From Kalaharituber pfeilii (taxonomy: Eukaryota; Ascomycota; Pezizomycetes; Pezizales; Pezizaceae), in the NCBI GenBank assembly GCA_015179045.1, contig WHUZ01000146.1:1-64000 (forward strand): DNA of 64,000 nucleotides. The letters are read 5' to 3'. A model generated the notes under the pieces. The model ran no database searches. It saw nothing but the letters and a program-made list of their open reading frames with translations, and had not been told where the DNA came from. Position numbers and translations under genes: made by a program. Position 1 is the first letter of the stretch, and each line of letters starts with the position of its first letter. Shown here in pieces: positions 1 to 64,000 of the stretch.

Positions 1-639
1 CTTTTAATAATATCTCAAACTACCCAATTGACTTCACTCTTGATTTCTTCTAGGAGGTGTGGCAGAATATGTTAAGTTAAATCTAGACTTTACTAATAGG
101 GTTCCAATAAGCTCATATGGACAACTGCATATACTTTCATAGTTAAAGATAACTCTAGTTTCTATACTCGAGTTTCTATTACTTTGGTAATTTTGAAAGG
201 TCCAGCTTTTCAGTAAGTGAGTTTCTTAGAAGCTCAGGGGGATTGCATGTTCTACTTACTAACTATGACGAGATCTCTTACTTTGAGGCTTGGTTGTTTA
301 AGTCTGTTAGTATTAGACTATTAAGTTATCTTAATTTTAGCTTTTAGAATATTCTTACCAAGTCATTTCTAGGTTCCTTTCTAGACTTTCTCTAGAAATT
401 CACTAGTAGAGTTCTGAAATTTGACCTTTAATAATAGTTCCTAGTACTAGTAAGATTCAAACCTAAAGTTAACTTTGAAAGGAGATATACTTGTTGTTTC
501 AGAGGAGAAGAAGTTATATGCAAACTTTACTATAGGCAAAAGATCTTCCCAATTGTTCTACTTTTAAAGAATAATAGTATTATAGATATTATTCAAGAGT
601 TTCATTTATTCACTCTATTTGCCCATTAGTTTTAGAGTA

Positions 640-1090
640 GAAGGTAGGCAATAGCTTTTTTGTAATACCTAATAGATCCATTAGTACTTGCCAGAAATAT
701 AAGGTTACTTTTGAGTCTCAGTCTGAGATGATATCTTCTGGAAGTCTATAATACTTCCAATCAAATCTTAGAAAGGCTTAAGTAAGGTCTTTAGCAGTAG
801 TGTTAGTAGGTAGAGGGATAAAATGTGCTATTTTAGTAAATTGGTTAACAATTACTCAAATGATAGTATAGCTATTAGACTTAGAAAGTTCGGTAATCCA
901 ATCTATCAACATTGATGACCAGAGATGGTAAGGTACTTCTAATAGTTCTAAAAGTCTGTATTTTTGGGATCTGTTTGGTTTGTCCCTTTTGGTATATATT
1001 ATAAGAGTATATATAATCCTATACATCTTACTTGATGTTAACTTAGTGATAGTTAGCCTTAATTCAGTCTAAAGTCTTATAAATACCAAA
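640..1090 (-). pseudogene. Integrase remnant of the decayed Gypsy element
   Basis: Minus-strand translation gives an H2C2-like region in which both cysteines read as tyrosine (SYNIYQKGQT where SCDTCQKGKT would be usual). The start of the catalytic core follows (VIVNQFTKIAHFIPL), then the segment before the second catalytic Asp (RLPEDIISD, followed by a stop where Arg is usual). The first catalytic Asp has become Asn. All these changes are G-to-A or C-to-T. There is a frame break near 890-900. The enzyme would be inactive. Confidence 0.75.
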
Positions 1091-1379
1091 ATGTCTAAGG
1101 ATTTTACTATCATAGTTATCTCAAAGAATTCTGTTTTTAATTTCCTTATTGTCTAGTATGAACTAATAGTGTTTCTAAAGAAGGAGATTGTGTTTAACTA
1201 TGAAGGTCTTATCCACTAGTTGACTCTCTTTCTTAACTGCTTATTAGGTTTTTACTCAATCTATGGAACTTTTTCTAGCAGTATATAAGTCATCTCAGAA
1301 GGTATCTCTTAACTTCACTACCTTTGTTGCAGCTAACCTTAATTGTTCAGGCTTAAACAATCTTTACTCTCTTCCTCAA

Positions 1380-1780
1380 AGTAGTGATACTAATACCTAC
1401 TCAATGTATCTGGCTTCCCATTTTTTCTCTCCAGATCTATGCCTTACTATAAAATCAAATTCTACTAGGAACTTAGCCTATCTTACTTGTCTTCAAGTCA
1501 AAGTTTTTATAGTACTAAAGTACTTAAAGTGTTTGTGGTTTATCCAAATGAGTATTTATTATTGACAGAACTTGAGTAGTGGTTCCTACTCTTTAAAGGC
1601 TTTAATGATAGCTACCATTTCTTTATTATAGATATCATAATTAATATCTGCTGGTAAGAATTTTTATGATATAAAAGTATATAGATGTAATTTGCCATTA
1701 GGTTGAAGCTGAGATAAGACTACTTCTATAGCATAGTTACTAGTATCAGTTTCGATAATAGTCTCCTTCTCCACTTAGAA
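1380..1780 (-). pseudogene. RNase H remnant of the decayed Gypsy element
   Basis: The minus strand reads IIETDTSNYAIEVVLSQ, the usual start of a Ty3/Gypsy RNase H (ETDASD...GAVLSQ). It is followed by INYDIYNKEMVAIIKAFKE, matching the family's NYEIYDKELLAIV, and later by FDFIVRHRSG, matching the FDFKIVYRPG segment. Several in-frame stops interrupt it. It lies directly downstream, in element sense, of the RT remnant. Confidence 0.75.
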
Positions 1781-1979
1781 GTATATTAGAATTGGTACAG
1801 TTGTAAACCTTTTCTTAATTTCATCAAAGGCTTATTGTCTTACTTAAGTTTATTTCCAAGGTAGGTTTTTCTTAGTTAATTCTATTAAAAAGGTATGTGA
1901 TTTTGTTAGAACTCTTCAATAAACCTTCTATAAAAATTAGTAAAATCTAGGAATTCTTATACATCTTTAACTCAGTGAG

Positions 1980-2530
1980 GGGTTACTCAATTCTTAACTT
2001 CCTCTACCTTTTTCTCAGTTATTTGGATTCCTTCTAGAGAAATCTTATAATCTAAGAATTCTACTACTTGCTGATAGAAAGAACTCTTTCTTAGTTTCAC
2101 TTCCAAACTAGCCTTATTGAGCCTTGCTAGTACCTCTTTTACTAGACGTTCATACTTCTTATTATTTTCTGAATATATTAGGATATCATCCAAATATATT
2201 ACAACTTCATTATCAAGAAGGTCATAGAATATATTATCTATCATAGCTTAAAAAGTGGCAGAGTGTTACAAAGTCTAAAGAGCATGACTTGCCAATAGTA
2301 TAATTAGAACCGGATATGGAATATAGTTTTCTCTTTATCTTCTTTGGCCATACGTACTAGGTTATAACTATTCTTTAGATCTAACTTTATAAATATTTTA
2401 GTCTTATTTAGATGTTCTCGAAGTTTCATCATAAGAGGTAGAGGATATCGGTTCTTGATAGTCACTTTATTAAGTGTATGGTAATCTGTACAGACTCGAT
2501 AGGTACTATCAGATTTTTAGACTAATAGGA
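1980..2530 (-). pseudogene. Reverse transcriptase remnant of the decayed Gypsy element
   Basis: Recognisable motifs in minus-strand order are RVCTDYHTLNKVTIKNRYPL (fingers/palm, usually RLCVDYRGLN), IFIKLDLKNSYN (first catalytic Asp block) and, in an 85-codon open stretch at 1987-2244, VVIYLDDILIYS with the YxDD active site. The segment FLDYKISLEGI after it matches the thumb motif FLGFIISPEGI. A stop separates the two halves, and the MPFGL motif is degraded. The catalytic Asp pair is still present. Confidence 0.85.
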
Positions 2531-4999
2531 TAGGTGCTCCTACTAATGATTAGAACTTTATAATTTTCCCTACTACTTTTTTACTTGTCAAGCTATTCTT
2601 TTAAGACTCGGAGTTTATTTTCAGAAAATAGATATAGTGGTCTCCATGAGGCTTCTGCTTCAGGAACTAATTTGATAGTATAGTCAAACTGGCACTAAGC
2701 TAGTAATTGATTACTCTGCTCTTAACTACAGAGATGAGCCTACTTGTGGTAAACTGCAGAGAGAAGTCCTTTAACATCTTCTCTATTCTTAGTATACCAG
2801 ACTAAACTAGCTACACATACATCAGAGTCATCTAATATTTCCTTCTTTAGGATAATATTATTGACAATACTTGTCTAGAACAATTTGGGGAGGCAATGCT
2901 GCTGACAATAAGCTACTCCACTATTTTATAGTTCTTTTCTTCTAGTTTATATATGAGTTTATGCTTATTGAGCTAGGAGATTAGAAGGTATCCATCTACT
3001 CTATCCTCGATTTGCCTAACTTTATATACTAGAGCCTCAGAGTAATTTTCTATTACTAGCTCTACTGGCTTAATATAGTACACTCCTGCCTCTGTAATTA
3101 GTTGCTTACTTGCATTTTCAACCACGATTGGTTTTACATGCTTCTTAATGAGAATGTTAGAACTTTAGATAAATTCTTTATTGAAGATTAGTTCTGTGGC
3201 TTTATAATCTAATGATAATTGGCCAGGAATTTTCCTATGATTTGACTTTGACAATTAACTAGATGATGAATTATACTGAGTATACTAGTTTAGCAGTATT
3301 GATTTTAGTGCATTGTCTCTTTATTTTGGACAATGATACTAGCTTTTCAGACTAGTACTACCTACCCAGTAGGTACAAATATGATAATAGTAAGTTGGTG
3401 TAATAGGAGCAGTAGGGTTGAGAAGAATAGTAGGTCTAAGCAAGATAAATTCATAAGAATATAATCATAATTAGAACATGCCTACATGTTTCAGCTAATG
3501 AAGCCATTCTTAGCTAATATTGAATTTTGTTGGATCTCATTGGTTGAATAGGCTGAAACTTCTAATAGTAGTTTTTATACTACAAATAATCTTATATGTA
3601 AAGTATGAGGGTACATTGATTAATATTTGTAGAGATTCTTTTATCCAATGGAATAGTCTCTATAAATTCACTTGCAACCTTCTAGTAGTACAATAAGTAT
3701 ATATTGATATAATTAAATATCATATAGAAAATACTTGACTATTTTTTCCTTTGAGTCTTATTGACTTCTTACTATTAGTAGCTTATATTCCCTTTTACTA
3801 CTTTCTATCAACTCAATAATTCTTCTACTATATTTATGTGACTCTAGACTAGAAACTGTAGAGATTTTCACTTTCTCCTTCTTCTTATCTCTTTTAGAGT
3901 TCTACTCCTTCCTTTCTTTCTTCTACTTAATTGTTACTCTCTTGGTAACTGGCTTCTCCTTCCAATAACTTATATGGCTTATAAGTACCCTTACTATAAC
4001 TAAGATAGGTGTCTGCTTTTTGTTACTCTGGAATAATCTCACTAGGGATACCTTTGAATTCAGTATTCTTAGACTTAAAGTCTGAATTCTTGTTTTCTTA
4101 TTTCCTCTTTCCTTTGTACTTATAGTTAGAGGAGTTTTTTAACTTCTCAGTCTTCTTATTCTTAGACTGTTTCTTAGACTAAGTAAGGAACTTGAATCTC
4201 TCTAGATTATATATAATATCCTAGAGAAAGCCCATTTGCTTACCTAGACTATATAGTTTCTGAGTAGTTTATACTTATGTAAGTCCAACTTCCTTATTTA
4301 ATTCATATACTATTTTATCCTTTATAATTTTCCTCATTATATCTAGTTCACTATATGAGGTTCATAAGAGAGTTAAGAAAGTTATTTAATTAAGTTAGTA
4401 TACTTCAACTCAGACTATTAGTTGATGGCCTGTTCTCTCTCTACTTATATTATAAAAGAGAAGTAGAGAGCTTTATAGAATATAGTCTCTTGAGACTATT
4501 TTGGTCAAGGTTGGTATTTTATTATATAAGAAGTCAGTGAGCTGCATTGATATCAATTTTTAGGTAGTAGGATTCGTACTATTTCATAGGATCTCTATGC
4601 TTGTTAGTGGTATTATGCTAGAGAAGGTTTACAGCATATCAGATCTTAGTGATATTCTTCTTATACTTTTGTTTCTCCAATACCCATACATTTTCTAACT
4701 GTTGTAAGAACTACTCTAGGTCCTCAAGGTCTCTCTTATAGGGTTATGGTTTTGAAGCTTCTGAGGTCTCCTTCTGCTTAGGCATTGCTTTAAGGAATCA
4801 TATAAAAAATTCCTCTATCAATTCTGATATAGTTTTCTTTTTTCCCTTCCTCTTTTTCTTCCTCTTTTTCTCTTTCTCTTCTTCCTTAGAGTCGGAACTA
4901 TAGGGGCTACCTCCTACTACAGATTTTTTTTGGACTTCTTAGTGGGAGTGGAGGGAGTCCTACTCCTATAAAACTGGATATACATTATCTACTTGAGTC

Positions 5000-5930
5000 T
5001 CCTAATTCAGATTCTGGTAGTGGAGGTAAGGTGGATCCTCCTTGTCTCTATACTGCACATTGATTATTATTGCCTTCTGTCCTAAGAATACTTCTCTTAG
5101 TCTATTGCTTGCTTGAACTTGGTTTCTAACCTAAGTATGATACTATCTATTTCTAATCTATTTTAGTAGTTTGTAGAGAGATGATTGTTTGTTTTATATT
5201 GTCAAAGATAGATTATCGATACTTGTAAATAGTTCATATTATATATATGATAGCTTCTTGCATAAATATTAGTAAAAAAATTTTTCCCACCTAGTAGAAC
5301 TATCTCACCCTAAGTGCACTGATTTACGTTAAGTACCTAGAACATCCGGTAGATTGAAAAACTTGTATACCATACTCAACATAAAATAAAACTATTTATC
5401 ATACCCTATTTCCTCCAATGCAAGCAATTAACTTACCCTACGGAGAGAATAATTGATGATACCTCTGAGAACTTAGGTGTACCTACTTTCATAGGCGGTA
5501 TTGGGACCTATATACAAGTAATACTATTCATGCTGTGCCATATTATATAAACAACTGATTATATATTTCCAGCTATTGTGATTTATATACTGGTACCAGT
5601 TCATTACTTCACCATGCCATGCTATCATCTATCACTGTACCACTCTAGCTCTTTCATATAAATGTAGCTATATCTTATTCTACCAATGAGATCTACTATA
5701 CCTGTCAAATACAACTTATATTTCATATTTCATGCCCTTAAGTAGGGTCTAACATACTTGTTAGAGATCTTATTCTATAGTATATCGTGCTATCAAGAGG
5801 ATCTGCCATACTTGTGCAGTTTGTTATGGCTAAGGTAAGACTTATAGAGTCGGTTCCAGAAGAACCACCAGAGACGTATGCTAAAGATGTGACTGATCAC
5901 TACTAGGCAATGTCTACTGGTAAATAGCAG
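5000..5930. other. AT-rich sequence, no gene recognised
   Basis: No coding signal. Fragments such as gatctgccatacttgtgcag near 5800 resemble the satellite-like repeat at 8.3-9.2 kb, so the stretch is probably decayed repeat DNA. Confidence 0.4.
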
Positions 5931-5990
5931 TTGCCTACTAAAGGGTGTGTTAAAGTTGTACATGGTCTGCCAATATGTACATATAAATCA

Positions 5991-6194
5991 CAGACTTTCC
6001 TGATGCATGTTTCTATTACATTCATGCCGTTTCGGCTACTGCAGACCTTTCTAACACATGCCTCTATTATGTTCACACCTTTTCGCATACCACAGACCTT
6101 CCTAACATATGCCTCCATTATATTCATGCCTTTCCAGCTACTGCAGACCTTCTTAATACATACTTCTCTTATGTGTACACCTTTTCTACTATTA
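5991..6194. repeat. 51-bp tandem repeat, four units
   Basis: Four units start at 5991, 6042, 6093 and 6144, each opening with cagacyttyct and ending with a ctactg-like block. The period is exactly 51 bp, so a plus-strand reading frame stays open across the array as a 17-residue repeat (QTFLTHASIMFTPFRIP type). Differences between units are mostly transitions. I do not think it is a gene: the open frame follows from the period being a multiple of three. Confidence 0.85.
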
Positions 6195-6479
6195 CGTTTC
6201 TCTGCCTATATGCCTTAGCATATTTATCGTTATGTTACTATCAATTAACTAGTCATGTATAATAGTCAGAAGTGTATATAAATGAGCTGAACAGTTAGTC
6301 AGAAGAAAATTAAGATACAAGTAGTGTTCTAAGTTGAACTCTCATTTAACACTCTTATGTAACCTTTTATCATCCACTTCACTGCCTTTGTGAACCTGAA
6401 GTCACTGTAAGAGTCACTCTCACAAGCCCAGTAACGCCTACACTAATATTATACTACTCGTACCTTTATTTTTTTCTTT

Positions 6480-7330
6480 TCTGATACCTATTACCAATAG
6501 AGCTCCAGCAATCCCTCCCTCACCTCTTTCAGCACTCCAACTGCTGCCAGCATGCTCTCCAGAAGTCCAGAGATGCCTTAAAAGAGATGTCATAATGTCA
6601 GATGATCAGACTTATCAGATTAAATCACCAGATAACCGGCTCAAATTATGATCAGCCCCATCAGATTGATGTCAGATGAATAGCCTAAATTATCAAATAA
6701 CCAACTCTGTCAGATTGATTTGAGCCAGAAGCCTACCCTAAAAATGGTAGAATTGAGAACTTGAAAACTACAATGTTACAGAAATTGGGGACTCAACTCA
6801 CTACATTAATTGCTTATATGAATGCCATAACCTAGTAAGTCACTACTATTCTGTAGCAGCAGTAGAGCCAACTGCTACTACCGAATAATCGTGGTTGAAA
6901 ACCCTCATATAGCTGTTCGGAGTCTTGTCACTGTTCAAAGTCCCACCGCCATTCAGAGTCCCTCTGCCATTCAGAGTCTTACTACTATTTGGAGTCCCAT
7001 CACTGCTCAGAATCTCATCACTGCTGACGCTACTAATGTCAGTCCCAGAAACGAATCTGATAGCTATTGCACCTCCTAAGGTATCTAAAGGAAACCATAA
7101 TAAACTGTAAAACTTCTTCTCTATCGAAGAGTATTCTGAGGTATGTAATATTGAAAGTGATAGTACTAAGAACAGGATGATCTTCCATTACCTGGATGGA
7201 TCCATAAAGACTTAGTAGAGATACTACCGAAATTTCAATGGTTACTCCCCCACCTCTTCCCATACTTCAACTGCCCAGCTCCTCCTCACTGATGATAGAT
7301 GTCATGATGTCTGAAGTTGACCAACCACTG
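6480..7330. repeat. Decayed inverted copy of the chromovirus leader/gag region
   Basis: The stretches at 6490-6620 and 7230-7330 match the reverse complement of about 20390-20500, with C-to-T and G-to-A changes. Between them, 6905-7020 is an 18-bp array (cagagtccctctgccatt type). It is the mutated counterpart of the GC-rich cggagtcccgccgccgct array at 19.74-19.91 kb, and a looser version recurs at 7370-7590. So a relative of the minus-strand chromovirus at 15.3-26.8 kb contributed this block in the opposite orientation, and it then decayed. Confidence 0.65.
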
Positions 7331-7595
7331 CGAATCATATATATAGTTCTACTCAGAATCGAGGAGTAGAATTCCTGCTACTACTTAGTGACCTACTGCC
7401 ACTCAGACTGGTGCTGTCACTCAGAAGTCCTGCTGCTACTCAGAGACCCTCCCGCTACCACTTGTAGTTCCATCGCCACTTGGAAGTCCCACCATTAATT
7501 ACAGTCCCGCTGCTTAGAGTCTCGCTGCTGCCTAGAACCCTACTGCTACTCAGAGTTCCATTACCATTACCATCGCCATTCCTACTCAAGGTCCT

Positions 7596-8060
7596 CCATC
7601 AGGAAGAAAGAAAGTTTACGCCCTTAGTGCTATGAGTACTACAATGCTAGGGTACTGGGGCACAAACTCGACTCCACAATATACTACTCTGGCTCAGTAC
7701 GTCACAAACCCATAAGATCATACTATTGCATCCCCAATACACAGGATGCACTCTACTAAAGGACTCTTTAAGGATGTAATTGACCCAATAGGCCTCATTG
7801 GTAATGCAGGTGACCTAATAGGCCTCTTTATAATGTTCGTCACCTGGTGCATCTTATTGATAATGCATGTAACCTAGTAGATATCATTGAGTACGCTGTT
7901 GACATAATTGAGCTTATTAGGGATGTATGTAGCCTGATGGATGTCCTTGAGCATGCTATTGATATGATTGGGCTCATTGGGGACGCACTTTCCTCTAGAA
8001 CCTCGTTGGGGGTGCACTGTGATGGTAGTACTATATTATCAACTCTGTTTACATATCCTC
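7596..8060 (+). repeat. Dispersed repeat, mutated copy
   Basis: Begins catcaggaagaaagaaagtt and aligns along its length with 14693-15240. Almost every difference is C-to-T or G-to-A in this copy; for example gccctcagtgccatgagcgc at 14.7 kb reads gcccttagtgctatgagtac here. The second half is a short tandem array built on gatgattgggctcattgggg-like units. Confidence 0.8.
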
Positions 8061-8099
8061 ATGTGTTCTCAATTTAGTATATATTGAATTATTTATACA

Positions 8100-9180
8100 T
8101 TCCTAGCTATTATGATATATATAGGCGCCCTTTTACAATCCTCCATACCCCACCACTCTACCGTATCGTTATATCTTTTCATCAACACTCTATGCCATAC
8201 TGCTCCACCGCATTCCTATAGATTGAGCCTTTTATATCACATTAAGTGCCACAGAGGAATGGCTGTCATACCTACTAAATTCAACTTATTCGCTCATTCT
8301 CATACTGTTAGAAGAGCCTCACAGTACTAGTAGCTGACAGATTGAGCTCATATCCATGCATCTTATAATGTTAAAAAAGACCCGATATATCTATGACATT
8401 AACCTCATTCTGCCATTGTAGTGATGTCGATTGAGCCCTATAGTACGTATCAGATTCAGCTCACATTCACACATCCTGTAATATTGAAAGGGACTTACCA
8501 CATATATAAAATTGTACTCATCATGCCATTCTTATGCCGTCCAAAGGGCTCTACGGTACATGTCAGATTCAGTTCATCTTCACATATCTCATGATATTGA
8601 AAGGGACCTGCCATACCTGTGTACTGAGCTCTCATTGCCATACCTATATATCCTATAATATTGAGAGGGACCTGCTATACCTGTGCTATTGACCTCCCTC
8701 TACCTTTCTCATATTATCAATTTGGCCCTACAGTACATGTCAGATTCAGCTTATGTTTACACATCTTGATGTTAACAGGGACCCACCATACCTATAAATT
8801 GAGCTGATTTTGCAACATCTTGTGTTGGTGGAAGGGCCCTATAGTCTCGTGTTAATCTTATACTGCTATATATCATGCTATAGATGAAGGCCTACTATAC
8901 CTATGAAATGAAACTCTTCCTGCCATTCTCGTGCTGTTAAAAGGGCCCTATAGTATATGTCAATGTCAGTTTGAGCTCCTGCTTATAAATCTCGCGACTC
9001 TGAACTGGACCCCCCATACCTGTAAATTCAGCTCATGTTGCTACATCTCATATCAGGCCCTGCAGTACCTGTGAAGTTAAGCTTACATTCACATATCTTG
9101 CGATATTGAAAGAGTCCTACCATACTAGTTAATAGAGCTCATTGGGCAGCATTTCATTCTGTCAAGTAAGATCTATTAAC
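8100..9180 (+). repeat. Satellite-like repeat, about 113-120 bp unit, degenerate
   Basis: Recurrent pieces are tcagattcagctcacattca, cacatctc-gatattgaaaggga, cctgccatacctgtg and aagggccctacagtac. The clearest neighbouring units start near 8449 and 8565. Better-preserved units occur at 37.68-37.93 kb (113-bp spacing), and an inverted set at 13.95-14.69 kb. Confidence 0.7.
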
Positions 9181-9221
9181 ATATATGAGTAAGTTGTGCA
9201 ATATATGAGTAGATTATATAA

Positions 9222-9446
9222 AGGACGAAGAAGGATGAAGAAGTATGAAGAAGCACAAAGAAGGGTGACAAAGCAGAAAGAAGGATGAAGAAGGACGAAG
9301 AACCACAAATAAGGACAATGAAGGACGAAGAAGGACGAAGAAGCACTTTCCATAAAAATTGACTCCTGAATAGATTCTTGAATTGACTCCTGAATTGACT
9401 CCAAAATTGACTTCTAAATTGACCCCTAAATTGACCCCTAAATTCA
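9222..9446. repeat. Two adjacent short-period minisatellites
   Basis: 9222-9346 is an aaggacgaagaagg-type purine array of mixed short periods. 9358-9443 is an attgactcctga array with a 12-bp period and about seven units. The reading frames on the minus strand are products of the repeats. Confidence 0.8.
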
Positions 9447-9605
9447 ATATACAAGTAGGGACAATTCTCATAGTGTCAATATGCTAGCTGGAACTAGATT
9501 GATCAGCAACTCATGCTATGCCTAGTCTAGTTGTATCATCCTACTATGGTAGTTTGGTTACTATTGGAAGCTATTCTAGCTGGCCCATAGGATTACAGCA
9601 GGCAG

Positions 9606-9860
9606 CTGAAATGGCCTGAGTGATCTTATCAGTACCGAATTTAGCAACCTATCCAAGACCCAATGGGGGCTCAAGTAATCTCACTAGCATTCAATTCAGT
9701 AACTTAAAGGACTCGCTTGGAAGCTTAAGCTGAAATAGCCTAAGTAACCTCATTAGTATCAAATTTAGCAACCTATACGAGACCCAACGGGGCCCAAGCG
9801 ACCTCACCAGTACTCAATTCAATAACCTAATAGAGAGCCTAAGTAACCTGGAAATGAGCT
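9606..9860 (+). repeat. 124-bp tandem repeat, two units; unoccupied counterpart of a Gypsy insertion site
   Basis: Units start at 9606 and 9730 (ctgaaatggcctgagt / ctgaaatagcctaagt). The second contains gacccaacggggcccaagcg followed by acctcaccagtactcaattc. The same sequence, inverted, flanks the young Gypsy element at 29584-36408 on both sides. ctcac at 9803-9807 is the undisturbed counterpart of its gtgag target duplication. Confidence 0.75.
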
Positions 9861-10151
9861 AGTACGTAGCAGACTCTGCCTCTTTTCAATACTATAAACT
9901 TAATCCCAATTCCGTAATATACTAACTAGGGTAGTTTAGATATTCGAGTTAATGGACCATCTTAGGTATATGCATGAGATATGAAATTGTAGAACACATT
10001 GAACATATTGAGCATGTTGAGTATGCATAAGAGATGTAGGACATATTAAGCATATCGAGCATATTGAGCATATTAAGCATGCATACAAAATGTTAAATAT
10101 ATTGTTTGCATACAAAATGTTGAATATATTGCGTATACATGAGTATAGTGA

Positions 10152-10272
10152 TTTTTTTTTTTTTTTTTTTTTATATCATTACTTGCTTGCCGTCCCACTG
10201 GCTATAGTGACAAGTATTTTTTTTTTTTTTTTTTTTTTTTATATCATTTATCACTTACTGCCCTATAGGCTA
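10152..10272 (-). mobile_element. Two adjacent LINE-1-family 3' tails
   Basis: A T-run (10152-10172) is followed by atatcattacttgcttgccg...ctatag, then a second T-run (10217-10240) with atatcatttatcacttactg...ctatgg. Both are minus-strand copies of the LINE 3' end (poly-A seen as poly-T). tatagtga at 10144-10151 and 10203-10210 is a candidate target duplication for the first. Both are mutated compared with copies in the 40-61 kb region. Confidence 0.75.
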
Positions 10273-10329
10273 TGGAGTGGCTATGCCAAGAAACTATGGA
10301 GTAGCTGTAGCATAAAATATATAGCATCT

Positions 10330-10376
10330 GTACTAAGAAACCATGGAGTTATAGCTACTCGATGGTTTCTTGGTAC
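10330..10376. repeat. 47-bp hairpin repeat, copy 1
   Basis: gtactaagaaaccatgg pairs with gatggtttcttggtac across a short loop. Copies of the same length occur at 28728-28774 and 37593-37639, the last with perfect arms. A half-copy (tatgccaagaaactatgg) lies just upstream at about 10274. Confidence 0.7.
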
Positions 10377-10863
10377 GATGAGATGTAATGGTAATGCACT
10401 TTCACAGTACAATGGTAGTACACTTTGGAAGTACAATGGCACTAAGCATAGTAAGCATGTTAAGCATGTTGAGTACATTGAATGCTCATATGAGATGGAG
10501 GGCATATTGGGCACATTACGTATGTTGAGTATGCGCATATGAGATATATAATATATGAGTTGTATAACACATTATTGGGCAGGTTGCGTACGCTTATGAG
10601 ATGTAGGTATATTAAGTATAGTAAGTATATTGAGTGTGTGCACATGAGATGTAGGATATATTGGGCACATTAAGCATGTTGAGTATGTTGAGCGCCACTG
10701 ACAACAACCACCTCAGTATGAGTATTTGGAAGTGACTCCACAACCACAATGTCCCCTCTACTAAAATCTACATATATCGAAAGCATTCAGTAAGCTAAGT
10801 TTTTTGATCTAATTCTTATTCTCAAATACCCGACAGTACAAATTTCTCCTATGGGGTGAAATC

Positions 10864-11106
10864 TTGAAGATCCGTCAGCTCACCACTACCATTGCAAGCA
10901 TATCACCCTACCTCTGTCGCACCAAGACCATGAGGCTTAGTGCCATCGAGAGTGACATCATGGTATTCCTAGACAAGAATAATAAAGGACTGGAAAAGGA
11001 AGCATTCCTATACTTTGTGTGTGTAGATGCCGAAAAGCGGGAGTTCCATTCTTTCTGCAGGGATGTAGACGACGAGAAACCTCACTGGCAAGGAGAATAT
11101 TTCTAG
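10864..11106 (+). CDS. Unrecognised 80-codon open frame
   Basis: An open frame with an ordinary-looking mixed composition (rich in Lys, Glu, Asp; ends DVDDEKPHWQGEYF) inside otherwise AT-rich repeat DNA. The first codon is not ATG; the first Met inside is MRLSAIESDIMVFLDKNN. It sits about 100 bp upstream of a LINE ORF1 remnant and might be a 5' part of that element, but the copy at 38.3 kb has no such sequence upstream. No domain is recognised. It is more likely a fragment than a gene. Confidence 0.3.
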   Translation: MKIRQLTTTIASISPYLCRTKTMRLSAIESDIMVFLDKNNKGLEKEAFLYFVCVDAEKREFHSFCRDVDDEKPHWQGEYF

Positions 11107-11203
11107 TACCCAAGCAAGGGATTGGGTGGCGGTTCACATAGAGCCAGTGAGTCCGACACTACCACCACTAGCACTACCGCCCTAGATACTAGCCGACCCC
11201 AGC

Positions 11204-12205
11204 ATGAAGAAAAGAAAGGAGAAGGCTCCAACTCTCAACCGGACGTACGAGATCAAGTACCGACTCAGTGATGAGGAGGCTAAAAAGATCATATCGCCTA
11301 TGGGAGCACTACTAATACTGATACTATCGTCACGACTGCAAGCATCGACGTCAGCACCACCATCAAAAACTCCCACCCTGCCACTAAAACCCTCCAACAG
11401 CCCAAAAGGAAGAGCTAAGCTTCTAACCTAAGAAGAAGCTTATCGGTGCCACTGAGAAAACGCTCGGAAGGGCCCCACTACTACTACCTCTCCACCAACC
11501 ACACTCGATGCCAATACTAAGGGGATTGAAGCCAGCATCGTGATACATGGTATCGCATTGAAGAAGGACCTAGGAAAGGTCAGATAGTAGTTGGAAGCCG
11601 CGAATAAAGAGCTAGGGAGGATAAAGGGGATTCACTGACTAAGGAAGAGGAATGTCCTAGAGGAGGATGGCAAGAAAACTAGTTTGGTAGTAATTTTTTT
11701 TTTTTTTTTATATTATTGATTGCTTGCCACCCTACGGGCTATGGCGATGTCTTAACTAACTACTTTCTATGTCATATAACTCTACTTCTCTCCCCTACTC
11801 TCCCAACATTTCTATCATCATGCCTAATGGATCTCTCTCTTGCTCTCTCTCTTTCAGAGGCCTTTTCACGTACTCCTCCCCCCCGACCACCTCTGCTTCC
11901 ACACTCTATACTCTTCCAGCAAGTGTTTCGTTTTTGGTGGTGATTTATTTGGTAAGAGAGATGGATATCGAGAAGGTGAGGATTAGTAAATGGAGATATA
12001 AGTCGATCTGGTATAAGTCGAAGAGAGGATGGAAGTCGGGGATTATACTAGATACTACCTACATTATGAAGAAGTATATGGGAACCACATGTATTTAGGT
12101 TGATAGTTATATTAGTTTTGTTAGTGTTTGTTCTTTTGTTAATAAAGACCCTCACTATAGCCTATCAGGCAGTATATAAGTATTTAAATACAAAAAATAA
12201 AAAAA
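11204..12205 (+). mobile_element. ORF1-only LINE derivative, decayed
   Basis: A plus-strand ORF1-like frame opens with KKRKEKAPTLNRTYEIKYRL and SDEEAKKI, equivalent to the better copy at 38382 (SEEEAKKI). Further homology follows: ASIVIHGIALKKDLGKVR near 11540, then LRKRNVLEEDGKKTSLVV, then, after a nested insertion at 11697-11932, REMDIEKVRISKWRYKSIWY. A mutated LINE tail (ctatagcctatcaggcag, about 12155) and an A-rich end to about 12205 close it. No endonuclease or reverse transcriptase lies between ORF1 and the tail, so it could move only with enzymes supplied in trans. Confidence 0.7.
11697..11932 (-). mobile_element. 5'-truncated LINE tail nested in ORF1
   Basis: A T-run followed by atattattgattgcttgcca...gggctatggcgatg is the minus-strand LINE 3' end. 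The rest matches the short C-terminal coding end of the LINE (minus-strand MIEMLGE, compare MEMLGE at about 60.52 kb). Imperfect target duplications tttggtagtaattt (11683-11696) and tttggtggtgattt (11933-11946) flank it. The right copy preserves the ORF1 reading through TSLVVIYL. Confidence 0.85.
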
Positions 12206-12599
12206 GCATGTTAAGTGTGCACATGAAATGAAGGATATTTTGAGCATATTGAACACATTACGATGCCGGCAGCAGGATTACTTGTGTTGTGAGCATAATG
12301 GAGAATTTGAGCACGTTGCAGTACCAGCAGCAGAATTACTTATGTTATATATGCTAAGGGCAGAAAACTAGATTTTGTAATACCAAGAGTGTATCAAGGT
12401 AAAAAACCAATTTTATAGGGCACGAGAGTGTCAAAGGAATAATAAAGTCAGAAGACCAGAAAGCGTAGGGTGTGACTATTAAGAAGCGATGAGGTCAGGA
12501 ATGTATAGGGCGCTTAGGGTGCTCAGGGTATAAACTGTACATTGTAGTGCTAGGTGCTATGTTGTAACGTAACCTATTTTTTGCTGATGATCTTTGTTT

Positions 12600-13580
12600 T
12601 CTTGAATGCTAATTGCAAGACAATCCTTATAGTATACATTAATGACCGTACTATCAGTAGTATGCAAGCTAATTTAGATCTCTTAATTGAGCATCTTTAG
12701 AAGCACTTCATGGTAATAGTAAAGGGACAACTCCAATAGTTACTAGAAATCAAAATTCAATAAAATAGAAAGAGTATTACTCTCAGTCAGTCACAGTACA
12801 TCAAATAAATAATTAAGCATTTCAGTATAAAATCCTATCGGCTAGTCACTACTACCCCTATGGATCCAAAATTAAAGCTTCAAAAAGCTACTAAAGATGA
12901 TAAACCTATCAATACAACCTTATAGCAGCAGATCATTGACTCGCTAATATATTTAGTCATTGGAACCAGACTTGACCTTGTGTATACTATCTCCTTCCTC
13001 TCTCAGTTCTCTTCATGATTTCTAAAGTTTTATCATAAAGCTGTCAAATGCATACTATAATACTTATCTAGAACTTATCAATAGAAACTCATCTATCTAT
13101 ATAAAAAATCTCTAGTTCTTACTGGTTATACTGATGCATCTTATGCTTCTTGTTTGGATACTGGTCCCTCCTGTTTAGGATATACGTTTACACTTAGAGA
13201 CTGCCTTATTTCCTAGAGATCAGTTAAATAAAACTGTATCTCAGTATCCACTATAGAATCAGAATATATCACTATCTCACTTGCTATATGACAAGCTATG
13301 TAGTATAAATATAGTTTTGAAGAACTTCAATTCAAGATACCTATACACCTTTGGACTGATTCTATCACTACCATCAATATATATAACAATCTCATGCATT
13401 ACCAAAGAATAAAGCACATTGATGTTTACTATCATATCACTCATGAACACTTAGTAGCTAGAGACTTTATACTCAACTACTTCCCTACTGATACTAATCC
13501 CACTGACCTCTGTATAAAGGCTTTGAAACTCGTGAAGTAAAATCGTTTTTCTCAACAACTTGGCTGTAATATCTAAGAGA
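12600..13580 (+). pseudogene. Ty1/Copia pol 3' part (RT end and RNase H)
   Basis: The plus strand reads ILIVYINDLTISS, the Copia RT active-site block, normally VYVDDL; its second Asp is Asn here, a G-to-A change. Then come SQSQYIKQIIKHFSI, PMDPKLKLQKA, DSLIYLVIGTRLDLVYTISF, LTGYTDASYASCLDTGPSCL (RNase H start), STIESEYITISLAI and HIDVYYHITHEHLV. The last four match the Copia LMYLxxxTRPDI, GYSDADWAG, SSTEAEYIAL and KHIDIxYHFIRE segments. About ten in-frame stops are present, and the 5' part of the element is missing. Confidence 0.85.
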
Positions 13581-13583
13581 GAG

Positions 13584-13925
13584 TATTAGAATGATATATC
13601 TATTATATTTACATTGCAGTTTTCTTAAATAGTAATTTACTCTCTTATCACTTGTTTCACTTGATTATTTCATACATATAAAACATGTCTAGCTCTTATA
13701 GTGTTTCGGTTATTATTAGTATTAACTCATACACCTCTTGGTTGGATTATATTTTCTTTTCTATTATAGTTTTGAAGTCATGTTATATCTCACTTTCTGT
13801 ATATATAAGCTAGGCATTTCTGCCTCTTCTTAATAGATTAGACTTAACAAGCTTGCCTTTCATTCCCTTCATGAATACAAGCATTTACCAAAAAGACTCT
13901 GCTTATTTTGATATGTTTTACCAAC
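13584..13925 (+). repeat. Probable 3' LTR of the Copia remnant
   Basis: Directly after the pol end (NRFSQQLGCNI) lies tattagaatgatatatct, a mutated form of the tgttagaatg start common in Copia LTRs. A TATA-like tatataagctagg (about 13800) and an end near ttttaccaacat follow. No partner LTR is available to confirm the limits. Confidence 0.55.
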
Positions 13926-13949
13926 ATATAAGATATAGTAAAGTAAGCT

Positions 13950-14692
13950 CTAACAACAAGAATGGCAGGCCTCCTCGATAGTACACGATATAGCAACATG
14001 AGCTCAACTTAATAGCTTTAACAGGTATGCTACAATCATACAAGATATGGCAATATGAGCTAAATTTGGTACGGATGGTAGCCCCTCTTGATGGCGCATG
14101 ATATAGTAATATAAGGTAGATTTAACAGTATAGTAGCCTCTTTCTACGACGCAGTATATGCTGCAGAATGAGCTCTATTAATAAGTATGGCAGACCCCTC
14201 TCGACAGCATAATGTGATAGAGACCAAGGTCTTTTAACAGGTATAGTAGGCCCTTTTACCGGCGTGATGAGCTACAGAATAAGGTCTATTGATAGGTATA
14301 GTAGGTCCCACGAGGCAGTATGTGATGAGTCAGATTGAGCTAAATTTGACAAGTATACATCCTGTCTCAATAGTGTACAATATGCTGTAGAATCAGCTCC
14401 ATTCATAGGTAGGACAGGCTCCTCTCGAGTCTTAATAACAAACGATATAGCAACATGAACTGAATTTGATAGAATGGAAGCCTCTCTTTACAACGCATGA
14501 TATACTGAAGAATGAGCTCTATTAATAGGTATGGCAGACCCTGCAACATGATGTTAACTCAACAAGTATGGCAGAGCTATTTACAACAGTATGATATACT
14601 ACAGAATGAGTTCTCTTGACAGGTATAGCAGGTTCCACTTAATGGCGTGAGATGTGGCAAAATGGGCTCAACTTATAAGTATAGCAGATCCT
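13950..14692 (-). repeat. Inverted satellite-like repeat array
   Basis: Units such as ggtatggcagacccctctcg and aatgagctctattaataggt are reverse complements of the 8.1-9.2 kb units. The array stops abruptly at the junction with the GC-richer repeat at 14693. Confidence 0.7.
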
Positions 14693-15250
14693 ACTTCATC
14701 AGGAAGAAAGGAAGTTTGCGCCCTCAGTGCCATGAGCGCCACAACGCTGGGGCGCTGGGGCACAAACTCGACTCCACAACACGCTACTCCAGCTCAGCAC
14801 GTCACAAACCCATGAGATCGTGCTACTGCGTCCCCAACGCGCAGGGCGCACTCTACTGAATGACTCCTTAGGGACGCAGTTGACCCAATAGGCCTCGTTG
14901 GTAATGCAGGTGACCTAATGGGCCTCTTCATAACGTTGGCCACCTGGTGCGTCTCGTTGATAACGCAGGTCACCTGGTGAGTCTCGTTGGTAATGCATGT
15001 AATCTAGTAGATGTCATTGAGCACGCTGTTGACATGACTGGGCTCGTTAGGGACACATAACCTAGTAGATGTCGTTAAGCATGCTATTGACATGATTGGG
15101 CTCGTTGGGGACGCTGTTGACATGATTGGGCTTGTTGGGGACGCACGTAACCTGGTGCATGTCGTTGAGCACGCTGTTAATATGATTGGGCTCGTTGGGG
15201 ACTCTACATAGCCAAAGGGTAGGGTTAGGCAGCGAAAGTTGGGCTTTTTC
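14693..15250 (+). repeat. Dispersed repeat, less mutated copy
   Basis: GC-richer counterpart of 7596-8060. It includes tandem units around gttgacatgattgggctcgt, ggggac and gtcgttgagcacgct. It ends at the target duplication atggc of the chromovirus inserted at 15256. Confidence 0.8.
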
Positions 15251-15255
15251 ATGGC

Positions 15256-15751
15256 TGTTGGCGTAGGCGTCGCTGGGCTCGCGAGAGTGGCACTGAGGCG
15301 ACTCCGGGTTCACGAAGGCAGCGAAGCGGACGGCAAGACGTTATGCGAGAGCATTAAGTGAGAGTTCAACTTAGGACACCGCTAGTGTCTTGATTCTTCT
15401 AGCTATCTATTCGGCCCGTTTATATAGACTTCCCGGCCATCAACATGATATGACAATGACATGATGAATATAGATAAGATAGGTAGTTTAGGAGATATAG
15501 TAGAAACGTGCATTAGGAGTAGCGGTAGCAGCGACTAATGCATGTACGCATATTAGTTTGTAAGCCATGTGCAGTTATTAGTCTATATGACTTCTGTTGA
15601 CACACACTTCCTTAGGCGACTGCCGTGTCTCGGGCCTCAAGTGTTTCCATGCGTTGCCTAGTAGTGATCAGCTACATCTTCAGCATACGGCTTATTGGAT
15701 ACTGGCAGTGCTTCCGGGTCCTTTCCCGTAAGTCTTACCTTAGTCGTAACA
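15256..15751 (-). repeat. 3' LTR of the chromovirus, 496 bp
   Basis: TG...CA ends. The intact reading gcggacggcaagacg at about 15328-15342 is the empty-site version of the nested insertion in the other LTR. A G-rich stretch (minus-strand aaaacggggggtga) abuts it at 15752-15765 and is the likely polypurine tract, which fixes the element orientation as minus. Confidence 0.9.
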
Positions 15752-15765
15752 TCACCCCCCGTTTT
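15752..15765 (-). promoter_or_regulatory. Polypurine tract of the chromovirus
   Basis: Minus-strand aaaacggggggtga lies immediately upstream of the 3' LTR start TGTTAC. A purine run at this exact place primes plus-strand DNA synthesis in LTR retrotransposons. Confidence 0.7.
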
Positions 15766-16086
15766 AGAGCTCCTTCGCCCCGAAGAGCTTCTAAACCGAT
15801 CCGAAATATTCTATTCGGTTGGGTCAGTGTGTTTTATTGGCTAAGAGTGTCGGCGTACCCTATGCGTTGAGTACTGGTATCATTGTATACAACAATGGCC
15901 GATGGTAAGACTGGTGTGTCCTGCACTCATTCCATTCAGTGTTAGCCATTAAACCACTTCTCAGGTAAAACCCTGTGGGAAACCCTTGAGAGCGTGGAAG
16001 GTATAACACCTACGTGAGGTTGTAGCTTCTCTAGCTAGGCCTCAGTAAATCACGCCCATTATTGAAGCGTCAGTTGCACTGCCCTC

Positions 16087-16293
16087 TTAAAGACTCGAGT
16101 CTTTGGGCTTTCGTGCGTGCTTCTCATGGAACTCCATTATGGATTCCAGCGAGCGTTGTAGGTTGCCAATTGGCTTCCCAGGTATCATCTTCGTTGTACC
16201 CCTGCCAACGGATTCGATATTTAGCCTGACCCCGGACCTTGCGACTGTTGCCGACGTAGTCGACATCATAGTAGAGTTCTTCATTATCGTCAA
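16087..16293 (-). pseudogene. Chromodomain at the integrase C terminus
   Basis: Minus-strand translation across 16290-16140 gives AKYRIRWQGYNEDDTWEANW, the chromodomain core (YxVRWxGYxxxxxTWEP type) with its aromatic residues. After a frame change the C-terminal helix continues as LESIMEFHEKHARKPKD. Chromodomains on Ty3/Gypsy integrases are known to direct integration to modified chromatin. The frame break means this copy is not intact. Confidence 0.8.
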
Positions 16294-16296
16294 AAG

Positions 16297-16509
16297 CTAT
16301 TTTGTAGTCTTAGGTCGTGAAGGGATTGAGGAGGCTGACGTGGATGACGTTGTGCAGTCGCATGCCTCAAGGCAGTTCGAGTTCGGTAACCGAAGTTCGT
16401 ATGCGTGGCGGCTGACGACTCTCCTCATCTCGTAAGGACCAATACATTTGTTGGTAAGTGCCCTATTGTTGGCAGCTACTACCCGCAGGTTTCGTCTGTC
16501 AACTAGCAC
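16297..16509 (-). pseudogene. Integrase C-terminal SH3-like region
   Basis: The open segment reads VDRRNLRVVAANNRALTNKC, IGPYEMRRVV and HAYELRLPNS. This matches the typical Gypsy motif VxLxxxNLxxxRPSKKLxxxxxGPFxVxxxVxxxAYxLxLP. It lies just upstream, in element sense, of the chromodomain. Confidence 0.8.
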
Positions 16510-17820
16510 TTGGTCCCCTATCTGAAATTGACGAGATTTTCGGTGAAGAGCTTTAACCCCTTATCGTTATTGTTGAGGGTGTTGTGTATTTGGTTGCGTA
16601 CTGTAGTCATCCTATTTAGCCAGCGGCTGCCGGTGAGGCGAAGGTATGCTCATCCGAGATGTGTATTGCTTTGGAGTTGACTCGTTTTTGGGGTTGAATC
16701 CGTATAGGCTTTTCGAAGGGTGTATAGCCGTGGGTTGATGTTTCCGAGGTGTTGTATGCATACTCGGCAAGTGGTAGCCAAGTAACCCAACGGTTTTGTC
16801 TATCATGACGGAAGATGCGTAGGTACTGCTTGAGTGTTTGTATTGCTTGTTCGATCCGTCGGTTTGCGGATGGTAGGGTGTGAATAGCCAGAGTCTGATA
16901 TCGAGCTGCTAGTTAATCTCTTTCCAGCAGGCTGAAGCGAATTGCGGTCATCCATTTGATGCGATAGCCTGTGGTAGTCCATGATGCTGTCAGGTGTTCT
17001 TGATGAATGCTGAGGCGACATCTGTGAATGTCCGGGTTGTTTTGGCTAGTAGGTATCGTTGGGCCCTGGTGGCGCGGTCCGTGAGGACCGTGTTATAGCT
17101 TTCCGACTCCAGTAGTTCTTCGATGAAATTCATAGCTACTTCTTTGAGTGTGTTACGGCATCAGCTGCCGCGTGACTCTTCCAGCCAGGGATATCAGCCA
17201 AGAGTTCGATATGCGTCGCATATTCTTCAGCACCGGTAGTATTTGCTGCCCCAGCCCGTTGTGCGGCCCCCCACTCCTCACTTGAGCATGCCGGAGTTCC
17301 TGTCGCATTACTTCGCTCAAGTGCCGTAGTGCCCGTCCACTTGGTTTATCGGGATGCAGCGCTATATTGTCCAGTTTGGACCCTTGACCTGCCGGGTTAC
17401 TTCCGGACTTACAGCCTATATGCGGTCGGTATCGCGTATCTGTATGTGGTCGGTGCCGCGTGCCTGTGTGCGGTTGGTGCCGCGTGCGTGTACTTTTCAC
17501 TCACATAGGGGTGACCTATGAGCCATTTTCGGCTGGTGAGTTATTCCATTGGGGGATGGCGAGATGAGTGAGGCATCGGACTGGTGACCGTTTTATCGCT
17601 GGTTATCTGTAACGAATCTGACTGCAGTTGGCATTGGTATTAGTTGGGTTCGGCGAGCATGTCGGTCAGCTTTTCGCCTTTTAGCGACGTAAGTTTGCGC
17701 AGCTTCTCTCCACCCATCCCGGTAGAAGTTCTTTGATATCATTTCCTGGGTGCGGTGCACCCCCCAGTGGTCAGCGACCTCTGGGTCTTCCTCAACGGGG
17801 TTGCCGTTGGTAGTACTTGT
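16510..17820 (-). pseudogene. Eroded integrase core region
   Basis: Expected position of the integrase zinc-binding and catalytic domains. Only weak traces remain in broken minus-strand frames (for instance NPKNESTPKQY, near where Gypsy integrases have a TPFEANYGYHP-like segment). I cannot place the catalytic Asp and Glu residues. 17395-17500 contains short repeats of the cggtcggtgccgcgtgc kind. Confidence 0.45.
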
Positions 17821-18057
17821 CTATCTTTTAAAAGCTGAGCCTCTAGGCCTTCGGATTCTTCGCCGGTCCGCCGTGATGGCATCAGCTTTCCTGTTATCGC
17901 TACCTTTCCGGTAGAGGGTTGTAAAATCAAGCTTGTACATTTTCATGTACCAGTTTGCTTGACGGGAGTTAATGAGGTCATGGTGATCCGTATAGACATC
18001 GACATGTACGCCCTGTGACCAAGTGTACCACTTCTTAAAGCAGTCGATGATCACCAA
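17821..18057 (-). pseudogene. RNase H C-terminal part
   Basis: Open segment with VDVYTDHHDLINSRQANWYM, then KLDFTTLYRKGSDNRKADAI. These match the [11 protein letters not shown] and FDFxIxYRPGKxNxKADALSRR motifs of Gypsy RNase H. The catalytic Asp of YTDH and the final Asp of KADA are present. Confidence 0.8.
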
Positions 18058-18182
18058 TAGCTACTTGTCGGTCAGTTCCGTTCGGCTGTGTTAAGGGCTT
18101 GTGAGTGGAAGTCGACTAGGTGTAGCGTTTTAGTTCCGTTCTCCCCGTGGTATCAGCAAGGGCTTGGCTAGATGTATCGGTT

Positions 18183-18480
18183 TCCATGATCGTCTTCAGG
18201 GTTCTATCCCATGATCGTCCTCAGGGTTCTATCCCATAGGCGGAGCACTGATGCGTCGGCTTCCATGATCGTCTTCAGGGTTCTATCCCATGATCGTCCT
18301 CAGGGTCCTATCCCATAAGCGGAGCATTAATGCATCGGCTTCTATGATCGTCTTCAGGGTTCTATCCCATGATCGTCCTCAGGGTCCTATCCCATAAGCG
18401 GAGCACTAATGCATCGGCTTCTATGATCGTCTTCAGGGTTCTATCCCATGAACGTCCTCAGGGTTCTATCCCATGGGCGT
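18183..18480. repeat. 79-bp tandem repeat between RT and RNase H remnants
   Basis: Units start at 18183, 18262, 18341 and 18420 (last partial). Each itself contains two near-copies of atgatcgtctcagggttctat, so the array has two levels. It occupies the place where the RT thumb and RNase H start should be and has no counterpart in the other Gypsy elements here. Confidence 0.9.
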
Positions 18481-18739
18481 AGTTCGGACATGAATGCTTG
18501 CTTGAGTTCGTCGATTGACTGCTGCTGTGCGTCGCCCCATGAAAATGGTACGTTGCCCATGAGGGAGATAAGCGGTTCACTCTGGCGCTGTAGTTCTTGA
18601 AGAAACAATGTAGTAGTTGGCCAGGCGGCAGTGGCGTTAAGCTTGTGGCCATTAATGGTATGCCAAGAAGGACTGTCTCCTGTACGGCTAGTCTGTGGTC
18701 AAGTGGTAGTTGTAGGACCTGTTCCACGGTCATACTACC

Positions 18740-19393
18740 TCAACGGTATCCTGCCAGGATTTCGTCCATCACCTCCTGAAAACTCGCCGGTGCGTTGACG
18801 AGTCCAAAAGGCATAACGGTATCTTCGAATAGGCTTTCCACCTGACTGATTTCGAATGCGGGGTTCTTAACGTCCAACCGGGTGAAGTGTTCACCGCCGG
18901 GGATCTTTTCCAGAAGGTCTGGCATGAATGGGAGGGGGTACCGATTCGGTACCGTGATCTTGTTGGGTCCCCTCGGCGGGGCTTCATCTTCCCGGGGAGT
19001 CTTGTATATCGGGATATTGGGTTCTTCAGCATTAGAGTCGTTGAGTGGGATCTTGTGATCCCAGGATCGGTACGGCGGTGGTCTGGCTGCTTGCTCCTCA
19101 GAAAACACTTGGGCGTAACGTTCATAACGTTCGCGTGCATCAATCATTAGTAGTACGTTGCCTTCTTCCAGAGGCTCTCTTCCCAAATCCAAAACAGAAA
19201 CAGGTGGCAGAAACGGAGACAGGTGGAAAAAACAGAGACAGGTAACCGAGGGTAAAACAATTTCATCATAAGGAACAACAAAATCAAGGGAATCATGAAC
19301 CAAACGCCGGTTTATACCATTAACAGAGAAACTTTTCCTTCCCAACCAAAAATTCCCTATTGCCAATACACAGACATTCCGCATTAAAATCAA
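18740..19393 (-). pseudogene. Protease/RT fragment with internal loss
   Basis: The 217-codon frame carries DARERYERYAQVFSEEQAAR and WDHKIPLNDS (linker before RT). It then jumps straight to NKITVPNRYPLPFMPDLLEK and HFTRLDVKN (first catalytic Asp block), and to EDTVMPFGLVNAPASFQEVM. The fingers segment (usually [20 protein letters not shown]) and the WKTAFRT segment are missing although the frame remains open, so two in-frame deletions are likely. YxDD is not found downstream. Confidence 0.8.
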
Positions 19394-19619
19394 AAGCAGT
19401 ACTAGATTACATTACCTGATTTATTCCGAACGCCGGAAAAACAAATGCAGTATTCAAAACCTTAACTCCTTCCAGGGAGCTCCTGTCTCCCTGCCGTACG
19501 TTTTATGGGTCTAGTCCGGTCCTTCCAATGGTGCTTTGGGTGTCCCTTATTTTTTCCTGAATTGCTATGGGCTGACTTTCTCATTCATGTGATGCGGACG
19601 GTAGGACTTTCGGAAGTGG

Positions 19620-20411
19620 TCATTCTACCCGTTGATGTTTGCACTTATTTGCAGAGGGCTTGGAGGAGTAGCTGGCGATGGATACAGCTTTTTTCGGCTG
19701 CTCCACCTTGGGATCTTGAGCGGAGCTGGCGATGGCGACGGCGGCCGGACTCTGAGCAGCGACGGGACTTCCGAGCGGCGGCGGGACTCCGAGCAGCGAC
19801 GGGACTTCCGAGCGGCGGCGGGACTCCGAGCGGCGACGGGACTTCCGAGCGGCGGCGGGACTTCGAGCGGCGGTGGGACTTCCGAGCGGCGGCGGGACTC
19901 CGAGGGGCTGCGTGAGGGTCTCTGACAGCGGGAGGCTCACACGTGGAGCGTACGAGATTGGTTGTGCGAGTGTAGGGAGGTGAGTGCCCTGTGGTATGCC
20001 TGGGGGTAGGAATTGCTCCGGGATGATATGCTGACTTGGTGATCCTTCGATTCTTCTTGGGTCTGTAACCCGACAGGGTTGGTCATCTCTTGACAGCGTC
20101 GGTGAGGTGGGAGTGAATATCCTTCGCCTGGCGAGTGTTCTGGATCTTTCGAGCTTTTTCGGCTTACCAGGGAATGACTTCGGCTGCTTCACCTCGGGCG
20201 AAGGTGAGCGGGACCTTGAGGGGGACTGGGGACGGCGGCGGCGACGGGACTTCCGAGCGGCAGCGGGACTCCGAGCGGCTATGTGGGGTCTCCGAGCGGC
20301 TGTGTGGGGTCTCCGAGCGGCTGCGTGAGGGTTTCTAACAGCGGGAAGCTTACATGTAGGGCGTGCGGGGTTGTTGTACGGTTTCCACAGATTCTCCGGA
20401 CATCGCGACAT
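19620..20411 (-). CDS. Low-complexity Arg/Ser/Pro-rich gag-leader ORF of the chromovirus
   Basis: A 263-codon minus-strand frame rich in Ala, Arg, Ser and Pro. Its Arg-Ser blocks (ARSPAAARKSRRRSESRRRS) come from the GC-rich 18/19-bp array at 19740-19910 and its shorter relative at 20240-20330. A conserved-looking middle part (QPKSFPGKPKKLERSRTLAR) separates the arrays. I see no capsid helices or zinc knuckle. It occupies the gag position directly after the 5' LTR, but it is unclear that it was ever translated. The same region, mutated and inverted, is found at 6.48-7.33 kb. Confidence 0.4.
   Translation of the reverse strand: MSRCPENLWKPYNNPARPTCKLPAVRNPHAAARRPHTAARRPHIAARSPAAARKSRRRRRPQSPSRSRSPSPEVKQPKSFPGKPKKLERSRTLARRRIFTPTSPTLSRDDQPCRVTDPRRIEGSPSQHIIPEQFLPPGIPQGTHLPTLAQPISYAPRVSLPLSETLTQPLGVPPPLGSPTAARSPAAARKSRRRSESRRRSEVPSLLGVPPPLGSPVAAQSPAAVAIASSAQDPKVEQPKKAVSIASYSSKPSANKCKHQRVE
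19740..19910. repeat. GC-rich 18/19-bp minisatellite
   Basis: Alternating gcagcgacgggacttccga (19 bp) and gcggcggcgggactccga (18 bp) units, giving a 37-bp higher-order period. Related units recur at 20243-20330 (with ctgtgtggggtctccgagcg). AT-shifted versions lie at 6905-7020 and 7370-7590. Confidence 0.85.
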
Positions 20412-20615
20412 CCGTCATTGGTGAGGAGGGGCATGCTGAGAGCGGTTGCAGTACTGGGAGAGGCGGGGGAGCGATCGTTGGGGTTCCATTGTTAATAGGA
20501 GAAAAGAAAAGAAAAAGAATAGGAACGAGCGGTGTAATGTTGGCGTAGGCGTCGCTGGGCTCGCGAGAGTGGCACTGAGGCGACTCCGGGTTCACGAAGG
20601 CAGCGAAGCGGACGG

Positions 20616-20907
20616 TGTGGGATAATGAGAAAAATCGCCGGCGGGAGCTTGGTCATTTCTTGGCTTACGGTCAAGGTCTGGCTTAGTCATACGCCGGTGA
20701 TATATAGGCGTAGGTGTGGATGTAGTGGGAGATGTCTAGGCAGCGGTTTTTCTCTTCTTCTTTCTGTGCTATCACTTGCTATGCATTGCTTATTACATGC
20801 TATGAATTGATCGTTTTGCCTACCTTATTGCTCAGCCCACCAAGTCTAGACCCGGTCCTTTCGTGCATGCAGACGCGGTATCATTGTATACACTCTGCCT
20901 GTTCACA
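20616..20907 (+). repeat. 5' LTR of nested Gypsy element
   Basis: 292 bp, TG...CA. A tatataggcg box (about 20700) is the only promoter-like element I see. It is immediately followed by a primer-binding site. Confidence 0.93.
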
Positions 20908-20908
20908 T

Positions 20909-20926
20909 TGGTCCCTTCGACCGGAG
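20909..20926 (+). promoter_or_regulatory. Primer-binding site
   Basis: tggtcccttcgaccggag begins one base after the 5' LTR. It opens with TGG, the complement of a tRNA CCA end, and would pair with a tRNA 3' arm ending ccggtcgaagggacca. The tRNA species was not identified. Confidence 0.7.
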
Positions 20927-21105
20927 ACTTGTTTGTTGGACTTTCTTAGCTACTGCGATCTTGCTATATTCCAGCTATTGGGATTTCTATTCACGAGCGT
21001 TTAGGGAGTATCACCTTGGAATTCAGCCCCTTATTTGATTTTGCTAAATTAGGCAGCTATTAGCATTTGGATTATACATTATCATATAAAGAGGCCATAG
21101 CGAAG

Positions 21106-23055
21106 ATGGCTGAGAATGATATTCTGGTAAGTTTGCTTATCCTATGCATTTTGTTGGTGGAAATATTAGTTAGGTATAGTTATTTCTGCTTCTTTAGAAA
21201 GATGCCGTTCGCTTGGATACTATTCGGAAACAGTTTCCTAGTTGGAGAGGCTATCAAGACAGCAATTAAGCTTTTATTTCCCGAGAAAGAAAAGCAAACC
21301 TGGTTATCGGGAATTGGATCAGCAAGCACAATTAAACAGAGTCAAAGCTCAAGCTCTATCCGAAGAAGGAAAGGTATCAGAAGGAAGTCAACTATTAATT
21401 CTAGGCCAATACCCGCTGCCTTGCTACGAGGAGGAGAACGCCGTGGAAAATCTGCCTTGAAGCCTGCCTACTTGCCTAACTCATTATCTTCGTCCTTGCC
21501 TTTGCCTTTATCCTTGCCTTTACATCCACAGAATTCTTTATTCTTTCAGAATTGTCTTTGCTCAGCATCTCAGCCAGCCCAAATGTCTAATGTTTCTCAG
21601 CACGATACCTCCAGAAGTGGTACTTTACCAGCAAGTAGTACTGCAGGATCTGGAGCTACGCCAACTTCCTCTGGTGGAAGTTCTGCCTCTGCAATGACGA
21701 ATGCTACATTAGATGCAGCTGCTACTTCTAATGTTTTGGGTCCACTCGAAATTTTCCCCTTGCCCCGTACCGTTGGAGCTCCCCATTTTTCAGGAACTAA
21801 CATTAGTGACTTTTTAAGAGAATGGAAGCAACTAACCACGCGATGGACTGATCAACGCCGTATTGAGAGACTGCCTGATTATTGCGATAAACCTAAGCCT
21901 CGATATATTAGGTCTCTACCTGAATATAAGGATGTGACTACTACCTGGGAAAACTTCGTTAAGGTACTCAAAAAGGAGTATCAAGACGATGATGAAGGGC
22001 AGCAATCATATACCGAAACCTACCTCCGCAAGCTTGTCGACCGCATGTACCGTGCCAAAAATCCAACAGCAGCCGAATACCGAAATTTTATCCATGAATT
22101 CTCGGAAAAAGCAGCATACCTCATGGATAATGGTGCCTTAGCCAAATTCTCCGTCATTATTTTATTTCTTCAAGCCTTTGAAGATGCAGTGGGGAATAAA
22201 ATTTGTCGCAAGCTTAAGATTGAGGTAGCACGACCAATCAGTTGCCGAGAAGTTACCTTTCAACAGGTAAAGGATGAAGTGGTGAAGTATGTAGTTGAAC
22301 AGTGTGATGAGATGTCACAAGCTCGAAAAACTTCTCTCCGTCTCGAATCTACTATCGCAGATAATCAGCCATCTTTCTTAAGCCAAAACTCAGCCCCTGC
22401 TACCTCTTCTATTCCCACAGCATTTCTACCATCAGTACAAACAGCTACTTCCTCCGAGGCCACGATCAAAGAGCTTGCCGACATGGTTAAGCAGCTAAGC
22501 TTAAATATGCTTCAAATACAGCAAACTATACAGGAGAAAAAGCCAGCTACCGAATCCCCTACTAATGCAGCTAGCACCTCAATTGCATCTAAAAATTCCT
22601 GGCCAGCTCGTCAACAGAAGAATCAGTCATCAACTAAAGCTCAAGAGTCATCGGCAGCCAGTTTTGCTCCTAGGTTTCGAGGATGTTTTTGCTGCGGGGA
22701 ACAAGGTCATAGTGCTAATGATTGTGGAAAAATGAATCAATACATCTCTGCTGGAAAAGCATGTCGAAAGGAAGGTCGGATATTTGCAGGAGGAGCGGAG
22801 ATGGATAGTGGAGTACCAGTACCAGTACCTTATACTGCAGGGCAGGAAACGATGTGCGATTGGATCGACCGATGGATGTTAACTAAGGAATCGAATATGA
22901 ATTCAATGTCATCAACTGCTGCTTCAGCTGCTCAATCCCCTCAGCAAAATCAAGCCTATGCAGGATGCTTACCTATTGAAGCACTTTTCGGAATCCATTC
23001 TAATGCATTGATTGGGACCTTGGAAATGTCAGATGGTCCAAAGGAGGTAACATAG
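21106..23055 (+). CDS. Gag polyprotein of the nested Gypsy element
   Basis: Gag coats the element RNA and forms the cytoplasmic particle. The frame is open from 21067, with a first ATG at 21106. A second ATG at 21583 (MSNVSQHDTS) may be the real start, because the 160 residues before it are a hydrophobic stretch and low-complexity sequence unlike Gag. The capsid-like part runs from FSGTNISDFLREWKQL to about YVVEQCDEM and includes the RYIRSLPEYKD and TWENFVKVLKKEYQ segments. A zinc knuckle CFCCGEQGHSANDC (CX2CX4HX4C) follows. About 100 residues later the frame stops at TAG, and integrase sequence begins at once in another frame. No protease motif is seen. Confidence 0.85.
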   Translation: MAENDILVSLLILCILLVEILVRYSYFCFFRKMPFAWILFGNSFLVGEAIKTAIKLLFPEKEKQTWLSGIGSASTIKQSQSSSSIRRRKGIRRKSTINSRPIPAALLRGGERRGKSALKPAYLPNSLSSSLPLPLSLPLHPQNSLFFQNCLCSASQPAQMSNVSQHDTSRSGTLPASSTAGSGATPTSSGGSSASAMTNATLDAAATSNVLGPLEIFPLPRTVGAPHFSGTNISDFLREWKQLTTRWTDQRRIERLPDYCDKPKPRYIRSLPEYKDVTTTWENFVKVLKKEYQDDDEGQQSYTETYLRKLVDRMYRAKNPTAAEYRNFIHEFSEKAAYLMDNGALAKFSVIILFLQAFEDAVGNKICRKLKIEVARPISCREVTFQQVKDEVVKYVVEQCDEMSQARKTSLRLESTIADNQPSFLSQNSAPATSSIPTAFLPSVQTATSSEATIKELADMVKQLSLNMLQIQQTIQEKKPATESPTNAASTSIASKNSWPARQQKNQSSTKAQESSAASFAPRFRGCFCCGEQGHSANDCGKMNQYISAGKACRKEGRIFAGGAEMDSGVPVPVPYTAGQETMCDWIDRWMLTKESNMNSMSSTAASAAQSPQQNQAYAGCLPIEALFGIHSNALIGTLEMSDGPKEVT

Positions 23056-24418
23056 GGAGGAGCTTCTGCACAAAGAATACTATACCGAAAAATATCAGCA
23101 AATAGCCGAATATCTGTCAACGCTCCGAAAGCCCTCTGCTATTGATACCAAGAATTTCCATCGGTTTAAGGGAATGGCGACTAAATTCCTAGTCCAAGGG
23201 GGGCATCTCTTCAGGCGTGCTAAGAAAGGGCAGCCTCCTAAGCGAGTTATCTGCAGACCGGAGGATAAGCAGCGAATTCTAGTTGCTCTGCATGATGAGT
23301 GTGGGCATCGGGGACAGCAAGGAACCTTCAACAATATCTTCCGGCGATACTGGTGGGAACACATGTTTAAGGATGTCAAAGAGTTTGTGCGAACCTGCCC
23401 CCAATGTCAGAAGCGCCCTAGCATCAAGTTTGATGAGCCCTTACATCCTACTCTATATTCAGCACTGTGGAGGAAAGTTGGCCTTGATGTTATACATATG
23501 CCGCGATCTGGAGGGTTTCAATATATTGTAGCAATGAGAGAGGACCTTACCGGATGGTTAGAAGCAAAGGCTCTTGCTAAAGCTGATTCTCTTGCTGTTG
23601 CAAAGTTCATCTATGAGTGGATCACACGCTTCGGTTTACCCGCTATGATTGTCAATGATGGTGGGCCCGAGAATAAAGCATTAGCTCAACAATTGATGAA
23701 GCGATATCGAATCCACAATGTCGTGGTAGCCGCATACCATCCGCAGTCTAATGGTCTTGTTGAACGGGGTCATCAGCCTATTGTCGACGCTCTCGCTAAG
23801 TTGGGACCTAAATGGCATATGCATTTAGCAGCTGTTGTTTGGGCGGACCGCATAACTACTCGGAGGTCAACTGGAATGTCACCCTTTCGTTTGCTTTATG
23901 GACAGGACTGCGTTGTGCCTATAGAGACCTCTGGGATTAGCTGGGCAGTGGGTGAATGGAAAAGGAATATGACACGGGAAGAGTTATTGGCGCAGCGGGC
24001 TAAACAACTGGAGCGCAGGGAAGAGGATATTTCTGCTGCTAGAGAGACTCTCAAAAAGAGTAGATTGGCGAACAAGCGGTGGTTTGACAAGCAGATGAGA
24101 TCTCGTCCTGAGCCTCTCCGAAAAGGTGATATGGTCTTGCTATATAATAGTCAACTTGATAAGCAGTGGTCTCACAAGCTGGATAACCGGTGGAATGGTC
24201 CTTATCTTATTTTGGAGAAAAAGGAAGATAGAGGAACATACCGACTAACTGAGCTTGACGGTACGCTTATAGCGGGGTACTATCCAGGAGAACGTCTCAA
24301 GAGATTTTTTATGCGAAGAGGGGTATCAGCAGAGGACAGCGAGGAATCTGGCGAGAGTGATAATGGATCTGATGATAATAGCAGTGAAGTAGAAAGTTAT
24401 ATTGAGGAGGCGGATTAA
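23056..24418 (+). CDS. Integrase of the nested Gypsy element
   Basis: Integrase inserts the element cDNA. The first ATG is at 23174, but the frame is open from just after the gag stop, and upstream residues (EELLHKEYYTEKYQQIAEYL) look genuine, so expression as a Gag-fusion remnant is possible. Zinc-binding residues lie in HDECGHRGQQGTF and CPQCQK. The catalytic core has VGLDVIHMPRSGG (Asp), FGLPAMIVNDGGPENKA (Asp) and HPQSNGLVERGHQ (Glu), so the DDE triad is complete. The SH3-like end follows (DMVLLYNSQLD...WNGPYLILEK), with an acidic tail (EDSEESGESDNGSDD). There is no chromodomain. No stops or frameshifts are seen. Confidence 0.93.
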
Positions 24419-24420
24419 CA

Positions 24421-24720
24421 TGATAGTTTTTTTTTTTTTTTTTTTTGTTGTTTGCCTAATTAGTCATCTGCTTGTTTGTTTGTTTGTTTGTTTGTTTGTC
24501 TGCTTGTTAGTTTATTTGCTTGTTTGCCTGTCGTTTGTATGTTTATTTGTTTATTTGTTAATTTGTTTGCTTACTTACATGTTTGGTTAACGTATCTCTT
24601 AACTCTATATTTGTTATTTCTTTATTTGTTTAATTGTTTATTTAACGGTTTATTTATTTGCATGAATGTTCATCTATATGTTTATTTGTTTGTAAGTCAA
24701 GCTGTGTAATTTTTGATATA
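24421..24720 (+). repeat. T-run and (TTTG)n-rich stretch
   Basis: A T-run at 24427-24446 is followed by about 250 bp of imperfect ttgtttgtttgt / tttatttg repeats. The Leu/Cys/Val-rich frames over it are low-complexity artefacts. It lies between the integrase stop and the first purine tract. Confidence 0.85.
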
Positions 24721-24755
24721 TCTTTATCTGTATTGGACTAGGAGGCAGTCCAATT

Positions 24756-24771
24756 TCTGAGGGGGGAGGGG
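24756..24771 (+). promoter_or_regulatory. Second, internal polypurine tract
   Basis: ctgaggggggaggggaa here matches the tract ctgaggggggaggga at 26042-26056 that abuts the 3' LTR. Two identical purine tracts 1.28 kb apart suggest that the segment between them was added to an ancestor whose LTR once followed this tract. Confidence 0.7.
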
Positions 24772-24869
24772 AACAATACCAGTATATCGATGCAACTCTT
24801 TCATTTTGCGCTAGGTCGAGCTGTTAACATCAGATTTTACTACACACCCCTGTCTTGGAACTTTAGCAC

Positions 24870-25301
24870 TTGCATGTTGAGAACCTGCACAGCACAACCA
24901 ACAGATTCTTCTCTCTTCAACTACTGCTGACTCGTCCAGACGCCGAAAATCAAGTCAAAGCCTGCCTTAGCAGCCTAAAGCCGGTGGAGCGTGCGGAAGC
25001 TTTGATTGCAATGGGCAATATGCTAAGCGAACTGAATCAGAAAAATATACAAGAGTGCGGACAAGCAGCAACCGTTCTGCTAGCAGCAATCGAGAGTTAT
25101 AAGCCATGGTCAGCAATGGGCATTGAGAAGGAAAGCTTTAGCAGTATGGCTTGTATTGACAAACTGAAGGCTATGGCAGAATATCATTATGATACCACTA
25201 GGCACCGCAAGAGCGCAGAGATGAAGATTAGCAAGAGACAGCATTACAACATCTCATCAAGCGACGACAGGAAAAGAATACTCGAGGCACTCGCAAGGTA
25301 G
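24870..25301 (+). CDS. Unrecognised accessory ORF, first part
   Basis: A 143-codon open frame between the two polypurine tracts, in element sense. It is helical and charged, with motifs such as KPVERAEALIAMGNMLSELN, AATVLLAAIESYKPW and ALKxxx-type basic segments; the end reads ISSSDDRKRILEALAR. The first ATG is near 25011. It is followed in another frame by an open segment beginning KVAHITAEDLRTLEAGQKGR, so one base change near the AAAA run at about 25272 would give a single longer gene. I recognise no family. It may be an element-specific accessory protein or a captured host gene piece. Confidence 0.5.
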   Translation: MHVENLHSTTNRFFSLQLLLTRPDAENQVKACLSSLKPVERAEALIAMGNMLSELNQKNIQECGQAATVLLAAIESYKPWSAMGIEKESFSSMACIDKLKAMAEYHYDTTRHRKSAEMKISKRQHYNISSSDDRKRILEALAR

Positions 25302-25303
25302 CA

Positions 25304-25828
25304 CATATCACAGCTGAAGATCTGCGCACTCTGGAAGCTGGACAAAAGGGACGAATTCCACCTGCAGGAGGGTATGGCATAACTTTGGTAACAGCGGCTT
25401 CAGAAAGTGAAGACGAAAATGCAGCAATTGCCAGGATATTAAAGCGAAAAGCTATCTCAACCGACTCAAGCGACAGTAACAGCGAAGCCGAAACCGAACA
25501 CATACGCGGAAATAGAAAATGCCAACCATACTCCTGCACCTGCAAACAAGACCTTGGACCAGTGGTACAGCTCATTGAAGAACTAGATGCAAGTGAAATA
25601 GAAGACTGCTGCAAGGTATTGAAGGAATTGTTTGATGAGGAAACTGTTTTCCCGACCCGGGTCGGGAAATTATTGCTCGGCGGCTTGGATTTTGGGTCCT
25701 TGTTATTTGGTCGAAAACCGTGCTTGGGTTGCTTGTCTGTTTTTCGCTGCCTATTTTGCTGCTTGTTTCGCTGTTTGTTTGTTCAATCGGTTCTTTGGCT
25801 GCATGGAGGCAAAAAGGGGGGGCGTTAG
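25304..25828 (+). CDS. Unrecognised accessory ORF, second part
   Basis: The open frame continues the coding-like segment after the likely frameshift. It has ITAEDLRTLEAGQKGRIPPA, an acidic Ser-rich part (STDSSDSNSEAETEH), CQPYSCTCKQD and a helical DASEIEDCCKVLKELFDEE. The remainder, from about 25650, is Cys/Leu/Phe-rich low-complexity sequence after a palindrome and probably is not coding. Function unknown. Confidence 0.45.
   Translation, partial: HITAEDLRTLEAGQKGRIPPAGGYGITLVTAASESEDENAAIARILKRKAISTDSSDSNSEAETEHIRGNRKCQPYSCTCKQDLGPVVQLIEELDASEIEDCCKVLKELFDEETVFPTRVGKLLLGGLDFGSLLFGRKPCLGCLSVFRCLFCCLFRCLFVQSVLWLHGGKKGGR
25648..25669. repeat. 22-bp perfect palindrome
   Basis: Both arms are tttcccgaccc / gggtcgggaaa with no spacer. 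It lies where the accessory ORF loses coding character. Confidence 0.9.
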
Positions 25829-26041
25829 TGAATGCTTGAAGCAAGAGGGGTAGGGGGGGTCGATTTCGCCTGGTCGGACATGCTGCTGTTTCGCGCCTTG
25901 GGTTCCTGAGTCTTTTTTTGCCTGCCACTTGGTTGCTGCTTCTTGTTCTTTCTTTGCTTTTCTGCCTCTTTGCGCCTACTCTTCTGCTGTACTGTGCTGG
26001 CTGCTGTGGGATGTGAAGCCGTGAGGGGGCCACGGAGTCTT

Positions 26042-26056
26042 CTGAGGGGGGAGGGA
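26042..26056 (+). promoter_or_regulatory. Polypurine tract before the 3' LTR
   Basis: ctgaggggggaggga abuts the 3' LTR start tgtggg, the usual plus-strand primer position. Confidence 0.85.
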
Positions 26057-26348
26057 TGTGGGATAATGAGAAAAATCGCCGGCGGGAGCTTGGTCATTTC
26101 TTGGCTTACGGTCAAGGTCTGGCTTAGTCATACGCCGGTGATATATAGGCGTAGGTGTGGATGTAGTGGGAGATGTCTAGGCAGCGGTTTTTCTCTTCTT
26201 CTTTCTGTGCTATCACTTGCTATGCATTGCTTATTACATGCTATGAATTGATCGTTTTGCCTACCTTATTGCTCAGCCCACCAAGTCTAGACCCGGTCCT
26301 TTCGTGCATGCAGACGCGGTATCATTGTATACACTCTGCCTGTTCACA
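26057..26348 (+). repeat. 3' LTR of nested Gypsy element
   Basis: 292 bp, no difference from 20616-20907 seen by eye, so the insertion is recent. It is followed by acgg and the rest of the host chromovirus LTR. Confidence 0.93.
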
Positions 26349-26770
26349 ACGGCAAGACGTTATGCGAGAGCATTAAGTGAGAGTTCAACTTAGGACATCG
26401 CTAGTGTCTTGATTCTTCTAGCTATCTATTCGGCCCGTTTATATAGACTTCCCGGCCATCAACATGATATGACAATGACATGATGAATATAGATAAGATA
26501 GGTAGATAAGGAGATATAGTAGAAACGTGCATTAGGAGTAGCGGTAGCAGCGACTAATGCATGTACGCATATTAGTTTGTAAGCCATGTGCAGTTATTAG
26601 TCTATATGACTTCTGTTGACACACACTTCCTTAGGCGACTACCGTGTCTCGGGCCTCAAGTGTTTCCCTGCGTTGCCTAGTAGTGATCAGCTACATCTTC
26701 AGCATATGGCTTATTGGATACTGGCAGTGCTTCCGGGTCCTTTCTCGTAAGTCTTACCTTGGTCATAACA
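26349..26770 (-). repeat. Remainder of the chromovirus 5' LTR
   Basis: Continues the LTR interrupted at 20615. Differences from 15334-15751 are mainly transitions (for example gacatcgct/gacaccgct and gcatatggc/gcatacggc). Confidence 0.9.
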
Positions 26771-26775
26771 ATGGC

Positions 26776-27240
26776 CCGGTAAGACATACAAGTTTGTATC
26801 CCTGCTGCAACATGCAATTTTGCTCCGATTATCTTCAAACCAGCCTCAAATGAAAGCCCTACGTCTCCCCTATATTTCTATATAAAAAAATAATACATTT
26901 ATTACTCTAAATCTTGCTGTATTTATAGTGAAAGATAGCGACTTTTGAGTAAATTTTCGTACTAGTAGGCTATCCCTGTCATATCCTTGCCCTACTATAG
27001 CTTGGCAGCAATGGCCAAAAAACTCCATAGAAAATAGACTCAGTAGTTTTCAAAATAGTTTATGCTAAAAAGATATGACTTTTCATCGACAACCTATCCC
27101 AATTTAGATAACTTTTCATCAACAGCCTATACAAATTTTTACCCTAATGTTACATACTACTGTACTTCTCATCACAAACCTCTGGCAACTACAACTACCC
27201 TAACTACCTTGTTAAGTAATAATCCCAATTAGCAATACAT
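26776..27240. other. AT-rich spacer, nothing recognised
   Basis: No coding frame, no known repeat. It lies between the chromovirus and the 58-bp satellite. Confidence 0.4.
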
Positions 27241-28310
27241 ATTTTCAATACATTTAACGTGCCGAAAATAACCCTATATGAAGCAGTCATTTCCAACAAA
27301 TTCAATATACTAAAAAGAACCTGTTTTGCACATCTGCAAAGAGCCTATATGTAGCATAGTTAATATGTGGAAAATAACCCATTTTCTCCATACACGATGA
27401 GACTATTTAACATGCGTAAAATCGTCCATTTTCCACATATGCAATGAGAGCTTTTGTAATGTATTTGCTATTACGAATTCACTGCAACTGTAGGACGGGC
27501 GGTCAGTAGATGTGCGCCCAGTATACGCATATGTAACGTAGGTAATATACGACAGCCGGGCGCCGGCATTGCAGTTATAAAATGTGCTATATGAGCCATG
27601 CAGAGGACTAGTGAGTATCACTGGTTAAGTGTCTTTTTGACCTAGTGGACGGTAACTCTCTGCTTTTACTATCATCCGTTATATTGGCTATATACAAAAT
27701 GGATTATTTTATATATATGCGAGAAGCCCATTTAATGTGTGCAAAATAACCTATTTTCTACATACGTGACGAGGACATTTTTGACGTATTTACTATGTAC
27801 AAGATGGTCTCTTTTCCACATGCACGACGAGGGCATTTCTAATGTATTTACTATATGCAAAATGGTCTGTTTGCTACATATGCAGTGAGAGCATTTCCAA
27901 CGTATTTACTATGTACAAAACGAACTATTTTTCACAAGCATGGCGAGGGCATTTCCAACTATATGTAAAATGGTCTATTTTCTACATGCACGGTGAGGGC
28001 ATTTCCAATATATTTACTATGTGCAAAACGGTCTACTTTCTACATGCATAGTGAGGGCATGTCCGACGTATTTACTATGTGCAAAACGGTCTGTTTTCCA
28101 CATGTATGGTGAGGGCATTTCCAACGTATTTGCTATGTGCAAAACGGTCTACTTTCCACGTATACGGTGAGGGCATTTCCAATCTATTTACTATGCACAA
28201 AATGGTTTATTTTCCAAAATGGTCTATAATAAGGGTATTTGTGATGTATTTACTATTTCTATTTTCAACATACGCGACGAGGGCATTTGCAACATATTTG
28301 CCATGTATGC
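27240..28310 (+). repeat. 58-bp satellite array
   Basis: Best units start at gaggrcat: 27771, 27829, 27887, 27945, 27995 (8-bp deletion), 28053, 28111 and 28169. Consensus pieces are gagggcatttccaacgtatt, tactatgtgcaaaacggtct and actttccacatgca. Worse units lie at 27240-27460, separated from the main array by about 240 bp of different sequence (27470-27700). The same satellite occurs inverted at 36780-37275. Its open frames are repeat artefacts. Confidence 0.88.
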
Positions 28311-28573
28311 TATTTTACCTACCTTTGGCAAACTGGGGCTGGCTTCTTACTTGATATCATACAAATACGGTAAGCCAGTTCTTTAGCTAGGTAAAAATCA
28401 TATTACGGCCCTTGTATCATGGGTAAGGGTATCAAAAATGCCTTCATAGCACATGTATGGAATAGACTACTTTGTATGTATTCAATACGTCGAAAATTGG
28501 CTCCTTACGAATATAGAAACATCAGGAAAAAAGGGAGTTTGCACCCTCAGTGCCATGAGCACGAGGGCGCTGG

Positions 28574-28639
28574 CTCTGCCTTGGTAACTAGCTATACGTG
28601 AGGTTATGTAATATATAAAAAAAAAAAAAAAAAAAAAGT
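28574..28639 (+). mobile_element. Short poly-A insertion of a third type
   Basis: ctctgccttggtaactagct...atgtaatatat plus about 21 A's is bounded by gagggcgctgg at 28563-28573 and 28640-28650. The non-A part (43 bp) does not match the 3' end of either LINE family in the window, so it may derive from another retroposon or from a reverse-transcribed RNA. Confidence 0.75.
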
Positions 28640-28727
28640 GAGGGCGCTGGGATGCTGGGGCACTGATATTGCACTGCGAAAGTATGCTGCTATTGCGGTA
28701 CTTCCCATACTAGACATGCATCTTATC

Positions 28728-28774
28728 ATGCCAAGAAACTATAAAGTGACTATAGCTCCATAGTTTCTTAGCAT
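28728..28774. repeat. 47-bp hairpin repeat, copy 2
   Basis: atgccaagaaactat pairs with atagtttcttagcat with one mismatch. The flank cttcccatactagacatgca is shared with the copy at 37.6 kb. Confidence 0.8.
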
Positions 28775-28877
28775 AGGTGCATCACGACACACAATGCATT
28801 TCTGGCTTCCTGACTCTCTGGCTTGGCACGCCTATCGTATCACAAAAGGTAGTTTACGCCCTCAGTGCCCACAAGGT

Positions 28878-29130
28878 AAGTAATCCTGCTGCCTATGTTA
28901 TGATATGCTCAACATGCTCAAAATATCCCTATTGCACTTACAATGCAAATAATCCTGCTGCTGGCACCGCAACGTACTTAACGTGCTCAAAATATCCTTC
29001 ATTGTGTCCATAATACAAGTAATCCTGCCACTGGTGTTATGACATGCTCAACATACTCAAAATATCCTCCGTTGCACCAGCAATGCAAGTAATCCTGCCA
29101 CCGACATTGGAACATGCTCAACGTGCTCAA
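28878..29130 (-). repeat. 70-bp tandem repeat
   Basis: Units start at 28878, 28947, 29017 and 29087 with aagtaatcctgcygc and contain atgctcaacatgctcaaaat. Inverted relatives lie at 12240-12360. From 29130 to 29420 it grades into short tgctcaacat units. Confidence 0.85.
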
Positions 29131-29583
29131 CATGAGTAATATACTCAATATGTTTTATATTTCATATACATGCTCAACATACTCGACATTTTTAATATGC
29201 CCAATGTGTTCTACATCTTATGTGTGCACACTTACTATGCTTAATATACTCAATTTACCTACATCTCATAAGCGTACTCAACATACTTAAATACACTCAA
29301 TGTACTCAAATGCACTCAATATGCTCAAATGCTTAATGTGCTCAATATGCTTAACATGCTCAACATGCTCCATGTATTCTACAATTCCATGTCTCATACA
29401 TGCACCCAATATGCCCAATGGTATGAAGATAGTCAATTAACTCAATTTGGCAATATCGCAGCATGTCTGAACTGCCCTGGTTAGTACATTATGGAATTGA
29501 GATTAAGTTTATGGTGTTGAAAAGGGGCGGAGTCAGATACGTACTGTGCTCTCCCTTGGGTTACTGAATTGAGTGCTGGTGAG
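29130..29583 (-). repeat. Inverted relative of 9.6-10.1 kb repeats
   Basis: 29140-29400 is the reverse complement of the gttgagcat-type array. 29400-29583 aligns with the reverse complement of 9810-9990 (for example acattatggaattgagatta). It ends at the gtgag target duplication of the young Gypsy element. Confidence 0.75.
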
Positions 29584-30016
29584 TGTTACGGATCACAATC
29601 GGTTACCCTGAACTGTACCAAAAACTGTACTAAGGTCGACCGGGTTCAAGGAATCTCCCACTAGCACAGTTTTGGATAACAGAATTGTCGGCGCTTAAGG
29701 AATTACGTTTTTTGGATAACAGAATTGTCGGCGCTTAAGGAATTACGCTTTTTGGATAACATCAATCCTGCTGAAGGCACGGCGCTTAAGGAAGCCCTTC
29801 TGTATCTCTCTGTTTCTGTGTTGCACTTTCCTGTATATAAAGACTCTTTTCCACCCCGTAGCCTAGGTCCCTCAAGCAATAAAACATATACTCTCCTGAC
29901 CATACTCTTTCCTCTACAAGCAGCGTCCTGCTCAAACTTGTGAGCACTACGTGACCCGCCTGACTCGATCTGCGACTCAGCGCCAGCTAATAGCCCCGTG
30001 AGGTCGGTCCGTTACA
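29584..30016 (+). repeat. 5' LTR of the young chromovirus
   Basis: TG...CA, 433 bp. It contains a 40-bp tandem repeat (tttggataac at 29671, 29711 and 29751). A TATA box tatataa at 29834-29840 is followed 38 bp later by aataaa at 29878-29883, a compact promoter/polyadenylation arrangement. No obvious TGG primer-binding site follows it. Confidence 0.93.
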
Positions 30017-31030
30017 CTTTATTGCTTCGCCTCATTCCCTCAAGAACCAGGACGCCAGCAAGGTTATGATCGAATCTGCTCCACGTTACACCACGATTAG
30101 GATCCCGCGACCACTACTCCAGATACTTAAGCCCCTTCTACGAGCCACCCTCTCTTTCGCTGCCGCCTCCTATCGAGCCCTCACAAACACCTCCCCCCAA
30201 TTCGTCCCAGTGGACGAAATCCTCCAAGTCATCCAAGTCGTTACCAGGGGAACAACCACAACCCAACAAGACCCCATCCCAGAATTTGGACACCTCTTCA
30301 TACCAGACCACAACTGCAATTGCCCCTACTGCCCAATCAACGAAGAAGACCTGTCATGAACAAGGAGCCCCACGTTGTGCTCAGAATACCCACTACACTA
30401 TACTCTGCAATCTTGAAGGCTCTTTCATACACACTCTCCCTTACTCAGACTCTCCTTGTAGTACAAAAGGACGCCCCCCTCCTCCCCCAACGATACATCA
30501 ACTCAAGCTTAGACCTCATCCAAAGCGTCAAGTATACAGAACAAGGAACGCAGACTGACTAGGAGTCAGGGTACAAAAATCGACGGGTCTACACCCAATA
30601 CCTCGCACCCATTGCCTCTCCTCAAGCTGGCCCAAGTAACTATCAAGGACTCACGATACCGGACTCTCCGTCAAACCAGGATAATCTCGTGGACCTCTAC
30701 AATCTCGCCCAACAACAACTTCAACAAGGAAACGCACTCGTCTACCAAGCCACAGACTCTCACGCCCACGACTACCTCTTACAGCAGATCAAAGAAGAGT
30801 TACAAAACCCAGAAGAGACAGCTGACGAGGACTTCCAAGAAAACGAAGAACCTGACTGGCCGGAAGAATATTTCTGGAACCCTCACGATTAGAAACTGGA
30901 AGAACCAAGGGAACCCAAGCCGGAAATCGACTTCGGAAGCTCCGCTTCCGAATCTGACACCGACTTCCCCCCACAACGAACAGCTACCCCCAATCCTCCT
31001 CCATCAAGAACCTCTACTCCCAGGCCTACC
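30017..31030 (+). other. Leader / gag 5' region of the young chromovirus
   Basis: Contains short open frames at 30066-30359 (ends NCNCPYCPINEEDLS) and 30689-30892 (MDLYNLAQQQLQQGNALVYQ; acidic end), in different frames. These may be pieces of an N-terminal Gag extension broken by frameshifts. No recognisable domain. Confidence 0.5.
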
Positions 31031-31999
31031 ATGTCCGCCATCACCTTCACAGAAACTCAGTTCAAGCAGCTGCTGGACAGCGTCAAAGGGAAATCCAACA
31101 TCAAAATCAAGGAGCCAGAAACGTACTCTGGCGAACGAGAGAAGCTCAGGGGATGGTTCAACCAGCTATGCATCCAATTCACCAACAACCCTGACCATTT
31201 CAAGGACGACCATACCAAAATTAACTACGCCTCCTCCTTCCTACGAGACACAGCCTCTAAGTGGTTCGAGCCTTATCTCTAGGATAACGACGCCCTTAAG
31301 AAGGCCTTCCCTGACTACGATGCCTTCCGAAAAGCTCTTACCGCTGCCTTCGGAATTAGTGATGAGAAAGGCCACGCACAGCAACAGCTCGACAAGCTCG
31401 CTCAGGGAGACGCCAGATTTACAGCATATTGGACTCAGGTACAGCGCCTTGCGATTGATGCTGAGATCGATGATGTGGGAAAAAATTATGGCAATCAGAA
31501 GAGGACTGGCTCCGCGACTTCGAGATTGGCTTCTAACACAGATAGGAGCCAACAGTTGGGAACTGTCAAAGTTGGTTGAGAACTTAACGGAAATAGACAA
31601 CAACTACTTCAACCAGAGAAAGGCTAACCTCCAGCTTCCCTTACCGAAACCGCGGCCCTCTCAAGGACCCCCTACACCCCAAAGGCCCTCCGCTCCTCCT
31701 AAGACGTATACCGAAGCCATTAGTCAAGGATACCACGGCCCAATGGAAATGGAATTAGATGCAGTAAGGCGGGTCTCTAAGGAAGAAAGACAGAGGCGCC
31801 AACAACAAGGCCTATGCTACTATTGTGGGGAGGGAAAACACTTCGCCTACCAATGCCCCAAACGCCTGCCCGCTCCCGCCAACCAACTCCCACCAAGAAC
31901 ACCACCTCTCCTCCTCCACGCAGGGTGAATCAAATTAATACAGATACCGCCAGTGAGGCTGGAGGTGTTAAAATCGAGGAGTTAAACGATAAAGAGTAG
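31031..31999 (+). pseudogene. Gag of the young chromovirus, broken
   Basis: Begins MSAITFTETQFKQLLDSVKG. The capsid signature is YSGEREKLRGWFNQLCIQFT and then ASKWFEPYL. A TAG follows at 31280-31282 where a CAG codon would keep the frame (DNDALKKAFPDYDAFRKAL continues it). Near the run of A's at about 31465 the reading moves to another frame (RRGLAPRLRDWLLTQIGANS), which carries the zinc knuckle CYYCGEGKHFAYQC. Downstream, the frame shared with pol ends EELNDKE-TAG at 31997-31999, one stop before pol. A one-base loss or gain and a C-to-T change explain the breaks. Confidence 0.8.
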
Positions 32000-32038
32000 A
32001 GAAGACAGGTAGCCCCTCTTCTACTCGATCCAATAGCT

Positions 32039-34255
32039 TTGTTGCTACCGCACCAAGCTCAGGATCAAGGTCAAGTCCTCAGGCGCCTCAAGTTTCTAAG
32101 AACCTTTTTTCCGTCCTACCTCAAACTTCGTTGTCACTGTGTTCTCACTGTTTCCAAGCCTCTTGCTCATGTTTTCCTAGTTTTTTCTGAAGCCCCTCAA
32201 GTCCTTTCCGAAGTTCCTATTGATTTCTCATTATGCAATGTTAGGGTCGAGTCTCTGGGAGACTCAAGAAATAATGTCGAATTTCATGCTGCGTTTTCTG
32301 AACTGAATGATTTCCCTCTCTTACTGCCTGTATCATTATCTCAAAAATCAAACTCAGAATCAAGCCAAGTCAAGACCTATGCGTTTCTAGATCAGGGCGC
32401 ACAAGGTAATCTCATGCACCCAAGGGTGATTCAAGAGGGCGGGCTCACAACCCAACCTATATCTCAAGTAGTCAACCTGATCTTTATGGACAAAACCCAA
32501 GCCAAGGACCCCCTTATCCAAGAAGGGTGTGTTGTCAAGATGAACATTAATGGCCATGAAGAGCTAATTGAATTCGGGATTACTGAAACCTGCAAGGACA
32601 ATCCTCTAGTACTTGGAATAGGTTGGCAAAGAACGCACAATATCCAAATAGATCACGACAAAAGTCAACTCCGTTTTCCCCCCTCCTGCAACCCCCACAA
32701 CTCAGGAAACCAACCCATTCAACTCCTCTATGAGCGACCAGCTACCTTAACCCCACAAAATAAGATAGCCTTCGTTAATGCTATTGCCTTCAAGACTCTC
32801 GCTAAGAAGCACCCCACCTATAGCATTAACGTTCATGACATAGACCAAGCCTTATTCCGTCAAGCAAACCAAGTATCTAGCCAAAGAATCCAGGAAATGA
32901 TACAGCACTCACACGATAGGAATCGTCAGAAGGAACGCAAAGACCCCAAGGAATACCTACCCAAGGAATATTATGACTTTATTGATGTCTTTGACCAGGA
33001 CAAAGCAGAGCAACTCCCCCCCCATAGACCAGGGATCGATCATGCCATTATCTTGGAAGAAGGAAAGTCACCCCCGTTTGGCCCTCTCTACAACCTCAAC
33101 ACAAAGGAACTCCTCGCCCTACGAGAATACCTAGAAGACAATCTAAGGAAAGGATTCATTCAGGCATCCACCTCCCCCGCAGGGGCGCCAATCCTCTTTG
33201 TACCCAAACCTGACGGATCATTACGGTTGTGTGTGGACTATAGGGGACTTAATAATATCACAATCAAGAACCGTACTCCACTTCCCCTTATCAATGAAAC
33301 TCTTGACCGACTCAAGGGAGCGAAATACTACACTAAGCTAGACATCAGGGAAGCCTATTATCGAATCAGGATTAAGGAAGGAGACGAATGGAAAACAGCC
33401 TTCCGGACCCGTTATGGACACTTCGAATACAAGGTCATGCCCTTTGGGCTCACTAATGCACCCGCCACATTCCAAGCTCACATCAACAATGTCCTCAGAG
33501 AATTTTTGGATGAATTCTGCACTCCTTATCTAGACGATATTATCATCTTCAGCACCTCACTCCAGGACCATATACAACACGTCAAAAGGGTTCTCCACAG
33601 GCTGAGAGAATATGGGCTATATGTTAAAGCGGAAAAATGCGATTTTCATAAACAACAGGTCGAGTATTTGGGATTCATAGTAACTACAGACGGCATTAAG
33701 ATGAACCCCAAGAAAGTCGAAGCAATTAAGGAATGGAAAACCCCTAGATCAATAAAGGATATCCAAACCTTTTTAGGGTTTGCTAACTTCTACAGACGCT
33801 TTATCCTAAACTACAGCAAGGTTGCAGGACCATTGTATGACCTGCTAAAAAAGGATCAAGCGTTCAAATGGGAACCAAGACAGCAGCAGGCATTCGAAAA
33901 GCTCAAAGAATCCTTCACATCTGCACCAATCCTAAAGTACTTCGACCCCTCCAGACCAGCTACCCTGGAAACCGACGCTTCAGACTATGTGGTAGCCGGA
34001 GTACTGAGTCAAGAACATGAAGGGAAAACTCACCCAGTTGCGTTCTACAGCCACCGTATGACCCCCGCGCAGTGCAACTATGAAATCTACGATAAGGAGC
34101 TACTTGCCATAGTGGACGCTTTCAAGGAATGGAGGCACCACCTCCGAAGTGATGTCTATAATGAGGATATTCAAGTATATACAGACCACAAGAATCTGGT
34201 GATGATGTCTATAATGAGGATATTCAAGTATATACAGACCACAAGAATCTGGTAA
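32039..34255 (+). pseudogene. Protease, reverse transcriptase and RNase H of the young chromovirus
   Basis: The 738-codon frame is also open upstream to the gag stop. Protease: YAFLDQGAQGNLMHP near residue 117, with DQGA in place of the common DSGA. RT: SPAGAPILFVPKPDGSLRLC, then VDYRGLNN, KLDIREAYYRI (Asp), MPFGLTNAPATFQ and YLDDIIIFS (active site near residue 497). RNase H: ATLETDASDYVVAGVLSQ (Asp near residue 646), then YDKELLAIVDAFKEWRHHL and VYTDHKNL. The frame is destroyed at 34203 by the 53-bp-offset duplication. Without it the frame would continue into 34261-34491, which carries the RNase H end ([20 protein letters not shown]). Confidence 0.92.
34150..34253 (+). repeat. 51-bp direct duplication inside RNase H (offset 53 bp)
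   Basis: 34150-34200 and 34203-34253 are identical (tgatgtctataatgaggata ... agaatctggt), separated by ga. The 53-bp gain is not a multiple of three and shifts pol exactly from the frame of 32039 to that of 34261. It is probably a replication or template-switch slip of this copy. Confidence 0.95.
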
Positions 34256-34451
34256 ACTTCATGACAACCAAAAAACTCAATCAACGCCAGATCAGATGGA
34301 TGGAAGAGCTCACAGGTTTCAATTTTAAGATTATATATAGGGAAGGAAGGAAAAATGAAAAGGCAGACGCACTCACAAGACGATCAGGAGATCTTCCTAA
34401 GGAGGGGACCACAGGCTCACACAACGATACCAAACTATCCTCAAGCCTTCC

Positions 34452-35975
34452 ATGTTTGCTCAAGTCAACACCCAGGATATCGATACGTTGATTCAGGACC
34501 AGGATCAAGACCCCATGCTCCAAACTATCAAGATGGAACTCAAAAAGGGAAGCAAACACTCCCGCCTTATTAACCTCAAGCTATGCTCAATTGATGAGTC
34601 AGGAACCCTCATGTATGACTCAAGAGTCATGTTACCCAAGTCACGGTACATTCAGGTCATTCAGGAACACCATGATGCACCACTGGCAGGACACCCAGGA
34701 CGAGACAAAACCTTCGAACTTATCTCAAGAATGTACTATTGGCCTCAGATGCGGAAAATTATAGCCCGCTACATTAACAACTGTCATAAGTGCAAACAAA
34801 ACAAGCCTCTCCGCCACAAGCCATATGGACTTCTGAACCCTCTTCAACCCCCGGAAACCCCCTGGACCTGTGTCACCATGGATCACATCACGGACCTCCC
34901 ACCAAGCCAGGGATATAATGCAATCCTTGTCGTAGTTGATAGACTCACCAAGATGGCACACTTCATCCCGGCAAAGAAAAGTGACAATGCAGAGGATCTA
35001 GCTCAACTATTTCTCCAAAATATAGTGAGACCCCATGGCCTACCTCAAGAAATCATTACAGACCGTGCCCCAATATTTAAGAACCGTTTCTGGAACACCC
35101 TCTGCAACCATCTGGGAATCAAGCCAAAATACTCCACAGCCTTCCACCCTCAGACCGACGGACAAACAGAACGAGTCAATAGTTTTGTGGAGGAGTACCT
35201 CAGACACTACATCAACTATCAACAAGACAATTGGGCCTCCAAGCTTCCTATGGCCGAATTTGCATACAACAATCACCAATCGGATACCACCAAAATGTCC
35301 CCCTTCTATGCACTCCAAGGGTTCCATCCGCGTTTTGGTACTACACCGGGGCAAGCCGTAATCAACTCCCCAGCCCAAGATCTGTCCCAGGAGCTTCAGA
35401 GCAACCATCGATACCTCCAAGAAACCATCAGAAATGCCCAGGAACGACACAAGAAATATTACGACCGTCACCATCAAGAACCTCCAAGATACCAAGAAGG
35501 AGACCAAGTCTATCTCAACGCCTCCACCCAAATCAAAACCACGCAACCCAGCCAAAAGCTCGCAGCAAAACGTCATGGACCTTTCAAGATCATCAAAGTC
35601 CTCTCCCCCCACACCTACGAGCTGGAACTACCCCCAAATCTCATGACCCACTTCCACCCAGTCTTCAATGTCACTCGCCTAGAACCCTGCTACTCTAATC
35701 CCCTTCCCGGACAGCGACAAGACCCTCCAGAACCGATCGAGATTGATGGGGAACCCGAATGGGAGGTGGAACAAATCTTAGACTCACGCCTACGCCGGAA
35801 GCGCCTCCAATACCTAGTGAGATGGGCTGGATACCCCCACTGGCCCGACGACTGGCGTACACCTCAAGAGCTTACCCATTGTGATGATCTACTCCAGGAC
35901 TTCCATTCCAAATACCCTCAGAAACCAGGACCCTTGATACCTCCTAGGAACTCGGCCTCAAAAAGGAGGACCTAA
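34452..35975 (+). CDS. Integrase with chromodomain of the young chromovirus
   Basis: The first residues ([20 protein letters not shown]) belong to the RNase H-integrase linker. A further frameshift near 34430-34450 separates it from the upstream frame, so the listed start is simply where this frame opens. Zinc-binding [11 protein letters not shown] ... CHKCKQNK. Catalytic core: [15 protein letters not shown] (Asp), [14 protein letters not shown] (Asp), [12 protein letters not shown] (Glu). [19 protein letters not shown] is the SH3-like part. The chromodomain at the end is [20 protein letters not shown] followed by [13 protein letters not shown]. The enzyme itself looks intact. The chromodomain would tether integration to modified chromatin in this family. 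Confidence 0.93.
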
Positions 35976-36408
35976 TGTCACGGATCACAATCGGTTACCC
36001 TGAACTGTACCAAAAACTGTACTAAGGTCGACCGGGTTCAAGGAATCTCCCACTAGCACAGTTTTGGATAACAGAATTGTCGGCGCTTAAGGAATTACGT
36101 TTTTTGGATAACAGAATTGTCGGCGCTTAAGGAATTACGCTTTTTGGATAACATCAATCCTGCTGAAGGCACGGCGCTTAAGGAAGCCCTTCTGTATCTC
36201 TCTGTTTCTGTGTTGCACTTTCCTGTATATAAAGACTCTTTTCCACCCCGTAGCCTAGGTCCCTCAAGCAATAAAACATATACTCTCCTGACCATACTCT
36301 TTCCTCTACAAGCAGCGTCCTGCTCAAACTTGTGAGCACTACGTGACCCGCCTGACTCGATCTGCGACTCAGCGCCGGCTAATAGCCCCGTGAGGTCGGT
36401 CCGTTACA
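35976..36408 (+). repeat. 3' LTR of the young chromovirus
   Basis: 433 bp, with the same 40-bp repeats and TATA box (36226-36232) as the 5' copy. It is preceded by the purine-rich tract aaaaaggaggacctaa. Confidence 0.93.
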
Positions 36409-36413
36409 GTGAG

Positions 36414-36780
36414 GTCGCTTGGGCCCCCGTTGGGTCTCGTATAGGTTGCTAAATTTGGAGCTGATTCTACAGAGCGAGGCTGCGAGGGGTTAGAGGGTCG
36501 CCCATACCAAATTTCAGTCGCAGGTCAGGTGTATGCCAGGGGTATTTTCTTTCAAACTTTGGCATGCGGCATGAATTAAACTCAAGTTGGCCGCTTTTTT
36601 TCTATGCTAGTATGGGCATATCTGATGCTAGCCACAAATGGGTTTTTTTTTTTTGTGACGCCGGCCAAAAGTGCTTTGGGCTGGCCTAAATGAAAATCAC
36701 TAGGATGCACATCACACATATTTTACTTTTTATCACATTGTGGCCGTTGCTTTATACCCGTGCACATTTTGCCCATACGA
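36414..36780. other. Repeat-derived flank
   Basis: 36409-36470 is the inverted 124-bp repeat (cgcttgggcccccgttgggt) that continues 29400-29583 across the Gypsy insertion. A T-run at 36642-36653 follows. No gene. Confidence 0.55.
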
Positions 36781-37275
36781 AATATACTGAAACTGGCTCA
36801 TCGCGAGTGCTTGTAAAGTTCGTTGAAAATAGACTTCTCGTGCCTATAGAAAATAGCCTATTTCGTATATGTCAAATACGTCTGAAAATTGCTTTCTCGC
36901 ACTTGAGTTGAATGGGCCAGTTTGCACATATTAAATACATTGAAAATTGGCCTCTTGCGCACGTAGAAAATAGCCTATTTTGTGCATACTAAATGCGTCG
37001 AAAATGCCCTCATTGCACATGTGTAGAATAGGCAAGTTAAATATGTCAAAAGTTACCTCCTCGCACATGTAGAAAATAGACCATTTTGCACATGCTATAT
37101 GCATCAAAAATGCCCTCATCACATATGTGTGGAATTGGGCGTTTTACACATGTTAAATACATTGAAAATTCACTCCTCGTACATGTAGGAAATAGGCCAT
37201 TTTCTACAGCTCCAATATGTCCGAAAATTGGCATGGTGTTTATGTATGAAATAGGCTATTTTCTGCATGTTCATA
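36780..37275 (-). repeat. 58-bp satellite, inverted array
   Basis: Units such as gtagaaaatagaccattttg, cacatgctatatgcatcaaa and aatgccctcat are the reverse complement of the 27.2-28.3 kb satellite. Units alternate in quality and the array is more decayed. Confidence 0.8.
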
Positions 37276-37592
37276 AAGCCTAGAGTATTTGGTCAGTATA
37301 GTAGTACTAGACAGAAAAATAAGTATTTGGACAGGGGATAAATGCATATTCATGCACCATGCAGTATTCGGCAGAAATTAGCATATTTTCGTATGCTTGG
37401 CTGGTGATAGCCATAAGACAGTCCATATTTCGTGATAGGGTGTCCAAATTCATTATGTAAGAAAGTATTTGGACAGCTGACGTGATGAAATTTGGACAGC
37501 TGACATAATGAATTTGGACTTTTCACACCAACTCTTTCTGCCCAAGCTTGCAGTACTTCCCATACCAGACATGCGTGCTACCTTGTCTCATC

Positions 37593-37639
37593 ATGCCAAG
37601 AAACCATGGGGCGGCTGTAGCTCCATGGTTTCTTGGCAT
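37593..37639. repeat. 47-bp hairpin repeat, copy 3 (perfect arms)
   Basis: atgccaagaaaccatgg (37593-37609) and ccatggtttcttggcat (37623-37639) are perfect 17-bp inverted arms around a 13-nt loop. Confidence 0.92.
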
Positions 37640-37649
37640 AGGTGCTATA

Positions 37650-37935
37650 CATTTCGTGATGTTAAAAGGGACCCGCCATACCTGTGATATTGACCTCATT
37701 CTGCCATCCTCGTGTTATCGATTGGGCCCCATGGTACGTGTCAGATTCAGGTCACATTCACACATCTCGCGACATTGAAAGGGGCCCGCCATACATATGA
37801 AACTGCACTCATCATGCCACTCTCGTGCCGTCCAACGCGCCCTGCGGTACGTGTCAGATTCAGCTCACGTTCACACATCTCACGATGTTGAAAGGGACCC
37901 GTCATACATATGAAATTGCACACATTGTCCTTACA
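37650..37935 (+). repeat. Satellite-like repeat, well-preserved units
   Basis: tcagattcaggtcacattca (37741) and tcagattcagctcacgttca (37854) are 113 bp apart, with cgcgacattgaaaggggccc and ccatacatatgaaa between. This is the least mutated version of the 8.1-9.2 kb repeat. Confidence 0.8.
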
Positions 37936-37954
37936 GTCTCCACACAGCAAGCAA

Positions 37955-38160
37955 CGACCGCCGGCGAGCCACGACTGCTGGCAAGCCACGACCACCGGCA
38001 AGCCACGACCGCCGGCACGGCATGGCCGTCTCCCGCCGACAGCCGGCAGGCTCATAGAACCGGCTAGCTATCGGTAGCTAGTAAGCTGCCACTATAGCCC
38101 GCCTGCCAGTATAGCCTGCCTACCAGTATGGCCCACCCGCCAGTATAGCCCGCCTGCTAG
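37955..38160. repeat. Two 17-bp minisatellites
   Basis: 37955-38020: cgaccgccggcgagcca-type units at 17-bp spacing (37955, 37972, 37989, 38006). 38093-38160: four tatagcccgcctgccag units at 17-bp spacing. The sequences differ but the period is the same. Confidence 0.85.
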
Positions 38161-38299
38161 GACCCATATGGTTGCTCGAGTCCATATGTTCTTATTATTC
38201 TTGTCAATCCCTAGATCTAATTCAGTACTTGGTCTTCTCTGCCTTTTCACCATAGTCTGCCATCGCCGCTGAACTGGAACCACTGAACTACTACCTGCA

Positions 38300-39169
38300 A
38301 GGCTCTCCTGTCAAGCCTCTGCCGTGGAAGCGAAAGGCGGACCCACCCACCCCAACCAGCAGCCGGAAGAGGAAGGGGAAGATGCCCGCGCCCGACTACA
38401 ACTACCAATTGAAACGCCAACTCAGCGAGGAGGAGGCGAAGAAGATTGCAGCGTCGGGCGCCACACCATCACCATCGCCACCGGTTGTGTCAGCACCGGC
38501 ACCATCACCACCACCAACGCCAGCACCAGCTCCGGCACCAAAGACACCTCCGAACCAACAACCCCCAACCAACAGAAGGAAGCCTCTCCCGAGTCAGGAG
38601 GAGGCATTCCAGAGACACCACGCCCGTCGCCGTCCCGGCAACAAGGGCCCAACCGTTACCCCTCCACCAGCAAAACCCGATGCCACCACCAGAGGTAAAT
38701 ATGGCATCGTCATACACGGAATCGCCTTGCGGAAGGATTTGGGAAAGGTGAAGGCGTGGCTGGAAGCCGCGAACCGGGATTTGGGAAGGATAACCGGGAT
38801 TCGCTGGCTGAGGAGGAAGACGATTTTGGAAGGGGAGGGCAAGAAGACGAGTTCGGTGGTGGTGTACTTGGACAAGGAAATGGAGGTTGACAAGGTGAGA
38901 CTTAGCGGGCGATGGCTGAAGTCGGTCCGGTATGAGCCGGAGAGGGGACGGGAGTAGGGGATTGTACCGGGCGCCACCCGCGATAGTGAAGAGTCCGCGG
39001 GTATCACATGTAGTTAAGTCAGAACGGATAGTGGGGTTAGGATTGGTGTTTTTAGGCGGGAATGTTTCTGTTGTGGTTTTTTAACCTTCTTTTATTTATT
39101 TAGCATAACATCGCCATAGCCCTTAGGGCGGCATGCGATAAATGATATAAAAAAAAAAAAAAAAAAAAA
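38300..39169 (+). mobile_element. ORF1-only LINE derivative with poly-A tail
   Basis: An ORF1 of at least 191 codons is followed within about 150 bp by the LINE 3' hairpin (atcgccatagcccttagggc, about 39109) and about 21 A's ending at 39169. There is no endonuclease or reverse transcriptase. The last 170 bp before the A's match the tail copy at 58600-58739 (gggttaggattggtg, ttaaccttcttttatt). The same ORF1-plus-tail design is seen at 11.2-12.2, 42.6-43.8 and 61.2-61.7 kb, so it is a recurrent non-autonomous type. A target duplication was not resolved. Confidence 0.8.
38382..38957 (+). CDS. LINE ORF1-like protein, truncated
   Basis: The 191-codon frame starts MPAPDYNYQLKRQLSEEEAK; the frame is open upstream (PTSSRKRKGK), so the start is uncertain. 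After a Pro/Ala-rich spacer comes a conserved block: GIVIHGIALRKDLGKVKAWL, EAANRDLGRITGIRWLRRKT, then KKTSSVVVYLDKEMEVDKVR and LSGRWLKSVRYEPERGRE. This has the layout of the nucleic-acid-binding ORF1 domain of fungal LINEs. The zinc knuckles that normally follow are absent, since the ORF stops at TAG right after this block. Confidence 0.7.
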   Translation: MPAPDYNYQLKRQLSEEEAKKIAASGATPSPSPPVVSAPAPSPPPTPAPAPAPKTPPNQQPPTNRRKPLPSQEEAFQRHHARRRPGNKGPTVTPPPAKPDATTRGKYGIVIHGIALRKDLGKVKAWLEAANRDLGRITGIRWLRRKTILEGEGKKTSSVVVYLDKEMEVDKVRLSGRWLKSVRYEPERGRE

Positions 39170-40125
39170 TCCCTCTCCTACCGGTCCCAAAAACTACATC
39201 TTTGGTACTTCCTCCTCCACTAACATCCTGCTCCCTGACTTCCTTAACTTCTCGTAACCTTCGCTTGGTCCTGCCTTTTTCTGGCTGTGCGCTACTTCAG
39301 TCCTAGCTCTTGTTGCTAAGACTGAAAAGGGAAGGTTGCTGCTTATTGCTCGTTTGCACTATTGCTGTTCTTGGTCGCTCCTTCTGCAGCCGATCGGCCG
39401 ATCTCCGAAGCGATCGCGCGATCGTAGGTGCGAGTCCCTGCCTCTCGAGATTTGTGTGGGAATTCTCTGAAAAACTTCAGAAAGCTTGACCTTGACGAAA
39501 CGAGTCCTAAACTTCTGAATTCTGTAAATCAAATGAGGTATTCTTTCTCAGGCGGTTCTGAGCTTCGCTTCGATATAACTTTCACGTTCTGGAGGCGCCG
39601 GGAAGTTGGAGTTCTTCCAAGCGCTCGTTCTGAAAAAGTTGTTGTCGGTGGTGCGATGCACATGTGGAGTGGAGTGCTGAGCACGTGGTGTTCAGGTGCG
39701 CTGAACTGGGACGGCCCTAGAGGAAGGATAGAGACGGGGCGCAAGTCACCTGGCAGTGCTGCGAGGGCTTAGAAGAGAAAGGGTGGAGGCAGGCGGGAGT
39801 AGAGGGCAACCCGGTCGAGGCATGATTCGCCGGCCTCGATCTGGGGCAGCCCAAGGCTGGCGGGGACGTAGGCCACCCGATTGTGTACGAAGTGTAGATA
39901 CTACGTAGGTAGTGAACGGTGGGCAGGGATGGGCTAAGCTTGGTATCCTCAGCAAAGAGCAAGATGGCCAAGATACATAGCGGCTTCCATGAGACTAGCA
40001 GCTTCAGGGTGATTATGTAGGCGGTTTTGGCACTATTTTCCTAGTCTCGTAACCAAGTCTGGTTAGGAAACTACTATTTCATTACTTAGATCCAAATTAG
40101 CCGACTGAAACAGACCCTCACCGCG
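39170..40125. other. Unassigned sequence
   Basis: No recognisable gene or repeat. It contains closely spaced palindromes gatcggccgatc (39392-39403) and cgatcgcgcgatcg (39411-39424). Open frames of 70-114 codons on both strands have no recognisable motif. Confidence 0.4.
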
Positions 40126-40181
40126 CCCTGCCATGGCGAACAGCTGCACGCGGGGTCACGTGATGATATTAAAAAAAAAAA
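40126..40181 (+). mobile_element. LINE-2-family 3' tail insertion
   Basis: The body ccctgccatggcgaacagct, gcacgcggggtcacgtgatg plus 12 A's is bounded by agaccctcaccgcg (40112-40125) and agaccctcactacg (40182-40195). It shares its 3' end with the LINE-2 copy ending at about 51345. Confidence 0.88.
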
Positions 40182-40195
40182 AGACCCTCACTACG

Positions 40196-40960
40196 CTCGG
40201 CGGTTACCACCAGAGGGTCTTGGTATGATACTAAAATCCATCGATTATCAGGACCCTTCAGCCAGCAGCGGCATCGATTCAGAACGCGGTGCGCGCGCAC
40301 TCCGCTATCTCTGTTTGAAGGCTTTTCCGTGGTGGCGAATCCTCCAAAAGACACTCCCTCTCCAGGGGAACCGCGCATCCCGCCCCCGCTCCCATTCGGG
40401 TGAGACTCTGGCTATAGCTAGCAGCGGGCTTCGTGTGATAAAGCTACGGACATCACCACTGACCGAGTGGCATAAGTTGAAGCACTAGAGCAGCATATCG
40501 CTATGTACAATGAGCCCAGTCACTGAGGGAGGCTGCTCACAAACCTGCAACATGCCCAATGAACTCCGGGGACTTCCGTTTCATATCGGCTATAGCTACC
40601 ACGTCAAGCAGCTGCCAGACCTCAACGCATCCAAGGACTGGATGCTGACAGCCTCACCAATGTCAATGCAATCATCGCTGCGTACATGACTCGTCAGCTT
40701 GCTATCGATATATGGACAGTCTCGTATTGGTTGAAATGGAAAACAGAGAACCTCTGAACCGGGCTGATTGACCTGCGAGGTATGATGAAGCTCACGGTAC
40801 AATGGCAGCAGGAAGAGGGCAGAATGAGGTGTGTGTGGGAGGAGAGTGTAAGCATTCTGAATGTCTTTGGCAATCAATTTAAGTGGAGTTCTGATATTGG
40901 TACTTGGGGAGTCCGGCATCACTTCCAGAGCAAGAGCTATGTTGGCCTGTTCTGGTCCCC
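40196..40960. other. Unassigned sequence
   Basis: Mixed composition, no recognisable domain in any frame and no repeat match within the window. Confidence 0.35.
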
Positions 40961-40964
40961 TCGC

Positions 40965-41040
40965 GAGCGGACTGGATTCACGAGCGGACTGGATTCACGA
41001 GCGGACTGGATTCACGAGCGGACTGGATTCACGAGCGGAC
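40965..41040. repeat. 17-bp tandem repeat
   Basis: Four complete gagcggactggattcac units at 40965, 40982, 40999 and 41016, and a partial fifth. Near-identical units indicate recent expansion. Confidence 0.95.
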
Positions 41041-41393
41041 TAGGCCGTTCACAAGGGAACCGGTTCATTCGCGAATAATACTTTTTGTACGAGGCCCGGT
41101 CCGCTCGCGAATAAAACTTTTTGTATTTACACTTGCAAATAATGGAGTTTATACATAGCATAATTAACTTTAATTCTCTTCATCATCTGCACGCCTTTTT
41201 TTTTCACACCTTTTTTGCCATTAACAACAAAACAAGACGTAACCACCATGCAGGCACAAGCTATGCGCTCATGGTGCCAATATCCTTTAGAGTCAATATT
41301 GTTGTCCATATCACTATGAGCTTAATAGAGGCACGGAGATAGTGAGTATTGTTCTGGCCTACCGACGAACATTGCGGTTCGCGAATCGGCCAA

Positions 41394-41441
41394 TTCGTCG
41401 GTGGGCTGGCTGATTCGCGAATGGGCCAGCCCACCGACGAA
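41394..41441. repeat. Hairpin with 17-bp perfect arms
   Basis: ttcgtcggtgggctggc and gccagcccaccgacgaa flank a 14-nt loop that itself contains the palindrome attcgcgaat. Half-copies of the arm lie at about 41353 (ccgacgaac) and about 42463 (ttcgtcggtgggccag). Confidence 0.93.
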
Positions 41442-41960
41442 CACTGGTTTAGTACAAGTACCACTAGGTACTAGGTACCTCTACGTACTACCAGTGATTG
41501 AGTATAGAGAAACATTCTGCTACCAGCGTTAATTGATAAGCCAGTTACTGTGTGCTAGCACAGGCTATTGCCACTGACAAGTTGCCACTTGAAAGTTGCT
41601 GTCGGTGATAAGTTGCTAATATGAGTAGCAAGTTGCTACTTCTTACCCACATACTAGAAGATAATACAAACAGTTTAATTAATAATTCACTACGCTTCTA
41701 GACTACTGTAGTTGAGAATACCAATTTGTAATCATAACTAAATTATTGTTAACCGAAACACTAGAAGAAAATTACTAAATATGCTTCTAGTATTCTTCTT
41801 ACTCTAAGCGAAATTTTGGAGTGTTATCTGCATAGTTAGAGATATCCGGAATCCTCCGCCATTCTGGTATTATATTGTGGCAGTAACAGGGATTGCGTTG
41901 ATGCCAAGAATGAAAATTTTAGTGGTTGTATTACCAGAAACAGTAGATAATAAGCGCCCT
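41442..41960. other. AT-rich spacer, no gene recognised
   Basis: Contains short repeats of aagttgct (41570-41640). No coding signal. Confidence 0.4.
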
Positions 41961-41964
41961 GCAA

Positions 41965-42183
41965 GTGCCAAGTACCCACTTTAAGCAACCTCATCATGAT
42001 AAAGCTTGTCAAGACAAAATTTCATGTTCTTGTCTAGGTACCTGTTCTTCTCTTCGTTGTACATGCATACGTCAAAAGGTTAAATGTTCTTATTCTTGTA
42101 ATAAAAGCAATGCTGGTCAATGTACTAACCAGGAGAATGAGAGTGAACATAGTGATGTACATAGTACTATTGTTTGTACATAG
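41965..42183 (+). CDS. Cysteine-rich fragment (CxC-like)
   Basis: The 72-codon frame opens with GTG, not ATG, and a stop lies 21 bp upstream, so it is a fragment or exon. It reads ACQDKISCSCLGTCSSLRCT, then CIRQKVKCSYSCNKSNAGQC, with ten cysteines in CxC and CX4C spacing, ending at TAG. Such cysteine clusters occur at the ends of some transposase-related proteins and in CXC DNA-binding proteins; I cannot say which family this is. The surroundings are palindrome-rich repeat DNA, so a transposon origin is likely. Confidence 0.45.
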   Translation: MPSTHFKQPHHDKACQDKISCSCLGTCSSLRCTCIRQKVKCSYSCNKSNAGQCTNQENESEHSDVHSTIVCT

Positions 42184-42209
42184 ATGACTGCATAGGGGGA
42201 TAGGAGACT

Positions 42210-42211
<2 letters not shown>

Positions 42212-42247
<36 letters not shown>

Positions 42248-42284
42248 CATTACTCGCATGCCGCCCTACGGGCTATGGCGAGGT
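42212..42284 (-). mobile_element. Tail-only LINE-1-family insertion, 73 bp
   Basis: About 31 T's plus aatttcattactcgcatgcc...ggctatggcgaggt, between gataggagactgt at 42199-42211 and 42285-42297 (perfect 13-bp duplication). Confidence 0.95.
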
Positions 42285-42422
42285 GATAGGAGACTGTGGA
42301 AATTGCTTAGCTGGCTGTATGATAGATCACTAGTACATTAAATCATAAGCGAGTATATATATTACATATAGGTACATCGTACATTCATGTTCGCCGCTGG
42401 GCCAGGTGTTCGTGGCTGGGCT

Positions 42423-42454
42423 GGCCCCGTGAAAAACATGTTTTTCACGGGGCC
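42423..42454. repeat. 32-bp perfect palindrome
   Basis: Arms ggccccgtgaaaaaca and tgtttttcacggggcc with no spacer. Flanking ttcgccgctgggccag (42389) and ttcgtcggtgggccag (42463) are near-copies of each other and of the hairpin arm at 41394. Confidence 0.95.
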
Positions 42455-42611
42455 GGAAAATGTTCGTCGGTGGGCCAGAACAAGTATTGAGTTTTGTAAT
42501 AGCATAGAAGTCTGTCGTGTTTCTTGTTATTTCCTTTCCTCGTATAGCATCCTGGGGGCTATGACGAGATTTCTTGTTTCATTACTCAAAGTGGTGATAT
42601 TACCTAAACAG

Positions 42612-43800
42612 TGTTTTTTATTTTTTTCTGGTATATCATTACTCGCATGCCGCCCTACGGGCTATGGCGAGGTTATTTACATATGAAGATAAGGTAGAAT
42701 AAACTCCCGCAGCCTAAATATTAACCCCAATCCAATAGTAATGGGGGGAGAAAAACAAAACCAGCATAGAACCCACAGCCTGAACAGTAATGTAGGGAGA
42801 AAGAGATGGCATCAATGCATAACAGAACGGTGTCCCACAATCATCACTAATCATGTGGAAAAATCAGAGAACTCGAGCATGTAAACTTCACTTCACCAGT
42901 CGAGGTGTCTTATCCCACTCATACTGGTCGTACTTCAGCCATTTCCCTCCTAATCTGACTCTCGTTGGTTTTGAACCTGCCTGAGCTCCGGATCTACTTT
43001 GCTCCTGTAGGTATATCACAACTAAGCTAGTGATTTTCCCCTCATTCATGAGCTTTTTCTTTTTTCTCAACGATCGAATGCCAGTGATCTGCGCTAGCTT
43101 CCTGTTTTCGCTTGCAGCCGATTGCGGACGTTGCCTAGGTTCTTCCTCAGAGCAATTCCATGTACCGCAATGGCAGGGTGCGAGCATCGCTGAATCTGTA
43201 GTGATGTACATTTTTGGAACTCTTTTGTAGTAATGTATGTCATATCACCTTCCTCTGAAGGACTGGCAGGGCAGGTAGGTAGGTGTGGTGATGTATACCT
43301 TTATCCGGAGGTTGTATCTGTATGCCTCAGGAGGCAGTTCCACTGGTTCTACTGAATGTAGCACTATTATAGAGCTCGTCAGTACTTCGGCCGCCTCTGG
43401 TGTTGGCTCCACCTCCAGCAGCATGTATATTCGATGGTCATTACCGGTGGTGGTAACGCAGGTCTTGGTACTATCTAAATAACCACTCTGACCTCGCTGA
43501 GCTGTAGCCCCTGTATCGTTTGTGATACCAAGCTCTTCCCTACTCCCACTAGTGCTACACGAAACTGAATATCCTCCATCGCGGTATGGAACGTTTCTTG
43601 ATATTTTTCTTGCACAGTAGCTCTGAGGGGTGGCTACTGTCACGTCCTCGAGTATCTCATATATCTCTATCAACTTTATGAAGATATCGTGAACTTTTGG
43701 GTCCTCTATGGGTGGGGTCTCCTTCTGCCCTGGAGAGCTTCTCTGTGCTCTCTTTAGTAGTATTCTCTTATTGACTTGTTGTTCCTCTTTTAAGTGCCCC
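42612..43800 (-). mobile_element. ORF1-only LINE derivative, minus strand
   Basis: A T-rich start and catgccgccctacgggctat (about 42646) form the inverted LINE tail. Upstream in element sense lie ORF1-type sequences: 42888-43211 (ITGIRSLRKKKKLMNEGKIT, SLVVIYLQE, GGKWLKYDQYEWDK), then a frame break, then 43245-43795. No RT or endonuclease. A target duplication was not found. Confidence 0.7.
43245..43795 (-). CDS. Upstream open frame of the ORF1-type element
   Basis: Open from about 43795 without stops. Its first in-frame ATG-like start is near 43673; upstream residues VNKRILLKRAQRSSPGQKET and DPKVHDIFIKL read as normal protein. It ends TPTYLPCQSFRGR. It could be the N-terminal half of ORF1 of the copy at 42.6 kb. 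It has no similarity I can see to the 38.4 kb ORF1 N terminus, so it may belong to another subfamily. Confidence 0.4.
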
Positions 43801-43839
43801 TATTGGTTCCTTGTGTGAGGTTCGAAATGTCTCAATCCA

Positions 43840-44183
43840 GTCAGTATTTTGACTGTACATACGCAGAGATAACTGACGCTAGCCATGTATAGATTTAACT
43901 TTTAAGGCGACCGGTATGGTTGGAGACATCTGTACGTGGAGTAAATTGCACCCCAACTTCAACGCTCTAAAGCGCAAGTAAAATAAATAGATAAATTAGT
44001 TTCGTATCGTAATATGTTAGATCAGACAATGAAGAATAAAGTTACGAAGCAATATCTATTGCTTTAATTTTTTGTCATAGTGTCTCATAGAGTTAAAGAT
44101 CAGGAGTTTTATATGTAGAGGGGTCATAAATGTCGCCCTTTGGTAATCACTAATATAGTATAATATATAGTAGTCTAGCTTGT
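43840..44183. other. AT-rich spacer, no gene recognised
   Basis: No coding signal. A T-run with inverted LINE tail (ctcgtgccgccctatgggct) begins at its right end. Confidence 0.4.
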
Positions 44184-44236
44184 TTTTTTTTTTTTTTATC
44201 ATTAATCTCGTGCCGCCCTATGGGCTGTGGCGATTA
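44184..44236 (-). mobile_element. Tail-only LINE-1-family insertion
   Basis: T-run, atcattaatctcgtgccgcc and ctatgggctgtggcgat. No clear target duplication. Confidence 0.7.
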
Positions 44237-44463
44237 AAAATGGAGATCACCTGACTAAAAATGGAGTAGAAGATGTACATCCCTTATACTACTTGGTTTT
44301 ATGTTGTGTGCGACTGATGCAATAGATATATGCAAGTTCACAACTATTTTTTTATTTTTATTTTTTTCATTACTCGCATGCCGCCCTAAGGGCTATGGCG
44401 AGGTGTTAACTACTACGCTGCGCCGTCTTCCTACTCTACATCACCCTTTCTACTTCTCGTCCC

Positions 44464-45090
44464 CTACTCCGGTTCCCTCAGGAGGTCAATGACCTTCTTC
44501 TGCGGGTCCCCGTCCCCTGATTTCTTTGGCCTCCTTATCTCCTCCTCCTCCCCTGGCCGTCTCCTTCTCCACACCCTACACCTCTCCATCACGTGCTCAA
44601 AGCTCTCCTCCCCCTCCCCGCTCCACCGACAGTCCGCGTCCGCCGCCTTCCCCACTCTATGCCTCCACGCCTTCAGGCGTTTCTTACCCAGTAGTCCCGC
44701 TATTTTGGACACCTCATGGCCCAGCCTCTGTAGAGGTCTGTAACCCAGCCCCAATCTCCCCCTCTCTGCAGCCCTCTCCCTTCTCGCTCTCTGGATAATG
44801 CCTGGTTCGGTGACTACCTCGCTCTCGTACTGTAGGGCTGTCCCTACTTTCGCCGCCATGTCCGCCTCCTCCTTTCCCGGGATACCTTCGTGACCCTTCA
44901 CCCACATCACCGCTAGGTCTTCCTCCCCTCTCTTGATCCTTTCTTTCCAAGCCTCCCTTACTTCCTGATTCGCTCCGAGGTGAGTCGGGGATCCCTCCGC
45001 AATCCTTCTTAAATTCGTGATCGCGACTCTGGAATCCGTCAATATCAGAATCTCCCCATCCTCCCTCATCACCTCGCTAATTGCCAACAA
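44464..45090 (-). pseudogene. LINE RNase H and C-terminal zinc motif
   Basis: RNase H: ILILTDSRVAITNLRRIAEG (Asp), MWVKGHEGIPGKEEADMAAK (His and final Asp). After GRLGLGYRPLQRL comes the C-terminal zinc-like block CRWSGEGEESFEHVMERCRV, with the second Cys changed to Ser. It ends DLLREPE. The first RNase H part (GIYMDGSRLKERAGAGRVAE) lies beyond the nested insertion at about 45230. This domain order is typical of Tad-like fungal LINEs. Confidence 0.85.
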
Positions 45091-45113
45091 CTCCGTGTCA
45101 TTGCTGGTCGCTT

Positions 45114-45150
45114 TTTTTTTTTTTTTTTTTTTTCATTACTCGCGTGCCGC
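45114..45150 (-). mobile_element. 37-bp tail-only insertion nested in LINE RNase H
   Basis: About 20 T's plus cattactcgcgtgccgc only, between perfect 14-bp duplications attgctggtcgctt (45100-45113 and 45151-45164). Removing it and one duplication copy restores the RNase H frame of the host LINE. Confidence 0.96.
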
Positions 45151-45490
45151 ATTGCTGGTCGCTTGGTATCTCAGGTACTTCGACTTCCTCCCCCGCTCCG
45201 CTACCCGCCCCGCCCCAGCCCTCTCCTTCAGCCTGCTCCCGTCCATGTAAATCCCCTCCAGCCTTCCGCGATCACTAAGTTCATCTGTTCCATCCACTCC
45301 TCCATTTCGGCGTCTCTCGGGAGTGAGTTTACCATTGCCAATGTCAACTGGCTCCGATGGTTCGTGGAGCCTCTCAAGTACACCGCCTCCGGGTCCTCGT
45401 GTCTGATCCTCTCGTCCTGGAACCTCAGTGCGCGAGCCTCTACCCTTGCTGCCACGAATTCCGCAAAAGTCCCCACTGACTCCAAGTTCG

Positions 45491-45926
45491 CTAGCCCCTC
45501 CACCACGTCCCTCCTTGTTCCCCACGGGCCCCGGTTAGGCCCCTTGCCACTCCGTATTGCCATTTCTCTAGATCCCTAAGCTTCTTCTCCTTCTGATTCC
45601 CTCTTCCGTAGTCATACCACGCCCAGCTTCCCCACGTTGCGATCGGTCTAGCTATGCTGGTATATATTTGTCGTCTCTTCTCCGGGTGTAGGGGCCTCAG
45701 GCGGGACGCCACCCCCCATGCTGCCTTTCCCAGGGCTAGCCGAGCCTGGTGGTGCGCGTTGAACTTCATCTCCCAGTCTAATGTGAGGCCAAGCATGTGG
45801 TAGTCCGGTCCCTTCCTCCTGAAAACCAGTGTCTCCGCCTTCTTCGGGTCCAGCTCGAAACCCTCCTCCGCCGCTCCTGACTTCAGTCTCTCTTTCTGCT
45901 TCCGAAAAGTTCACAACTGATAGCAC
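45491..45926 (-). pseudogene. LINE RT C-terminal (thumb/connection) region
   Basis: Minus-strand MLGLTLDWEMKFNAHHQARL, then LRPLHPEKRRQIYTSIARPI and ATWGSWAWYD, matches the LINE segment LGVxLDxxLxFxxHxxxxxxKA ... YxxxVxPxxxYGAExW. A frame break joins it to DPKKAETLVF-like sequence upstream. Confidence 0.75.
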
Positions 45927-45956
45927 AGCTAGGCTAGGATATGTAGAGTGTGACAG

Positions 45957-46105
45957 AGTTATCGGGCGGTAGGAGCAGTAACAAGAGTGCGAGCAGTAGC
46001 AGCAGTGCGAGTACTAGCAGCAGTAGCGGCAGTATGAGCAGTAGCAGCAGTATTAGCAGTGCGGGAAGTGGGAGTGGTAGAGTGGTAGAAGCGGGAGAGC
46101 TGTGG
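45957..46105. repeat. Degenerate (AGC)n-type trinucleotide array
   Basis: Units agcagtagcagcagt give a Ser-rich plus-strand frame. It flanks the 3' end of the large LINE copy and is low-complexity rather than a gene. Confidence 0.75.
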
Positions 46106-46489
46106 GAGAACGATTTTTTTTTTTTTTTTTTTTTTTTTATATATCATTACTCGCGTGCCGCCCTGTGGGCTATGGCGAGATTAGTTACATATAATAGAAG
46201 GAAAAGAAATAAAGAAATAATCTCCGTCACCCATACTGAGATGTATATGGTCCGTAATGAAAAAAAATAAAGAAATGCTCTCCATCATCCATACTGAGAT
46301 GTATATAGTCCGTAATGAAAAGTGCTTATAGTAAAAGGGAAGAAAATAAAGAAATACTCTAGAGTCCTTCAGATATTCGCCCAGTCCACTATGTCCACCA
46401 GGGGGTCCTTTTCCTTGTTCTTGGGTGGCTTGATCAGGTCTTTCATTCCTCCCGGCCATCGCTTTTTCCACACCCTGCATCTGTTGAGC

Positions 46490-46680
46490 ACGTGCGCGGT
46501 GGTTTCCTCCTCCTTCCCACACCATCAGCATTCCGGGCTGTCGGCTTTGCCGATTGAGTGTTTCTATTTTCTTAGCCCCTTGCACCCCAGTAGGCCTGCC
46601 AATGCTGAGACTCTTCGTCCCAGTCGTGTCAGGGGTCTGTAGCTGAGTTGCAGTCGGTTTCTCTCCGTGGCTCTCCAGGT
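46490..46680 (-). pseudogene. LINE ORF2 C-terminal zinc region
   Basis: Minus strand: RLGRRVSALAGLLGCKGLRK, then a block IGKADSPEC (stop) WCGKEEETTAHVLNRCRVWK. The CX2CX7-8HX4C arrangement is the usual LINE C-terminal motif. A related copy lies at 62137-62310. Confidence 0.75.
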
Positions 46681-46682
46681 CC

Positions 46683-47318
46683 TTAATAATTGTTGTATCC
46701 TGCTTCGGTCACGATTTCGTCCTGATATTGGAGGTGAGTACCTATTTTGGCGGCTCTGTCCGCTTCTGTATTTCGCTTGACTCCTTTGTGGCTTTTAACC
46801 CACATCACTCCCACGTCTAAGTCGCTTCTCCGAACTCTCTCCTCCCACTTCCCCCTGACCAGCTCTGCGGCGCCTTCATGTGTGGGGTCTCCCCGTGCTA
46901 TTTTCTGGAGCTTAGTGATTGCCACTTTGGAGTCTGTGACTATTAAGAGTTCTCCCTCCTGGTGTTCCAGAGCTTCGCCTATGGATATAAGCTTCCCATC
47001 GTTCACCGTACTCTGTTTCCCCAGGCATAGTGACGTTGAGTGGCCTTTATTGTATGTGCCGGCACTGGTGAGGTCGTCGATTCGGCACCCGTCTATGTAG
47101 AAGGTTTGCCAGCCCTCGTCTTCTGCATCAGCTATGGTCCTCTCCCATTGCTCCTTCTCGGTGTCTGTTGGGAGGGTTGGTAGGACGACTAGTAGTAGGG
47201 GGTGTCTGTGGTTTAGAGATCCTCTCAAGTGTTTGTTCTCTATCTTTTCTCGTAGTAGTTCATTGGGGAAGCGTAGAGCCCGCGTCTCTACTCTCCTGCA
47301 TTCTCCCTCCAGAAACAT
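46683..47318 (-). pseudogene. LINE RNase H domain
   Basis: TFYIDGCRIDDLTSAGTYNK (first Asp), ELLIVTDSKVAITKLQKIAR (Asp), MWVKSHKGVKRNTEADRAAK (His, Asp). Downstream YQDEIVTEAG equals YESEVVTEPG of the 44.4 kb copy. The region before it (KHLRGSLNHRHPLLLVVLP) matches the RT-RNase H connection. Confidence 0.85.
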
Positions 47319-47499
47319 GTATACTGATTCTAGATTTGCGAGGCTCTCGACCAGGTCCTGTCGCGTCTCCCATGGGGCGGCAGTGATTCTTTATGATATC
47401 CCATACTGCCATTTCTCCAGGTCCCTTGCCTTGATGTTCTGTGGAGGACCCTTCACGTACTCTTGCCATGCTCAACAGCCCCATGTGGCGATACTGCAG

Positions 47500-48144
47500 G
47501 CTGCACTGGTATATATTTAGCGTTTCTTGTCTGGATATAGGTGTGTTAGTCTTCCTAATACATTCCATGCTGCCTTGCTAAGAAGTAGTCGCTTTCGGTG
47601 GGATTCTTGGAACTTTAGTTCCCAATCTACCATTAGACTCACCAGTTTGTAAGCCGGTCCTTTTACTCCCACTATCAGGGTCTCGGATTTGTTCGGGTCG
47701 GTTTCGAAGCCGTGTAGCGCCGCTTCCTGGGTGAGAGCCGTTTGATGGGCCTTGATTACTTCAATTTACTTGCCACAGTTTCGTGATTGATGGGTGTAAG
47801 ATCACGCGGTGGAAGTCATCCACATATGACCTAGTAAAATTTCTCTGTTCGGCCTTCTCGACTACTGGCGCTATGCCTATGAGGAATAATACCGAGGAGA
47901 GTGGTGACCCTTGTGGGGTGCCATCCGTCATTCTGCTCGTAGCATGCTTCTGTCTATCCCAGACCAGGTTGAAGTCGTTTGGTATCAAGAATGCTTCTAT
48001 AAAACTTGCGAGGTTGAGGTTGACTGTTTTTATGCATGCTACTACCCTGTCACTTCTGAGGAAGTTGAATGCCGACTTTATGTTGTCCCCAACTAGTACT
48101 ACCCAGTAGTTCTTTTTCAGCCTGTGGTCAACCTCCTTTAGCAC
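47500..48144 (-). pseudogene. LINE reverse transcriptase core
   Basis: WVVLVGDNIKSAFNFLRSDR (block A; the usual first catalytic Asp position is shifted or mutated), DGTPQGSPLSSVLFLIGIAP (block B) and RSYVDDFHRVI (block C, YVDD). Further fragments to about 47500 follow. Upstream, 48144-48510 has RxDKLSSWVSIILLNTVAKL-like sequence equal to LINE motif 2 (WRPISLLNxxxKLxEKV), with stops. Confidence 0.88.
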
Positions 48145-48518
48145 TTGTCACTGTAGATCTTCGGCTCCTCCTCTGTGGCGTCTTCCTCCGAGTCGTATTT
48201 CTTGGAATAAGTCATTCTATCTCTGTAGAATATCAGTGATGACTTTTTGCTCCAGTTTAGCTACTGTGTTAAGTAGTATGATTGACACCCAGCTACTCAG
48301 TTTGTCCCTCAGTCTCCCTTTCTTTAGGATCATCACGACCTCGAAGCCTCTTGCAAAGTCGTAGTTGCCATTGATGTATTCCACTATTTTTTCCCTTACT
48401 GCCGTCCAGAGGATTGTACCTTTCAGTAGCTTTAGGAGTCCGTATTGTATGCTATCTGGTTTGGGGGTAGATCTGGATTTGGTCCTAGACAGTGCTTTGT
48501 CTATCTCCTTTCTAGCTT

Positions 48519-48794
48519 TTTTTTTTTTTTTTTTTTATTTCATTACTCGCATGCCGCCTGAAAGGCTATGGCGAGGTTTGTATATTGACTAAAAGAAAAC
48601 TGGCTAATTACATGTGGGAGAGGTGAGCCGAGCCTGCCTTACTTCCTTCCTCTGTCCGGCTCGTACTGTACACCTCCGTTCGCAACCATTTTCCCCCCAA
48701 TTTGACCTTCCCGATCTCTACCTTTGTCTTTGTGTACAGTACCACCGAGCTTGTCTTCTTTCCCTCCTCTTCTAGGGTGGTCTTCTTCCGTAAC
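48519..48794 (-). mobile_element. Truncated ORF1-type insertion nested in ORF2
   Basis: A T-run and cattactcgcatgccgcctg...ctatggcgaggt are followed by ORF1 C-terminal sequence (minus strand VGKVKLGGKMVANGG type, YEPDRGRK). It is bounded by perfect 14-bp duplications ctcctttctagctt (48505-48518 and 48795-48808). Removing it rejoins the host ORF2 reading across DPEQARKE / IDKALSRTKS. Confidence 0.95.
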
Positions 48795-48809
48795 CTCCTT
48801 TCTAGCTTG

Positions 48810-49100
48810 TTCTGGGTCCATTGTGACTCCTGTGGGGAAGGTAGTAGGGACGGGATGGTCCTGGCCGTCAGTAATGAAGTTGTGCTTTGTCAGCGCCTCC
48901 ACGATTTCTTTGTCGCTCCCTGAGATTCTCATAAGGTCCCTTTGTCGGTATGAGTCCCTGTCCAGTGGGAATATGTTCCAAGGTAATGTAGTCCTATTCT
49001 TCTTCAATGAAGTTTTCCCAGTACTCTTTCCTTTTATCCCTAATTATCTCTCTTAGGATCCTTCTTGTTCTCGTCCTATTGGCATTCGAGGTGCCACTAT
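48810..49100 (-). pseudogene. LINE ORF2 segment between endonuclease and RT
   Basis: Minus strand: RTTLPWNIFPLDRDSYRQRD, EIVEALTKHNFITDGQDHPV, TMDPEQARKE. It belongs to the large LINE and is interrupted on both sides by nested tails. Confidence 0.7.
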
Positions 49101-49113
49101 TCTTTCTTCGGAT

Positions 49114-49130
49114 CGGCATGCGAGTAATGA

Positions 49131-49165
<35 letters not shown>
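49114..49165 (+). mobile_element. 52-bp tail-only insertion, plus strand
   Basis: cggcatgcgagtaatgatct plus about 31 A's, between perfect 13-bp duplications tctttcttcggat (49101-49113 and 49166-49178). Only about 20 bp of LINE body was copied, less than the 3' hairpin. Confidence 0.96.
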
Positions 49166-49169
<4 letters not shown>

Positions 49170-49178
49170 TCTTCGGAT

Positions 49179-50007
49179 GGCTCTAGTCATCTTCCGGACT
49201 TCCTTTACTTCCTTGTCGAACTATTGTTTGGTTTTGTTAGTAATCTATGCTTCCTTAGTGAACTTTAGGCTTAGGTCGCATAATAGGGCATATCCAACAA
49301 CTCCTTCTGCCAGGCATCTGTTTCCCTATTTCTCTATGAACTCCTCCCACTTTTCCCAGTCGGTAACTTTATAGTCCTGGTGGTTGGCTTTGATGCTGTA
49401 GTTAGGGTGCCCATTATCATTGCGTGGTCAGATCCGGTGACTCAGGTAATTCCGGTTGATCTCCAATCTCCGGGTCTGGCGAATACTAGATCTAGGAGGG
49501 CCTCTCTTATCTGTCCATTCACCGTGTGGGTTCATGTGGTGTGTCCCTGTGTATCTGTTGATGTAGTTCGAAGGTTCGTAGAGTGTCCTTTAGTATGGAG
49601 CCCCTCCGGTCCTGTTTTGGTGACCAGTCCCTATGATGACTATTTCAGTCCCCAATTATCATGTCTGTTATCCCGATTTCCTCTAGACTCTTCTCTATAT
49701 CCACTTCTTTATTCCAGTATACTCTTATGATCTTTCTGCTCTCCATGTAGATCATGACATGGTCGTTTCTTCCCTCTACCTTTGTGCTGGCTACCCTGTC
49801 CTTTCTTACGTATGCCATCACTGCCGTACTCTTTGATGGTACATGTATGTTAGTAAAGCTTGGATGGAAGGTGGTTCCTCCTCCTGGTACCCTCCAACAT
49901 TCCCCTATGATAATTATATCCATTTTTCTATCCGCCGCTTCCTGTAATGCTAAGTCTATCCCCAACACCGACCTCCCCACATTCTGGTATGCTATCCTTA
50001 ACGGCAT
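49179..50007 (-). pseudogene. LINE ORF2 endonuclease domain
   Basis: ORF2 starts at ATG 50007-50005 with MPLRIAYQNVGRSVLGIDLA, the N-terminal block of LINE-type APE-like endonuclease. Then come IIIIGECWRVPGGGT (catalytic Glu), VMAYVRKDRV and ITDMIIGD, where the motif GDFN is cut by a stop or frameshift. The segment to 49179 has TGHQNRTGG-like and EKWEEFIEK pieces with stops. The first 121 codons (49645-50007) are open. Confidence 0.88.
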
Positions 50008-50180
50008 GGCATGTGCTGATACTCTGGGGCCCTTACTGGGGCCAGCTTGTGTTTAGCGCCCTCTTCACATTCACAGCCCTTTTCGTGGCCTCCTTTCTTC
50101 TCGCAACACTGGCTGGACTTCTTAAACGGTGTTTCATTGAGGTAGACAGAGTCCGTATAGTCCTTTCTCGGTAGTAAACT
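50000..50180 (-). pseudogene. LINE ORF1 C-terminal end overlapping ORF2
   Basis: The minus-strand frame reads SLLPRKDYTDSVYLNETPFK, then KSSQCCEKKGGHEKGCECEE, ending at TAA. The cysteines and His form a degenerate zinc-knuckle-like cluster. The ORF2 start ATG lies inside the last codons of this frame (ATGCCGTTAA), so the ORFs overlap by 10 nt, which suggests coupled translation of ORF2. Confidence 0.7.
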
Positions 50181-50184
50181 CCTC

Positions 50185-51345
50185 AGGTGCTCCAGAAGGT
50201 CCCGGTGTCTTGGGAGGGGATGAGAAGGGGGATAGAAAAGGCGGTACCGGCACCGGCGAACGTAGTCCTTCTAACTGATTCACAGGCGGCAATCGCGGCA
50301 GTGAAGAAGGCGGGGAGACTGGGGAAAGCACGAACCGGAGACCTAAGGAGGGTGGTGTAAGATAGACAGATAGTATCAACTACTGCCTTGCGATGGACCG
50401 GAGCGGTGAGAACTGGCGGAACGAACGTACGACTAAATGCGAGTGCGAGTGCGAAAAGCAGAGAAGAGAAGAAGGTTGTTGATTGTATGTGCTAGAGTAC
50501 AGGAAAACTATATATATGATATCGCCGCCCTTATCTCCACGTGCTACCTTATCCATGCCAAGCCTGCATTAACCCATTCCGTCGTCGTCACCACAGTGGT
50601 AGATGAGATTGCAGAAAGAAAGAAGAGGGGGGGAGACGTCAAGCTGATGTGGGTGAAGGCACACATTGGAATCGCCGGCAACGAGGCGGCAGACGTCGAG
50701 GCAAAAAAGGCGGCGGACAGGATAGGGAGGTCGGTGGTGACAGAAGGGGGCTGCGACAGAAGTGGAAGAGACTGCGCGCGGCGGAGAGAAAAGAAAGGGG
50801 GTACGGGGGGGGCGCAGTGATGGAGTGGAGAAGGGGGGCCGCAACGGCGTTCACGAGGTTGAGAACGGGAAAGGGGATGGGGAAGGAGTGGGGAGTAAGG
50901 ATTGGGAAAGCGATGGAGGGGAGTGTATGCGGATGCGGAGAAAAGCAAACGGCGGACCACCTGGCGTTCAGGTGTGAGGAGGTGGAGTACTTGGAAGGAT
51001 GGGGAAGGTGGGAGGATACTGACGACAAGAAATGGACGGTGGAGCAGGAGAATGGGGAGGTGGTGAATGCGCTGGGAGAGTTTTTCGGTTCGTTGAAGGT
51101 GTAGGGGAGGGGGCGAGTTTTCGTTTGTTTGAAGTTGGCGGAGGAGGAGGAGAGACGAAGATATTTTTAAGTGCCTCGGGGAGGTGGGGCGGGGAGGGGT
51201 CGATGTTCTTGTTTGTAAGAGATGGCGGGGGATGAGCTAGTTAGATAAGCCTGCCTCCGGGCTTTGAGGGTCTAGACCCAGGGGCCCTGCCATGGCGAGG
51301 AGCTACAAGCGGGGTCACGTGAAATAAAAAAAAAAAAAAAAAAAA
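50185..51345 (+). mobile_element. 5'-truncated LINE-2-family copy
   Basis: Starts inside RNase H (NVVLLTDSQAAIAAVKKAGR), resumes after an insertion with VVDEIAERKKRGGDVKLMWV, KAHIGIAGNEAADVEAKKAA, and then CGCGEKQTADHLAFRCEEVE (C-terminal zinc block). It ends with ccctgccatggcgaggagct, acaagcggggtcacgtgaaa and about 21 A's at 51345. Target duplications were not resolved. Confidence 0.88.
50362..50596 (+). mobile_element. Unidentified 235-bp insertion in RNase H
   Basis: gtggt flanks both sides (50357-50361 and about 50597-50601). Removing the insert joins DLRRVV to DEIAERKK in frame. The insert starts gtaagatagacagatag and ends gtcgtcgtcaccaca. It has no inverted ends, no poly-A and no match elsewhere in the window that I saw. 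Confidence 0.6.
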
Positions 51346-51372
51346 GACCTAGAACAGTCCTATAGGGCAAAC

Positions 51373-52341
51373 ATGGAAATCCTATACGAGAGGATGCAAC
51401 ATACACTGGTCAACTGCCTGGCGGAGGAAGGACACAAAATCAGAAAGGAAGTCGCAGATGAGCTGTTCAACAGAGACATCCCACTAGACACCGAGGGTGG
51501 GTGGGTGAGAATCATCCTGGACGGACTGTATCACTATAGCAGACTGCTAGACAACATACAGGCGGAATTAGAGAAAACCGGCAACGTGACACCCAAAGCA
51601 GCCCAGACCACTGCTCCCAAAGCGAAGAAGGCCATGGCTGACACACTGGCTCTAGCTTAAATGAGAAACACGAACAACAACACAGGGGCACGGGTTCCCC
51701 CAGAAAACACCAAGAGAGCACCTGCCGAGACGAGCCTCGTAGACCCTAAGACCCCCACACAGGTCCCCACAGGATACCGTAACGGAGATGATGACGGCAT
51801 TGGACCAATAAGCCGGGGGTATGGCAGAACAACTCGACCCAAACGTATGCAACAGCGACAGAATGGATAGCCAACTCACGGACACTGCATTGAACGGAAG
51901 CCAGCACGCCCACGGGGCGAAGCTAGAAAAGAAGAAGAGGATCAAGACACCGGCAAGACACAGCAGAGCAGTACCAGCCAGGCCCAAGACAGACCTGGAT
52001 AGGATGGATCTGACCTACACAAACACAACGCTAGAAGACATCATCCACGCCACCGAAGTAAGGAGACAAAGAATGGAGAAGGGCACAAACATGCAAGATG
52101 CACCTCAACCGAGCACCGGATTGGAGCAGGGGGGAGGAGTCGAGAGAGAGATCGCTGGGACCACCACGGAAACCGCAATGAAAGCAACGCAGCACCGAGC
52201 ACTCAGAGCCCCATGAGATAGAGGAGGGGCCAGAGGTCGAGGCAGAGGACAGGCAACAAACACAGACAGAAGCAAGGACACACATAACAAGGCCAGCAAG
52301 ACGTATGCAGAAATCGCATCAGGCACAGCCGGAGCAGAGTA
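51373..52341 (+). pseudogene. LINE-2-family ORF1 region
   Basis: 51373-51660 is an open frame: MEILYERMQHTLVNCLAEEG, VRIILDGLYHYSRLL, ending ADTLALA. Then come 51821-52216 (MDLTYTNTTLEDIIHATEVR) and a last piece ASKTYAEIASGTAGAE near 52290-52340. The SWAQVAA-like KTYAEIASG motif is common shortly before the ORF1 core of fungal LINEs. Several frames are needed, so the ORF is broken. Its core probably continues at 53356. Confidence 0.55.
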
Positions 52342-52344
52342 GAC

Positions 52345-53016
52345 ACCACGACCTCAGGAAAAAGGAAAGGAGGCCACAGGAAACAAAAAACTGGAAACGA
52401 CTAAGGAATAAGCAATACCCGTTGTGGTGGTAACCACGGTACCGATGGAAAGAATAAGGCCATACGCGGGCCGGAGCGGTACTCAGCGGTAGGGCCACAT
52501 GATGACACATGGGAAGAAAATTATGATTAAGAAGCGAGATATGTATAGGCTCAGTTGGAAGGCGAAGGTGGTCTATAAATTGTATGTAGATAGGACTGTG
52601 GAAGCAGGCAAGCAAGATACACGGAGATATACAGACATGGACAGATATGGACACGCACGGACAAGACAATTGAAGACTCTTTTCTTGACATTTGATTATT
52701 GAGGCCGCCCTTGAGGCTTCGTTCCGCCAGCTCTAGATACCGGTACCCGTGCGAAACAGTGGATGCTGTTGAGCCGTCATCACACCGTGCAAACACCCCA
52801 ATGAGCATGGCCAACACAAGCAGAGGAAACAGGCATGCCGAAGACGACTGACGCCGATGAGGAACAACAAACACCCCAACGAGCACAGCCAACAGCACCG
52901 GAAGGAAAGCGGGGGTAGGCAAGAGTTTTCAGAGTACAGAACTGGCATGCAATCAGCGACGACCCGAGCTCATGAGCCATCTTCGAACACAAGAAGGCAA
53001 TGAGAGACAGGATCAA
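52345..53016. other. Unassigned sequence within the LINE-2 block
   Basis: No recognisable domain; includes near-repeats caccccaatgagcatggcca / caccccaacgagcacagcca (52794 and 52871). Confidence 0.4.
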
Positions 53017-53030
53017 TAGGAACTTAGGCT

Positions 53031-53087
53031 TTTTTTTTTTTTTTTATTTCAAGTGACCCCGCGTGCAGCTGTTCGCCAAGGTAGGGC
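53031..53087 (-). mobile_element. LINE-2 tail-only insertion
   Basis: T-run, atttcaagtgaccccgcgtg, cagctgttcgccaaggtagg. Duplications taggaacttaggct (53017-53030) and taggaactcaggct (53088-53101), one mismatch. Confidence 0.93.
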
Positions 53088-53205
53088 TAGGAACTCAGGC
53101 TCGGAAGCTCCTTACTAGGTGAGGTTTACAGCACTAGACCTGGAGTTCCCGAGTGAAAGAATACCCATTCTAGCGGACACCTAACACAAGAGAGGACTAA
53201 GGTCC

Positions 53206-53264
53206 TTTTTTTTTTTTTTTTTTTTTCACGTGACCCCGCTTGTAGCTGTTCGCCATGGCAGGGC
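53206..53264 (-). mobile_element. LINE-2 tail-only insertion
   Basis: T-run, cacgtgaccccgcttgtagc, tgttcgccatggcagggc. Perfect 13-bp duplications aggactaaggtcc (53193-53205 and 53265-53277). Confidence 0.95.
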
Positions 53265-53340
53265 AGGACTAAGGTCCCTAGGACCTCTAGAACAGGCAGT
53301 ACGGGATGGACGCCGACACCTGAAAGTGGACTAAGACCAC

Positions 53341-53652
53341 AGAATAGTAGAACTCATGATGTTTGACATAGGCACCAATGAAGGAATCAGGAGAATTGAG
53401 AGGGGATTAAGAGCAGACAATCCGGAAGTACTGGCAAACCGACCACCAAGAAGACTCATAGACAAACAGATCTCCATAAAGAAGGACAATAAAGCAGTTT
53501 CCTTCTTTATGGCCAAACAAGTAGTGGAAACACTCGGGTCCGGGCTGAACTTCAGAGGAGAAACAATCAAGGTGCAACTGAGACAAGACCTGGGAAAGGA
53601 TATGGGGAAGGCACGACGATACAGATACACTACTCTAGATGGATATTGTTGA
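53341..53652 (+). pseudogene. LINE-2-family ORF1 core fragment
   Basis: MFDIGTNEGIRRIERGLRAD, NPEVLANRPPRRL, VSFFMAKQVVETLGSGLNFR, ending at a junction with inverted RT sequence at about 53650. It probably continues the ORF1 at 51.4-52.3 kb. Confidence 0.55.
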
Positions 53653-55260
53653 TACTTCGTGGCCGGACAAGTAATCCAGTGGCTTCATCTCTCCGTCCCA
53701 CACCGTCGCCCCCGTTCCCATCTCTTCTCCCCCCCGCCGTCCCATTTCCAAAACCCCCCCCTACTCTTCCCTTCTCAGTCATGCTGCCATCCGTATACAC
53801 AGCCCCTGCCCCTTGCGTCGCCCAAAAGATCGCTGATTCCCACTCTTCCGCTCCCCCTCTTTGCGACCTTCGCTGTTGACCTCTTCTACCTCCACCTTCA
53901 TACATCTCCCTCCCCATGATACTTCGTCTACCCCCTCCGGCATTACGAAGCTCACTGTGCTCTGCACTCTCCCCGCCACCGACTCGAAACCGTCCTTCTT
54001 CTGTACTGCCCACCCCACACTCCAGTCCTTCCAATCCCGGCCCCGCTCCTCCACGTCTCCTTCCCCCCTGAAGTCTGCGGTCCAGATGTCCCCGCACCCC
54101 TCCGGGTCCCCCATGCTCCTCGCCGCAAACCTCGCCTGTGCGGCATCTAAAGCTGTCTCCGCGCTCTCCACTCCGGCGATCCAGTTGACTTTCTGTATCG
54201 CTGCCCCGTGGACCGCGCCCGTGGCCTTCTTCAGTACCTGGTACTGAATCTTCTCCATTTCCCTTTTCCACTCCTTTTGTCCACGCCACCCTATTTCCGA
54301 CCCCCACATCATCACAGCCCTTATCATTCCCGTGTACAACTGTCTCCAGCTGCGCGGGCTCATTCCCCATTGCCCCGCACCCACCCCCATCATTGCCCCT
54401 GTGAGCTTTCTTGCCTTCTCTATCCTTGCCTTCCAGTGGAAATCAAAATCTAGAGTCGAGTCAAAGATCACTCCCAGCCACTTTACGCTCTCTACATCTT
54501 TCCTTTTCCTCTTTCCCTTGCCAAAGACAATGTCCTCATGCTTCGTCCCATCCAACGGCACCTCCCATTTCTCCGCCACCTTCCTCGTTATCCTTCCCAA
54601 CTTCACTCTCAGTCTCTCCTGGTCCACCTCCCCCTCCCAGTCCCACGCCGTCACGTTGATATCGTCCACATACGACGGGACCTCACACTCTACCTCCGGG
54701 CATTCCCTCCTCAACCTCTCTTCTAAGTCCTCCAACATCGGCGCCAGCCATATCAGAAATATAACCGGTGACAGCGGTGAACCCTGAGGTACCCCCACAT
54801 TTGCTCTTCCCTCTCCTCTCACCACTCCATCCCACTCCACCGTGAACTTTCTTTCCCTAAAAAAACCCTTCAACCACCCCGCCCACCTCCCCGCCCCCTT
54901 GTCTCTTCTCACCCTCCTCAGCACCTCCTCCCCTTTCACATTGTTGAAACCCCCCTCACATCGTCGAGGCTCCACACTGACCCGCCCTTTCTTGCCAGGC
55001 ACCTTTGTGTTTTAGTCACTGCCCTCATCATCGCCTCTGCAGCGTTACGTCCCCTCCTGCCACCGAATTGATGCCGATGGAAGAGCTGATCTGCCTTTTG
55101 TAACTCATTTGCTACCACCTTCTCTCCCAGCTTCGCCACGCAGTTGATCAAGTTTATTGGCCTCCAACTCCTCACCTGAGACTTGTCCTTCCCGGGTTTT
55201 GGAATCATCACCGACTGTTCTAGGTCCTGGCGCAAGCAGAATCCCATCTCCCTGCTCTGT
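53653..55260 (-). pseudogene. LINE-2-family reverse transcriptase, inverted fragment
   Basis: In minus-strand order: VMIPKPGKDKSQVRSWRPIN, LINCVAKLGEKVVANELQKA, HQFGGRRGRNAAEAMM (54936-55247); a short frame break; then GGFNNVKGEEVL, GVPQGSPLSPVIFLIWLAPM and SYVDDINVTAWDW (block C), VKWLGVIFDSTLDFDFHWKA, AVMMWGSEIGWRG and the RNase H start GAVYTDGSMTEKGRVGGGFG. The 407-codon stretch 53779-55002 covers palm, thumb and connection. The YVDD site is intact. The copy lacks its endonuclease and its 3' end, and lies head-on to the plus-strand ORF1 fragment. Confidence 0.92.
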
Positions 55261-55419
55261 TGCCACTACCCTCTTCCCAATAGATCAACCAGCGCCAAGA
55301 AGATCATGAATTTCAGGAGTGTGATGATAGTGCAGATAATCACACTCAGGATGTGACTGTTCTGCAGTCACGTAGGATAGTTCAGAAGGATACTGAAGTA
55401 GATACCGAAGTACTGGATT

Positions 55420-55907
55420 GTGACAGAGCCAGGAATAAGACAAGAATACAAAGCATCCAGAGCTGCCGAAAGAAACCAAGCCGGACTGAACTACCGCCCA
55501 CTCCAAAAGGTCGACAAACGCCGGTATCTGGCCACAATGGCAGGGATATTGGGCAATAAGGGACTGAAGGAATGGAGATTCAGGATTGGAAAGGCCACCT
55601 CCCCGGAGTGCAGATGGTGCGGCGAAGCGCCGGAGACCTGGGATCACATAAAGAGTAGCTGCTCGGCATGGAACAGGAAAACCGCAAGAGGAGCAGAGGT
55701 GATAAGACAGTTAGATAAGGACACAAACATGGCGGAAATATTGGAATGGGCGGGGGAGGAATAGGACGGTTCAATTTTCTTTACTCTTTCATTATCGATT
55801 TTTCTTTACTCTTTCATTATCATTTTTCCATCATACCACTTTAACTAAACATCGCCATAGCCCATAGGGCGGCATGCGATTAATGAAATAAAAAAAAAAA
55901 AAAAAAA
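55420..55907 (+). mobile_element. 5'-truncated LINE-1-family copy with perfect duplication
   Basis: Bounded by gaagtactggatt at 55407-55419 and 55908-55920. It carries the end of ORF2: LNYRPLQKVDKRRYLATMAG, CRWCGEAPETWDHIKSSCSA (CX2CX7HX4C, intact), ending LEWAGEE. The 3' UTR has a duplicated tttctttactctttcattat. The hairpin is at 55851-55880, and the poly-A ends at 55907. It is the cleanest 3' end in the window. Confidence 0.96.
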
Positions 55908-56134
55908 GAAGTACTGGATTAGGGGGTCTGGTGGCGTGGTGGATAACGATATGAACATGGGTATGAACATGGGTTGTATGTACTAGTAGACTAGCGGATG
56001 CTTTAAATATATATCTGGCTAGCGCCTCTTATCCCTACTTCCATCCAGTCAGAAAAGTGACTGGATGGAGACATTCCGGGAACGTTTCTCCGCCAGTCTT
56101 TGTACACTGACACTACGCCTGATGGACGCGGCAA

Positions 56135-56141
<7 letters not shown>

Positions 56142-56168
<27 letters not shown>

Positions 56169-56208
56169 ATATCATTCCTCGCATCCCGCCCTAGGGGCTA
56201 TAGCGAGA
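56142..56208 (-). mobile_element. Tail-only LINE-1-family insertion with (TA)n tail
   Basis: atatcattcctcgcatcccg...ctatagcgaga with a (TA)n run in place of poly-T. Duplications ggcaacttata(t) at 56130 and ggcatcttatat at 56209. Confidence 0.85.
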
Positions 56209-56590
56209 GGCATCTTATATGTTGCTGCAACCAGAGGTGGATTTTGCTCGGGCATGCCTGCATTGTGACGGCTTTGTGGTCATGGCTGAATGGATCTTTT
56301 GTAGTTCTAGTACTTAATATCAATCAACACCGGCTGTTTCGAATACGATGAATCAACCATGGAATTCCCATGCCGTTTATTACCTTCACATTCTTATGGC
56401 CTCACTGTATGAGCTTCTGATCGAAAGTCGGGTGCTGTATACGTTACCTACAAAGAATAATGGCTGTACAAGAATTCCGAACTTTGAATTACAGTAGCTG
56501 GTATCTCCAATAAACTTCGGTGCCGGTGTAAGGAAGGCTCAATAGCATCCACCTCTCTCTTGCACAGGACCCTAGGATCTACAGTAGTGT

Positions 56591-56836
56591 GGCCCGGTCG
56601 GGGGGGAGAAGGACATCAGGAAACCCCCCAAGACGGAGACAGGGACACACTGGCAGGACTGCTGGAATGGGTTGGACGGTCATAGGCTTTCTTAGTATTC
56701 ACTTTCATTTCTTCTCCCATTTTCTCTCATTTTCTTCCAATCTGTTATCCCCTCCATGTATTTAAACAATACCTCGCCATAGCCTCACAGGCGGCATGCG
56801 AGTAATGATATATATAAAAAAAAAAAAAAAAAAAAA
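56591..56836 (+). mobile_element. 5'-truncated LINE-1-family copy
   Basis: Contains the coding end (LAGLLEWVGRS type), 3' UTR and cctcgccatagcctcacagg, cggcatgcgagtaatg with poly-A to 56836. Imperfect duplications atctacagtagtgtgg (56577) and atctacgtagtggg (56837). Confidence 0.85.
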
Positions 56837-56929
56837 ATCTACGTAGTGGGACGTCCCTGCCATAGGCTGGTAGCCTGTATGCGGGGTTATGTGACCCCCA
56901 ACCCCCCCCCAAAAAAATATAGTAGCAGG

Positions 56930-57190
56930 ACTTCTCCTGGCAGGCCAGGCTGGCCTGTCCGGTTGCAGGGGCAAAACCTCTCGGGACAGGCACTTTCTGC
57001 CTGTACGCACACTGGCCGTTTTTCCCACTTATGATCGCCTGGTCTCAGCCTGGGCCTCAGCTTGAGTCCGAGCTGGCCATGGAATTGCCCCAAAATACCG
57101 GTAGCCTCTGCTTGTCTGAGAATGCTTTCACTTGATCTGCCAGTAGTACAGCAACGCATAGGGAGGAAAGTGCAGAAAGATTTTTTGCGC
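56930..57190 (+). repeat. Inverted repeat pair, left arm
   Basis: The segment with ctgtacgcacactggccgtt, aattgccccaaaataccggt and tgccagtagtacagcaacgc has an inverted partner at 58945-59150. Arms are about 200-250 bp, spacing about 1.75 kb. Confidence 0.85.
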
Positions 57191-57585
57191 ACTGATGTAG
57201 TTGGTAGAGGCTTGCTACACACGGATGAGGCTTGCAATATCCATGCATTTATTGTTTACACTAGACAAATACCTACTAGACGAGAACAACCTACTAGTAG
57301 GGATTGATTGATCGTCTCTATTTCTTTAGCCTCAAATAAATAAAATAATAACACACCGTACTAGTAATTGTTTTATTGCATACTTATCCATTTGCATTTT
57401 CATGACAGACATACGAGAATATAAGCTAACAACTAGATATGCTCTATACTATATGCAAGGACCATAGGGCAGAAAGGTATCATGGAGAGAGGTATGTACA
57501 GCAGCAGGTAGGAGTAGTGGTATATGAGTGACAGTGAGTACGAATACCAGCAGGTGGTATGAGTGATAGTATAATGGAGGTGGTA

Positions 57586-57640
57586 TTTTTTTTTTTTTTT
57601 TTTTTCATTACTCACGTGCCGCCTGGTAGGCTATGGCGAG
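57586..57640 (-). mobile_element. Tail-only LINE-1-family insertion
   Basis: T-run, cattactcacgtgccgcctg, gtaggctatggcgag. Perfect 12-bp duplications atggaggtggta (57574-57585 and 57641-57652). Confidence 0.95.
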
Positions 57641-57953
57641 ATGGAGGTGGTAAGTGCAGAGGGTTACCATCTGCCAGGCTAAAAAGATACTTAACTAGCA
57701 ATGCTTACTATACTCATTTATGCGACCGCAACGCCATCGGCTATCATACATCGCTCATGTCATATTTGCATCAACCAATCGCCCATCTATGGTTGCAGCA
57801 GTTTCCCCGTAACAGATAGCAAGCAATAGTCATAATAGTATATATCTGATATAACTGACTTTTGGCAAGTATAGAGAATTGCCAGTCCATTAGGTTAAAA
57901 AGACAATTCAGAGTAGGGCAAAGGAGAAGGGGACCCACTAGTGGAACTGATGA

Positions 57954-57991
57954 TTTTTTTCTATTTTTATATTATTTAATCGCATGCCGCC
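57954..57991 (-). mobile_element. 38-bp tail-only insertion
   Basis: tttttttctatttttatatt plus atttaatcgcatgccgcc only. Perfect 11-bp duplications ggaactgatga (57943-57953 and 57992-58002). Confidence 0.94.
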
Positions 57992-58009
57992 GGAACTGAT
58001 GAGATGGAT

Positions 58010-58173
58010 GGGACGCAAAGGATGAAATGGGCTTTTTACTTTCCTATGCTACATAATTACTTCTTTTGTTCTTCCTATCCCCTCTCCTTACTTATTCCCT
58101 ATATACTTAATATTTTCATAGCCCATAGGGTAGCATGCGAGTAATGATAATATTTAAAAAAAAAAAAAAAAAG
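58010..58173 (+). mobile_element. LINE-1-family 3' end
   Basis: 3' UTR-like sequence, then ttcatagcccatagggtagc, atgcgagtaatgat and poly-A to 58173. No duplication found. Confidence 0.7.
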
Positions 58174-58599
58174 ATAGTTGCCTAGCAATATCCGCTAGTC
58201 CTCTGTGCAATTCATAACTGCGATTATCATATATGACCATCCTAACGCATATATATACTCAGTACATATTTGGCTGTGTACTGCTCTCATACAAGTATTG
58301 TGCCTCTACTCAGCACTTGCACTAGGTGAGCCTCAATAGCTAATACATATTTGTAAACTCCGTTCAGCAATGTGCTGAGTTGGCATGCCTTCAAGGTCAC
58401 AGGTCACCATAATCATAGTAGGTAGAGTGTCAGTGAGCGTTGCATGCATAAGATATACAAGTATAATAGCAATAAGTATCACAATCAGTAACTCTATACT
58501 TGCTACTCTATTGTTTTCATGCCCAGATAGCAAACCTATAACTTCATTGCGTAGTTCACAATTATGGCAGAGAGTAATGTCAAGATAATCTAGTTAGAC

Positions 58600-58739
58600 A
58601 GTGTAGGGTTAGGATTGGTGACTTTTGGCGAGAATGCTTCGGTCGTTGTATTTAACCTTCTTTTATTTTAGCTAAACATCGCCATAGCCCATAGGGCGGC
58701 ATGCGATAAATGATATAAAAAAAAAAAAAAAAAAAAAAA
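58600..58739 (+). mobile_element. 3' end of an ORF1-only LINE derivative
   Basis: tagggttaggattggtgact, ttaaccttcttttattttag and the hairpin tail match 39028-39169. Poly-A ends at 58739. Confidence 0.85.
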
Positions 58740-58944
58740 TCTCACAAAAATGCAAGATTGGCCAAAAAAAATATGCAGTATTAGAATTTATAACTTAAAC
58801 AAGCAATTTTCAAAAATAGCTAGGTAATGCCCGCAGGTGGCTTGAAACTAGGGCACAGACTATGTCCTGGTGATTACCACTTGTCCCTACTTGTCTAGCG
58901 TTAGGAAAAAATGCATGGGTATTGTGGGGGCTACCGTTGCCAAA

Positions 58945-59150
58945 AAATCTTTCTGCCCTATGCGTTGCCATACTACTGGCAGATCAAGTGAAAGCACTCT
59001 CAGACAAGCGGAGGCTACCGGTATTTTGGGGCAATTCCATGGCCAGCTCGGGCTCAAGCTGAGGCCCAGGCTGAGACTAGGCGATCATAAGTAGGAAAAA
59101 CAGCCAGTGTGCATACAGGCAGAAAGTGCCTGTCCCGAGAGGTTTTGGTA
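58945..59150 (-). repeat. Inverted repeat pair, right arm
   Basis: gcgttgccatactactggca, accggtattttggggcaatt and gccagtgtgcatacaggcag are reverse complements of the left arm. There are a few transitions and one short indel. Confidence 0.85.
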
Positions 59151-59343
59151 AATCCACAGCCTTGTTGGTTGCAGGGGCGTTTACAGGGCACTATATCGTG
59201 TCTGCAGGGGGCTGTACGGTGTCTACAGGGGACTGCATAAGCCTTCAGTCACATGCCAGACTCAAATTGTATGTATGTCTTCTGTAAAACCAATAGGAAT
59301 GTCTGCTTCTTGGCTCATACCTCACTCATACCTCTACCAATCC

Positions 59344-59399
59344 TTTTTTTTTTTCTTTATTTCATTACTCGCGTGCCGCCTTATAGGCTATGGCGAGGA
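59344..59399 (-). mobile_element. Tail-only LINE-1-family insertion
   Basis: T-rich run, atttcattactcgcgtgccg, ccttataggctatggcgag. Duplication accaatcc (59336-59343 and 59400-59407). Confidence 0.9.
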
Positions 59400-59562
59400 A
59401 CCAATCCATTACCCATGCAGCAGTATGACTACAGCTCACCCTTTGGGTGCACAAATTGTGGAGGCTTCAATTGCATCCATGTTACCACTTCATCGACAAG
59501 CTCCTCTAACTGGAGGGCAGTTTGCATATGGTTTATTGAGAACTCTACTACTCCATCGGCTA

Positions 59563-59624
59563 GCCCTGCCATGGCGAACAGCTGCACGCGGGGTCACGTG
59601 ATGGACAAAAAAAAAGAAAAAAAA
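59563..59624 (+). mobile_element. LINE-2 tail-only insertion
   Basis: ccctgccatggcgaacagct, gcacgcggggtcacgtgatg, gacaaaaaaaaag-type A-rich end. No duplication recognised. Confidence 0.8.
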
Positions 59625-59836
59625 GGTCACTTGTAGAAAAACAAGCATTTCAGCAAATTCTGTCCTCCAAAGACTTGGAATGTTATGTGCAATTACACCA
59701 GTGAATGGCAAGGCAGCTCAGGCAACAGTTTACACGTGAGCAGCAGCCGATCTTCCTTAAGGGTGCACACCTGCTGTTACTGAACCTTCTTTAAGGTGGA
59801 AAAAAACAAAAGGTCCGGCAACGCGGCAGGCATGAA

Positions 59837-60042
59837 TTTTTTTTTTTTTTCCTTTTATTTTTTTCCTTTTATATCATTACTCGCAGGCCGCCCTATGGGC
59901 TATTTTTTTTTTTTTTTTTTATTTCATTACTCGCATACCGCCTATCAGGCTACGGCGAGGTGTTAAGTACAGAATGCGTGAATCGCAGATGGATAGATAA
60001 GAAAAGAGCGTAAAGGAAAAATAACTATGGGCTATGGCGAGG
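59837..60042 (-). mobile_element. Tail insertion containing a second tail insertion
   Basis: The outer copy begins with the T-run at 59837 and atatcattactcgcaggccg. It is interrupted after gccctatgggctat. The inner insertion 59904-60024 (T-run, atttcattactcgcataccg, a further 60 bp) has perfect 11-bp duplications ctatgggctat (59893-59903 and 60025-60035), after which the outer tail finishes as ggcgagg. The inner element therefore cut within the target's own hairpin sequence. Confidence 0.9.
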
Positions 60043-60293
60043 GTCGGCATTGACTGGTATGGAGCTTACAGACCGTCAGGCAAAGGCTGCAAAGCGGTGG
60101 GCCCCGGTCAGAATAATATCAGGGTTAATGAGTTATCACAGGATGTGATTCTGGTACAGGCCCGACACATGCCCTCAACTGCTCATATGAACCTCCTAAA
60201 TCTTCCTTGCATATAGATTACTGTGGATCGACGGCCTCGACATGCTTACTAACCACTGAAAATCGTCATGGTTCCGGTTCACTTTTCATACAA

Positions 60294-60309
60294 ATTTTTT
60301 TTTTTTTTT
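60294..60309 (-). mobile_element. Pure poly-T insertion
   Basis: About 15 T's between two copies of ttcatacaa (60285-60293 and 60310-60318). It looks like an insertion in which only poly-A was copied. Confidence 0.7.
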
Positions 60310-60397
60310 TTCATACAATTATCTACATGAATACCACTTTATACCCATGCAAATACCCATGCTTCTTGATTTCCTGCAACTATATCCACACTGCTTT

Positions 60398-60651
60398 ATC
60401 TGTTCGATCGGTGCAGAGTATGGAGACGAGATGGCCGGGGGGAGAGGAGCACGTTAGGAGACTGCCGCGGGACAAAGGGGAGGGGGGGGAGGACCCGCTG
60501 AAGAAGTTGATGGAGATGCTTGGAGAGTGAATTTTATTTATTTTCTGCTGTCCCTAATCTTTTGTCTTTACATTACATTACTATATTAAACACATCGCCA
60601 TAGCCCATAGGGTGACAAGCGATTAATGATATAAAAAAAAACAAAAAAAAA
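60398..60651 (+). mobile_element. 5'-truncated LINE-1-family copy
   Basis: Carries the last coding part (DPLKKLMEMLGE, then TGA), the 3' UTR, catcgccatagcccataggg and an A-rich end. Duplications acactgcttt (60388-60397 and 60652-60661). Confidence 0.92.
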
Positions 60652-60661
60652 ACACTGCTTT

Positions 60662-60997
60662 TATTTTTTGGCTGGTTTTCTGCTTGGCTTACCGCTGGCT
60701 AACTCTGTGTAGGTGATAGGTGCGGATGCAGACCCGGTTTCTCGGCACCATCGATGCGAGGGTGTATTTTCAACACATTCACAAGTGAGCGAGGCTTAGA
60801 AGGCTTAGAAGATGAAGCTGATAGCTATTAAAATTAGTAGGGATCTATTAATTAAAAGATATGTGGAAAAATACTTCTGAGTTCCTAGTGGTTATTTCAG
60901 CCGAATCCTGCACATCAACCACTGGAGAGTTATCTGAAGAAACACCTGCTAGCTGGAGCCGGAGGAGTTCTGCACCTGTGATTGCTCTTGCAGTGGT
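60662..60997. other. Unassigned sequence
   Basis: No gene or repeat recognised. Confidence 0.35.
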
Positions 60998-61008
60998 AAT
61001 AACCTTTC

Positions 61009-61061
61009 ATCGCCATAGCCCATAGGGCGGCAAGCGATAAATGAGATTAAAAAAAAAAAAA
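61009..61061 (+). mobile_element. 53-bp tail-only LINE-1-family insertion
   Basis: atcgccatagcccatagggc, ggcaagcgataaatgagatt plus A's. Perfect 11-bp duplications aataacctttc (60998-61008 and 61062-61072). Confidence 0.95.
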
Positions 61062-61229
61062 AATAACCTTTCGTCCCTTATTATTTTTTTCCTTTGATCA
61101 CCTATCCAATGCTGTTTCTAAGTCGCGAGTACATTCCTTGTCCAGAATACTATGAGTGAGAGACTGCACAGCCGCAGAGCTGAGTTTTTCGATTAGAAGT
61201 GGTATTTCGGTATTTCTGGTGCTGCTGGG

Positions 61230-61720
61230 TTTTTTTTTTTTTTTTTTTTTTTTAATATCATTAATCGCATGCCGCCCTAAGGGCTATGGCGATGTCTAGT
61301 TACATATGGAATAAAGGAAAGTTAAGTGTAAAAGTAGAAATCCCCAGAATTCCTGTGTGAAGGGGAAGTGGAATGGCAAGGTCTAAGGGGAAAACAGTCT
61401 CCGTCCGGGTCTACTTCCGTCCCCTGTCCCACTCGTATTGGCTGGCCTTCAGCTTCCCCCAAGTCTCACTTTGTCCAGCTCTGCCTGACCCTCCAGGTAT
61501 ACCACAACTGAGCTGGTGACCTTGCCTTCACTCGCCAGAATTGCCTTCTGTTTCAGCCATCGAATTCCCGGGATTTTTCTCAAGTCTTTGTTCGATGCCT
61601 CCAACCATCTCCGGACATTACTGAAGTCCTTCCGGAGGGCTATTCCATGTACTATGAGGCCGTTTTTCGTTCTGGTGGTGGCCTCCAGGATGTCGGTTGG
61701 GGTTTTTTTCCGAGTGGGGA
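61230..61720 (-). mobile_element. ORF1-only LINE derivative, minus strand
   Basis: The T-run (61230-61253) and inverted tail are followed by a 3' UTR and the ORF1 C-terminal block. In minus-strand reading this is GIALRKDFSNVRRWLEAS, PGIRWLKQKAILASEGKV, TSSVVVYLEGQAELDKVR and a WDRGRK end at about 61425. ORF2 is absent. Confidence 0.8.
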
Positions 61721-62039
61721 TGGGGGGGTTTGGCGGGGAGCAGCATTTGATTGGTGCAAGGGCGGTGTTTCGGGGCCTCCTATTGGGTCTTGGCGCCGGA
61801 GGGGGTGTGGTTGCAACAATGGTGGTGAGCTGAAGATTCCTCGTAATTTCACCCCTCGGGGGAAATTTGCAATAGCGGGTATTTGGGTATAAAAATTAGA
61901 TCAAAAGACTAAGCACGCTGAGAGCTTTCGATCTATGTAGGTTTCGCTGGGGGGGACGTTGTGGTTGTGGAGTCGCTTCCAAACGCTCGTCCTGGGGTGG
62001 TTGTTGTCCTCGTATACTCCGGAGAGGAACGCACCTACA

Positions 62040-62320
62040 ATACCAGGACGAAGTCGTCACCGAAGCAGGGACACGACAACTATCAAGAACGTAGAGAGCC
62101 GCGGAGAGGAACCGTCTTGAATTAAGTTACAGACCATTGACAAGGCTCGGGCGGAGAGTCTCAACGCTAGCTGGCCTGATAGGGGGGAAGGGTCTGAGAA
62201 AGTGGCAACACACAATCGGCAAGGTAGAGAGCCCGGAATGCCGGGGGTGCGGAGAAGAGGAGGAATCCGCCACGCACGTGCTCAACGGGTGCAGGGTATG
62301 GCAATGTAACCGGATACTGT
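62040..62320 (+). pseudogene. LINE ORF2 C-terminal fragment without tail
   Basis: YQDEVVTEAG, LELSYRPLTRLGRRVSTLAG and CRGCGEEEESATHVLNGCRV match the large LINE at 46.5-46.7 kb. The copy is cut at about 62310 before any 3' UTR. Confidence 0.8.
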
Positions 62321-62520
62321 ATAGCGCGCCGGGTAAATAGCTTCACCCTAAAAGGTGACCTCTGACAAGCATTTCGGGATGTCGGTACAATACATACGGG
62401 TAAAAAGGATGCGACCTGAGTGCGTATTGCAGTCTCAAAAGTGTATATAAGTGGTGTTCATGGCTGTGTGTTCGCCGTTCTTTTTCTCTTTACGCAACCT
62501 CTTGTATTTAGTTTCTACTA
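62321..62520. other. Short spacer with TATA-like motif
   Basis: gtgtatataagtggtg at about 62440 resembles a promoter, but no gene start follows. Confidence 0.3.
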
Positions 62521-62880
62521 AGTAGAGTGGTTACCTGCTGTGCCGACCCGCTGAACTGCTGTCCTGCTGTGAACCTCGTACTGGCTCACTCTCAGCCATC
62601 TCCCACCTAGTCTCACCCGGTCTGCTTGCGTTGTGTCCTCCAAATACACTACTACCAAACTTGTCTTCTTGCCTTTCTCCCTCAATGTCGTCTCCTTGAT
62701 GAGCCATCTGATCCCTGTTATCCTCCCTATGTCATTGTCGGCTTCCATCCATCTCCGAACATTCCCGAGATTCTTCCTCAGGGCTATTCGGGGGACTACG
62801 ATGCCAGGCTTGGTGGTGGTGGCACCGGGGTGGATGGGTGTGTCAGGGGTCTGGCTTTGGTCTGGGGGATTTGAGGGGTT
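62518..62880 (-). pseudogene. LINE ORF1 C-terminal fragment
   Basis: Minus strand: RIALRKNLGNVRRWMEAD, DIGRITGIRWLIKETTLREK, KKTSLVVVYLEDTTQADRVR, LGGRWLRVSQYE. No tail is visible at the left end. It is the fifth ORF1-type copy in the window. Confidence 0.75.
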
Positions 62881-63023
62881 TGGGGTTTCGGCTTGAGTCT
62901 ATTATGATTGTATGTCAAATAGAGCAATTTGAAGTTCAATGAGCTGCGGAAAAATCTCAATACCGCAACACCCTGCAAACTAACATCATGACATACTTTC
63001 GGTATCCAAACCTCCTTCCAGCG

Positions 63024-63323
63024 ATGCAGGTCAAGCTCTCCACAGCTCTCACCGTTGTTGCCCTCGCTATCCTTTCCGCTGGCCATGTTACCACTGTGCC
63101 CCAAATCACCGTAGCTGCGCCCGCGAAGCGCGGGGAATTGGGGATATTATATATACATTTCGACTTATCTTGCCCCATAGTTAGTATTGATTATAGCCTC
63201 AAAATCTCTTGGCAGACACGGCGATGGCAACGTCGAGATATGGCAACCAGGATAGTCCTGGGCAGGAAATGGAGGGCTGCTTTGTGTAGTGTTTGCATCG
63301 GTTACAAGTACTTGTCGGTTTAA
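63024..63323 (+). CDS. Possible small secreted protein, 5' part
   Basis: From ATG 63024: MQVKLSTALTVVALAILSAG, a plausible signal peptide (short basic start, hydrophobic core, small residues). HVTTVPQITVAAPAKRGE follows, with a KR site where Kex2-type processing could occur. The rest of the frame is unremarkable and runs into the MITE at 63289, so the true 3' end is lost or spliced. I see no good intron. It is the only host-gene-like signal in the window and is weak. Confidence 0.3.
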   Translation: MQVKLSTALTVVALAILSAGHVTTVPQITVAAPAKRGELGILYIHFDLSCPIVSIDYSLKISWQTRRWQRRDMATRIVLGRKWRAALCSVCIGYKYLSV

Positions 63324-63604
63324 CTTGTCGGTTTTTCGGTACAAGTCGGGTTTTCTTCTAACAAGTCGGTTTTTTCTATATCAAAAAACTTGGACCGACA
63401 AGTTGAAACAGATACAAGTTAAAAATTTTATGTTTCACCATACAAATAATCCCTGTCCAAGTCGGTTTTTGGCTCTATTTTCAACTTGTCGGACAAGTTT
63501 TTCCAAAAAAAAAAAAAAGACTTGTTAGAGCAAGTCGGTGTTAGTCTACAGTGAAAACTTGTACCGAAAAACCGACTGGTACCGACTTGGCCCGATGCAA
63601 ACAC
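63289..63604. mobile_element. 316-bp MITE with TA target duplication
   Basis: Perfect inverted ends gtgtttgcatcgg ... ccgatgcaaacac are flanked by TA on both sides (63287-63288 and 63605-63606), as for Tc1/mariner-type elements. The interior is a broken foldback made of repeated acaagtcggt / accgacttgt motifs, with an A-run at 63508-63521. There is no transposase. Confidence 0.92.
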
Positions 63605-63606
63605 TA

Positions 63607-64000
63607 GCTCAGCCTTTGTGACAAGCAGAAACGGGAGCGCGTGCATGAAGGCACAAAGCCGGGCACGCTGCTAGTTCCTGTCGTGGTCGGTCGGTAGGTC
63701 TGCGTAGTCGGTCGGCCCAGCTGATGAAAAGTCCGGCTGCTCAGCAGAACCGCTCCCTGCCACATAGCTTCATGTCCGTGCAAGGCCACACAAGCCAAAC
63801 CGCCCGAGCCGCCCCCATCCAGCTACCCGTGGGCAATGCCACGAGACTAGGCCATGCCTACCACCGGACCCCGCATCCCCGTCCGCCCTACCAATGGGAT
63901 CTCGTCCTCCGTTGGCCACCCAGGCTCGACGACCCAGAGGCGCCGTTGCGTCCAACCAGGCATCACTGGCCGCTGAACCCGCAGCGCCCCCCCTCCCTCC
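63607..64000. other. GC-rich unassigned end of the window
   Basis: Clearly GC-richer than the rest, with short open frames on the minus strand and no recognised domain. It could be host sequence at the edge of the repeat block. Confidence 0.35.

Follow-up and report, generated by a model that had tools for sequence, protein, structure and literature searches.

A two-stem hairpin lies at the 3' end of a LINE copy in the genome of Kalaharituber pfeilii, a fungus known as the Kalahari (desert) truffle, and it raises the question of whether its stems are kept by compensatory change and whether it is the structure that a LINE reverse transcriptase recognises in its own RNA. An initial annotation of this DNA had proposed both. 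Here, "the window" is the whole stretch of 64,000 nucleotides that was analysed (C53:1-64000), and the K. pfeilii genome used for the counts comprises 78.03 Mb in 360 contigs.

Results

The hairpin and its copies in the window

In the hairpin at 55851..55880 (+), ATCGC (55851-55855) pairs with GCGAT (55876-55880) to form the outer stem and GCCC (55860-55863) pairs with GGGC (55867-55870) to form the inner stem, at the positions first assigned to them. The first outer pair is A-T, the internal loop is CATA/GGCAT, and the triloop is ATA. A TAATGA box and an A-rich tail follow directly 3' of the hairpin (55881..55907, +). The hairpin and its tail close a 5'-truncated LINE copy (55420..55907, +) that consists of an RNase H C-terminus, a 3' UTR, the hairpin and poly-A, and that is flanked by a 13-bp target-site duplication at 55407-55419 and 55908-55920.

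The tail is repeated across the window, as had been noticed: a 34-base hairpin pattern with up to three mismatches gave 17 matches in the window and none in 100 shuffles, and a profile search gave 24 hairpin hits at E<=1e-3 and 26 at E<=1, partial hits included. Among the copies are one with an outer C-G and an inner T-A pair (56773..56808, +), one with an inner T-A pair and the loop ATA (59356..59397, -), two with an outer A-T pair (58678..58719, +, and 60594..60635, +, the latter altered on the 3' side of the internal loop), two with an outer C-G pair (42636..42671, -, and 56172..56207, -, the latter without a long A tract) and one with a single outer-stem mismatch (44199..44234, -). Some copies that depart from the fold had been read as carrying later mutations, and this reading needs correction at two of them. 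At 57.6 kb the supposed departure, GTGAG, forms a G.U wobble and still pairs; at 42.55 kb the inner stem is indeed damaged and the outer stem is kept through a further double change, CTCGT/ACGAG. C-to-T and G-to-A changes are, by eye, numerous in the tails at 10170-10279 and 11707-11748, which lie where the window is AT-rich; repeat-induced point mutation would give such a pattern. Rfam covariance models run on window positions 36000-64000 produced seven chance-level matches, none at the gathering score and none a LINE element.

LINEs and RRM-coding elements share the hairpin

The hairpin lies tens to about 200 nt 3' of RNase H frames and is followed by TAATGA and poly-A. In the window it is found at the 3' end of a LINE with an RNase H frame at 44464-45132 (hairpin 44361..44402, -) and of another with an RNase H stretch at 46378-47390 and a reverse transcriptase stretch at 47376-48078 (hairpin 46138..46179, -). 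Pfam matches in these LINEs are RVT_1 and RNase_H. A cysteine-rich ORF1 end and an endonuclease-like stretch were also noted by eye; an endonuclease-like piece in the window had no Pfam match. Because an RNase H domain is present, the elements are probably not LINE-1, the family to which they had been assigned. An RNase H domain after the reverse transcriptase presumably favours LINEs of the I/Tad1 type, and tailed fungal relatives are named Tad1 in print.

Elements for a predicted RRM-like protein also use the LINE tail, at window positions 38256-38957, 61449-61895 and 62518-62898. The ORF at 38256..38957 (+) has a predicted RRM-like C-terminal third and is followed by a hairpin with an outer A-T pair (39110..39145, +), and the ORF at 61449-61895 has a hairpin of the same outer type (61252..61293, -). 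A short RRM-type element with an outer C-G and an inner T-A pair (48519..48794, -) lies between LINE pieces, within 14-bp duplications at 48505-48518 and 48795-48808. RRM-coding elements with the shared tail are flanked by target-site duplications, and among the 42 matches listed for one RRM-like protein of the window, homologues were from K. pfeilii only. Mammalian HAL1-like (ORF1-only) L1 derivatives are non-autonomous elements that keep one RNA-binding protein and the LINE 3' end. The K. pfeilii elements had likewise been called ORF1-only, a term that the comparison did not support: in contrast to HAL1-like elements, their RRM-like protein showed no detectable similarity when set against one LINE ORF1. 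Neither the window nor 26 loci yielded a tRNA with ARAGORN, run in a bacterial setting in which degenerate heads could be missed. Elsewhere in the window, zinc-knuckle, reverse transcriptase and integrase-like frames lie between identical repeats of a 40-bp unit (29670 and 36062), and by eye the stretch 29670-36153 is an LTR retrotransposon.

Stem pairs change together

Covariation was measured in 288 kb comprising the window, 200 kb of C2 and eight loci. A profile search at E<=1e-3 gave 122 full-length tails, and the 97 that were complete and ungapped were kept, partial and gapped tails being left out. The outer pair 1-30 is standard in 94 of the 97 (C-G 63, A-T 28, other 6) and the inner pair 13-17 in 95 (C-G 73, T-A 21, other 3); the remaining seven stem pairs are identical in 88 to 94 of the 97 tails. 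Among 73 distinct tails, no other of the 630 column pairs is as strongly associated as 1-30 and 13-17 (G 80.1 and 71.5; next 30.3), and none of 500 shuffles reached either value.

In the whole genome, a pattern without any fixed stem base matched 2868 copies and the reversed pattern none. With the rest of the inner stem fixed and only the named letter pairs counted, the inner pair 13-17 is C-G in 1832 copies, T-A in 629, T.G in 28, C.A in 15 and purine-pyrimidine in 1. With the rest of the outer stem fixed and the counting restricted in the same way, the outer pair 1-30 is C-G in 1631, A-T in 646, C.T in 9 and A.G in 6. The excess of T.G over C.A (28 vs 15) is not significant (two-sided p 0.066). 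The outer pair changes by transversion. The inner pair keeps its pyrimidine 5' and its purine 3', and base identity therefore seems to count besides pairing. The 97-tail counts, the 73-tail association and the genome counts thus agree with the initial proposal that changes on one side of the stems are matched on the other.

Loop bases had been said to vary freely, and the triloop is indeed the most variable stretch: variability across copies is highest there, together with the single columns 1, 25 and 30. Among the 97 tails, the internal-loop strands CATA and GGCA and most stem columns are nearly fixed.

RNAalifold, run on 48 aligned tails, recovered the same two-stem fold with double changes in five of nine pairs; these rows were picked by hand, some of them for their rare double changes. 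Folded singly, 10 of 13 30-mers have the proposed fold as their minimum-energy structure (the exceptions are L024_8171 and two CTGC copies), with modest stability against shuffles (z -1.15 to -2.66 for the 13 folded). Since single hairpins are only modestly stable, the case is built on covariation and not on folding energy. An alternative register, in which GCC pairs with the second GGC, scores lower, and the pair 7-25 that it needs fails in 16 of 45 rows. At least three copies (L016:6703-6732, L085:519-548 and, by pattern, C2:296932) form a subfamily whose inner stem is damaged, GCCC...CTGC. Their existence implies that an intact standard inner stem is no absolute requirement, unless the GCC/second-GGC register serves in its place or the copies are segmental duplications. 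Both L016:6703-6732 and L085:519-548 could fold in the second-GGC register.

Changes recur on trees built without the tail

The covariation could also reflect a founder effect, in which a small number of tail types, perhaps two, each had a single origin followed by inheritance, so that the paired changes amount to few events. Some inheritance is present, for the outer-pair type is associated with other columns (column 1 with column 31, G 30.3). Against few founders, at least 22 different triloops occur among the 100 T-A copies listed, a third outer type, G-C at 1-30, occurs in one case (L024_8171), and rare double changes occur at pairs 2-29, 4-27 and 5-26 among rows partly picked for such changes.

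The founder reading was further weighed on trees of the element bodies. The RNase H tree was built without tail sequence, with tail linkage checked, from 24 of 27 rows (L058_802p, L021_7093m and L028_122m dropped), and the tree of RRM elements from 21 of 22 rows (L028_7741p dropped; the broken-stem CTGC copies kept). The RNase H tree requires at least six changes of the outer pair and at least five of the inner pair, and likelihood ratios favoured linked over independent change (p 7e-6 outer, 6e-5 inner). On the RRM tree, which has several weak forks, the outer pair changed at least four times and the inner pair twice (p 2e-5 and 2e-4). These p values are rough because the linked-change fits reach extreme rates, and the loci were mostly picked by tail type and not at random. 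Other row sets gave similar counts: with 27 of 32 RNase H rows, at least two of which (L028_122m and L058_802p) are short hairpin insertions by their duplications, six outer and five inner changes (p 1.5e-6 and 1.6e-5), and with 20 of 23 RRM rows, without the two CTGC copies, five outer and one inner (outer p 4e-6). When only strongly supported branches are used, three inner pairs and one outer independent pair are left on the RNase H tree, which is a point for the founder reading, and two of each on the RRM tree, too few for a sign test; in these pairings the two sides changed jointly in every outer case and in most or all of the inner ones. Stem pairs therefore change together, repeatedly, on tail-free trees. 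The six outer and five inner changes on the RNase H tree argue against two founders, the origin that the initial annotation had named as fatal to its proposal, and we regard the founder effect as the least probable of the alternatives.

Template switching could instead have moved whole tails between elements, making the co-changes on body trees swaps of ready-made hairpins. Unrelated bodies do share the tail, and some insertions are nested within tails. However, L022_6366 and the group L079/L060/L035, 75.6% identical over 360 columns, differ in the hairpin only by GCCC-TTA-GGGC against GCCT-TCG-AGGC, and L034 and L005 likewise keep the rest of the hairpin and differ only in the inner pair and triloop. 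Swaps would, moreover, still require several covarying source types. Such tail exchange is thus a very improbable source of the co-changes.

Insertions that begin at the edge of the hairpin

Sequence conservation begins at the first base of the hairpin: in 90 dissimilar copies it does not exceed 0.38 bits between -40 and -2 and reaches 0.8 at -1. Where insertions begin was determined from target-site duplications, found as direct repeats between the base after poly-A and the sequence 5' of the element, with cut-offs of 9 bp (near) or 11 bp (far). The 75 tails that qualify comprise 30 with a 5' junction at -4..+2 relative to the hairpin's first base, 2 at -30..-5, 6 within the hairpin and 37 further upstream. 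When the sample is confined to the window, 20 C2 stretches and 8 loci, 17 of 43 junctions lie at -4..+2, and requiring at least 11 bp throughout gave 27 of 69. Three shifted controls produced seven chance repeats, none at -4..+2. Within -60..+36, 27 of 35 junctions fall in 7 of 97 positions (binomial p 2e-24). Many tail-only copies are thus separate insertions that begin at the hairpin edge.

These hairpin-only inserts consist of the hairpin, TAATGA and poly-A, measure 50-73 bp and have duplications of 9-15 bp, all 30 of them different. Three lie in the window: 73 bp at 42212..42284 (-; 13-bp duplications 42199-42211 and 42285-42297), 55 bp at 57586..57640 (-; 12-bp duplications 57574-57585 and 57641-57652) and 53 bp at 61009..61061 (+; 11-bp duplications 60998-61008 and 61062-61072). 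Two further window insertions are truncated inside the hairpin, at 45114..45149 (-; 15-bp duplications 45099-45113 and 45150-45164) and 49114..49165 (+; 13-bp duplications 49101-49113 and 49166-49178).

Hairpin-only inserts made up 17 of 121 tails in the first sample. Forty fresh tails were then fetched following the genome match list, leaving out earlier-sampled copies and C1:336817; one was without poly-A, and 4 of the 39 testable tails were hairpin-only. Seven of the fresh tails had duplications, four with the junction at -4..+2; of the remaining three, two have a duplication in common and may represent a single event. Extrapolated to the 2868 strict tails of the genome, and provided that these behave alike, the proportions give some 300-400 hairpin-only inserts.

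The uniform 5' end in 30 of the 75 duplicated-site insertions would also suit a micro-SINE with its own transcription, in which case these copies would not be by-products of LINE RNA. The 27 hairpin-only copies that were typed are, however, of several types (C-G/C-G 10, C-G/T-A 7, A-T/C-G 6, others 4), so they have several sources and the process is not tied to one subfamily. In addition, the 0-4 extra bases mostly resemble the LINE 3' UTR, and 30 nt leave, on general knowledge, little room for an internal promoter. We consider a micro-SINE quite unlikely.

The hairpin might, on the other hand, serve 3'-end formation, stability or export of the element mRNA instead of reverse transcriptase recognition. 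It sits just 5' of TAATGA(A/T)ATAAA and poly-A, the usual place of 3'-processing signals, and the onset of conservation at its first base would suit such a role. A function in RNA processing by itself leaves the hairpin-edge insertions and the nearly fixed internal loop unexplained, although the former could result if the hairpin stabilised the RNA by halting decay that proceeds from the 5' side. On balance, this account is unlikely.

Some insertions have landed in the hairpin of an older tail: window 59868-60041 (-), L031 1-170 and L008 2232-2427. In the window, a short insertion (59904..60024, -) separates parts 60025-60041 and 59868-59903 of the older tail, is bounded by the duplication ATAGCCCATAG at 59893-59903 and 60025-60035, and has at its own 3' end a hairpin copy with an inner T-A pair and the loop GAT (59918..59959, -). 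The duplication is ATAGCCCATAG(GGC) in two of these insertions and a one-base variant in the third; its recurrence inside hairpins suggests that insertion may favour tail DNA as a target. At 66 of 75 duplicated sites a C or T stands just ahead of the duplication, a possible nick preference, the first duplicated bases being blurred by poly-A.

Discussion

We propose, with a probability of roughly 0.8, that the 30-nt hairpin, TAATGA and poly-A form the 3' recognition unit of a large and diverse group of RNase H-bearing LINEs. The proposal of a structured 3'-end RNA that is kept by compensatory change and common to autonomous-type, ORF-carrying non-autonomous and tail-only copies is upheld. Three marks of a stringent-type tail hairpin are found here, namely a location at the extreme 3' end, compensatory change and the same tail on non-autonomous partners. 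Recognition of the hairpin by the reverse transcriptase is what this pattern of sequence change suggests, and the hairpin-only insertions lend it extra support.

A LINE-encoded reverse transcriptase would bind the hairpin RNA. Because the triloop is free to vary, the probable contacts are the stems and the internal loop CATA/GGCA, which is nearly invariant. The bound enzyme may then bring the poly-A to the nicked target and begin to copy. Hairpin-only inserts could come from RNA templates that themselves end at the hairpin edge, such as an mRNA shortened from the 5' side as far as the bound hairpin, or from copying that stops 0-4 nt past the hairpin. There is, in our estimate, about an even chance that the hairpin, TAATGA and a short A-rich tail alone make a complete retrotransposition template. 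If so, the hundreds of inserts of about 50-75 bp would be genomic footprints of a LINE reverse transcriptase on its RNA hairpin and among the smallest retroposons, with their sharp 5' ends marking the edge of the protected or copied unit.

According to the available portion of the report on the stringent-type LINEs UnaL2, ZfL2-1 and ZfL2-2 (the latter two from zebrafish), ORF2 binds a stem-loop in the 3' tail that is needed for retrotransposition (PMC4176376). Like UnaL2 and ZfL2, the K. pfeilii LINEs have a small stem-loop in the 3' tail RNA. Specificity in ZfL2 lies in the loop, with general recognition of the stem, whereas in K. pfeilii the triloop is free and there is very little variation in the internal loop or at most stem bases; that portion of the ZfL2 account makes no mention of hairpin-only insertions (PMC4176376). 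By analogy with ZfL2, recognition may have shifted from the loop to the stems and internal loop. Shared-tail LINE/SINE pairs are described in fungi, in the text available, as Mg-SINE with MgL/MGR583 in Magnaporthe and SINE2-1_BG with Tad1-24_BG in Blumeria (PMC3747384), and stem-loops are stated for Tad1 LINE/SINE pairs (PMC5135761). As compared by description only, these too are non-LTR elements of fungi that have a 3' end in common and a stated stem-loop. Their partners are tRNA-derived SINEs, unlike the RRM-coding elements and bare hairpins of K. pfeilii. Plant L1-clade LINEs and SINEs, as far as the same source covers them, have a 3' hairpin in the last ~50 nt with compensatory stem changes (PMC3747384). 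They resemble K. pfeilii in this location near the 3' end and in these changes; in the plant elements, stem bases vary and the loop and 3' flank are fixed, in contrast to the variable loop and mostly fixed stem seen here. Stringent LINE tail hairpins and fungal Tad1 LINE/SINE stem-loops are thus already known. What is added here is the hairpin-only insertions, of which our literature searches found no description.

The choice of RNA by the reverse transcriptase has been settled for few LINEs. In K. pfeilii, thousands of natural hairpin variants provide a map of what is kept (stems, pairing and internal loop) and what is free (the triloop), and the hairpin-only inserts with clean duplications offer a minimal template that is open to direct testing. 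Genomes may also plausibly owe some of their very short insertions, which are easily overlooked, to inserts of this kind.
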